DNA of 50,192 nt from Ectocarpus siliculosus. Lineage: Eukaryota > Sar > Phaeophyceae > Ectocarpales > Ectocarpaceae. The DNA lies in the NCBI GenBank assembly GCA_000310025.1, contig FN648762.1, forward strand, positions 1 to 50,192. Reading direction: 5' to 3'. The notes under the pieces were generated by a model. The model did no database searches, was not told the origin of the DNA, and saw nothing but the letters and a program-made list of their open reading frames with translations. Position 1 is the stretch's first letter, and every line of letters begins with the position of its first letter. The translations under genes were made by a program, and so were the position numbers. Of this stretch, positions 1 through 50,192 are shown piece by piece.

Positions 1-1459
1 ACAATCTGTCGTTGATGTCGTTGTTACTGGCTGACTCCAAGAGCAGATACTGATGGTAAAAGATGAGAGTAAGAGAAAAAGGCGCGCGGGCCAGCTCTCC
101 ATCTCCTGAAACAATAAACAACAATATCTACGTTGGGCACTCCGCATAGTCAATCAGGCTATGTATGTCGGGGTCCCGCGAAACTATTTTGACGTGTCGG
201 GGACAGTCCTGTAAGGGAACGCGTCACACAGCAGGTGGTCTCTGCTCTACTAGTATTGCTTGCTGACCGATGCACTTAATGCTGTCTAGCATGGGTAGTA
301 CTACTACTGTTGGTGTTGCCTACAGCGGACACCGAAGGGATGGAACTTGGCTACTGTCTACATGGACACGTAAAATCCCTGATAACGATGCTTGCTTGCG
401 TCTATGTGGCATATATGGGCAAGTGCAAAACATGCCACTAATGTAGTCACGGGTAGTGCCACTGGTCTAATCGATATACTGTAGTGGCAATAGTATCACT
501 TTTTTTAATAGCCAATACTGGTAATATTGCGAAAATTGAGAAATTGTGATCGAGATGTTGACGCTACCGACAGTTTTTCGTTAGATCTACACCACGAGAT
601 GGGGTTATAGTGGAGTTCGTGGTGGTAAAGTGAGTGTTACTCCTTCGTTGTGTGCAGCAGAATCCACGTGAAAATGCAGATGTCTGCCCATCACATGGGA
701 TATTACACTTGATCGTCCAAATGACAACGAGGCCTTTTACGGTCGCAACCTACCTTTGTGCGCAGGCGGCCTCCAGAAACAATGTCCAAAAGCACAGCAG
801 CAAATTCACACCAACTGTTTTTTTGCCTGTGGGCCATGATTGGGTGCAACACAAGCAAAACACACATGTATGTTACAACAGCAGAGTACGCACAACCAAC
901 CAAAGCAACCATGTTGGAGACGTCGAACACTCGCAACCCCTGCGCACAATTCCATCTGGGAAAAGGCAAAATAAACATATAGCGGCGTGTGCCGGGAAGA
1001 ATTCCGTCTTTGCCTTACGAAGAAAATGCCCGGCCTCGACCACGCCACACGACGAACTGCGCGGCCTCACCAATGCCACACGACAAAACACGCGGACATG
1101 ATGCCACCATAGCGTGCAACTCCTCCACGTGTATCGTCGGCGTTGCCTGTCTCAGCTTCTCTTCGTTTTTCTACGGCAAGTCGCGACTCCTTACTACGGC
1201 AACCCTCTCGAGCACAAGAGACAGCAAGAACAGGTTGACCTAAGAATGAAGACGTCCAGACCACGTGACACTTAGAGCCGACGTTGACACGGCCAAAGAC
1301 CAACGTTCGAAGAAACCCTTCAAGCACTTCTCCCGGCTGGGCTTACAGGGACTGAATATTGGTCGTCTGGCGACAGGCTACCAGATGGGCTGCAGCGGCA
1401 ACGGCGGCGAACGGGTGACCTGGCGGCACAATTTCCCTCGCACTGGCGGCGGTGGCGGG
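1..1459. other. No recognisable gene
   Basis: Short overlapping open frames occur on both strands, none over 155 codons and none with a recognisable motif. Composition is mixed, becoming GC-rich after about 1360. I see no RNA gene or repeat family member here. Confidence 0.5.
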
Positions 1460-1462
1460 AGA

Positions 1463-1775
1463 GACGGCCGGAGCGCAGGCACTCGCAAAGTGGGTGACAC
1501 CATCGGTAGCAGAACCAGCGGCCAGAGTGGGGACCACCGGGAGTCATGTGTTGTCCGCGACGCCGGCCGGGGGGACAGCCGGGTTGCAGGCACTCGCCGC
1601 TAGAGCGGTACCACCGGTAGCAGCACCGGCGGTAAAAGTAAGGACCACCGGCAGTCATGTCTTCGTCGCGGCGGCGGCCGGCCGGGACGCACGCCATCGC
1701 GAACGGACCAGCGGCACCGATGATGGAAGCGGCGACGACAGGAGGGGTTACCGTGACGTTGGTGACGGAGAGTAG
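1463..1775 (+). repeat. GC-rich 111-bp tandem repeat, 2.8 units
   Basis: The block beginning at 1463 recurs at 1574 and, more diverged, near 1685, a period of 111 bp, equal to 37 codons. The phrase GCAGGCACTCGC lies at 1475 and again at 1586, and GTCATGT recurs near the end of each unit. One plus frame (1452-1775) stays open through all units and gives an Ala/Val/Thr-rich repeat, but the minus strand is open too, so coding is unproven. Confidence 0.75.
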
Positions 1776-2109
1776 ACTGGGTTACCGCACGCCATGGGCC
1801 AACCCGGCAGACGGTGAGTGGTCAGCACCCGTACAAGGTGACGTCTGCAACGTAGGGGTCTAGCCGAACCGATATCGTCGTTGGGCGTCGGCGCGTGAAC
1901 TTTAATATTACGCTCGCGGGCTCCTGTCGAGAGCGTTTCTGCGCAAAGGAATGACCCGAGCCCCGCCTGAGAAAGAACAGCCAACGAGAGGCACCGAGTG
2001 GACAATAAAAAGCACATTTTCCACTCCCACGACCCCACGTGTATGCATTACTCCTGGCGATGAAATCCTACTACGCACGAACCCAGTCAAATGTTCCTAC
2101 ATGGGATTA

Positions 2110-2219
2110 TCCAGAGCGCGCTCTACTATTTCGTTGCATGCGAGCGAACCCCAGCCTAGCTTTTTCCAGAGCGCGCTCTACAAATTTCTTGCATGCGAGC
2201 GGACCCCAGCCAAGGTTTT
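2110..2219 (+). repeat. 55-bp tandem duplication with a 12-bp palindrome
   Basis: Two copies with a 55-bp period start at 2110 and 2165. Each holds the perfect palindrome AGAGCGCGCTCT followed by TTGCATGCGAGCG and ACCCCAGCC. A run of G's follows at about 2260. No gene is attached. Confidence 0.8.
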
Positions 2220-4939
2220 CTCTTCCCAAAAGATGAGACGCACGGGAGATTGACGCGAGGGGGGGGGGGGGCGAGGACGTATAATTTGTGTTTTGCCCCG
2301 GCCGAACATGGGAAAAATCTGTTCTTGTATTGAACGGTAACAGTAATGGGAGCCTGGGGAACGGGTGTAGTAACCTCTCTCTAAACGATCAGCTCACCCA
2401 AAAAACCACCACTACTAAAAGCCGCTCTCTTGTTTGTTCTTGTACCCAAATACTGGGTAGAGACATCGGAATGGTCGAACGGTTTTATTATGTGAAGCAC
2501 ATGGATGCAGTAGCTGATAATTGCAGTACAAGAAAGCACGTGGAGACCACGAACGACATAATTTTGAGCGAAAGAAAAGATGAAAAATCTCAGCCATGAT
2601 GATCCTGGCCTACACGTTGGGCTAGGGATGTGCCGTGCGTAAGCGGTGCGTCTATGAACGAATGGATGGAGAGGGTGAAACACCTGTTTGTGGTCTCGAC
2701 CAGATGAGTGACAGGATATAACAAGGAAACAAAACCCCACAAACAACTAAACAAACAAAGCGTCGTCTTACGTGAATTAAGGCCGTTGGCGGGGGTTGGT
2801 ATTAATGCTCATCAACGATAACCCCCACATTTTGGATGTTGTCTCGGATGGCGTACTGGTGTATGTGGAAGGGGTGTTGCAAGGATATGTGGAAGGACGA
2901 CGATTTTGCCTTGTGGAGTCTGCCACCTGTGCAAAGAAGGATATATACCCGTCCAATGAAAGCGAAATGGATTTTAGTTGGGGGGGGCGGCATAGGACCA
3001 CAACACACTGAAATATATATGCGGAGAGGGACCGACAGGGACGAAAGTTGCTACGATAGACGAAATACAAGACTTGGGAATAGGGGAGAGAGCAATGATG
3101 GGAGAGAGTTCGCGATGCAGCAGCATATTTTCACACACACAGAGGGGAAGTTCTTTGCCCGACATCAACGCCTTCGGTTCGGGTTATGCTCCTCGAGGTA
3201 GTCTCTATACTCTCAATAGAGTTACCAAAGAGTTGGCCATACTATTGAGTAGTGCGTAAATTGTAATCGTCCACTGCTGTACCCCAGTCGGAAAGGGAAG
3301 GGTCGGAAAGAGGGGTGAAAGGAGATTGATGTAGTGAGCGTTTTTTCCGCGGTGGAGGTTGCCTAGTTAACTGCACTCTTGTGTGACATGGAAAGCATCA
3401 GTTGCTGGCCTGCGGCTCACTCGCATTCACGGCACACACGGACAAAATTAACTTTCTTGTTTGAGAGAATGGATACGGAGTTGCAACAAAGTCAACTTGA
3501 ACGTCCTCGTCATAGTTCGATGTAGACGTGTGTTGCCGCGTAGATGCACACCACGGAACCATGTACTACAGCAAGACCGGGGGTAGGATCGCGGCAGTTG
3601 ACATTCGGTCTGAAAAACCTGCCGGATACGTGGTCCGGGAACACTGCTCAAAGCAAATATGCTAAGTCCACAAAAAAACGAGAGAAAAAACAGCGCATGG
3701 AAGAGACACAAAAAAGCTCTCAGATGTTTTTCTTGAACATGCGTCGTGCTCTCGAACGAGACCAAGGATGGGTCTTGCTGTCCACGCACGCTAGCGAATG
3801 AGTGACGCATACGGGTGTGGCTCCAACACTAACAGACAGGGAAACAATATGCCTCCGAGATGCCCGCTGTGGTGCATCACAACAGCCGTCTGAGGGACAC
3901 AAAACATCAACGATGGGAAGCCCCGCGCCGTCAGCAATACGAAAAAAAACATATTTGTGGTGCACCCGACGAACCCACTTTGTCTGTTCAACCGCCTCAT
4001 TCGGGTGGCCACCCCCGTCCGACCCTTGTCGGCTACAGGATCTGCGATTCCCCACCGAACCATACTCGAGACTCCACAAGGTTCGCAGTGTAGCTCGAGA
4101 TTTAGTATTTCGAATCGAATCAAAACTCCACGGACATTGGTTTTCAGACGCTGGAGCTAAAGCTTAAGATTTCCACAATTCAGGGTGCCGTTATATCGGG
4201 GAATAGTGCGACATAGTGCAAGGCAGAGACTGCCAAGGTTTTGCAGTGTCAGTCTTCCGGACGGTCGTGGTAAGAAAAACATTCTCTCCCCGGCAACATG
4301 CGTGATGAACGTTTCGTGTGGGTTCTTTGGGGCGGCAGGTTTCGCCTCATCAATTGTGTATGATGAGCGTTTTAACTGGACATATTTGGGGGTAGCAGGG
4401 CCAGCCTGGTCAAAGACGTTTCATGTCTTGGTTGTGTCAAGTCTCCACGACACATTGTATCTCTTAGCAGTGTTCCACCTCTCGCACAGTCCGTTATCTT
4501 GCTTCCCAGCGACTATCTGCGGTGAAGTTTCCAAAGCGATCAAGCCGGATGAGCTACCGCTGCAAGCTCATCACCAAGCGGGTATGTCATGGACACCGCT
4601 ACTCATGCTGTATACCCTGATCTTCGAGAATCCTTCCAAGATTCAAGACTACAAGGTCGACACACGTTCAACACACAGAGCGGTCGCAATCATCTACATC
4701 TGGACCTGCTGCAACGAACTGAACGGTTTGGAGGAGAACCATTTGTTTGGCTAATCGTTCCTCGAGGCGAAACTTCGCGTAAAATTAGAACCAGTTTCAC
4801 TGTGCTGTTCGAGGACTCTGTGCTGCGGAAACATTGAAGACAATCGCAAAACCGACATCATCAACAGCTTGAGAGCATTGAGACACTCGAGGGTTGAGTG
4901 AAGAAGTTCAGAGTATGTTGTCGTCAGCATCAAACGCCT
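2220..4939. other. No recognisable gene
   Basis: Several open frames of up to 189 codons are present (the longest at 4185-4754, plus) but none matches a family I know. The 4185-4754 frame lies directly upstream of the Copia-like gag remnant and might be an older part of the same element. That is only a positional inference. Confidence 0.4.
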
Positions 4940-5731
4940 GAACATGCTCGAGATCATTGAGGGACAAGAACGGCACGACGGTCGAGGCGAATACCGCGAC
5001 GGAAGGAGACACCGTTTCTACTGGGTTGTAGTCTGAGTACGGCAAAACCAACCAGGACTTGTATGGCACTATCTGCCACCTCACGGAGAAACCGACGGCG
5101 CTGCTGGTGACAAAGTACGCGGAAGGCATCCACGGCACAAGACACAAGGGACAGGCGGTACTGCAACAGCTCGAGGCCAAGTAATTGATTATCACCGACG
5201 AGACCTTCCGCGCCACGCAGGAGGCACTAGCGACCACCAGCATGTCTTCGGGACGAGGCCAGGACAACTGGACATCCACGAGGGGCTGATGACCGGGAAG
5301 GATTCAAACTTCGATATTTGGACGACCTTTATCGCTACAATACAGGCATAATCGCTGGGCGTGGAGAGGCGATGTTGAGGCGTCCAAGCTGAAACGAGCA
5401 GTGCCACAACTGCGGCCTACCTGGGCACTACGAGAGATGATGTGCTATCCTCAGGACTAACAACGATCCTGCGGCTAAAGGGAAGCCTGGGTGACGAGGA
5501 GGTTCGGGAAAAGGGTACACCATGCCGAAGACTACTTCTCACGACGATAAAGACTGCTTCACTCAGGGAGCGGCGAAGCCGAAGATTGTCAAGGAACTCT
5601 CTGCTGTGGCAAGCCATCGAGTTCAACGATGGAGGATATTGTACGCACGAAAAAAGCTTTTGACGCCCAAGGGTACAACCCAACCCAAAACGACCCAAAA
5701 GGAGAGAAAACGCGAGTCAATCACAGTGTGA
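4940..5731 (+). pseudogene. Copia-like gag remnant with a CCHC zinc knuckle
   Basis: Reading the plus strand across several stops and frame changes gives a Gag-like helical region (around 5050-5180, with TALLVTKYAEG and a following QAVLQQLEAK). Next comes a zinc knuckle C-X2-C-X4-H-X4-C encoded at 5402-5443 (CHNCGLPGHYER, a TGA stop, then C). The frame continues to 5731 with a basic, Lys-rich stretch, as usual after the knuckle in Ty1/Copia Gag. In an intact element Gag packages the RNA. Stops inside the knuckle (5438) and after it show that this copy is dead. No protease, integrase or LTR was found next to it. It could be a Gag of another LTR clade. Confidence 0.6.
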
Positions 5732-5963
5732 AAAGCGGACGTCCTGACGTCAGTTTGCATGCAAACGCTTTGATACCTCTTTTCAAGTTAAGCCCAACAC
5801 TATGCGTCTACACACTTTATGGAGGCGACTAAAGTCTCTCCCGCCCATTGAGGCCCTACAGGAAAGGTAAAAAGCGCACAAACCGCGACATTTATGATGC
5901 AGGCCAGGGCAAAGTTAACTGCATTCTATGTCTGAGTGGGGCAAGGCAAGCATGATTACAGTA

Positions 5964-6388
5964 CTAGGGTTAAGTATTGGCCCCCCACCCGCCAACGGGG
6001 CTGGGGGCCAACATCCAGGACGGATGGTAGTGAGTGTCCGGGAGGAAGGGAAGAAGAAGAAGAAGGGGAGAGGATTTCAAGGGGGGGGAAGAAGGGACGG
6101 TGTTGGGAGAGGCAAGGAATTTGTGAAGAATTTCGGCCCTCGACGAGCGCGCGGTCCCGTCGGGGGTAAAAGGGACACGTCAGTCCGTAGTCTTGTCTAT
6201 CGGACTCGAAAAGCCAAACAATCGAGAAATACATTATGTACATAACAATGAGAAGGTATAGAGAGGGGAAAGTGCACCCCACGTTCGAAGTCGGTGTGAA
6301 AACCGCCGCAAGGAAGGAGTGCGAAGGGGATAAAAAAAAAAAAAGGAGACGTCGACGTTTGTGTGCGTCGTGGAACGATCCTTCCGTA
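5964..6388 (+). repeat. AB dispersed family, copy 1 (5' part only)
   Basis: It starts CTAGGGTTAAGTATTGG and contains the diagnostic AB order: a G/C hairpin at the 5' end, an AGAAGAAGAAGGGGAGAGGATTT tract, the segment CGACGAGCGCGCGGTCC, then TCGGACTCGAAAAGC and CACCCCACGTTCGAAG. It is collinear with 9517-9963 and 25277-25712, and homology stops at about 6388. No coding function is supported, since open frames differ between copies. Confidence 0.85.
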
Positions 6389-8458
6389 ATCTCGGATTTG
6401 AGACGAATCCGGATTTCGGAACAAAATTGAGAAGAGTCAGAAAATGAGTCTACCTTGTTCACTCCCCCTTCTCTCTCCCGAAATACGCTGCAGCTATCGA
6501 GGAGACAGGAAATACTTGAGAGAGTAACAGGCCGCCTCGCAACAAGCGGCGTTCCGCCGCGGCGGCTTCGGCGACTGCTTGGCGGTGGCTCCCTCGGCCC
6601 CACAGCGACTGCGAGCTCACCGGTAGGCCCGCTTTTACCTCCACTCCTCAACCTGACCGCTAGACGGCCACGTTCGTGGACGCGACCATCGCGGCCTTTG
6701 CTTCGCCGTGCTACACCGCGCTGGTGCCGGGCACGGGGGGGGGGCACGTTGAACCTTGGGGGGGTCTTTGACCGGAACCACATGAGTTGAGCGATCAGGG
6801 CTCGTTGTTAGAGGACGTGCTAATGCGTTTGGGGGGGGTGCCCACATCTGAGTGCCGCCTCTTCCAACAGCGCTGCTCACTGGGCACACAACAAACCAGA
6901 GGTGCGATGCCCGCTTCGTGCCAATGGAATGAAAAAAAACAAAACACATGTACAAGCTGTGTGCCAATCTCTGTGGTGCGAGTTTTCCTCCTCCACGCCC
7001 TTCGAAATATATAGACTACGCTGGTAGGTCTCGCCACACTACAGTCTAACCGTCTTGTCTGCACCGCCATATCGGTGTCCGTCCGGGTGCCGCGTGCAGG
7101 ATGGTGTTTGGCGGTATTCTTGACGTGGACACTGCAACCATGGTGGTCTTATGTGCGGACATGCATCATTGATTTCTGCGGAACATAATGGCTTGCTAGT
7201 AGTTCTAGAAAAAAAAACAAAAATGCAGACACACGAATGTTTCTTGCCGACATCTGCACCCGTTGGTTCGCGTGCGAGTTTTCTTCGGGGTATGACGTCG
7301 TACTCCAAGTTGACGTGTCATGCCCGGGCTAGGCTGTCTGTCCGCGCGGAGACATGCACGCGCGTCGTGTGTCCGATGGCACTGCTGTATGGTTCCGTTG
7401 CGAACGATGCAGCACTGTTGACACACGCACGAATGTCCCGTGGAACACCTCCTCGTTGTTCGGTTTGTCCACAACTCTGGGGCGTACATGGCTGCTTGGT
7501 CTCACACATGTACGTCTACCATACACACTGATGAGGCGGCCTGGGGTCGCACCACGAAGGAGTGCCTCCTTGTTGTTGTGTGGTTATTGCTTCAGCTACA
7601 CTCTCGTTTTATACAATTCGGTGCCCGCACCGTTCGTTGTGTTGACGTTCTCCCATGAAGGTCGCGCAATCAACACAATAAATTCGTTTGACTGCGGGTC
7701 GCCGGACACAGACAGCTTGTTCTCTGATGACGGTCTTGTTCGTTTTGCACTGATACGGTACAGCTGTTGTTGCACATAAGACGCCGATGTTGCTGTCAGA
7801 CGCTTCACAGTTAGTTACGTCTCGTTGGATGTTGCAAACTATTGCAAACCGTTGTGGCGCTCTCCGATCCCTCTTGCACACGCCGTGTCCTCACCGTGCT
7901 CACGACTGTCTTTTTTCGTTGCCTTTGCCCTTGGTTGTTATCGATACAACAGTTTCACCTTGCTGTTGTACAGGGTTCATTTGCTGTTGTTTACACGACT
8001 GTTTTGTTCGATTTGGACGGGTCGACTGCTGGTCGCTGGTGCACACGCGCTGATGGTGTGGTCAGCACCCTGACTCTTACGTCTTGATGGCTGTGCAGCT
8101 ATGCGCGCTTCTCTTTAGAAGACTACGAGGGGGGTCTGGTCGTACCATACGTTTCGCAGCGATGTCGGCGGGCATGTGTACCGTATGGATGTCGGAAGAT
8201 GTTCCGCAGTCCTCTTTGGCACGGATACATCTACTACATGTATTCTGCGGACACTTAGACTATGCATATATATGTACGGTCTCATGTTTTCTGTGGCACA
8301 GGTGACTGATTGCTTCTTGGCAACAACAAAATAAAAGGGTGCCACACACAAAACGCCCGACCGACCAGTACCTAACACATTTCCGATGCACCTTCCCAAC
8401 ATAACATATATGAGACACACAAAACAGGTACCAAACTGTCGTGTTGAGCCTATTACCC
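6389..8458. other. No recognisable gene
   Basis: A GC-rich patch (6450-6790) has an open plus frame of 111 codons and several G runs, without a recognisable domain. After 7000 the sequence turns into T/G/C-rich, low-order repetitive DNA with many ACACG and GTTG words, resembling the later array at 11.4-12.1 kb. Confidence 0.4.
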
Positions 8459-8610
8459 ACAGGGGAGATGTCCCTATATGCTGTCTGGGAAACCGTAGAC
8501 ATACAGGTACTTTCTGACGCTATGAATTCATTGCTGATCTGTCTCCGACTTGTTTCTATGATAGAGATGGATTCGTTGTGTCATATTAAAAAAAATAAAT
8601 AAAAAAATAA
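8459..8610 (+). mobile_element. SINE-like element C, copy 1, with A-rich tail
   Basis: About 130 bp closely match 44631-44775 on the same strand: CCCTATATGC, GCTGTCTGGGAAA, then GACGCTATGAATTCATTGCT and GAGATGGATTCGTTGTGTCA. Both copies end in an A-rich tail (here AAAAAAAATAAATAAAAAAATAA). A shared body, an A-rich 3' end and dispersal are SINE-like. I cannot see a clear Pol III A/B box pair, so the class is tentative. Confidence 0.55.
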
Positions 8611-9248
8611 CCAACAACAGACGGTTCTTGTCGGCAACCAACTGTTACACGGGTGTGTCCACAACAACCAACCTGGCTATTTGGTGTTTCACGTATTTAG
8701 CTGACACTCTGTTGATGAAGGCCTGCCGCTGTTGCCCGGTCCACATCATGGAAGTACGTGTATGCCATACCTCATTTATTTGTAGTCAGATTCAAAATCC
8801 GTCAACCGCCTCGTTGCACTTGCACGCTACTGCATACACACACACATTTTTTTTTGTTCCAATTGCACGCTTGTGCACACACACGCCGCTGCTTGTTACA
8901 CAAGCTTGCACCGCTGTGGCACACACGGTGTGGACTGCTCGAATGATTACTTGGTTACCGCATACATATGTAATGTACGTTGCCCGTCCATGATTCCGCC
9001 CTCTACGGTGGTAGCTGCGGAACACACGCACCGTTTTTTTTTTCTGTGACTACCGTTACGGCGGTGCGGTTATTTCACATGACGCCCGCTGCACACTCAC
9101 ATACACATGATGGGTTTGTCTGTTGGCTGCTATATATATGTATGCCGGGTGCCGCTATTATTATCCCACAGACAGTTTCTTGGGTCTTACCGCATCCCTC
9201 TAGATATTGCAAGGGTGCTCTGCTTATGGGTTTGTGGATTCTCTGCCA
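8611..9248. other. No recognisable gene
   Basis: T/C- and CA-rich sequence with ACACAC stretches. No motif-bearing open frame and no member of the local repeat families were found. Confidence 0.4.
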
Positions 9249-9516
9249 GGGTGTGTTTAGGAAAGAATTTTACTCATCCGTTCAACTTGATCCGTTGAGT
9301 TTTTCCAAAATACTCAACAAAATACTAAAGCCTTTGAGTAAGTATTTCAAAATGCTCATTGATATTCAGATGATTTAGTAAGTACTTCAAAATCTAATCA
9401 TCATGCGTACTCGGCTACTCGAGTATTATTACTCAACCTTGAAAAAATCCCTGAGTAAGTGTTTCACAAATACTCAACTTATACTAGACTAAAGCCAGCG
9501 CATTACGTACTGTAGT

Positions 9517-11242
9517 AAGTACTGGATTGACCCCCCGTCCCCCAATGGGGCCGGGGGCCAGCGTCCAGGACGGATAGTGGTGAGTGTCCGGGAGGAAGGA
9601 AATAAGGAGAAGAAGGGGAGAGGATTTGTAGGGGCGGGAAGAAGGGACGGAGTTGGGAGAGGCGAGGAAGTGGTGAAGAATTTCGGCACTCGACGAGCGC
9701 GCGGTCCCGTCGGGGGTGCAAAGGGACATGTCAGTCCGTAGTCTTGTCTATCGGACTCGAAAAGCTGAAACATCGAGGTATACATTATGTACATAACGAT
9801 GGAGGAGGCCGACGAGGAAGGTACGAAGAGAGGAAATTGCACCCCACGTTCGAAGTTCGAAGTCGGTGTGAAAACCGCGGCAAGGAAGGAGTGCGAAGGG
9901 AACAAAAAAAAAGAGAAAGGAGACGTCGACGTTTGTTTGCGTCGTGGAACGATCCTTCCGTATAACGCAGGTACTCACCAATGCAAGACGGGGACCATCG
10001 TGAAAGTCAAACCGCAGGTCATAACCGCATATATATGACTCATGCGCGGAGAAGTTACCACGGAGATTTATCAACAAGAAGTTTGAAGGCCGGCTGAGAA
10101 GGATTGAAGACACAAATACTTAAGCGACGATGGCAAGCGCAACGTGAAAAATTCACAAAGAGAAAAAAGTGCATACTTGTACAAAAAAGGAAAATGCCTT
10201 ATGCCGACCTATGGCTCTCTCGTAATGAAGGGGTTCCCACAATTTCCAACAGGTAGTCCACACGTAAGGACATATGAAGGTGCTAGGTGGAGAGAGATCG
10301 GAACGGTTTTTAATGTGAAGACACAAAAATAACAACAATGATGAAGGTCGACCCGTCCTGCGTCGTTCGGTGTAAAATGATAAATGCTAAAGATGGACTG
10401 CTTAAAGATCCAGCGGTATTTTTCGGAAGTGGCAAAGAAATATATGCAACCACACGTCGCAAAAAAAAAAAAAGTAGAGCGGGATACCATAGGACATAAA
10501 ACACCGCCTTCTTCTCTGTTGTTGCAGGCAGGTTTGCTTCCATAACCCGGGAGCCCAACCCACTCTTGTATTTCGGTCTACAAGACTCCAATCGACGCAA
10601 GCACCGGTAGGAGAGTGCGTGGGAGATGCCGTGACAGCACAACTCCACTCTCCTACGACATATATGTACAGTAGTACTGCTGTCGTTGTAGCACCATGTG
10701 GAAGATCTCCGAGGGGTCCTCCTGCGCGGTAACGACAACATGGCGAGAGCTTTACGTGAACCTGTCGTCGACAAATGTGGCAGCCGCGCGACACACGAAC
10801 GGATGTTTGCATCGCATTGTACTATGGTTCGCCGTGGCAGGAAGTATCCCATCCAGTTAGGTCGTTGCCGTAGTACGCGGAAGTCGTTCGGCGTCTAGTC
10901 CATACTGCTGTAGCAAAAACACAGCAGTAATCGAGCTATGCATGCAAGTTTTTGCTCTGGGTCACATTTGCCTCCACAACCCGAGAATCCTACTGCTGTA
11001 TATCGACCTACGAGACTCCAATCAACAAACCAGGACTGGCAGAAGTGCGTGGAAGATGCTGTGACAGCACAACTAAGTCGACACTCGTACGACTTCTATG
11101 TACAGTCGGCGTCTGGTCCATATTGCTGTAAAAATACAAAAATCGAGTCATTTTTTTTATTTTTTTCCATACTAATATCAAGAAATGTATCACGTCACGA
11201 CGACAATCCTGTGAGTATATTTCTGTGAGTATATAACATGAT
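9517..11242 (+). repeat. AB dispersed family, copy 2 (most complete, about 1.73 kb)
   Basis: This is the only copy running from the 5' G/C hairpin (about 9531-9560) to the 3' end near TATATAACATGAT. It holds an A run at 10461-10472 and two imperfect direct copies of a 139-bp module (10533-10671 and 10967-11105). Each module carries GACTCCAATC and a GTGCGTGG(A/G)AGATGC core followed by GTGACAGCACAACT. A minus frame at 10310-10852 is partly shared with copies 6 and 7, but no known domain is visible. I treat the family as noncoding and nonautonomous. Confidence 0.85.
10533..11105 (+). repeat. Two diverged 139-bp modules inside AB
   Basis: The segments at 10533-10671 and 10967-11105 align end to end, from TTGC..CCA..ACCCG to CTATGTACAG or TATATGTACAG. 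They are separated by about 295 bp. The same pair occurs in copies 3, 6 and 7, so the duplication predates spread of the family. Confidence 0.75.
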
Positions 11243-11379
11243 TTCAAACCTATTAAGCCGTACTCGCCAACCGAGTTTGAGTATACTTACTCAAAATACT
11301 CTGAGAACGGCGTTTAGTAATTACCAAACACACCCTTGGATTATTGGTGTTGGTAATTGATGTCCCGGTGAGGTTGTCA

Positions 11380-12110
11380 TGCCTCACCGCTCCGTTGCCT
11401 AGCTAGTTTTGTACACGCAATTTCTTCATGACGAAACCTCTGCACACTGCACACAGGCACTCACCGCCACAATTGTTGGCTGTTACACGCCGTTGCATAG
11501 CTATCACTGCACAAGCAGTTGCCTCACGACGAGATCCCTGCAAGACACGCTGATGTTTTGCCCCGCAGCAGACCCTGCCTATAGCATACGCCGCTATGCT
11601 TGCGACCGTCGGTAGATTTGTTTGGTGTTTGTTACTGCTGTACACCGCTGATGTGATTGTCAGCTTCCTCACCGCTACATTGGTTGACTGCTACACCGTT
11701 GTCCAGCTATTATTGCGAAAGCAGTTGGCCTCATGACGAAATGCTTGCACACAAGACACGCTCATATTTCCCCGCAGAAGGTTTGCGTTGTGTTGGCTGG
11801 TACACGCCGTTCGAACGTTCATGTCGGAAAACGCCGTAGAACCACACGCTGGCGTGGTTTCCTTGGTTACAGTCTCCCCCTTGGTGGCTGTTACACACGG
11901 TTATGCATCTATTGCACATACAGTTGTACTCACGAGGTTACTGCTGCATTTCCCCGCGCTGATGTGGTTATTCGTCGTCTCACAGCTGTTGGCGCTGTGA
12001 TGAATTGGTGTCGTCGCGGCGCGCCGCTGCCGGCCTCCTGCCGCTACGTCTCATTGGCTGTACACGCCGTTGTACCACTACGCCATTACAATTACGTCAT
12101 CCCTTTGCCG
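11380..12110 (+). repeat. Degenerate tandem array, period about 170-208 bp
   Basis: A diverged unit recurs with GTTGGCTGTTACAC at 11475, GTTGACTGCTACAC at 11683, GGTGGCTGTTACAC at 11883 and ATTGGCTGTACAC at 12052. Each is followed by CCGTTG, a CTAT/TGCA stretch, AGCAGTTG and, in the early units, CTCACGACGA or CTCATGACGA. An earlier partial unit starts near 11386. No gene is evident. Confidence 0.55.
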
Positions 12111-12261
12111 TAATGGCGGAAAATATACATATCACCTCACCTCACCCGCATCGCATGCGACCGCGTTCGAGGTATCCCTCCCAACTAGGGAATATCTGGG
12201 CGCCCGTCACTGGCTGTCTTGTATCTCATGTAGCTTGTGCCTCATACATAGGCCACATATG

Positions 12262-12510
12262 GCCGTTTGGTGGTGCCTTTTTCCTTTGGGATTGCGTGTC
12301 AAACGTGCACACCACACAAATACATGCCGTTCGGTGGTGCCTTTTTCCCTTGGGGTTGCGCCACCAACGTGCACACCACACAACCACAAAATAATAGTGA
12401 TCGTCCGGGTTGTTTCATGTATTTTGTGTAAACACGCCACCAACGTGCACACCACACAACCACAAAATAATAGTGATCGTCCGGGTTGTTTCATGTATTT
12501 TGTGTAAACA
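12262..12510 (+). repeat. Two adjacent tandem duplications (64 bp and 76 bp)
   Basis: The phrase GCCGTT(T/C)GGTGGTGCCTTTT starts at 12262 and 12326, a 64-bp period. Immediately after, a near-identical 76-bp unit occupies 12359-12434 and 12435-12510, starting CGCCACCAACGTGCACACC and ending TTTTGTGTAAACA. The second duplication looks very recent. Confidence 0.85.
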
Positions 12511-12880
12511 CCACATGGTCACATGCCGAATTAGTTCCCGTGCCTCACGCGTACTGACGTACCTCGTGGTGCACGCCCAACTAACACCAACCCACAAGCA
12601 CACCAACTCCGCCGTAGCTAGCAATCCCGTCTGTGAGTAGGTAGACTTACACTTGGAAAAGCCCGGCGAGACGTTGTGTTAGTTGGTCCGTGCCCTGTCA
12701 TGTTTTCTCGACGGTACGCCTGGATACACAGCATCGAATCGAGGATTGCTTTGTAACGTAACTTCACACGCGGCCATACCAATTGGGCCCCGAAAAGGAA
12801 ATATATATAAAATGCTGTGTGCCTTTCTATGTTGACGGGAACCCGTGCTGTCAGTTCTCAGCGCCCTGGTTTCCTCTTAA
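12511..12880. other. No recognisable gene
   Basis: Mixed sequence with no motif-bearing frame. It runs into an A run and a G run that precede the assembly gap. Confidence 0.4.
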
Positions 12881-13098
12881 AAAAAAAAAAAAAAGGGGGG
12901 GGGGGGGGGGGGGACCCCAAATCCTGGATGCCCTAATCATTAAACCCTTGGGGGGGGGGGGGGAACTCCACAATTCCCTTCCTNNNNNNNNNNNNNNNNN
13001 NNNNNNNNNNNNNNNNNNNNNNNNNNNNNNNNNNNNNNNNNNNNNNNNNNNNNNNNNNNNNNNNNNNNNNNNNNNNNNNNNNNCGGGGGGGGGGGGGG
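12881..13098. other. Assembly gap of 100 N bordered by homopolymer runs
   Basis: N's occupy 12984-13083. On the left are an A run, a G run of about 20 and another G run of about 14 (from about 12950). On the right is a run of about 14 G's. Exactly 100 N usually marks a gap of unknown size. The missing DNA is probably a G-rich homopolymer or quadruplex-prone tract. Confidence 0.9.
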
Positions 13099-13199
13099 AT
13101 CTCGACAGTTCCTGTCATTCAAGAAGTGCTAGGTTTGGGCCAGTCACGGCCTTTCAATGCTTCGATATCATCTGCGATTCGGACACGATGACGTTCCGG

Positions 13200-13590
13200 A
13201 TTCTCTAGAAGAAGCTGGACAAGCCACGTGCCATACTACGAACTGCGCTCGCCGATGGATGCTTGTCGAACGCCGCAACGCGTTGCGGGCACGTGAATGA
13301 CCATAACTGTGGGGATCCGACAGGCGTCACTTTGGACGCATGCGAGGTCGCCGTCCTTCTCAGATGGTAAAAACCATCCAAAGTCGGGTCGATCTGGCAT
13401 GTAACGCTAACGCATCTGCGGGACGAGTTCCAAAAAGCGGCTTTCTTTGACGGTTTCCTCGCACGAAAGGCCCTGACAGCGAGCAAGCCACCCTCATCGT
13501 CAAACTTGGCGCATCATCGGACGCGTCTTCCCTAGGCTGGGGTGGCGTTTTGTCAACTTCGGGGGGAGCTGTGACGAGATGTGACTTTTT
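13200..13590 (+). pseudogene. DIRS-like reverse transcriptase/RNase H remnant
   Basis: In one plus frame around 13408-13500 a segment with HLRDEFQKAAFF is followed, in another frame at 13511-13560, by SSDASSLGWGGVLSTSGG. The Asp-Ala-Ser then Gly-Trp-Gly-Gly-Val-Leu pattern resembles the start of the RNase H domain in DIRS-type elements, and the preceding helix fits the RT tail. The fragment is broken by stops and frame changes and its 5' part is lost in the gap. A tyrosine recombinase follows, the order expected for DIRS. Alone this would be weak. Confidence 0.4.
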
Positions 13591-13961
13591 CTGACGCGGG
13601 TTTGGTGTGGAGCTAGTCCGACCACTGTGTGCAGCTTGGAGCCGCTTCGCTCCTTCAGTCTGTTTCCTTCCTTATCCTTCCTTTCTCTCTTAGTCGCTCG
13701 CTATCGCTCACTCCCAGGCAAGACACTGAGCAAGGTGGAACGCTTACTCTCTTGGAGAATGTGCGGCTGGTCGCCGTTCCTCTCATGGCTTCGGCGCCCG
13801 AACAACGTTGTTGCTGAACGCAGGCCTCGGACCAAGACGCGTTCGAATGCCTCTGATTCTTGGGCACATAACGTAGAGGCACCAAGTGGGTGCACGACAG
13901 AGCCATGCTTTGGCGTATGCCTTCTAGTTTCGCAATGGGCTAACAGTACACAGCCGCGTCG

Positions 13962-14590
13962 ATGCAGAAAGGGATCGTGTCTAAGTCGAAGATGGCGATC
14001 CAAAAGCAGTTTGGGCAAGACGGCAGCTGGGACCCTGTTACGCGGTCGGGCGACCCGTCTCGTAGTCCTCTCGTAGACCCCTACGTCATGTTTACGAGGA
14101 AGGAGCAGAAGCTTTGTCAACCACGCAGAGGCTATGTTGCCGCATGTTCTCTTCGATTTGTTGAAGGACATGCGCTTCCGGGCACAAACTGAGTCGCCTT
14201 TGGTGGTACGCATTGAGCATGCCAGGGACGTCGCTTTGTTCTCGCTGGCGTTCGCGGCCACGACGACCTCTCCTCCACGATAGGATCGCAGATTCTGCGA
14301 CTGCCAGCGGGGGGGGATCTTATCTTCAATTTCCAGTTTGGTAAGACCCCCGATGACTCCGTAGACGCCGTGGTTGCGGGCGCGGACGTTACGGGCTGTC
14401 ACACTGCTACACGATGCCTTCCTCTCGGGACGGGGGATATGTGGCACAGTTGCTGGATGGACCTGCAATCGCTGTTATCATGAAAACTTGCCGGGCGGCG
14501 TACCGATAGCGTCGCACTTGGCGCCTGCTAGTGTAGGAACGGCGGGTTCCAAGACGACCCGTAGCGAGTACTACCCTGACTAAAACACGT
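13962..14590 (+). pseudogene. DIRS/Crypton-type tyrosine recombinase remnant
   Basis: Four blocks in shifted plus frames make one protein. They are an N-terminal block (13962-14120: DGSWDPVTRSGDPSRSPLVD, then VMFTRKEQK), a helical block (14125-14250: MLPHVLFDLLKDMRFRAQ, then RDVALFSLAF), a middle block (14283-14400: QILRLPAGGDLIFNFQFGK) and a C-terminal block with RRTDSVAL near 14490-14520. I recognise this layout from eukaryotic tyrosine recombinases of DIRS/Crypton-like elements, which integrate circular DNA by strand exchange. The catalytic R-H-R-Y set cannot all be placed. At least three frame breaks make it nonfunctional. The upstream RNase H piece favours DIRS over Crypton. Confidence 0.6.
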
Positions 14591-14830
14591 TGCCGATTGT
14601 CGGCCGACCACGCATACAGTCGATTTTCTACGTGTGCGTGCCGCGGAAATAAGAAAGTTTGGGTGGGGAGAGACCTACCTTAAAGGCTTGTGTGGTCAAA
14701 GCAATATATGGTAGATCAGACAATCAACAGAAAAGTAATGGGCGGGACCACAGGCCGGTGCAGGAGGCCTCACCCAACCCAATCCAGTACTTACATTGGA
14801 TGATCTAGGTAAGGGACAAGAATACAACAG
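14591..14830. other. No recognisable gene
   Basis: Short spacer between the recombinase remnant and AB copy 3. Nothing recognised. Confidence 0.4.
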
Positions 14831-16013
14831 TATAACACAGGTAATCACCAATGCAAGACGGGGAGGTAAAATACCCACCAGTGAAAGTCAAAGCGCAGGT
14901 CATAACCGCATATATATGACTCATGCGCGGAGAAATTACCACGGAGACTTATCAACAAGAAGTTTGAAGGCCGGCTGAGAAGGTTTGAAGACACAAATAC
15001 TTCAGCGACGATGGCAAGCGCAACGTCAAAACTTCACAAGGCCGAATGCCAACCTATGGCTCTCTCGGAATGTAGGGATTCCCACATTTCCAACAGATCA
15101 TCCACAAGTAAGTACGGACATATAAAGGTACTGGGTAGAGAGAGATCGGAACGGTTTTCGATGTGAAGACAACAACAACAACAATGATGAAGGTCGCGAC
15201 CCGTCCTGCGTCGTTCGGTGTTAAATGATAAATGCGAAAGATGGACGGCGTAAAGATCCAGCGGTCTTTTTCGGCAGTGGCGAAGAAATATGCAACCACA
15301 CGTCGGAAAAAAAAAGCAAGTTGAGCGGGATACCGTAGGACATAGAACACCGCCTTCTTCTCTGTTGCTGCAGGCAAGTTGCTTCTACAACCTGGGAGCC
15401 CAACCCACTCTTGTATTTCGGCCTACAAGACTCCAATCGATACAAGCACCGGTAGCAGAGTGCGTGGAAGATGCCGTACAGCACAACTCCACTCTCCTAC
15501 GACATATATGTACAGTAGTACTGCTATCGTTGTAGCACCATGTGGAAGATCACCGAGGGGTCCTCCTGCGCGTGAACGACAACATGGCGAGAGTTCTACG
15601 TGTACCTGCCGTCAACACATGTGGCAGCCGCACGACACACGAACGGATGTTTGCACGGCATTGTACTATGGTTCGCCGTGACGAGAAGTATAGGTCGTTG
15701 CGGTAGTACGCGGACGTCGTTCGGCGTCTAGTCCATACTGCTGTAGCAAAAACACAGCAGTAATCGAGCTATGCATGCCATTTTTTTTCTCTGGTTCACT
15801 TTTTTGCCTCCACAACCCGAGAATCTCACGGCTGTATCTCGACCTACAAGACTCCAATCAACAAACCAGCACTGGCAGAAGTGCGTGAAATATGCTGTGA
15901 CAGCACAACTAAGTCGACACTCGTACGACTTTTATGTACAGTCGGCGTCTGGTCCATACTGCTGTAGAAGTTCAAAAATCGAGCCATCTTTTTTTTATTT
16001 TTTTCCGTACTAT
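14831..16013 (+). repeat. AB dispersed family, copy 3 (5' end missing)
   Basis: Collinear with copy 2 from the ACGCAGGTACTCACCAATGC region onward, including GGCCGGCTGAGAAGG, GATCCAGCGGTCTTTTTCGG and both 139-bp modules. It lacks the A-part hairpin region and has several small deletions, for example near 15690. It ends near CCGTACTATAT. Confidence 0.85.
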
Positions 16014-19000
16014 ATTGCTTCGATGAGTATATTGCTTCACGGCTTGACGGCCTGCCGTACACATTGTATGGGTGGGTTAACGACATCCTGGAATCATGTG
16101 GTGACCACATGCAGAACCCATACATTCAAGACGTGTTGAGGGTATTCGCTGCTGTTTACATTGCGGAGACAACAGCAGTTCTCAGTGCTGCCAACTCTGT
16201 CTGTGCTCCTCCTGTGCTTCGGTGCTGGTGTGCACACGCGGCTGTCATGCACGTGCTACGGATTGACCAAGGGCCATACTCGTGAGCTCGCCAACGCGTG
16301 ACCTAACGTGTGAACCGCCACATACGTGAGACATGCTTGAGCTAAGGTCAACACTGATCTGCCGCGAACCAACGCCACAAAAGATGAGAGTGTGTGCTGT
16401 ACAGCGGACACATCCAACCGTGGGTTGCCGCTCTGTGTGCGGAAATCGTGCGCTGCTCAAGGGACCGCCTGTTTGTCTACAATACGTCACCACACTCATC
16501 CGATCACGACCAATGGTCGAGTGTGAGGGTATATGTTCGGTGGTCTAAGGGTTTGGCGGTGGGGGGCAGCCCAAGGCCGTTGCATTCCGTCTCACGCAAC
16601 AACAGAGGTGTACGGCGTGCGCAAGATATCAAAATGGCAGTAGCTAGCAAACACGTGCAGTTTGCAGTAAAGCAGACACCACATGCTGCTGTGTGACACG
16701 TTCCCGTACGTGATTGTCAGCAAACGGTCAGAATAGTTTTTGGGGGGACCCCAAGAGAGCCGGTTGACTATTAGGGCCCCGCAACAGTAGATGTTGTTTT
16801 CATTGTTTTTGTGATCGAGAGCTGGCCCTGGAGTCAGCCAGTTACAATGATATCTTACCATGTGACATGTATTCCCGTAGAATGGTCGTCTTGTCATGTG
16901 ACATGTGTTTTCCGCAGAATGGTTGTCGGGTCATGACACATTACATGTGTTTCAGCATGGGATCCGAAGGGGCTAGAAACGATAATTGGGGTACACAACA
17001 GTAGACGATCGCCCGGATATCGACGACCATGACTGGATGAGATACCTCCTTTTTCGACGACGAAGCATACTTCAATCAATGCGATGCCAACAACCGTGCG
17101 CGTGTTGTGCATCCGTCACATGATGCTGCCGACCAACAGTAGGTGTCGACATATTGTGGTCGCAGCGAAGATAAACTCGTTGGGAAAATATCCTACATGG
17201 CGACTATCAGGAAACTGAAACGTTACGATTGACACGGCAATACCCACACCATTGCCGTGACAAAATTGTTCCGATGCTCGAATCCGAGCGGAGTACTTCC
17301 TGCTGGCGAACGCGTCATCTGAGCGTGAGTGGGTGATCGATGTGGCGTGTGTTCAAAAGCTTACCACAGTAGCCACCAAGCTAGGTACCCGTGCATGCTC
17401 ACTGGTTGGGCCGCTCTGGATGCATTAGCTGTAGAGCTGGCTCACTGATCATCCTGCCATGCTTGCCTATCCCGCTCGACAGCAGAAGCGACGAACTACA
17501 TTCTTCACCAACCCCCCTTTGGATTTCTTCAGAGGATCAGTTTTTGCGAGTGTGTCACGCGGGGGTGGTCGAGGTAAGGCGTGCGCCTGCGGCGCCGCGG
17601 AATACGGGCGACAGACAAACGAGTCAACTTGTAGCAAGGTTGCAATGGAGATCTAGTTCGACGGCTCACGATTAGAAAGAGGGTTGTTGGGCAGCACAGT
17701 TTGGTGGAACCGCACGGGCGACGCATGAGTGCCTGCACGTCTGACCGAACATTGCCTAAGCAGACAAAAAAAGGGCAAGCGGCCACGCGTGTGACGTCAC
17801 CCTGTATTACTAAAAGAGCAAGACAGAGAGAGGCACTCCGCCTTCTGCAAGCAAACGGTTGTAACTCTTGGTTTCACGTCTTTAGTACAAAGGTTTTACT
17901 TTGGTTGCCACCTAGACTATATTTAAAGACTATTATACTGTAGTGCGGTTATCTCCTTTGTTCGTGTAATACTTCACTTCCTCCCGAACCCTCACCCCCA
18001 CCGGTTTTCTTATGACCGCCCACCGCATTAGGAGGGGGGTGGATCCTGAACCATAGTATCTCAACGTTCCGAGAGTCGGCGGGCGGCGTAACATGATTCG
18101 GCAGTGTTCCACTCTCGTATGAACAGGTCGTCTTGCTTCCGAGCGAGCAGCTTCTGAGTGAGAACCTGCGGTACGCTTTTTTACAACCTTCATATATCGA
18201 GGCACGCTAAGCAAGATACCCTCGTACGATGGGGAGATCGCGAATAACCAGAGACACAGGCACTTTGAATAAAACACTACGCACCATTACATTGTTCGCT
18301 GCTGCTGCGCCGTAGGGTCTCTGAAGTAAAGCACACGCGATGTGACGCTATCGTGTCGATCTGAGAGTATGCCTAAGCCCGTCATTTCGCTCCCATGCGT
18401 CGCTGTGATGCCGCAGGGCCGCGCTTGACTTTGAGCTAAGGTCCCTACCTCTATACGCATCGACCGCGCACCAGCTCACCAATTGAAATATACCGGTATC
18501 CGTGCGGATAAACACAAAAAAATATTCAGAAGGCCACGATCTGAAACCTCGTGAGGGAGCGTTATGGAGGGGGCTAAGCTACACTCCTGCATCCAGATAC
18601 TAGATGGAGAGGTGGAATACCTTTGGCTCGATTCTACCATCACACAGCAACAGTGTTGAGGTGGGAAGGCGTCATTTACAGACAAGGGGGGGGTGTTTCA
18701 TCAGTACGCGGGAGTGTTTTCATCGGCTAGCTGTAGAAAGTTATGTTCCCTCAGTTTCTCTGGTTTCGAGTGTTGTTCGAGTAATGATGGGTGACCGACT
18801 ATCAAGGAAGGCACAGGCGGTACCCTAAGGCCTCGCACACAAGTATGGAGAGCTGAACTGCTGAACATGCGTTGTCAATGGTAGCGACTAGCAGCGGATC
18901 ATTGTGTCTCTGTCCACTCTGGTGTGCCTCTGTCCTCTCTCCCGTTGATGACAAAAAACGGTGCTGCTCGTCAAACACACACACAAAAACACAACCAAAA

Positions 19001-19324
19001 CGCTCTTCTCTCCTCTCACTTCCACCGATAGCTCTCAGCAGTATAAACCCGCCTCGCTTTTCCGGAGATGTGTACGTCTCCCACCACGGTTGTCCATGTT
19101 AGTTCCCTGTCTCTGTGTAATGTGTGTCGTGCAGGAGCAGTAGCAGCTGCTGAGCACCCAGCACCGGAGAAAAAACAACAAAAACACGCATGCCTGTGTT
19201 TAGGGCGGGGACGTTCGTGCCCGACTGCGACCTGCGTTCTTGACGTTTCGATCCCGTCAAGGGCTCCGAAAAACTCTACGCTGAAAGGTTTGCTGTTCTG
19301 CACGTTGGTTGAAAGGTCGTTCGG
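16014..19324. other. No recognisable gene; one short tandem repeat
   Basis: At 16859-16950 a 36-37 bp unit (CATGTGACATGT, then AGAATGGT and GTC) repeats about 2.4 times. The rest has no frame with a recognisable motif. A plus segment near 18595-18650 weakly resembles a LINE RT tail but is too short to call. Confidence 0.4.
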
Positions 19325-19845
19325 CACGCGTGCGTAAAAACGTCATTTCGGATCACATCAAACATAAAGGCACCGTAACTGATCTCCCTCTTCCTAGGCC
19401 ACCGATAGACGCTAGACCGACCAGGATGTTCTCTCTGTTCGTTGCCTTCTGTCGGAGTAGAGTTTCTCAGCGGCTCGTTGATCCAATCATTCGAAATCGC
19501 CGTCTGCGTGTGCACAACCTTGTCAAAATTTGTTTTCAGGCCTTCAACACATCCGTCTATTTTCGAGTGAAGCAGAAAACAATTTCAGTTCGAAGAAGAC
19601 CCGAACAACACGCGCATGCCTCTCTCCGTCGATTGATAGTACGAGCTTCTGAGAAAATCTTCTCCAACAGAGCAAGAAACAGGGAACACATCCTGGCCGG
19701 TCTGGGTTGATAGGTGGCCTCGGCAGTGAGGTATCGGTTGCGGTGTGCTCTGAACCAAATGCGGCTCTGCTTGCTGTCTGTTGGCGTTTTGGCCCGTTGC
19801 GGCCGTTCCATGTTTGGTGTGATGCGTAATGACGTTTACGTGCGC
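19325..19845. repeat. Diverged inverted repeat with arms of about 220-250 bp
   Basis: The left arm (about 19325-19545) and the reverse complement of the right arm (about 19590-19845) share, in order: AACGTCATT and ATCACA(T/C)CAAACAT, then AGGCCACC, GACCG(A/G)CCAGGATGT, TTCTCAG and the end region TTTGTTTTC/TTGTTTTCTGC. The same peptide pattern (LPRPPI) therefore appears on both strands. The arms are well diverged. This may be an old fold-back or MITE-like element. Confidence 0.6.
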
Positions 19846-22437
19846 TTTTCCGTATTCCTCTTGCGTATTGCAGTGGGGGGGACCGCAAATTCAAACCGTC
19901 GGCCGGACCACTACATGTGCGTTCTCCTCCTGCCCGGCTACTCCCTGCTGCCACCGGCGCTCGAACATAGCCGACTTCAAGTACCTCTGCTCGGGTATGC
20001 TGGTTCTCCTCTTTCAACTCTTCAGCATCAGCTTTCTACTGTTGCCACACGTTGACGCAGAGGTCTTCCTCGATGATGAGTTGGGTGATTACCGCTCCCA
20101 TCCCACTATCCGTGCGCTTAGCCTGCATGAGCGCCTTGCCCTTATCCTGGACCACAGCTTCAGTGCAGCATCTGTCCCAGCAACCTCGTCATACCCCGGG
20201 AGCTACTGAGGATCGTCCGGTGCCGAAGAGCTGGCAACTGAACGGATTTAACGTTGAAAACAGACAAGTGCGCCAATATTTGCCAAGGGCTTTCCACGCG
20301 TATCTATACCTCCGTAGATCTTCGTAGCCACACGAAGTATAAATGTACCTCGTGAGGCCATGTTGGACATGTTTCTGTACTGCTGAGCATACAACATGAA
20401 ACTTACATTTTCAAGCCCGTGTCGATGACACGTCGATCGTACAGCAGAAGACTGTTATGTCTGTGTGCAAACCTTGGGTCGTTGCCACGCTTGCATACAT
20501 GCACCACGTGATGTAACGTACATGTAGTTGCTGGCTAGCATATTTCCCGACTGCTGTAGTACGTCCATGTGCCGGTGATCATGTGCGATGTGTGTATCAT
20601 CGGGGTGAGGTATACTCATCGGGGTGAGGTATACTACCTGCTGTATGTTGGTGTATCACCCATTCCTATCATCGGGGTGACATATACTGCAGAACTAAAC
20701 TGCCGCGTCCATCCTTCACTGCTGTGCCGTCTTGTCGCTGAAACGCCGGGTGCTGGGTCTCATCAAACTACTCGGCACCGCTAACATTCAAAGCCACTCC
20801 TTAGCATCGCAACGCCGACATCCGTAGCCTGAAGGATGTCGTGGGTGATGTCTTCGTCGACCACGTCACGGGTGGTCGTCCGATCTGTCTGAGACAGCAA
20901 TGTGCAGGCCTCAATACAGCGCCCATGCTGCATCTATTCATGGGGGATCGAGGGCCCAACGCGGGATTCGACATCTACGACAACGGCGGCGACCGGAAAT
21001 ACTTCCCGCACTTCAAACTCGTGATTCATCCTAACTTCCTCGTCGACGGGAGGTACCTCTCCCTCAATGTCATAGGCTTCATCGCTACGGGTTCGAGTAA
21101 GACATTCCTCGTCTAGGTTCCAGGGCCGCGGTGGAGTCGTCGTAGTCCATCGACAACAGCGTGGGATCGTCAACATAACTTTTGGTCTCGCCAGGCGCTG
21201 GAAATCCACCGTGGCTAGGTTGCAGGCAGAGAATCCCGAGCAGGATGTAAACCATTAACGCCCGCCGTGGGTCGAGGTTGAGCTTAGTAGCGGCAAGGAG
21301 AAGGAGAGCACCGTCAATATATAGCCCTTCGAGGATAAAAATCGCATGGTGATGCGGGCAATCTCCCACACTACTGACAGTTTTTTTTCTCCAAAACGAT
21401 TTTATCAACAACACACCGAACCAGTCTATGAATATTTATGAGTGAAAAGGCGGACGGAGCCACACACCGGCAACAGTCCCCAACTGACAAGTCTTTGGTA
21501 GTGGGGTCAAACACCTCGACAGTGAGGTAAACCCATCATAATGGATCCAATCTCTGTATGAAGAATAACTCTACTTTTTATTGTTTTCCTTTCGTTGCCT
21601 TCATCGTTATTTTTCTACGGTCGAAGGAAGGAGAGAGAGATGGCAACTGCTTCTCTCCCTTTCCTGAAGGCGGCAACAACAAGGTCACTTTTTTTCGGTG
21701 CAGGAGCTGATCTTACTGCACGCAGTAGTCTCAAATGACCAAGTCACCAAAATGGCACTCTGCCATTTTCTTCGACAACCTAACAATTGCAACGGTCCTC
21801 TCCTCTCCCCTACCTTCGAAAGGAAAAGGGTCGGTGGGCGGGAGAAGACCAAACCTATTGTCCGCTCCTTTCAGCTGGCAAACCACTCAAAGCCTTTTAA
21901 GTGTCCACCTCGCTCCTTGTCTCTGCGTTGCTCTCTCTAGACTAGTCCTCACGAGACTCTGTCGAACACCTAGCTTCGACAGAGTGTTCGAGGTGGTATC
22001 TGCTCCCGTGCTCCCGCTCGGGAGGGGGCCCCGTACTTCCGTGGCCATTTTCCCATTCCACTATTTAACGATGACGTTACAATTCGACTGCTTTCAATAA
22101 ACCTTGTTTTTTTCCTTCTGGTCCTGCAACAAATCCCCCCGTAGACTATCGAGTTGGTTGACAACCAATTCGTCTTTCTTTCATCGGAGTCCCCTCTTAC
22201 AGGGTACGCTCTTAAACCGGAGTCACGACTGTGAAGCACAGCCGACACTAAATGTACAAGTTAGATGCAGGAAGGACTACTGAACAGTACCATGATTGAA
22301 TCTGTAGGTCTGGCGAGGTGGACATGACATGCCTCTGGCGGGTGCAACGCGGCGGATATAGGAAAAGCTATAATCGGTGGCCTTGTCAACGAACATGGTG
22401 ACCTCACCCGGGAGATCAACTACAGAAGCAGAGGAGA
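19846..22437. other. No recognisable gene; a 19-bp repeat and a possible old LTR-like stretch
   Basis: A perfect 19-bp unit TCATCGGGGTGAGGTATAC is at 20597-20615 and 20616-20634, with a third, mutated copy at 20669-20687. Open frames at 19829-20209 and 20841-21116 (plus) and 21085-21414 (minus) carry no motif I recognise. About 21480-22140 has a TC-rich, AATAAA-bearing end that could be LTR-derived, but no partner copy is in the window. Confidence 0.4.
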
Positions 22438-23201
22438 ATGGGGGTGCCTCAGGCGATATGGCCGGGAGCTCTTTTACAGACCGAAAGCGCGTGCCGACTC
22501 AAGATCCGCTTGCTCCAGTCGGAGGCGATGAAGGCACTGCTGTACGGCTGCATGACATGGTCACCACTCAGCGGCCACTATCAGACGCTGCAATCGACAC
22601 GCCACCGACTGCTCCTTCGAGTTATCGGGTACAAGCAAGAAAGACACCTACCGGCAGCTCTCTTACGCCCAGACGCTGAACAGGGTCGAACGCCAGAGCG
22701 TTGAAGCCACGATCCGACAACGACGCCTACTGTTCGCGGGAGCATTGGCAAGGCAGCCAGACGGGCGACTCCCGAAACGACTGATGCTCGGCGAACTGGC
22801 GGGGGGGGGAGCAGCCACGTAGGGGGGCACAGAACTGGCCGAAGTGCGTGCCCGACGACCTGAAGGCAATCGGGGCCAACCACGGATCTATGAAAACCGA
22901 TCCATGTTGTCTCGGAATCCCGGTACCGAAAGACACGGTACCGAAGTTAAAGTGGACGGAAGCCGCGAGGGTGGAGAGGGGAGTACGCTCGCATGCGGCG
23001 GTGTTGCAGGAAGCTGAGAGGTTTATGACCTCCTGGCACGGAAGAAGAGGCCAGCCGACAACGAGCGCTCAAGCGAAGCCACAAGCCAACAACCAATGGG
23101 GCGGGAGGGGGGCAGGAGACCGACGAGACGGCGAGGGAAGAATGCAAGCGAGACGAGACGGACCGAGTGGCGCGATACGTGCCGGATTGAATTTATTTTA
23201 G
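22438..23201 (+). pseudogene. LINE-type reverse transcriptase C-terminal remnant
   Basis: Three plus frames join into one C-terminal tail of a non-LTR retrotransposon ORF2. At 22438-22700 there is a thumb-like region with ALLYGCMTWSPLSGHY and LLLRVIGYK. At about 22691-22800 it continues with SVEATIRQRRLLFAGAL and LPKRLMLGEL. At 22848-23201 a basic tail contains DLKAIG and AERFMTSW. The family pattern YGC-x-TW, then R-RR-L-FAG, then RLPK is typical of LINE C-termini in algae and other eukaryotes. The second frame change falls on the nine-G run at 22801-22809. The catalytic RT core and endonuclease are absent, consistent with decay or truncation. Confidence 0.7.
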
Positions 23202-25276
23202 CCAATTCCCCCCCCCCAACGCTGGACCATTGCACCAGCCCCCCACTAGTGATGACGTACCATCACAATGTATCGCTGGTTGGTGGCCATGTTTGCGTGT
23301 TTGCTTGTTCGTTAGTGGTTTCTCCGCCGTGCGCCATTTTCTGCCTCGTAGTTCTTGACATTATCGACCTGGTCCCTTTTTGTCCTCGCTCTTTTTCCTT
23401 TTTATTTTCATTTTATTATTGATTTTTCGTTCTGTTTCCTTTTTTTTTTCTGTTTTCTCTTCACCTCTTTTTTGTTTCTCTCTTTTTCGTTGCGAGGTGG
23501 CCTTCTCTCTGCTTGCGTTGTGAAGTACCAAGATTGAACCCAAAGGGGTGTACCTCTTTCTCTCCGGCCCGTGATAGTGACTCCTAGTACCTCGCATGGC
23601 GCGCAGAGGGAGTGGAGAACTCCAGAATATCTGTCGTTGATTTCTGTTGACTTGCGGGCCCCTCGGGGCCAGTATATTTGAGTGTACCTTTTTAGGGTAA
23701 GTTAATCTGTGACAACGGGAATCGACCGCGTCGAGTGTTGGATCAGTACGGACATACGAAGGTACTGGGTAGAGAGAGATCGGAACGGTTTTTAATGGTA
23801 AGGCAACAACAACAACAACATTACAACCGCCAAAGGAAAAGAAAGGTAGTTGATTATGTGCTTCGACAGATATGTTCTCGTCGCCTACAAGGGATTTTAT
23901 CACTCCCGTGTTTCATGCGTTGCAGTTTGCGTCTCCTCCTACCACAAACTCTGTATTTCTAGCTCCACATCGCTGAAAAACCGTGTCCAAGGGGTTTTAC
24001 AGTATGTGTTGAGTATTGTTGGCAGACAAGGTAGGCCGCTGGGAGGCGAAATGCGCAGTCACACGCGGCGTGCAGATCGGCGGCTTAGTTGTGTTTAATG
24101 GATCATCGTTAACCCCAAACGTTTGGTGGACGATGATGCGCAGGCTGGGAAGTTGATTATGCGAAAATAACGGTTGTGCCAGACGCTGGCCGCGGAGTTG
24201 CAGTTGGATTTGGCCAAATACTATTTGTACTCGTGCTCGCTTTGCTCGCCGGCAGCGTTGCCGAGACTCCCGGGGCATCCAAATTGTCTGCCCTACTGTA
24301 GCGCATCCAACCGTGGCTACCATAGGGCTGTATCTTGCTCGGTTGTGAAGAACGTCGTGGCAAAATAATACGTGGGTTTGAGCTCTAGGCAGGCGCCTGT
24401 GAGGAGCAGTGATGAGGCGGAAAACCCTTGCGTTTGACGTCTGTGTCGCTTCGATTGGAATTCCTTGGATAAGGTTTCAAAGCATCGGTCGCGGGAAGGC
24501 ACCGTCGCGGTTACGTGCTCGGATATTTCACGAGATGAGATAAATCGGCCTACAGGAAAAAATATAGAAATCCCTATTTCGTCAAACGCTCCAAGGCAAC
24601 ATCGTGTTATGAGAAAAGTCCGAAGTCTTTACTTGGAACTGCTGCCTTGTTTAGAATGGAAACCTGAGAAAACAGCAGTGCCCACCCACCCACCCAACAC
24701 TCAACGCAGTTCTCGGTGATCAATCTACAGCAGGATTGGCATGAATTGATGGGAATTTGAGCGTTTGTTGCACCGTTTGAAAAAACACAATCGATCCTTC
24801 TTCACAGCTAGGTGGTAACAACGATCATCATCGTGGGCAGTGAATCAGCGGGAGTACTGTAGCACCATCATCCATCTCTTGGTCGCATACTCTGTCCGAG
24901 ACCAGCGCAAACATCTACGTATCTCACGGAAAATAATCGCCGAGAGAAACAACCAAACTCAGAACGGAGGGCTACAGCTGTATAGTCTACTGTGCTGTGG
25001 GCTAGGCAGCCTGCGCGCCGTTCACCAGCGTTTCGAGGCCATACCTGAAAAGGTAGGGTTTCGGGATCAGTGTGTTGGATCGTGCTGCTGTTGCTGAGCG
25101 AGGAGAATGACGGGGGGGGTACGATGGTGGGTGATATTGGGTGTGTGCATGTGATTGCAGCATTTTTCCCGATCCATTCGGGAGAAGAAGCAGACCAGCA
25201 GTAAGAACCGCTCAACCAGGATCACGCTTGTTGTACCGAGGGAATATATCGGTGCACATTCTTCAGATAACATTTC
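23202..25276. other. No recognisable gene; small AB fragment at about 23733-23815
   Basis: After the LINE end there is a T-rich tract (about 23380-23490) and then unassigned sequence. At about 23733-23815 the phrases GGACATA(C/T)GAAGGT and GAGAGAGATCGGAACGGTTTT match the middle of AB, so this is a short AB piece (copy 8). No motif-bearing open frame is seen up to 25276. Confidence 0.45.
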
Positions 25277-26236
25277 CTAGGGTTAAGGATTGGCCCCCAG
25301 CCCCCCAATGGGGCTGTGGGCCAACATCCAGGACGGATGGTGGTGAGTGGCGGGGAGGACGGAAAGAAGAAGAAGAAGGGAAGAGGATTTGTAAGGGCGG
25401 GAAGAAGGGACGGTGTTGGGAGAGGCAAGGAAGTGATGAAGAATTTAGGCACTCGACGAGCGCGCGGTCCCGTCGGGGGTGAAAGGAACATGTCAGTCCG
25501 TAGTCTTGTCTATCAGAATCGAAAAGCCGAAACATGGAGGTATACATTATGTACACAACGACGGAGAAGGCCGTCGAGGAAGGTACGAAGAGAGGAAATT
25601 GCACCCCACGTTCGAAGTCGGTGTGAAAGCAATGGCAAGGATGGAGTGTGAAGGGAACAAAAAGAAAACGGAGACGTCGATGTTTGCGTCGTGGAGCGAT
25701 CCTTCTGTATATCGCAGGTACTCACCAACGCAAGACGGGGAGGTAAAATACCCATCGTGAAAGTCAAAGCGCAGGTCATAGCTGCATATATATGACTCAT
25801 GCGCGGAGAAGTTACCACGGAGACTTATCAACAAGAAGTGAAGGCCGGCTGAGAAGGTTTGAAGACACAAACAAACACTTACGTAGCGAAGATGGCAAGC
25901 GCAACGTCAAAACTTCACAAGAAGAAAAGTGCATACATACAAAAAAAGAAAAGGCCGAATGGCGACTTACGGCTCTCTCTCTCGGCATGAAGGGATTCCC
26001 ACAATTTCCAACAGGTAGTCCACAAGTATTGAGGAGGACGTCGGAACGGTTTTTTATGTGGAGACACAAAAATGACAACAACAACGATGAAGGTCGACCC
26101 ATCTTGCGTCGTTCGGTGTAAAATGATTAATGCAAAAGATGTATTGGTACTGCGTAAAGATCCAGCGGTCTTTTTCGGCAGTGGCAAAGAAATATGCGAC
26201 CACATGCCGCGAAAAAAAAAAAGGTTGAGCGGGATA
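25277..26236 (+). repeat. AB dispersed family, copy 4 (5' and middle)
   Basis: It begins CTAGGGTTAAGGATTGG with the clearest version of the 5' hairpin at 25290-25323. It then follows copy 2 through the AGAAGAAGAAGGGAAGAGG tract, GGCCGGCTGAGAAGG and GATCCAGCGGTCTTTTTCGG. Homology ends at GAGCGGGATAC, so the duplicated modules are missing. Confidence 0.85.
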
Positions 26237-26337
26237 CTGTCACGGTAGCATGAACGGGCGCTAAATACTGAGAATCACTCCATTTCACGATGGTTTGAGG
26301 AGGGCTAGGGTATACCCCAGGGTGTACCTGAATCATT

Positions 26338-26531
26338 GGCGGAGCCCCTCTAGAGCTCCGCCTCAACACGTGTTTTGGGTGATCGCTCACTGTTAACACG
26401 GCCAATCTCGGAAGAGGAACTTTGACCCACATCGCTAAGCAGCAACCAGTTGTGAGTCAATGCAGGAGGTAGACCCCCCTTGCTAGTCCCTCCTTGATTA
26501 GTCCCCCCTTGTTAGTCCCCCCCTTGACTCA
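26338..26531. repeat. Perfect 8-bp hairpin and a C-rich short tandem repeat
   Basis: GGCGGAGC and GCTCCGCC at 26338-26362 form a perfect 8-bp stem with a 9-nt loop. At 26474-26531 the motif CCCCCTTG(C/A/T)TAGTC repeats about four times. Nothing nearby suggests a gene that these would serve. Confidence 0.6.
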
Positions 26532-26635
26532 AATGGTAAGAGTCCATGAACCTGACCATGAAATGGAAGAAACTAATTGAACCCTAGCCAGTGCTTGTTA
26601 CGCTTACACATGAGTGAGCTACCATATATGTAATA

Positions 26636-27692
26636 ATATAGACTTAACTACAATTATGTCGGAGGCCTGAGACGCAAGAGTTCAACCATTGTTGCAGTCT
26701 AAAAGCAAGACGTTTTTTTTCGGTGCATCAGTTCGCGGTCGCCTTGAGACTTTTTTTCTCGCCGGCTGTTGCCCGCTGCAGCGGGCCAGTCTCTGGATCG
26801 CATTGCCCCTGTCGCGAGCTCGATACTCCAAAGGCGAGTAGAGTTACAGCACGGTGAATGCACGCCAACCACTATTTCAGTCATTGAGCTAGACGTTGCG
26901 GTGCGGAAAAACTGTTTTAATTGTTTTTAAATGGGGTTCAAACATTTTCTTCGGCCGTCTTCGCCGACGTGGGCGTGCCACTCTCACGATCACAGCGCCC
27001 CTGTCACGAGCTCTAGACTCCAAAGGCGAGCCGAGTTACAACACCGTGAAGTACGGCTAAATATCGTGCATCCAGGCGCGTCTACGGAAGGGACTTCAAG
27101 GGACTGTGATCTCTAAAGAATCAGGCAGCTCATTGGACGAGATTTCGGAGAACGTCAACTCATAAATCATGACACGTACTTGAAGTACAAGCATACATGT
27201 ACCAGTAGTACTTTGCACAGACCTTTTATTGCCGCATGGTCTCATCTGTAGATAGATATCGACAGACTGTCCGTACTATATGGTATGCGTTGTAGGTACA
27301 GTAGAGTGCATGCATGCATCCTGTCGCCTTCTCTAGCGGAAGCAACGCGAACTGGAGTATGTGCATCGTGTATTGTCACCGCACGGATGGTTACGTACTG
27401 TACGTATATGCCACACACACCCTCCAAGTTGCACATTTCTGCAACTTTCTGCGTGTGCTTTTTTTTGTTCCTAATATTCTGCAGCTGTATGTAGCAAGGA
27501 AGATTTGACAAATAAATGTAGATTGATCGTTGTTGTTGTGGTACGCCACAAATCTCACGGCATCATCAATTGCTGCAAGTGCTGCAAGGTTGGAGGCATA
27601 TTTCTTCTGTAATACTGTGAACACTGCTGCTGTTGTTGTACTGCTGTTGTTGTATTGAAGGTGCTGCTGTAGACTGCGCTACATCGTATGTA
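26636..27692 (+). repeat. Inverted-duplication arm X' (left copy, about 1.05 kb)
   Basis: From TATAGACTTAACTACAATT to GTAGACTGCGCTACAT this segment is the reverse complement of 45541-46650 with many small differences. Inside are two diverged subunits sharing CCCCTGTC(G/A)CGAGCTC and CTCCAAAGGCGAG, a T/G-rich microsatellite (CTGCTGTTGTTGT), and small frames that are not conserved enough to call genes. No transposase is seen. Confidence 0.85.
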
Positions 27693-27696
27693 TAAA

Positions 27697-27854
27697 TACA
27701 GAGATCAACTTTTCGTGATATCACACCGTTTCATGGAATAATAATTGGTGGAAGCTACAATAAATAGTCGGAAGTTAGAATAATTGTTGGAAGTTTAGTC
27801 AGAAGATAATCTATGAAGAGTGAATGAAAGAGTGCACATTTCATGGGATAACTG
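27697..27854 (+). mobile_element. Fold-back element, left arm
   Basis: Reading inward from TACAGAGATCAACTTTTCGTG, this arm is the reverse complement of 27937-27995 joined to 41357-41429. Matching phrases include GATATCACACCGTTTCATGG, CAATTATT-type AT-rich stretches, GGAAGTTTAGTCAGAAGAT and GAGTGAATGAAAGA. The centre is lost in the assembly gap. The ends TACAGAGATC/GATCTCTGTA are inverted repeats. Confidence 0.8.
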
Positions 27855-27936
27855 CNNNNNNNNNNNNNNNNNNNNNNNNNNNNNNNNNNNNNNNNNNNNN
27901 NNNNNNNNNNNNNNNNNNNNNNNNNNNNNNNNNNNN
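27855..27936. other. Assembly gap of 82 N at the centre of a palindrome
   Basis: The gap lies where the two fold-back arms meet, a place where hairpins commonly break sequencing and assembly. Confidence 0.9.
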
Positions 27937-27995
27937 TCTTTCATTCACTCTGCATAGATGATCTTCTGACTAAACTTCCAACAATTCGTCTAACT
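27937..27995 (-). mobile_element. Fold-back element, inner part of right arm
   Basis: TCTTTCATTCACTCTGCATA and following bases are the reverse complement of the inner left arm. The arm is cut at 27995/27996 by the retrotransposon LTR and resumes at 41357. Confidence 0.8.
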
Positions 27996-28263
27996 TGTAG
28001 TGGTATGCACGCGTGATGAAGTCTGGTTGACCCGTGAAGAAGAACTCACTTGTTGTTACTCTTGTAGAACAGCAGCAGCAGTAGCTGTTGCCTTGGGTAT
28101 CGGTAGGAATGACACCAAGGGGCACAGGATCCTCTGCACAAGCACGGGCTACTAGATCCTGTCCCCTGCTTTTTATCCTTCCGCGGAGAGTTACATCTCT
28201 CCGCGCCTTCTAGAAGGAACCAAGCTCTTCTATGTTCCGTCTACACATCTGAATCCTATAACA
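27996..28263 (-). repeat. 3' LTR of the retrotransposon
   Basis: 268 bp, TGTAGTGG...CTATAACA on the plus strand, therefore TG...CA on either strand. It differs from the other LTR at four single positions (near 28107, 28145, 28170 and 28236). It should supply the polyadenylation site of the element's RNA. Confidence 0.95.
28182..28205 (-). promoter_or_regulatory. Perfect 9-bp hairpin in the 3' LTR
   Basis: CGCGGAGAG, a 6-nt loop and CTCTCCGCG form a perfect stem. It is unchanged in the other LTR (41275-41298). A role in RNA 3'-end formation, dimerisation or translation is possible but not shown. Confidence 0.7.
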
Positions 28264-28823
28264 CTAGCCCACCCTGGAGGTTCTCATACGCAGATACTGT
28301 AAAACCTCGGAGTCTTGACAAGCAATTGTCGAGTCTCTAAATGAAAGTATCGAGGATGTGGAGCTCCAAAACAGCACAATTCACCCTCCCACACCTCTCA
28401 CTCGATGAGTCGCACGACCATCGTTTGACTTCTAAAACGACAAAAAGACACAGACAGGAAGGAACTGACGGGGCTAAGAAAAGCCTACGACGACCGGAAG
28501 AAGGTCGGAACCAAAGAAAGGAAAACACAAGGAAGGAAGAAAAACAGAAAAGAAAAACAAAGGTCGTCAAAACGACAAAAAAGAAAGGATCACTGTAGGA
28601 ACCACAACAAGACCGGTATCGTAAGAAAACGATCAGATACGCCATTCACGCAGTCGCCACGGCAGTGTAGAAGGGGCAACAATGGGCGCCAAACACCTAC
28701 AGGTCGTGACCAACGCTAAAGGCACAAAAATAAAGCGAGGAGAAAGCGAAAACCAACCAAGGCTAAAAAGCAACCCAAACAACGCTGAAAACAACTGAAT
28801 GCCAAGACAGCTAGCATGTCGTC
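28264..28823 (-). other. Region between pol and 3' LTR, with polypurine-tract candidate
   Basis: About 560 bp without a recognisable gene. Next to the LTR the transcribed strand reads CCAGGGTGGGCTAG, a short purine-rich stretch at 28264-28277 that is the natural plus-strand primer candidate. The 85-codon plus-strand frame at 28341-28598 is antisense and not supported. Confidence 0.5.
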
Positions 28824-31800
28824 TTAATGGGGGCGCGCAACGTTATCAGGACACGAATCAGTCCCGGGGTCACCACGCGACATGTCGACGTTGCGAAGGA
28901 TCCCCTTAAAAAGGGCACTGCCGCTGTGAACTTGGAGGCACCAGGATCCGGAGACGGCGGTTTCAGCGGTGGAGTAGCGAACATCAGGAAGGGCGAGCTT
29001 GACAGGGCCAGGATCGTCCAAGAAGCGGACGACGTAGAAGTCGGACGGTAGAGGCGGTCCAGTAATCTTGCCCAACCACCAGAATCCATCGCGAGCTTTG
29101 TACCAGAAGAAGGCGCCTGCAGGTAGCGGAGTATTGGCGAAGCGACGGTCCCAAGTTGAACGAGAGACCAGCGAATAACCCGAAGGCAAAGCTCGCTCCC
29201 CTTTAGCGCGCGCCATCTCGCGGGTGGCCGCACCAATACGCATCGCCCGATAGCGACGATTCGTTTGGCGATGTTGATCAGGCGAACCCGTCCAGTACCG
29301 GAGAATGTGGGGCTTGGAATGCTGGAGGTCCATCTCACGTTCCCTAGAAGGACGAAGAAGACCTTTCCAATGCGTTTGGTACAAAACAGCGATGGTGCCA
29401 CCACGGCCACGAACAGACTGATGGCCACTAATGCGGTCAACCTCGAGACGTTCGACCGGAGTCGACACGTCGTCTTCCGTAACATGGTAGTGAGGAGATT
29501 TATTCGCATAGGAGTTTAGCACATACGGTGTAAGGCCGGCAGGCAGGAACCGAGGCAAGTCTTCAGTGTCATGCGGATTAGCGCAAAGCTTGCAGCGCGC
29601 AACTGACACACGGTTTTTCGAGTCCGGACCCGGCAGATCCGATGGAAGATCCAAATACAGTAACTTGGAAGCCAGAGGACAACCGTCGGGAGCGTCAGGA
29701 CACGGACCCACGGCCAAGATCTTGAACGGACCAGTCCAAAGGAAAGACAACTTAGCCTTGAAGACCTTGTCATCCGTGCCTGAACGAACACCTTGGCGAA
29801 TGGTAGATTCGGTGTTGTACACCCAAACCCATCCACCGACGGTGTATGAGGGGATCTTGCGCAAAGCATCCGATAGAGCGGAGTTACGCCGCTCAATCCT
29901 CGAAACGGACAGGTTGTGCTGTTCGCGAACTAAATCGTAAGAACGACGTTGGCGATCAGCAGCAAGATCGCAATACTCAAGTTGATCGCGATGCAAGCTT
30001 TGGTGGCCTCGAGCATATGGATGCTCAAAAATCGTCATCGGCATGCGTGGCAGTCGGTTCATATGCACCTCGTTGGGCGCCAAACCAGTAGCGGCACTAA
30101 CCGAATTGTTGTAGGCAAACTCAACGTGCGGCAGATGAATGTCCCAATCATCTTGCCTCTCATTGACGACCATAGCCAACATCTGAGCCATAGTGTGATT
30201 TACGCGCTCCACGCCCCCATTGCCGTTGGGATGGTAAGAGCTGGTAGCCACTTTGCGTATAGCCAGACGGGCGTATACAGCCTGCGACAGTTTAGAGCAA
30301 AACTGAGAGCCATTATCAGACAAGAGACTCAAAGGGCAACCCCATAAAGGGATATACCGATTGACAAGTACGTCAACGGTGCCTTCGGCGGTGAATTCTG
30401 CAGCCGTAACCGCGTACATGTCAGCACGGCGGCTGAAACGATCAGTGAAAAGCAGAATATATGTGTTTCCGCGCGGTGTCAACGGGAGGGGACCGAAATA
30501 ATCGACGCTCACCGATACACCAGGGCCCGAAGGCAGCGGAAGGCACAAAGTAGGCCATCGAGGCGTTTGACGAGATGACTTGCGAGCTTGGCATCGCAAA
30601 CAATGCCTTACCCACCACTTCGTGCAAACACTCATGCCAACCCACCAATAAAAACGTTCCAGCATGCTAAGCGTGCGAGCGGCACCGAGGTGGCAGGATG
30701 CATCAGCGTGACAGGCTTGCATGATCCTCGGACGCATGAGCATGGGAACATAAATCCGAATGGGTTCGTCGTTGAGAAGGCGAGCAGCACACCCGCCAGG
30801 ACGTGTGGTCGTAGACGACGGGGGCACTGTTTGCTTGCGAACAAGCAAGACCAAACCATCATCGTCAACCAGTAACCGGCCTTTGTTAGACAGGTCACGA
30901 ATCTCCGACAGAGGAGGTCGACGAGCGGACGGAAGATGATCCAGGAAATCCGGAGGGAGAGCCGAAGGCCGACCCAGAAGGATGAAACGAATAGCTGCCG
31001 CACAAACAGGTTCGTTACGTTGCTCGCGAGCCCAATCAGCATGCGAGAAACGTTCGACGGACGCCCGGAAGGCTAAATCTGCCGAGGAATGTAAAGCCGC
31101 CTCGATAGAAGAGGGGGCCGATTCCTGAGGCTCCGGCTGCAATCCACCCGAAGGCAGAGTAGCAGCGGAAACAGAAGGCAAAGGCGTACGAGTGGTCGAA
31201 ACCGAACGCGTCGAAGATTCCGAAGAATCGGGGGCAGCAGAAGACTGCTGGGCAGGAGCAACCGAAGTTGCAGGATTCGTCGAAGACGCAAGATCCCTTC
31301 CACGAGCCAGAGGCGTATGAAGGTCTGGGATCGAAGTGTCAGCACCAGGAGCCGAAACCAACCTGGTCAAAACGGGGGGCGCCGTCGATGCTGATTGTGC
31401 GGGCGGGGAACGTCGAAACGATCTGGGCGAAGCGGAAATCCGAGTAGGAGCAGGCGGGTCCTCGGAGAAACCATAATCCACGGGCGGGAGGGGCGTGCCT
31501 GCCACAACCGCCGTGCGACGGCGAGTTCGCGTGGAAATTAGTTGAGTAGGGTCGAGAGTCCGTCGTGATGCTGCAGTCGGCGAGACGGCCGGCGAAGACT
31601 CGGGCTCGAGAGCCAAAATGTCCTCCACCGAAGAATGTAAGGAGGCAGACCAATCGAGGGTCCTGCCATACAGGCGTCGTAGCGAAGGAGACAACCCGCG
31701 GGAGTTGTTAGACGGCCAGGGTGCGATGTTCCAGACGCCAGGCGGAGACGAAAGGCCTGACGGCGAGAGACGTGGACCATGCCGACGGAAGTCGACAAAA

Positions 31801-32852
31801 TCATCTGTAGAGGGGGCCAGCCCACCCAAGACCGAAGTCGGGGAAGTGGGGACGAGCCCACCCAAGCCAACACCCACGGCGCGATGGCCAGAAGGCGTAA
31901 GGCCACAAGAACGGATGAAGAATACGCTCTCCTCATCGTCATCCGGTGTCAAGCGGCTGCGACCAGATCGGTCACATTCCGCCGCATCGATCGGAAGGCG
32001 AGAGAGGAAATCAGCGTTGCCATTTGCGGAACCCTTGCGGTACTCGAGAGTGTAATTGTAGGCGGTGAGAAATTCAAGCCAACGCTGAACGCGGGCATTG
32101 TTCTCCCCCACCTTGGCAAAATGCTCAAGAGATTTGTGGTCGGTAAAAATGCGAAATTTCGTGTCCCACAAATAACCGCGAAGTCGTTTGATGCACCATA
32201 CGATGCTACCCGCCTCGAGGTCGAGGGGAGTCCAATGACGTTCGGAGTCCAAAGTAGCTCGGCTGATGAAAACGATGGGCCGGATGGAGCCATCCGGCTG
32301 TTCTTGTTCGAGAGTTCCGCCGAACCCATCGCGACTAGCATCACAGTAGAGGCGAAAAGGTCGCGAGCCGTCCGTAACGGCATCCCAGTCTGGATAAACC
32401 AAGACAGGAGGATTGGCCAACTCAGACAGCAGGACGCGAACAGCTTGCTCCATGGCAGGGTTGGAGGCAGACGTCGCCTGCTTCTTGAGAAGAGTGGTCA
32501 GAGGTCGAATTCGCGTAGCCATGTTGGGAAGGAACTTGCGGTAGTAGCTGAGGCCGCCGAGAAGAGAGCGAAGTTGTTTAACATCCTTTGGCATGGGCAT
32601 TTTGGTGAGGGCCGCAACCTTGGCCCCGTTAGGCCGAACACCGTCAGGGGAGATGGTGTGGCCGAGGAAATCCGCTTCGGTAGCGCCAATGGTGGCCTTC
32701 GGTGGGGTGAGTTTCAAGTTGTGGGTGCGCAAGCGTTTAAACAGAGCGCGCATGGTATCAACATGAGAAGCAGGGTTGTCGTCGAAAACGATCAAATCAT
32801 CCAAGTACGATGCAACACCGTGGAGATTTTTGATGACTTCGTTGACCACCTT
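28824..32852 (-). CDS. pol: Pol, downstream part: RT end, RNase H, integrase, chromo- and Tudor-like tail
   Basis: A 1341-codon open frame counted from the GTG at 32849. It is not an independent start: it continues the protease-RT frame after a TGA at 32853-32855. It shows RT YLDD (residues 15-18), RNase H with D170, E212, D237 and D280, and a Pro/Ser/Thr-rich linker of about 310 residues (290-600). Integrase has zinc-binding H714, H720, C750, C753 and catalytic D783, D845, E881 (35 residues between the last two), then TGPF (1039-1042). A chromodomain-like segment (about 1120-1190: VERLEVDRI, then THWKGL and HILRYW) and a Tudor/Agenet-like segment (about 1241-1308: DGFWWLGKI, then VVRFLDD) follow. 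These copy the RNA into DNA and insert it. All catalytic residues are intact here. Confidence 0.93.
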   Translation of the reverse strand, partial: KVVNEVIKNLHGVASYLDDLIVFDDNPASHVDTMRALFKRLRTHNLKLTPPKATIGATEADFLGHTISPDGVRPNGAKVAALTKMPMPKDVKQLRSLLGGLSYYRKFLPNMATRIRPLTTLLKKQATSASNPAMEQAVRVLLSELANPPVLVYPDWDAVTDGSRPFRLYCDASRDGFGGTLEQEQPDGSIRPIVFISRATLDSERHWTPLDLEAGSIVWCIKRLRGYLWDTKFRIFTDHKSLEHFAKVGENNARVQRWLEFLTAYNYTLEYRKGSANGNADFLSRLPIDAAECDRSGRSRLTPDDDEESVFFIRSCGLTPSGHRAVGVGLGGLVPTSPTSVLGGLAPSTDDFVDFRRHGPRLSPSGLSSPPGVWNIAPWPSNNSRGLSPSLRRLYGRTLDWSASLHSSVEDILALEPESSPAVSPTAASRRTLDPTQLISTRTRRRTAVVAGTPLPPVDYGFSEDPPAPTRISASPRSFRRSPPAQSASTAPPVLTRLVSAPGADTSIPDLHTPLARGRDLASSTNPATSVAPAQQSSAAPDSSESSTRSVSTTRTPLPSVSAATLPSGGLQPEPQESAPSSIEAALHSSADLAFRASVERFSHADWAREQRNEPVCAAAIRFILLGRPSALPPDFLDHLPSARRPPLSEIRDLSNKGRLLVDDDGLVLLVRKQTVPPSSTTTRPGGCAARLLNDEPIRIYVPMLMRPRIMQACHADASCHLGAARTLSMLERFYWWVGMSVCTKWWVRHCLRCQARKSSRQTPRWPTLCLPLPSGPGVSVSVDYFGPLPLTPRGNTYILLFTDRFSRRADMYAVTAAEFTAEGTVDVLVNRYIPLWGCPLSLLSDNGSQFCSKLSQAVYARLAIRKVATSSYHPNGNGGVERVNHTMAQMLAMVVNERQDDWDIHLPHVEFAYNNSVSAATGLAPNEVHMNRLPRMPMTIFEHPYARGHQSLHRDQLEYCDLAADRQRRSYDLVREQHNLSVSRIERRNSALSDALRKIPSYTVGGWVWVYNTESTIRQGVRSGTDDKVFKAKLSFLWTGPFKILAVGPCPDAPDGCPLASKLLYLDLPSDLPGPDSKNRVSVARCKLCANPHDTEDLPRFLPAGLTPYVLNSYANKSPHYHVTEDDVSTPVERLEVDRISGHQSVRGRGGTIAVLYQTHWKGLLRPSREREMDLQHSKPHILRYWTGSPDQHRQTNRRYRAMRIGAATREMARAKGERALPSGYSLVSRSTWDRRFANTPLPAGAFFWYKARDGFWWLGKITGPPLPSDFYVVRFLDDPGPVKLALPDVRYSTAETAVSGSWCLQVHSGSALFKGILRNVDMSRGDPGTDSCPDNVARPH

Positions 32853-34460
32853 TCAAAACCACCCAGGGGCAGCAGAACTGCCTTGAGGCATCTTCAACCA
32901 CTCAAAAAGCCCGGAAGACGTCACGAATGCCGTTAAAGGGATTGTATCACGGTGAACCGTGGTTTGGTGGAACGAAGACTTCATGTCGAAAAGGGAATAG
33001 ATTCGCCCTTTCAACAACTTGTCCAAAGTATCATCAACTCGAGGAATCGGAAGCTGGCTCAAAGCACAAAGCTTGTTGAGCTTGCGATAGTTGACAGTGA
33101 TGCGAACACCACCAGATTTCTTCGGTATGACTACCAAAGGACTCGAGTAGGGCGAGGTCGAATGTTGGATCAGACCAGCCGCAAGATATTGATCAAGGAT
33201 CGCGTCAACTTGTTTCGCCACCGGGGGGTTAACGCGGTATGGACGAGACGTGACGGGCGCACTGCCCGGAGAAACTGTAAGCTTGAAAGGAAAAAGCGAA
33301 CAAGATCCAAAGTCGGTGGGGGAACTCGAGAAGACATCATGATAGTCGCACAGGACGTTACCAAACTGAGTGATGACATCCGGAGTCCAACCCGGACCAT
33401 GGAGATCAAAAGAAATCTCACGGAGATGGGAGGGGAGCTTATCCCATACGCGGGAAAAACTCTGACGTTGTTCAGACGTCAACCGCTCGAGAAGAGCAGG
33501 CGGAGGCGACGAAAGAGAAGCACTGGCAGACCCAGGGTCCTCTTTGCCGCGTGGCGACGGCGTGGGTCGCTCATGCAAATTATACACGAAGGGGTCATCA
33601 ATGCGACGTTCGGCAGACGAATCAATGCCACCTGTCGAAACAGGACCCGGAACCCAGTTGCCCGAAGCAATGGTGGGATCTTGAGCCGCAGATTGAAGAC
33701 CATCGCTCAAACTGTGGCGAGACACAGCACCGAGAGGCACGCGAAGAAGGGGAGCCGAAGCTGTACCCAGAATGTCGCCTGGTTCGAGTGAAGAGATACC
33801 CGCGAGCGGGAGTTTTTGGCAACCATTTTGCACAAAATTTTCCTCGGAAGAAAACATAGCACATTGTGGAAGCATGTCCACGAGATAGTTACCTACGAGG
33901 GCTGGAGAGCCATCTCTGCGTACCAAATTAACCGGAACAAGGCTATGTTCAGGGTGAAGTTGGACGGAATGTTTCCCAGCATAGCGAAGTTGGTAGTTAC
34001 CATCTGTGGAAGGCAAATCGTGAGCAAATGCGGTGGCACCGCAACTGCTATGCTGAGCCAGGGTAAGCTCACCAAAAACACGGTCACCAGGGCGTTTCGC
34101 ACGCAAAGTGCGATAAGAGCGGTCGCTAAACCGCATCCAACTGTCTCTCCCTAGGAGCACGTCATGATGCATAACACCATCGGGAACAACGTACGCCCAA
34201 ACAGCGAGAGAGGAAGTAGGAAGGCGCTTGCGAAGAAACTGCACGCTCAAACGGACAATAGTCGAAGTTTGAAGCGGAGCAGATTCGCCGAAACCTCCCC
34301 AACATCGAGGTTGGGTTTGTTTCTCAGACAACGACGAAGCGGCCGAAGCGGCTTTCATGGATTCCCACGCAGATGCACTAATAAAAGACTGCGGGGAACC
34401 CGTGTCTAAAAGAGCAACACATCCAAACTGAACAGAAGCTGAACCGCTGTGAGTGAGGAT
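32853..34460 (-). CDS. pol: Pol, upstream part: aspartic protease and RT fingers/palm
   Basis: The frame is open from 34460 down to a TGA at 32853-32855 and lies in register with both the NADAR frame above and the integrase frame below. The protease active site LLDTGS has its Asp codon at 34404-34406, upstream of the first ATG (34358). VLLGRDSW, counted from that ATG at residues 68-75, is the second conserved protease loop. RT begins near residue 385 (SPYSSPLVVIPKK, then RITVNYRKLN) and has the first catalytic Asp in FDMKSSFHQ (D458). The TGA sits between FEWLKMPQG...GWF and KVVNEV, inside the RT palm, so it should abolish RT unless read through. Translation presumably relies on upstream initiation as a polyprotein. 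Confidence 0.9.
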   Translation of the reverse strand: MLTHSGSASVQFGCVALLDTGSPQSFISASAWESMKAASAASSLSEKQTQPRCWGGFGESAPLQTSTIVRLSVQFLRKRLPTSSLAVWAYVVPDGVMHHDVLLGRDSWMRFSDRSYRTLRAKRPGDRVFGELTLAQHSSCGATAFAHDLPSTDGNYQLRYAGKHSVQLHPEHSLVPVNLVRRDGSPALVGNYLVDMLPQCAMFSSEENFVQNGCQKLPLAGISSLEPGDILGTASAPLLRVPLGAVSRHSLSDGLQSAAQDPTIASGNWVPGPVSTGGIDSSAERRIDDPFVYNLHERPTPSPRGKEDPGSASASLSSPPPALLERLTSEQRQSFSRVWDKLPSHLREISFDLHGPGWTPDVITQFGNVLCDYHDVFSSSPTDFGSCSLFPFKLTVSPGSAPVTSRPYRVNPPVAKQVDAILDQYLAAGLIQHSTSPYSSPLVVIPKKSGGVRITVNYRKLNKLCALSQLPIPRVDDTLDKLLKGRIYSLFDMKSSFHQTTVHRDTIPLTAFVTSSGLFEWLKMPQGSSAAPGWF

Positions 34461-35546
34461 TTAGGTGGTGAAAGAGTCATCATCGATGGTAACAACACCA
34501 TCAACCAAATCCGGACCTTGCTCAGGAAGCAAAGAAGAGGAAGAGGATGGCGGGGTGCACCCGGAAGACACGGCCCAAACAGCGGTGTCATGATCCGATG
34601 GAACGTTCGCAGCGTATTGTGAAAACGACGCGAATCGTTCAGTCGGCGGAGGGGTTGAGGCCATCCGAAGACGCTGGTGTGTAGAAGGGCTAACTTCATA
34701 AACCGCGTTATGTTGAGACGACGTCGAAACGTGGTCGTTGGGGGGCAGCAAACGAGAGCTGCGCTCGGGCGGCGGGGCATTGCATCGCAAAAGACTGCGT
34801 ACTCGTTGAAGGGCATTGCCCAACAAATTGAGGCCACGCCATCGAGAGGTGGATAGAGCGTCAGGATCATCGGCTTGAAGGCCAATGCCCCAAATACGGT
34901 AGTAGGGACTAACTTCGGCAAGGATTTTGTCGCCAGATCCGAGAAGATGCTCGCGCAACTCGGAGGTTTGACTAAATTTTGCGTAAGAGCCAGTGAGCAC
35001 AATATTTTCGCGCTCGTGTTCCCAAAGAGATGGGTCGAAACCACGGACACCGCGGCCAAACTTCTTGTGTAAGGCAGGATCGGACACGCGCATGATGTTT
35101 TGTAAAGCGCAATGGTCTTCGAAAAGACGAGCTTTTTCCGCAGCGAAAAACTGCTCAGCACACGAGTATACCACTCCATCGACCACAAAAGTCGACGGGG
35201 TCCACTGGGAAAAAGGAGAGGGAGGCTGCCAAAAGAAGACCATGTCAGAAGTACAATACTCGTTAGACGGGTCGAAGACAGCGGGAACTGCAGGAGTCGA
35301 AACACCTGGAGTGCGGTTAGCCGAAGCTGATGTTGCAGCCGAAGCTGATGTAGTTGAAGCGGAGGCAGCCGAAACGCCCGCATTGTAATTTACGGCGTGA
35401 ACGTCCATGGGGACGGTCTCGGGTATGTCAGAGACCGGCGAAGAATCGACGGGAGCCGAATTGTTCGCAATAATTGGGCCAGCTACATCACGCTGGGTGC
35501 GCCCCAATTCTAAACCTGAAGAAACGCCTCGTAAGGTGTCATTCAA
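34461..35546 (-). CDS. NADAR (YbiA/DUF1768-like) domain protein within the polyprotein
   Basis: A 361-codon open frame between two in-frame TAA codons (35556 and 34461). The listed first codon is TTG and the first ATG is at 35408 (residue 47). Residues 103-253 form a NADAR domain: FFWQPPSPFSQW, VVDGVVYSCAEQFFAAEKAR (family Glu at 131), SLWEHERENIVLTGSYAKF, LLGSGDKILAEVSPYYRIWG and LNLLGNALQRVRSLL. NADAR enzymes are N-glycosidases: YbiA-type members cleave riboflavin-pathway intermediates, and others are linked to NAD/ADP-ribose and reported to reverse ADP-ribosylation. The usual Asp of the SPxDxxWGIG motif is Tyr here (residue 216). Low-complexity Ser/Ala/Thr arms flank the domain. In-frame placement between nucleocapsid and protease implies cleavage from the polyprotein. 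Confidence 0.85.
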   Translation of the reverse strand: MNDTLRGVSSGLELGRTQRDVAGPIIANNSAPVDSSPVSDIPETVPMDVHAVNYNAGVSAASASTTSASAATSASANRTPGVSTPAVPAVFDPSNEYCTSDMVFFWQPPSPFSQWTPSTFVVDGVVYSCAEQFFAAEKARLFEDHCALQNIMRVSDPALHKKFGRGVRGFDPSLWEHERENIVLTGSYAKFSQTSELREHLLGSGDKILAEVSPYYRIWGIGLQADDPDALSTSRWRGLNLLGNALQRVRSLLRCNAPPPERSSRLLPPNDHVSTSSQHNAVYEVSPSTHQRLRMASTPPPTERFASFSQYAANVPSDHDTAVWAVSSGCTPPSSSSSLLPEQGPDLVDGVVTIDDDSFTT

Positions 35547-35555
35547 CAGGTTGCT

Positions 35556-36137
35556 TTAGCTAGGAACGGCCGCCAAGGCCGGGTCGGTTAAAGAACCGAA
35601 CCGGGCGTGGTGCTCCTGGCCATTCCTCCGTGACAAGGTACGCGAGACCGCCGGCTGTTCGGAGGTCACTCCGGGAGGGTCCTCCCGAAGCCGTGGTGTC
35701 AACACTGTCGACGTTGGTCGCAGCGGCCTGGTATTGGGCGCCGTGGGGCGAGCGTGCGTCGGAAGGGATGGAGCGTCCGAAGACGATCCATGGTCGAAAT
35801 ATCTCGTGGCGGAATCTGATGATGTTCGGCGGTCAGGACCAAGAGAACAACGCGATTCGAAGCCAGGCGAATTTGACCCTGTAACTTGCCGGTCGGAACC
35901 AGTCAAGTTAGCTACCGGTGCAACAATCGAGGGCGAACCCTCAACGGAAGCGAGCACAGACGAGTTGAGCGTATCCGAAGATTCACCCGAGGTAACCAAT
36001 TCAGGCGATTCCTCTTCAATCGTCCAAAGCGCATGGCTACGGCCTGATCTGCAGACGACGGGGGGAGCGAACGAGCGGTGCCCGACAAACGAGCGGTACT
36101 CGATGGCCCCGAAGGTCCTACGGTTCTGTTCCCGCAC
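35556..36137 (-). CDS. Ser/Thr/Pro-rich acidic linker upstream of NADAR
   Basis: 193 codons in the same frame as NADAR, protease and integrase, ending with TAA at 35556-35558. It contains ESSDTLNSSVLASVEGS and repeated Ser/Pro/Thr runs, with no folded domain visible. The useful part probably begins near 36060, where a run of six G's (36060-36065) marks the likely join from the frame of the preceding reading frame. Confidence 0.6.
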   Translation of the reverse strand: MREQNRRTFGAIEYRSFVGHRSFAPPVVCRSGRSHALWTIEEESPELVTSGESSDTLNSSVLASVEGSPSIVAPVANLTGSDRQVTGSNSPGFESRCSLGPDRRTSSDSATRYFDHGSSSDAPSLPTHARPTAPNTRPLRPTSTVLTPRLREDPPGVTSEQPAVSRTLSRRNGQEHHARFGSLTDPALAAVPS

Positions 36138-36565
36138 CTCAAGACAGTACTCGCGCCAGACTGGTTAGTTTCTGACGGAGCGCCAGTCCAAAGAGGCAGA
36201 GACGCAGAGGTGGCAGATGATAAGTGCGATGTAGAAGGTGGGACGAGAGCATATGTCTGGATACCGACCTGATCGACACTGGGAGAAACAACGGATACCG
36301 ACGTATGGTTGTTATTGTGCTGCACCGAAGTACCAGAAGGGATAACATTCACTGAAGTGTGGTTATCGTTGCGTAGGACCGAAGTGCTAGAGGCAACAGT
36401 GTGTGACGGCGCGACAGATACCGAAGTATTGTCGTTGTTGCATAAAACCGAAGTATTAGGGGCAACAGAGCGTGACACACGAGCGTCTTGTGAAGAACGA
36501 GACGAGGTCCCCGAAGATGCTGAAGGCGGTCCGGGGGAAGTAGGCGAACCACACCGATGAGTCAT
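35912..36565 (-). CDS. Ser/Asn/Thr-rich repeat protein, start overlapping the nucleocapsid stop (ATGA)
   Basis: The ATG at 36565 overlaps the TGA of the nucleocapsid frame in ATGA (36565-36562). The first 120 residues hold three diverged repeats of about 20 residues (TSVL(C/R)N(N/D)(D/N)NTSVSV-like). After about 36060 the frame loses its composition and the linker frame at 35556-36137 takes over. It may be a reinitiation or frameshift site joining gag to pol, or simple frame decay. No domain is recognised. Confidence 0.55.
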   Translation of the reverse strand: MTHRCGSPTSPGPPSASSGTSSRSSQDARVSRSVAPNTSVLCNNDNTSVSVAPSHTVASSTSVLRNDNHTSVNVIPSGTSVQHNNNHTSVSVVSPSVDQVGIQTYALVPPSTSHLSSATSASLPLWTGAPSETNQSGASTVLRCGNRTVGPSGPSSTARLSGTARSLPPSSADQAVAMRFGRLKRNRLNWLPRVNLRIRSTRLCSLPLRVRPRLLHR

Positions 36566-37254
36566 CCGCTGCGAGAACGACCACCATTTTGGAAGTTGCC
36601 AGGTTGACGGGCATTGTGATTGGTCGAAACCATGATGTCAGACGAAGGACCGGTGTGTGCATGTGTTTGTGGTTGATAGAGGGACAGAGCACCAGTGTGG
36701 TTGGTGTTGATCGAAGGGTGTTGCTGAGGGTGAGAGTTACCCGCAGAATTTTCTGGGGCATACCCACTGTTGTGCGATTGTTTCTGATGAGTGTGAGGGG
36801 AACTACCACCGTCGGAACGGCGATTCTCAGCGTGGTGTCGACGCTGAGAGGACGAAGAGGAAGAGCGCTGGTGGCGTCTACCCTGATTGTTTTGGCGGTT
36901 GTCCGCACTTTTTCGTCGAAAAGACCGCATACGGCCTTGCCAACGTCTAAAAGCAGCAGAATCGTCATTGAGGAGACCCAACTCAGGGTTCAACAACCCA
37001 CTAGAATTCGTGAACGGTGCAACGCATTGCTTCATGGAATGGTCTTCACCCGAGCAGTTCAGACAGCGATTCCTGTTTTCGCGGAAGGCTTGCGAGCGAG
37101 CCTCTTGTGTCAACAAAGGAGTCCACAAAAAAGGATCCTCCGTGTTACGAAAACTAGAAGTGAGAGCGTATACATCAGACCAATCGGCTTGCGAAGCAGG
37201 CCAAGAATTATAGTTGCGTGTGAAAGGGTCAGCATCGTGCGATTGTACCGGCAA
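36562..37254 (-). CDS. gag: Gag nucleocapsid with CCHC zinc knuckle
   Basis: 231 codons in the same frame as the capsid region above, separated from it by one TAG (37285-37287, context CAG TAG GCA). The zinc knuckle CLNCSGEDHSMKQC gives C64, C67, H72 and C77, the C-X2-C-X4-H-X4-C form that binds and packages retroelement RNA. A basic Arg/Ser/His/Gln-rich tail follows (RRHQRSSSSSSQRRHH), suited to nucleic acid binding. The true start is unclear: the protein probably continues from the capsid by readthrough, or the TAG is a mutation. Confidence 0.85.
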   Translation of the reverse strand: MPVQSHDADPFTRNYNSWPASQADWSDVYALTSSFRNTEDPFLWTPLLTQEARSQAFRENRNRCLNCSGEDHSMKQCVAPFTNSSGLLNPELGLLNDDSAAFRRWQGRMRSFRRKSADNRQNNQGRRHQRSSSSSSQRRHHAENRRSDGGSSPHTHQKQSHNSGYAPENSAGNSHPQQHPSINTNHTGALSLYQPQTHAHTGPSSDIMVSTNHNARQPGNFQNGGRSRSG

Positions 37255-37284
37255 AACTACAGGGTTCTGAGCTGAACCTGGTGC

Positions 37285-38655
37285 CTACTGGCCCGAAGGC
37301 GCGGGGGCGCGGTGTTGGGACCGCCGAGGCTGCGAGGAGCCACGCGTCGAAGACAACGAAAAATAAGATGAACCGCCGATAGCCGGGGTTTTATTTGTCG
37401 CTAGAGGCGCGAACGACTCCCACATATCCGCAATCGACGCAAAGGGAGTGACGGCCGTGGCCAGAGCACCCGGGTACAAAATCGGAGACAAACTCGGAAA
37501 TTGTTTGCAGACCGAATGCCGCACTATTTCTAGAACCATGGATACGCTAGGGGCCAAAGTACGCTCAGAGCCAGTCACAGACGAAACCAACAAACGAAAA
37601 GCACGAAGGTAATCCGCGAAAGAAGTACCATCTGCTACTCCAAATTGTTGAAGCCTCAAAATCGACTCTTGACGGTCGCCGACATCAAATTGCTCCGCAA
37701 GATGACGCAACAGCAACTGAAAAGCTTCTGGTCCGGTGGCGCCGCCGTCCAAGCTTCTCTTCACCTGCTGAAAGTAATCAGCGATGGAAAGGACAAGATC
37801 GGCAGTAGAGGGCTTGTCAGGGGTGATCGCACCCGAAAGTTTCTTGTCGAGAGGCCGTTCCCATCCAGGCACGTAATCAGTACTGTCCAACCCTTCGCTT
37901 TGGTCATCACACAGCAACAATATGTCGGACAAGGCCGTTCGTGTTGTGCGGATGAGCTGTTGGTAGCTGTCCCCAGGCAACAAAGTTGAAGGGAAGGGCA
38001 TGGTAGCGACATTTCCAACTTTTTTCAAGTTCAGAGTGATGTACGCCCGTTGGACAGTAACTACGTGAGCCTTGCGAACTCCCGAAGCAGCTGCATCTAC
38101 TGTGGCTTGACGAGCATGTGCAATGTTGGAAGAAAGTGGCAAGACACTATCATCCGAAACGACAGGGGGTGCAGCAGCTGCAACCGAAGGAGCAGCAGGC
38201 GGAACACGATCCCAAGACGGTACAACATGATGAACATCTTGTACGGGCACAAAAGTCGAAGGGGGGGTGGGGTTTGAGAACCCGGGGTTGTGTGCGATTC
38301 CTGAGCCTACAGCACAATCAGCGGCAGAAAAAACAGGAGGTGCAACAGTTTCCGAAGAAACGGGGGGGGCCGAAGCCTGTGCCATGTCCGAAAACGCAAC
38401 ACGAGTTTCCGAAGAAACAGGGGGGGCCGAAGCCTGTGCCATGTCCGAAAACGCAACACGAGTTCCCGAAGAAACAGGGGGGGCCGAAGCCTGTGGTATG
38501 TTCGAAAACGCAACACGAGTTTCCGAAGAAACGGGGGGGGCCGAAGCCGGAAGGTTCGAAAACGCAACACGAGTTTCCGAAGAAACGGGGGGGGGCCGAA
38601 GCCGGAAGGACAAAATCATCACGCAACAAGAAACGAGCATCCGAAGTTGCGTCAA
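37285..38655 (-). CDS. gag: Gag capsid-like region with N-terminal 19-residue repeats
   Basis: The 456-codon frame starts formally at 38655, but its first codons belong to a different register. The correct frame is entered at the nine-G run (38587-38595). Residues about 22-100 are five copies of a 19-residue unit with the core APPVSSETRVAFS. A helical part (about 200-430: SYQQLIRTTRTALSDILLL, DRQESILRLQQFGV, TSFADYLRAFRLLVSSV, SMVLEIVRHSV) has the Gag capsid pattern of hydrophobic helices around SFADYLRAFR. Capsid proteins assemble the virus-like particle. It ends in TAG at 37285. Confidence 0.75.
   Translation of the reverse strand: MTQLRMLVSCCVMILSFRLRPPPVSSETRVAFSNLPASAPPVSSETRVAFSNIPQASAPPVSSGTRVAFSDMAQASAPPVSSETRVAFSDMAQASAPPVSSETVAPPVFSAADCAVGSGIAHNPGFSNPTPPSTFVPVQDVHHVVPSWDRVPPAAPSVAAAAPPVVSDDSVLPLSSNIAHARQATVDAAASGVRKAHVVTVQRAYITLNLKKVGNVATMPFPSTLLPGDSYQQLIRTTRTALSDILLLCDDQSEGLDSTDYVPGWERPLDKKLSGAITPDKPSTADLVLSIADYFQQVKRSLDGGATGPEAFQLLLRHLAEQFDVGDRQESILRLQQFGVADGTSFADYLRAFRLLVSSVTGSERTLAPSVSMVLEIVRHSVCKQFPSLSPILYPGALATAVTPFASIADMWESFAPLATNKTPAIGGSSYFSLSSTRGSSQPRRSQHRAPAPSGQ
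38341..38605 (-). repeat. Five 57-bp repeats with G-run length differences
   Basis: Units spaced 57 bp carry TTTCCGAAGAAAC followed by a G run and CCGAAGCC. The run is 8 G, A+7 G, A+7 G, 8 G and finally 9 G (38587-38595). The first four keep the frame and the ninth G shifts it by one. The last two units are shortened. Confidence 0.85.
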
Positions 38656-38866
38656 TGAGGGACGGAACTACTTGTCTTTGACGACCTGGCTTGCGGGGCA
38701 AGCTGGTGTCCGAGCCTGACCCGGTCTTGCCCTTGCCTTTGGAGCTGCGAGCTCCATCCCCGCCACGCTTGGCCACCTTTCTCTCCCGGCTACCACCCAC
38801 CGAAGAGGACGAAGGCGCCGGGGGTCGACGCGATACTCCAGCCGAGCTCCAGCCAGACTCCTCGCC

Positions 38867-39390
38867 CTAGCTACCAGGACCAGTCTCCCGACTCGGTTGC
38901 GCCTGCTTGACAGGACCCGGCGCCGGCTGCTGGAACACATAGGAAGCCTCTAAAGGCGGACCGCTGCAGCCAGGGTACACCACCGGAGCAGTGGCACGGG
39001 CGTTGGCTGTCCGCATCCCAGCGAGGAAACGGCCGGCCAGATCCCGAAGATCCAGACGGGAGGTGTTGGCCACATCCACCGCCGCCTGAATGGTGACGAC
39101 CGCCGGCAACGCGATGGCCACTTCCGTGGCCAAGTCCGGAAGTTACAGCCGCGGCCGAAGCCGTGGCCGAAGCCGGGGGTGCTGCCGAAGCAGCGGTGGT
39201 GGCCGAAGCCGAGGGGGGTAGGACCATCTAGACAGGCTCGGCCGGCCGGCCGGTGACTGCAGACCTTGTTCCGCCACCGGTGGTGGAATCCCGAAGCTCT
39301 GGAGTCGATATCCCAGCAGAAGACGCCGCCTCGGGCTTGACGGCAGGGGCGGTGGCCACCATCGTCGTACGGCGAAGGATGTCGTAGAGA
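38867..39390 (-). pseudogene. Frame-broken middle of the gag-like region
   Basis: Alternating frames give a helix-forming stretch (LEIVKRRNRHLYDILRRTT near 39360-39420) and an Ala/Pro-rich segment with a TAG near 39228. A second helical segment (DVANTSRLDLRDLAGRFLAG, about 39020-39080) follows, ending in TAG at 38867. In the same frame below this stop a Lys/Gly-rich, basic stretch (GKGKTGSGSD) leads to the 57-bp repeats. At least two frame changes and two stops break the reading frame. No known domain is recognised. Confidence 0.5.
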
Positions 39391-39406
39391 TGGCGGTTAC
39401 GGCGCT

Positions 39407-40952
39407 TTACGATTTCAAGATGGATAAGGCATCAGCAGCACGTTCATGCGATGAGGAAAGCATGGGGGGGGGTGGGGGCACGGCGTAAGGGTAAGGGTAA
39501 GGGGTAGGGGCAGAGGGTACTGCTGAAACAACCGAGGTCGCAGCTAGGGGCGCCGAAGAAGGAGCTAGCATGGCAGAGTCGGTCGAAACGGTAGGATCGA
39601 AACCCGCCGTGTGAACACGTGAATCTGTGGAAAATGCGGGCAGAGACGTATCTACTGGCATAGAAACAGCGGTGTTTACAGCAGCCGAAGCCGCTGACAC
39701 ATGGTTCTGTGCGGAAGTAGTGTGGGCGGGGAACGGGGCAGACGACACTGTACGCAGGGTCGAAACGGTACGAAGAGGCGGAGCTGGAGGAATAATAGCA
39801 TCGCCAGCAGTCGAAACTGTGGGCAGGGGCGGAGCTAATGGAATGGGCAACAGTACACGTGCAGCAGTCGAAACCGCAGAGACAGGTGCACCAGTAGTGG
39901 GAACATGATAGGCATGTGGGGGGGGCAGACGTCACAGCAGTGCGCGGCGTCGAAACGGTACGCAAAGGTGGGGCGGCTAAGGCAGCAGCACCGCGAACAG
40001 TCGAAACTGTGGGTAGCGGCGGAGCTAAAGGGATGGAGGCAAACACACCTACAGCAGTCGAGACCGCAGGAACAGGCACATTAGCAGCCGAAACTGCACG
40101 TGTAGTCGAAACTACTGAAGCTAAAGCATCGGAGGCAAACGAAATGGCCTGTGTGGGCGAAACCACGGGATCAAATGCAGTAGAATCAACTGAAAGAGCT
40201 GGGGTAGACGAGGCTACTGTGGGGAGTGTACCAGAGGCAATCGAAATCGCCCGTGTAGTCGAAACTACTGGAACAGTGGTTAGTGATGTGGCGGAATCTG
40301 CAAGCGGTGGTATCACGGAAGCAGATGCACGACGGTCACGAAGCCGTTGAGCGCGAGCCGCTGCTTGTACACGGTCGCTACGCGAAGAGAAAGGAGGGAT
40401 CGCCGGCACTGTATAGTCAAATTGCAACGTGCTGCGAGAAGCCGAGCGACTGGACAAGCGCGGTACTACAGGGCCAGCAACATGGTCGAAACCGATGTCG
40501 GTCCCAAGAGCAGGGTGCTCAACGGTGGATGGGGCGAGAGGAAAATTCGAGTCGACATGTGGTTCACGCGGGAATTCAGAAAGGTCATCACCAGCAGCCG
40601 TCGAGACGGACTGCTGTTGTACACCCAAAGACACAGAGGCAGAAACCGAAGTTCCAGGTGTGGGTGCTGGCGGTTTGAGGACAGCACCCACGGGGTTAGC
40701 GTCGACCGAAGCCGGCGAGGCGAACCTCTCCCGAATGCGTTGAGCGCGAAGCTCTGACAAACGAGCGGCATCGGCAACAGGGTCAGCGGCACGAGCACCG
40801 TCCGAAGACAGCAGCAGCTGTGTGGCCTGACGACCAGCTGCCGGGGACCCGAAGGTCGCTACGCGAGGCGGTGACACCGGCCAACGCGAACGTTCAGAAT
40901 GCTCAGGGCTCGCCGAAGCAGAGTCCGATGAGCCGACGCTAGATTGAGACAT
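39407..40952 (-). CDS. gag: Gag-like N-terminal Ser/Thr/Pro-rich protein (frame-shifted)
   Basis: The first ATG downstream of the 5' LTR that opens the long frame is at 40952 (MSQSSVGSSDSAS). The frame runs about 340 codons through low-complexity Ser/Ala/Pro/Val sequence with repeats of PLAPPLPTVST and APPLRTVSTPRT. At the eight-G run 39918-39925 the sensible register moves to the frame 39407-39850, which continues the same repeats (IPLAPPLPTVST, then APPLRTVST) and ends at TAA 39407. Beyond the run the first frame turns Cys-rich and unlike Gag. The protein is likely disordered, and similar long N-terminal extensions occur in large Gypsy elements. Confidence 0.6.
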
Positions 40953-41069
40953 ACCGATAAGCGAGGCAAAGCTAAGCTGTGGTTGGGACGAAAGCGCAAA
41001 AAAACTGCAGCAGCAGTCTAAAGCACCAAACCGCGCCAAGACACAACCAACCCAGACAACACCGTACGA

Positions 41070-41088
41070 ATAAGCCGACAACGCCAAG
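41070..41088 (-). promoter_or_regulatory. Primer binding site candidate
   Basis: Directly after the 5' LTR (which ends CCACTACA with transcription) the RNA reads CT then TGGCGTTGTCGG. The TGG two bases in is the expected complement of a tRNA CCA end. It is not the initiator-Met type (TGGTATCAGAGC), and I cannot name the tRNA. Confidence 0.5.
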
Positions 41089-41356
41089 TGTAGTGGTATG
41101 CACGCGTGATGAAGTCTGGTTGACCCGTGAAGAAGAACTCACTTGTTGTTACTCTTGTAGAACAGCAGCAGCAGTAGCTGTTGCCTTGGGTATCGGTAAG
41201 AATGACACCAAGGGGCACAGGATCCTCTGCACAAGCAGGGGCTACTAGATCCTGTCCCCTGCGTTTTATCCTTCCGCGGAGAGTTACATCTCTCCGCGCC
41301 TTCTAGAAGGAACCAAGCTCTTCTATGTTTCGTCTACACATCTGAATCCTATAACA
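41089..41356 (-). repeat. 5' LTR of the retrotransposon
   Basis: 268 bp, 264 identical to 27996-28263. It should carry the promoter. With transcription an AGGATAAAACGC segment (about 41263-41274) just after the hairpin is the best TATA-like candidate. The hairpin is at 41275-41298. Confidence 0.95.
41275..41298 (-). promoter_or_regulatory. Perfect 9-bp hairpin in the 5' LTR
   Basis: Identical to the hairpin at 28182-28205, next to the TATA-like segment. It would be in the transcript leader if transcription starts upstream of it. Confidence 0.65.
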
Positions 41357-41429
41357 ACCTTCCGACTATTGTAACTTCCACCAATTATTCCATGAAACGG
41401 TGTGATATCACGAAAAGGTGATCTCTGTA
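41357..41429 (-). mobile_element. Fold-back element, outer part of right arm
   Basis: TTCCGACTATTGTAACTTCC, AATTATTCCATGAAACGG, TGTGATATCACGAAAAG and GATCTCTGTA are the reverse complement of 27697-27775. This shows the LTR insertion point, because 27995 and 41361 are adjacent in the empty arm. Confidence 0.85.
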
Positions 41430-41435
41430 TATATA

Positions 41436-41740
41436 CTAGGGTTAGGGTTAAGGATTGGCCCCCCGCCCCCCAATGGGCCTGGGGGCCAACATCCCGGCCC
41501 GATGGTAGTGAGTGTCCGTGGGGAAGCAAAGAAGAAGAAGAAGGGTAGAGGATTTGTAGGGGGAAGAAGTGGAGAGGTAAGGAATTTGTGAAGGATTTTC
41601 GGCACTCGACGAGCGCGCGGTCCTGCGGAGGGGGAAGGGACGTGTGAGTCCATAGTCTGGTCTATCGGAAATTGTAAAGCCGAAAAACCGAAGTACACAT
41701 TATGCACATTATGATGGAGATTGCCGACAAGAAAGGTACC
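41436..41740 (+). repeat. AB dispersed family, copy 5 (5' fragment)
   Basis: It starts CTAGGGTTAGGGTTAAGG, two telomere-like units longer than the other copies, then the 5' hairpin (41455-41486), AGAAGAAGAAGGG and CGACGAGCGCGCGGTCC. Homology stops near AGAAAGGTAC at 41740. It abuts the fold-back element on the left. Confidence 0.85.
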
Positions 41741-41868
41741 CAACATATCATAGAAACATATGCACAATATGGATACGAAGTGGTATGTGGGGATGTTGGC
41801 AGCAGGAAGCACGTTCGACATGTCTAACAGAGCCAAATGATACTCGAATATTTTGCTGTAGTCTAACT

Positions 41869-43125
41869 TTAAGTATAGGTCGTGACGGTAGGCACCCACC
41901 GAGTGCTCATGGCGGCTTTGAGGCGTCCGACATAGGGTGATGTGGATCGCAACTCGCGCAGTATCGTCGTCATGGTCCCTTTGTCTAGGTGGCTAGAGAC
42001 GAAGTTGGGGTCATGTAGGAGCCATTGAACGTTGGAATGGCCGCCGTCTCGAACAGAATGGTAAGTTCTGGCCAAAGAGATGGGCAGGAACGGTGTACAT
42101 GGGGGAGAGCGCAGGATGTGCGAACTTGTGATGCGGTGTGTGAATGGAATATGAACGGAGGAGGGAAATTATTGTTGATGTTAGTGACATTGTTTTTGTA
42201 TCGGAAGGTGTACGGGTATTGCGTCGTACAGAAGAAAAGACGAAAATACGCTTTTATATGGATGTATTGTATTTTGTAACACGAATAAAGATATATACGA
42301 AAGATCACACGAACTAATCTACACCCAATTATATGCTATCGAACGAATCAAACGTGTTTTAAACCATGAAGGAAAATAGAAATGAAAGACCACACGAATG
42401 AATCTATACCTCATTATACAATTGTAGCATATATCGTTGCACATGTGAATCGATCTCACCTCCCTTGGACGGACACGAGATGGTCACCGAACATTTTTTT
42501 GAGTTCACCATCCTCCACGTTGAGCGAGGCGAAGTTGCATCGGCAGTTATACATCCTCGATTCCTTCCTGAACCTCTGCGCTGATGGCTCCGGAGAATCG
42601 TACAATTCTTTCAATGAAGGGGGTAGTGGCGGCAGTCGCGGGAGGATGTACTTCCCATTCTTGCAACAAATGCCCTTGGACTCTTTAGCGAACAGTTTGG
42701 CGCCACAATGCCGGCAAGGATCTCCGGTCTGCGCTGTGATGCCCTGGTCTCGTCGCGCCTCCTCCAAGGCTCGCTGGCGGTCTCCAACCAATGGCTCGTA
42801 GTGAGGTGGAGTCGTCCTCGGCGTGAAAGATGTCGTTGAAGGGCAACCCCCTTTTGTTGTTGATGACGGTCGCTCTACGCCGTCGACGTGCGGCGTTGAG
42901 CTGTTGTGCTCTGTCGGCATGGCGAGTTCTACGACGGCTGTTGATGGCCTCTGCCGACGCGGAACATTGTGCTCTACGATGGGCGTTGAGGGCATCGGCG
43001 GAGGCAGCACGCTGAGCCCCTCGACGCGTGTTTATGTCGGTGGCGTTGACAACTCGGTACCGGCGGTTCCTTGTGTTTGTGTCGTCTCGACGGCGGTTGT
43101 TGCCGCGATCTCTTGGATCGGTCAT
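41869..43125 (-). CDS. Helitron Rep/helicase N-terminal fragment, two exons
   Basis: Exon 1 runs 43125-42460. It begins MTDPRDRGNNRRR with an Arg/Ala-rich repeat region (residues 1-85). After one frame change near 42800-42840 it continues as the zinc-like motif CRHCGAKLFAKESKGICC, then GKYILPRLPPLPPSL and FRKESRMYNCRCNFASL. That is the Helitron-like N-terminal domain of rolling-circle Rep-helicase proteins. The exon ends at CAAGGGAG followed by GTGAGA. Exon 2 starts at 42067 after TTTGGCCAG, and joining them yields VQGRTYHSV, matching the family's Q-G-x-x-Y-H motif. It continues QWLLHDPNF and LRSTSPYVGRLKAAM before the frame ends near 41869. The Rep HUH motif and helicase are missing, so the copy is truncated, apparently by AB copy 5. 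Confidence 0.7.
42068..42459 (-). other. Probable spliceosomal intron of the Helitron gene (392 bp)
   Basis: The donor AG|GTGAGA and the acceptor TTTGGCCAG|A frame an AT-rich interval. Splicing restores the frame across a stop that lies three bases into the intron. The middle contains a diverged duplication (CACACGAACTAATCTACACC and CACACGAATGAATCTATACC, about 80-90 bp apart). Confidence 0.65.
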
Positions 43126-44090
43126 GAGTTGGGGTGTGCAGTGCGTGGTAAAGCACTGGGTTGCTGTGTGGTAGGGTTGAGCGCTAGAAACCTATTGGTG
43201 GGGCTGGACGTGTGAACGACGTGCGTGTCGTCTTTCGGAATCTTTAGGAAGGCCCAATAAAAATATTCAAATTTTCCCGATTGCTGTGTCGGTGTCATAC
43301 TGCTTACTTCATCAGTTGATGCTGATGTGCACCGAAAGTCGGGTCATACGAGCCTTTTTCCACACTTGGCGTCCGGCTGTTTCAACCTGATAGTATTACA
43401 TGTTTGGGACACTCAGGCGCACGATCATGGTTTTTGTTGCCCTTTGCAGTTGGCATGGACTCCAACACGTACTCGGTCTTTCCTGTAATTCCGCAGTACG
43501 CATCATCCTCACGGGGTGTCTAGTGTGATGGCAGTTGATTGAATAACCACTGCAGCCGTCCCCAAAAGATGCAAATCTTCGCGGGTACATCAAAGAAGAA
43601 AGCCATTTCAATTGGCAGCGCCTGCGACACGTTTTTGGGTCTTCTGGTGGAGAACTACGGTGTAGTGTTGTGATGAGTTGTTCGCGTACTCACTCCAGGA
43701 GGTATATTCAATGGGTCGGACGCCGGAGCACGACGAACTGGTGGCAAACGTCCCAAATTGTCGAGGGCGATCGATAATATTAGGGTATTTCAGTTTGGTG
43801 TTTGGATTCGAACCCAGATGTGTGGAAGAAGTCCGGCGTGTACTAACAAATTTAATGTGAAATAGACTACAGGTTACCGTATTCTTCTTTTCCAACTTTT
43901 CTTTTGTCATCCTATCTGTGTGACGTCACGCAGTGGTACATGTTGCCATTCATTTTATCCTTTCCTGCGTCTCCGGGGTAAAATCGTTAAAAAAAATAGA
44001 ACGGAACATGGACTTCGTAAAGATCCACCGGCCTCCGGTGGTGTCAAACAAAAATGTCAACCTGAAGTTGTCCTGCTGTGAAGCAAAAAC
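43126..44090. other. No recognisable gene
   Basis: Upstream of the Helitron start. Small frames on both strands (for example 43608-43910, minus) have no motif I know. I could not place a Helitron 5' TC end. Confidence 0.4.
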
Positions 44091-44323
44091 ATATATACCG
44101 TATATGACACAAGATAACACACCCCCTGGACCGATTTTCAAAGCTCGATTACTCCACGACGAAGAGGATGCATAAACGAAACAATACATTTTCGAAAACC
44201 TCTCGACGAGACGGTTCCAACGCCGCCGTTTTCGGCGCTGTGACTCTTCCTGCTGTTGGGAAATCGAGCTTTGAGAATCGGCCCAGGGGGTGTGTGTTAT
44301 CTTGTGTCATATACGGTATATAT
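44091..44323. mobile_element. MITE with 62-bp terminal inverted repeats (233 bp)
   Basis: The left end ATATATACCGTATATGACAC, followed by AAGATAACACA, CCCCCTGG and AAGCTCGATT, returns on the opposite strand at the right end. The arms show a 2-bp indel and about two mismatches over 62 bp. Interior about 110 bp, no coding. Because the ends are TA-rich, a TA-type target (Tc1/mariner or similar) is possible but the superfamily is unknown. Confidence 0.8.
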
Positions 44324-44510
44324 CGACTTAACTACATATGCATGGACGCGTTTTTTTTTTGTCGTTGTTGCACGGACACTTGCTTGCATAGTCGCCGCTG
44401 TATGTATCGGACGGGGTAGGGCGTAGAAAATACCGTCACAACACAGCTAACTCCACACTCTTACGACCATGATCACTCGGCGTCTCGTCGATACGATAGT
44501 CGCAGGTGGG

Positions 44511-45539
44511 CATGATGAAGGTCGCGACCCGTCCCCCGTCGTTTGATGTAAAATTATAAAAGCAAAAGTTGGACTGCGTAAAGATACGGCGGTCTTCTTG
44601 GCAGTGCCAAAGGACAATGGAAAAATGCCGCAGGGGACATACATGTCCCTATATGCATATGCTGTCTGGGAAATCGTAGACATAAAGGTAGCTTTTTCTG
44701 ACGCTATGAATTCATTGCTAATCTGACTCTGACTCTTACCTATGACAGAGATGGATTCGTTGTGTCATATTCAGAAAAAAAAAAATTGGCATCATGTCGC
44801 AAAAAAAAAAAAAAAGGTGAGCGGGATAATAATAAATAGAACACCGTATCCTCTGTTGTTGCAGGCACGTTTGCTGCACAACCAACACGGGAACCCAAAC
44901 CACTCTCGTCTTCCGGCGTAGAAGACTACATGACGCAAGCACCGGTAGGAGAGTGCGGGAAAGATGCCGTGACAGCACAACTCCACTCTCCTACAACATC
45001 TATGCACAGTAGTACTGCCGTCGTCGGAGCACCATATATGTGGAAGATCTCCGGGGGGTCCTCCCGCGCAAAAACGACAACGTCGCGAGAGCCCTGCGTG
45101 TGTATCTGTCGTCGATACACGAAGCAGCCGCACGACACAAGAACGGATGTTTACATTGCGTTGTAGTATGGTTAGCCGTGGCAGGAAGTATCCCATCCAG
45201 TTGGTCTGTAGTAAAAACACAGCAGCACGGTAGTCGAGCTATGCATGCAATTCTTTGCTGTGGCTGCAGGCATACTTTTGCCTCCACAACTCGAGAATCC
45301 CACTGCTGTATCTCGACCTACAAGACTCCAAACAACAAAGCAGCGCTGGCAGAAGTGCGTGGAAGATGCCGTCACAACACAACTCAGTCGACACTCGCCA
45401 ACTTCTATGTACAGTCGGCGTCTGGTCCATACCGCTGTACGAAACAAATTATCATAGCCATTTTTTTCTTTTTTTTCCATACTAATAACAAGAAATGTGT
45501 CACGTCACGACGACCATCCTTAAGTATATATAACATGAT
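44511..45539 (+). repeat. AB dispersed family, copy 6 (middle and 3' end)
   Basis: Matches copy 2 from ATGATGAAGGTCGCGACCCG to TATATAACATGATA, with both 139-bp modules. It is split by SINE-like element C at 44631-44786. A short module-like piece (CCGTCACAACACAGCTAACTC) precedes it at about 44430-44470. Confidence 0.85.
44631..44786 (+). mobile_element. SINE-like element C, copy 2, inserted in AB copy 6
   Basis: Same body as 8459-8610, with a short extra ACATACATG near the start and an A-run tail (44774-44785). AB sequence flanks it on both sides (GCGGTCTTC before, CGCAAAAAA after), which marks C as a separate insertion. Confidence 0.6.
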
Positions 45540-45540
45540 A

Positions 45541-46650
45541 CATACCATGTAGCGCAGTCTACAGCAGCACCTTCAATACAACAACAGCAGTACAACAACA
45601 ACAGCAGTGTTCACAGTATTACAGAAGACATATGCCTACAACCTTGCAGCACTTGCAGCAATTGATGATGCCGTGAGATTTGCGTGCATGTTCAAAAGCT
45701 CAAAACAGAGCAAGTTAAGTCTAAAGTTGTGGCGTACCACAACAACAACAACGAGCAATCTACATTTGTCAAATCTTCCTTGCTACATACAGCTGCAGAA
45801 TATTAGGAACAATAAAAACACACACAGAAAGCTGCAGAATATGTGCAACTTGGAGGGTGTGTGTGGCACATACGTAGTACGTACGTAACCATCCGTGCGG
45901 TGACAATACACGATGCACATACTCCAGTTCGCGTTGCTTCCGCTAGATAGAGAGGAAGGCGAAAGGATGCATGCATGCACTACTATTATACCTACCTACA
46001 ACGCATACCATATAGTACGGACAGTCTGTCGATATCTATCTACAGATGAGACCATGCGGCAAAAAAAAAGTCTGTGTTAGGTACTACTTGTATGCTTGTA
46101 CTTCAAGTATGTGTCATGATTTATGAGTTGACGTTCTCCGAAATCTCATCCAATGAGCTGCGTGATTCTTTAGAGATCACAGTCCCTTTATGTCCCTTGC
46201 GTAGACGCGCCCGGATGCGCACGTTATTTAGCCGTACTTCACGGTGCTGTAACTCGGCTCGCCCTTCGAGTCTAGAGCTCGCGACAGGGGCGCTGTGGTC
46301 TCGAGAGTGGCACGCCCACGTCGGCGAAGACGGCCGAAACATTTGTTTGAACCCCATTTAAAAACAATTAAAACCGATTTACCGCACCGCAACGTCTAGC
46401 TCAATGACTGAAATAATGGTTGCGTGCATTCACCGTGCTGTAACTCTACTCGCCTTTGGAGTTTCGAGCTCGCGACAGGGGCGATGCGATCCAGAGACTG
46501 GCCCGCTGCAGCGCGCAACAACCGGCGAAAAAAAAAGTATCAAGGCGACCGCGAACTGATGCACCGAAAAAAACATCTTGCTTTTAGAGTGCAACAATGG
46601 TTGAACTCTTGCGTATCAGGCCTCCGACATAATTGTAGTTAAGTCTATAT
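45541..46650 (-). repeat. Inverted-duplication arm X (right copy)
   Basis: Reverse complement of 26636-27692, containing CTGCTGTAGACTGCGCTACA at one end and TTGTAGTTAAGTCTATATA at the other. It has an A-rich insertion near 46062 and a 50-bp insertion near 45690 relative to X'. It lies exactly between the 3' ends of AB copies 6 and 7. Confidence 0.85.
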
Positions 46651-47364
46651 AAGGATGGTCGTCGTGACGTGATACATTTCTTGTTATTAGTATGGAAAAA
46701 AGTAAAAAAAGATGGCTCGATTTTTGTATTTCTACAGCAGTATGGACCAGACGCCGACTTTACATAGAAGTCGTACGAGTGTCGACTCAGTTGTGCTGTC
46801 ACAGCATCTTCCACGCACTTCTGCCAGTGCTGGTCTGTTGATTGGAGTCTTGTAGGTCGAGATACAGCCGTGAGATTCTCGGGTTGTGGAGGCAAAAGTG
46901 AACCAGAGCAAAAATTTGCATGCATAGCTCGATTACTGCTGTGTTTTTGCTACAGCAGTATGGGCTAGACGCCGAAGGAGGTCCGCGTACTATGGCAACG
47001 ACCTAACTGGATGGGATACTTCCTGTCACGGCGAACCATAGTACAATGCGATGCAAAAATCCGTACGTGTGTCGCGCGGCTGCCACATGTGTCGACGACA
47101 GGTACACGTAGAGCTCTCGCCATGTTGTCGTTACCGCGCAGAAGGACCCCTCGGAGATCTTCCACATGGTGCTACAACGCACAGCAGGACTACTTACATA
47201 GATGTCGTAGGAGAGTGGAGTTGTCCTGTGACGGCATCTGCCACGCACTCTCCTACCGGTGCTTGTGTCGATTGGAGTCTTGTAGGCCGAAATACAAGAA
47301 GAGTGGGTTGGGTTCCGGGTTGTGGAAGCAAACCTGCCTGCAACAACAGAGAAGGCGGTGTTCT
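46651..47364 (-). repeat. AB dispersed family, copy 7 (3' part, inverted)
   Basis: The reverse complement matches copy 2 from GAACACCGCC to CGTCACGACGACCATCCT, with both 139-bp modules. Homology stops at 47364, where the CAGGGT-rich region starts. Confidence 0.85.
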
Positions 47365-48038
47365 ACACCCGTGGCCACTCGGCTACCCCTGGGGACACCT
47401 TGGCAGGGGTGGCAACCCTGTAGGCACCCTGTGGGGGGGTTGTACAGGGTTCCGAGCGATAACAAGGTCTGGGCCTCGACCTTGGTAAGGTGTTGCGCCT
47501 TGGTGGGGTCGAAGGTCTTTACCTTGTACTTGCGCGACACCCTGTCCGGTGTTCTTGGTGATACCCTGACAGGGTCATGAACTAAACAAGGTGAACACGT
47601 GGACCCTCGCAAGGTGCCAGGCCTTGCTGGGGTTACCCCTCATGATCCTGCTACACACCCATCACCCTGTACGGGGTATCTCGTGGGACCTTGTCAGGGG
47701 GACGGTTGCTACAAGGATATGTGTTAAGCCTGGGAAAGGTGAAGGGTTCGTACAGGGTTGAAAACGGGGACCTTTTGTGCTCCCCCCCCCCCCCTCTACG
47801 GTGTTGAGGGGCTTCGCCCTGCTGTCATGTTCGGCCTTGGTAAGGTGATGAAGGGTTACTGCAGGGTTGAAAATGGAGACCTTCGGAGCTATCCCCCCCC
47901 CCCTCTTTGCGGTTTTTAGGGGCGTCGCCCTGCCATCCAATGTTGGGACCCTGGGAGGATAGCAGGCCTTCCGAGGGACGAAGAGGCAGCACATGACACA
48001 GGCATGTTGTGCGGGCCTCTAGTTCAAGGTAAATAGCT

Positions 48039-48051
48039 CTAACCCTAACCC
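48039..48051 (-). repeat. Telomere-like tract (CCCTAA)2
   Basis: CTAACCCTAACCC, two units of the TTAGGG type on the minus strand. Confidence 0.6.
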
Positions 48052-48264
48052 AAACTGATCATGTGGGCTCTACTATTTGACACGTCTCCAGTTTGCGTTA
48101 TGATGTCCTCTTTCCTATTCACAAAGTCCGTGTGCACAAAGTACGTTTTATCATGGTCATACTCCGCAGGTTTTATGATGCATGGCATATTAAACAAAAA
48201 AAACAGTGGTCGGGCACGAGGGAGTACCGCGATCGACGATGCTGTACGCGGGGAGGAGATGAAC

Positions 48265-48311
48265 TTTCCCGTGAAAACTTCGAGGGGTGATCACGCCGGG
48301 GGGAACACAAT
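48265..48311 (+). repeat. Dispersed short repeat, copy 1
   Basis: TTTCCCGTGAAAACTTCG, then GGGGT(G/A)ATCA and a C/G run, matches 49640-49685. Confidence 0.6.
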
Positions 48312-48563
48312 AGTAAGGCTTGTTTCGAATTACCTTGGGGACCCCTTGGCAGAGGGGTCAAGCCTGTAGGCACCTTGTAGGGGGGCTGTAGAGGGGGGCT
48401 ACTGTAGTGGTTAGAGGGTCTGGGAGAGGACCCTGATAAGGTGCTCTTTTCCTTGGGGGGGTCGAAGGTCATGACCTTGTGCAGGCCGACACCCTGAACT
48501 GTGTTGTCAGCGTTGCCAGGGTCATGGTGTAAACAAAGTGAAAACGCGGGCCCTGGCAGGGTG

Positions 48564-48580
48564 CTAGGGTTAGGGTTAGG
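48564..48580 (+). repeat. Telomere-like tract (TTAGGG)2-3
   Basis: CTAGGGTTAGGGTTAGG inside one of the CAGGGT-rich units, where the other units have CCAGGCCTTGC or TTAGACCTTGC. It looks like an insertion into, or expansion of, the unit. Confidence 0.6.
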
Positions 48581-48945
48581 TTACCCCATACCAACTTGTT
48601 GCACATGACCCACCGTGTACGGTGTAGAGGACGCGGCCTTGTCAGGGAAGAACCTGGCAAAGGTGTTGCTTCTGGGGGAGGTCGAAGGTTATGACCTTGT
48701 GCAGGCCGATAACCTGATCAGTGTTGTCGGGCATGCCCTGCCAGGGTCATGGCGTAAACAAGGTGAAAAAGTGGGCCCCGGCAAGGTGTTAGACCTTGCA
48801 GGGTTTACCCCATGCGAACATGCCCTGTACGGTGTAATTAGGGCGGGGCCTTGTCAGGTGAAAACTACCCACAAAGTGTATGTTGGGACCCTGGGAAGAT
48901 AGCAGGCCTTGCAAGGGGCCAAGAGGTAGCAGGTCAGCTTAGCTT

Positions 48946-50192
48946 GACCCGTTTGCTTCAAGGAGAGAGGTCAGTGTGGTGGTTGTTGGCATTGCGTTTG
49001 AGTCGCCGCATGGACTGTGTGAAACCAGACACGGCACGAACCGTCCTTTCCATCGGCAGAACCGGGTCAACATAAATGAACCGTCGGCAAAGGCCCCCGT
49101 CATCATGTTTCTGTGTCCTTCGTCTCGTTTTCTAGTACCATATTGTGTTGCTAACGATAATAACAATAAAAGAAGACGAGACGGGTCTCTCTAATATCGG
49201 GTTTCCCGAAATGTGCTCATAAAGCTCGCCACGATTCAATTTTTGTGTTTCATACGGAGTTACTACCTAGAGTCGTGCTTCGTTCTCCCAAACTTGATCG
49301 ACACCGACGAAGCAGAGCTCACATCTACGAAATAATTCCTACTCTATGAGAGGTGCTCCGGGATCGTGCATATCCACCCCGTCAAATACGCGTCGCATGC
49401 ATGTAGACAAGAAGCGAGACCCCTGCCCCCCCTTATCGATGTACTTCGCTGTCATTTAATAGCTCTCTCGCTCACGCATGACACCCCGCCACGACTTGGT
49501 TTTGTTGTCCTCATCTCCAAACAACGATATCCGTCCAGCACGCGCGAATGTCTCTGTTGTCAATGAGACGACCGAGAGAGAGAGGTAGCGACGGCGGGAA
49601 GCGGCGGGAGAGAAAGCGGCAGAGGACTGAGCTTGTTTCTTTCCCGTGAAAACTTCGGGGGGTAATCATATCCCGGGGGGGGAAAAGCAATATATTGACA
49701 CACATTCACACGCTGCCGTGTTCCCCCTATGGACAAGATATATGCGAGTAAGCATTGAGGAGGAAAGGAAGGAGGGTAGCACGTGCGGAACCCTGACCCC
49801 TTCCGGTTACAAACACACAACCGTCTTCTAGAGAGTACCCCCCGACGCCGTTCGAGTTGAGAGTGGTGTCTGCAACCGCAAAGCATAACTGCTACGAGAA
49901 CGGGTGAACGCTTGAGGTTGTGCGCTACACCTGACTACAGCAACACAGTACAACGATGAGACGTAGCGGGAGCGCGTGGGGCAGCGACCATACTCAACAT
50001 CGGTGCCTAACTCATCAGGGACTGGCGCAGGAAGGAGAGCGAGCCAGACGACGAAAGCGACATTTCCAGCGACAACGATTCGTCGGTGTTGCCTTCAGTT
50101 AACGTCGTTTCCAAACACGGTAAAATTCAATACTTGCTCTGGGCGCGTCAGCTCTGACACGTTGTGATCTGGTAAGTATAGTAAGTATTTGT
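48946..50192. other. No recognisable gene; one short dispersed repeat
   Basis: Holds copy 2 of the TTTCCCGTGAAAACTTCG repeat (49640-49685). Small frames show no known motif. The window ends in GTAAGTATAGTAAGTATTTGT, similar in wording to the GAGTA-type subterminal repeats near 9.3 kb. Confidence 0.4.

Follow-up and report, generated by a model that had tools for sequence, protein, structure and literature searches.

A NADAR domain in the Pol of an Ectocarpus Ty3/Gypsy retrotransposon lineage: distribution, selection and a possible role

Why should a retrotransposon polyprotein contain a NADAR domain, and is the combination a property of a lineage or an accident in one copy? These questions are raised by a 50,192-nucleotide stretch of the Ectocarpus siliculosus genome (contig FN648762.1; the window), where a NADAR frame lies between the nucleocapsid and protease regions of a Ty3/Gypsy element. 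An earlier note on this DNA was not aware that such a fusion had been described in Gypsy elements. The fusion has in fact already been published (PMC12477816, Genome Biol. 2025): of four Gypsy lineages in Ectocarpus, one is reported there to have a YbiA-family NADAR in every family, and an RNA-processing role is suggested. Beyond that paper, no further report of NADAR in a retrotransposon was found among the open-access literature matches listed, as judged by titles and abstract openings. We add to it an active-site comparison, a measurement of selection, a single clade and a conserved UGA-C border, which make the question of function testable.

A decayed Gypsy copy with NADAR in Pol

The NADAR-bearing frame encodes 364 residues on the minus strand (34461-35555). 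Its host, delimited by repeat search and Pfam scan of the window, is an LTR element at 27996-41356, also on the minus strand, with the following parts.

27996..28263, minus strand: 3′ LTR, 268 bp, TG...CA ends; direct repeat D1, 99% identical to the 5′ LTR
30294..30710, minus strand: integrase zinc-binding domain and part of the integrase core (PF17921, E 1.2e-13; PF00665, E 6.4e-9)
32796..32807, minus strand: reverse transcriptase (RT) motif YLDD (motif scan)
32853..32855, minus strand: in-frame stop in the Pol register (copy decay)
34395..34406, minus strand: aspartic protease motif DTGS (motif scan)
34461..34463, minus strand: in-frame stop in the Pol register (copy decay)
34785..35237, minus strand: NADAR domain, YbiA subfamily, in the N-terminal part of Pol (PF08719)
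35556..35558, minus strand: in-frame stop in the Pol register (copy decay)
36165..36167, minus strand: in-frame stop in the Pol register
36562..36564, minus strand: TGA stop at the Gag/Pol border, next base C; conserved in five families, its 26-nt context identical to that of the intact copy L009
37024..37065, minus strand: CCHC zinc knuckle of the Gag nucleocapsid, in a frame other than that of NADAR in this copy (motif scan; a like motif occurs in other loci)
41071..41086, minus strand: putative primer-binding site, TGG-type, beginning TGGCGTTG, two bases inside the 5′ LTR (sequence reading)
41089..41356, minus strand: 5′ LTR, 268 bp; direct repeat D1

We assign the element to Ty3/Gypsy because its domain order is protease, RT, RNase H, integrase. 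The LTR pair, which differs at 4 of 268 positions and has TG...CA ends, agrees with this assignment, as does a Gag CCHC motif upstream of Pol, albeit in another frame in the window copy. Downstream of NADAR the DTGS and YLDD motifs, RNase H, the integrase zinc finger and the integrase core all share its register; the earlier placement of the domain, in register with protease, RT and integrase and between nucleocapsid and protease, therefore holds, with CCHC out of frame in this copy. RVT_1 matches on each side of a stop (E 1.3e-9 and 1e-6) and RT_RNaseH at E 1.2e-30, while the protease of the window element is known by its motif alone, with no match in the Pfam scan. No clean target-site duplication is present at the LTR edges of the window copy, the 5-bp flanks TAACT and ACCTT being unlike. 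The Gypsy filing was kept nevertheless, since recombination or mutation can erase such a duplication and the other features fit. No Pfam Chromo match was found in the window at E 0.01; the protein P0010 scores E 0.042, below the cut-off.

Several repeats lie in and around the element. A tandem repeat of about 57 bp occupies its Gag region (38347-38602), and the Gag protein of L009 also has short repeats. Two pairs of 78-bp repeats flank the element (26781-27050 and 46238-46506), about 190 bp apart within each pair, and the pairs on opposite sides are, by eye, near reverse complements of each other. A 127-bp direct repeat, 86% identical, is found at 25278-25404 and 41443-41569, one copy lying close to the 5′ LTR on its outer side. 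Among the frames outside the element (1-27800 and 41360-50192), none of the nine scanned, from 13 longer ones, matched Pfam at E 0.01, and no tRNA gene was found in the window.

The domain itself is real: PF08719 matches at 34785-35237 over the whole model (profile positions 1-163 of 163) with E 1e-42 and 146.6 bits against a cut-off of 35.1, so that the HMM check proposed for it was passed, and the predicted fold is the NADAR/YbiA fold. For comparison we used 27 loci, namely the window and 26 fetched ten-kb loci. The fetched loci are a non-random set, L009-L014 being long open frames and L015-L034 the first 20 of 80 high-scoring places. Four positions, numbered after the P. nicotianae NADAR, were located by alignment.

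35154..35156, minus strand: active-site Glu, equivalent of E43 (alignment motif; E in 27/27 loci)
35133..35135, minus strand: active-site Lys, equivalent of K50 (K in 27/27 loci)
34914..34916, minus strand: catalytic Glu marking the YbiA subfamily, equivalent of E125 (E in 27/27 loci)
34899..34901, minus strand: equivalent of D130, Tyr in the window copy only (D in 26/26 other loci)

Glu at the E125 position, in place of Asp or His, defines the YbiA subfamily (PMC11543638), and all 27 loci have this Glu. Apart from the ribose contact D86, which is not conserved, the ADP-ribose contacts of the co-crystal structure, those with the distal ribose and phosphates among them, are also invariant across the five families; as the 27 loci were chosen for a high-scoring NADAR or a long open frame, these figures describe the better copies. 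Neither the P. nicotianae NADAR (PDB 8bau) nor the YbiA of E. coli (PDB 2b3w) is a retroelement protein, whereas the domain in the window is embedded in Pol.

The window copy is dead. It is interrupted by the stops listed above, and by a frameshift as well, since CCHC (37024-37065) and the stop (36562-36564) of Gag sit in another frame. Furthermore, its NADAR is without the D130-type residue retained by the other 26 loci.

Distribution and origin of the fusion

A genome scan with the Pfam NADAR model (189.5 Mb, 492 contigs) gave at least 150 places, all of the best 150 of 230 candidates scoring above the cut-off, and 24 of these 150 lie in open frames of at least 2000 residues with a match uninterrupted by stops. 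Two matches, at G000:C3:3913787-3914242 and G000:C489:435177-435536, fall in open frames of 10887 and 6365 residues, perhaps owing to runs of N. A scan with the RT domain of L009 was then compared with the NADAR places (the best 150 of 230-247 candidates). The best 134 of 563 RT candidates were used, 135 rows having been reduced by excluding the second piece of one match on C53. A listed NADAR lies upstream on the same strand in 114 of these 134 RTs, with a median gap of 1516 bp (range 560-2586). Hand comparison revealed truncated NADARs ahead of three further RTs, leaving 17 of 134 without any listed NADAR, one of which, on C396, is about 1.3 kb from the contig start.

The NADARs of the 27 loci form five families (F1-F5), whose representatives are 54-68% identical, and a sixth family is found at L091, where NADAR shares 79.5% and RT 87.6% identity with L009. 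The intact copy L009 has a 776-residue Gag frame, one stop and then a Pol frame of at least 2144 residues without a stop (2580 in the genome scan). Ectocarpus sp. CCAP 1310/34 supplies the closest named proteins: P0005 (91% identical over 88% of the query region), P0007 and P0014. The published NADAR-Gypsy lineage consists of Gypsy-12_Ec32 and relatives (PMC12477816), and the window element very probably belongs to it.

These results bear on the possibility that the domain is a functionless chance capture in one dead copy, other full-length copies lacking it. The state of the window copy, broken by stops and a frameshift and with its D130 equivalent lost, is what such a capture would look like. 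However, many copies and families carry NADAR, all 150 listed places exceed the cut-off, 24 of them lie in long stop-free frames, and named Ectocarpus proteins have the same fusion. Together with the linkage of NADAR to RT and the purifying selection described below, this refutes a one-off capture for the lineage, and we give it a negligible chance.

In a NADAR tree of 88 rows (IQ-TREE quick, SH-aLRT only; P0011-P0013 excluded for long branches) all 16 Gypsy-labelled rows fall within one clade of 24 rows with support of 96. The other eight rows of the clade are short proteins without a Gypsy label, and the labels taken as they stand need six changes, three of them forced by starred branches. 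These eight are probably pieces of Gypsy elements, because all match Gypsy Pol, five of them beyond the 151-residue domain (P0015, P0017, P0057, P0087 and P0133 align with Gypsy Pol over 180-239 columns). Distances in NADAR and RT are concordant among nine elements, F4 being absent from the comparison (Mantel r 0.91, 0 of 5000 permutations). One clade and concordant distances fit one capture followed by joint descent, and most simply a YbiA-subfamily NADAR would have entered the N-terminal part of Pol a single time.

As to the source, the closest prokaryotic NADARs listed (39 loci) are from a Planctomycetota MAG (59% identical) and a Polyangia MAG (58%), with Myxococcota also among the bacterial neighbours, and viral NADARs (15 loci) are at most 51% identical. 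A protein of the ochrophyte Chrysoparadoxa (P0082) and two unnamed proteins form a weak sister of the Gypsy clade (SH-aLRT 75). A horizontal origin of the Ectocarpus Gypsy NADAR has been suggested from bacterial hits (PMC12477816). No separate cellular single-copy NADAR stands out among the best 150 of 247 genome matches with P0082 as query, all of which are at most 56% identical. Ectocarpus Esi0017_0056, a 391-residue protein with NADAR at residues 132-291, is reported to improve salt and heat tolerance in Arabidopsis (PMC7922944); it could be a host gene or a derivative of the Gypsy NADAR lineage.

NADAR also occurs in other mobile or viral polyproteins. A Tx1 LINE of Crassostrea gigas carries it in a retrotransposon protein, although in ORF1 of a non-LTR element (PMC12477816). 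In animal RNA viruses it stands alongside the viral polymerase in a polyprotein, these being viruses with an RNA-dependent RNA polymerase rather than retroelements (PMC9503650). One of the proteins excluded from the tree, P0013 (1883 residues, labelled as a Bacteroidota MAG), has an N-terminal NADAR (Pfam, residues 56-213), and over residues 1484-1868 it aligns at 41% with P0134, the C-terminal part of which resembles Phage_integrase (E 1.2e-5, just below the cut-off). Pfam gave no RT match in P0013. None of the other 20 relatives listed with it (P0134-P0153; best 8000 candidates scored) has a NADAR label, and one, P0148, carries a DNA methylase. P0013 is possibly a tyrosine-recombinase element with NADAR, a second retroelement type and perhaps eukaryotic; if so, retroelements took up NADAR more often than the published cases show.

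Selection on NADAR and the Gag/Pol border

Selection was measured in ten of the 26 ten-kb loci, with L091 added for the sixth family. The F4 loci L022 and L026 are frameshifted in the protease and RT regions and were left out of the RT comparisons. Between families pS is about 0.6-0.9 in all regions of the ten loci, near saturation, and as saturated dS makes omega unreliable we compared pN with that of neighbouring regions. NADAR (0.23-0.35) resembles RT (0.23-0.31, without F4), and the linkers before and after NADAR change more (0.50-0.64 and 0.45-0.58, respectively).

Within-family omega, taken from a single pair per family, is for NADAR 0.10 (F1), 0.14 (F2), 1.22 (F3, five changes), 0.46 (F4) and 0.30 (F5), that of the linker before NADAR is 1.16, 1.00, 1.02, 0.51 and 0.84 in the same order, and that of RT is 0.15, 0.11 and 0.10 for F1-F3 and 0.71 for F5. 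Pooled synonymous and nonsynonymous changes are 25:22 in NADAR against 22.5:52.5 in the linker before it (Fisher p 0.013), and RT, at 23:21, has a ratio equal to that of NADAR. Hence the dN/dS check also came out in favour of constraint on NADAR relative to the linker, although omega is not low everywhere, as in F3 and F4. The linker after NADAR is itself under constraint in four of the five within-family pairs (0.09-0.46), F3 having no synonymous change there. Between F1 and the sixth family omega is 0.05 for NADAR and 0.04 for RT, rough values at dS above 2, and pN falls from NADAR (0.149) through protease (0.120) to RT (0.086), with linkers at 0.25-0.28. F1 and P0006 are 70% identical in NADAR and 87% in RT. 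NADAR is clearly under purifying selection, yet it changes faster than RT among closer relatives.

Such constraint might be thought to preserve a fold rather than an activity, NADAR being retained as a non-catalytic binding or structural module such as an RNA-binding or spacer part of Pol. The surrounding Pol linkers are long and fast-evolving, and a folded island among them could aid assembly; moreover, nematode SNA-3, with its three NADAR domains, plays a part in trans-splicing (PMC11125620). The distal ribose and phosphate contacts are, however, invariant over five families whose synonymous sites are near saturation, which fold constraint does not predict, and we find this explanation quite improbable.

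In 16 of the 27 loci CCHC is readable in frame with NADAR. One of these, L030, is decayed, with 22 stops and none at the usual place, and was set aside, giving 15 usable loci from five families (F4 and F5 with one locus each). All 15 have a TGA with C as the next base between CCHC and NADAR (L009:6434-6436 in the intact copy), and in 13 of them it is the sole stop there. Its distance is constant within a family, as in F3 with 383 codons (345 in two deleted copies). UGA-C is a leaky stop context. Since the stop is conserved and always UGA-C, these data suggest that Gag/Pol expression uses UGA readthrough and that NADAR-Pol may be made in this way. A structured RNA as readthrough signal was considered and dropped, as the five families have no consistent stable structure downstream of the UGA (z -1.0, +1.0, -1.1, -2.4 and +0.6). 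In the main text of PMC12477816 the terms stop codon, readthrough, frameshift, catalytic and active site do not occur.

What the domain may do

NADARs of several subfamilies act on guanine-linked ADP-ribose in RNA, DNA or both: E. coli YbiA and phage and myxobacterial NADARs remove it (PMC11125620), as does the P. nicotianae enzyme (PMC11543638). For guanine ADP-ribose in RNA, NADARs are described as the sole hydrolases that act on it, being inactive on phosphate ends (PMC11833690). The mark that PARP10 places on uracil is not a substrate for E. coli C7 NADAR (PMC13036486). Because the NADARs tested so far act on guanine-linked ADP-ribose, removal of this mark would most probably be the task of the Gypsy domain as well. 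By analogy with these enzymes the Gypsy NADAR would be an active N-glycosyl hydrolase. Readthrough of the UGA would yield NADAR-Pol and bring NADAR into the virus-like particle together with RT, where it may strip ADP-ribose from guanine, or remove a comparable N-glycosidic lesion, in the genomic RNA or freshly made cDNA and so let reverse transcription proceed. Our leading explanation joins all these parts, a decayed copy from a Gypsy lineage with a fixed NADAR and an active hydrolase that is packaged by readthrough and clears guanine ADP-ribose; we hold it tentatively, as having somewhat less than an even chance of being right in full.

A more specific proposal, that the packaged domain erases guanine ADP-ribosylation and so protects the RNA and cDNA of the element from a nucleic-acid ADP-ribosyltransferase of the host, or one triggered by a symbiont or virus, seems to us rather unlikely. 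Several findings weigh against the leading explanation. The DarT-type guanine writer (PF14487) has no match in the whole genome, in a search whose control gave a match in one of 14 genomes. A DarT1-NADAR toxin-antitoxin module was rejected, there being no linked DarT and no genome match. E. coli YbiA, active in vitro, did not protect cells against DarT1 or YarT (PMC11125620). To these are added the faster change of NADAR than of RT among closer relatives, the omega values of F3 and F4, the variable D86 position, the four weak PARP matches described below, the inactivity of C7 NADAR on uracil and the inconsistent RNA folding downstream of the UGA.

Instead of a nucleic-acid mark, the target could be a diffusible NAD-derived signal of the cyclic ADP-ribose types, or protein ADP-ribosylation by host PARPs that restricts retroelements, with NADAR acting in counter-defence, a role that the earlier note also put forward. 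The genome has PARP-like exons, as four weak exon-size matches. We know of no restriction of retroelements by NAD signals or PARPs in brown algae, and count this against the idea. A virus survey proposes such roles for the NADARs of viral polyproteins and phages (PMC9503650), but the tested enzymes act on guanine bases and neither on phosphate ends (PMC11833690) nor on uracil (PMC13036486), and on balance we consider counter-defence of this kind unlikely.

The E125-type Glu, which places the domain in the YbiA subfamily, and the riboflavin N-glycosidase activity cited for bacterial and plant NADARs (PMC11543638, PMC11125620) would also fit a clean-up of small molecules near the particle. The substrates of the domain would then be reactive intermediates of riboflavin or free ADP-ribose derivatives, a role proposed for YbiA in bacteria and plants, and nucleic-acid marks would be uninvolved. 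The invariance of the ADP-ribose-contacting positions argues against this, and an enzyme tied to Pol would bring little against a cell-wide metabolite; hence we regard it as distinctly unlikely.

For the removal of guanine-linked ADP-ribose, the job that we favour, the closest analogue is provided by orchid Ty3/Gypsy elements with an ALKBH5-like m6A RNA demethylase, likewise a Gypsy-borne eraser of an RNA mark, whose activity was shown in vitro (PMC9289625). The orchid case differs in enzyme and mark, and its eraser is a separate ORF2 and, by the title of that paper, a recent acquisition, whereas NADAR is part of Pol. With six families and near-saturated silent sites, the NADAR fusion looks older. 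If NADAR is an eraser, it would together with the orchid elements be another instance of a retrotransposon that carries a base-mark eraser.

An ADP-ribose hydrolase domain has been kept in Pol through near-saturating silent divergence, and most simply the lineage profits from it. The kept domain points to a pressure on reverse transcription, from ADP-ribosylated nucleic acid or a related lesion. We know of no study of such a pressure in brown algae, nor, to our knowledge, is ADP-ribose marking of foreign nucleic acid known as a defence in eukaryotic algae. If the domain does erase guanine ADP-ribosylation in the particle, its long conservation would speak indirectly for an ADP-ribose mark that brown algae place on foreign nucleic acid.
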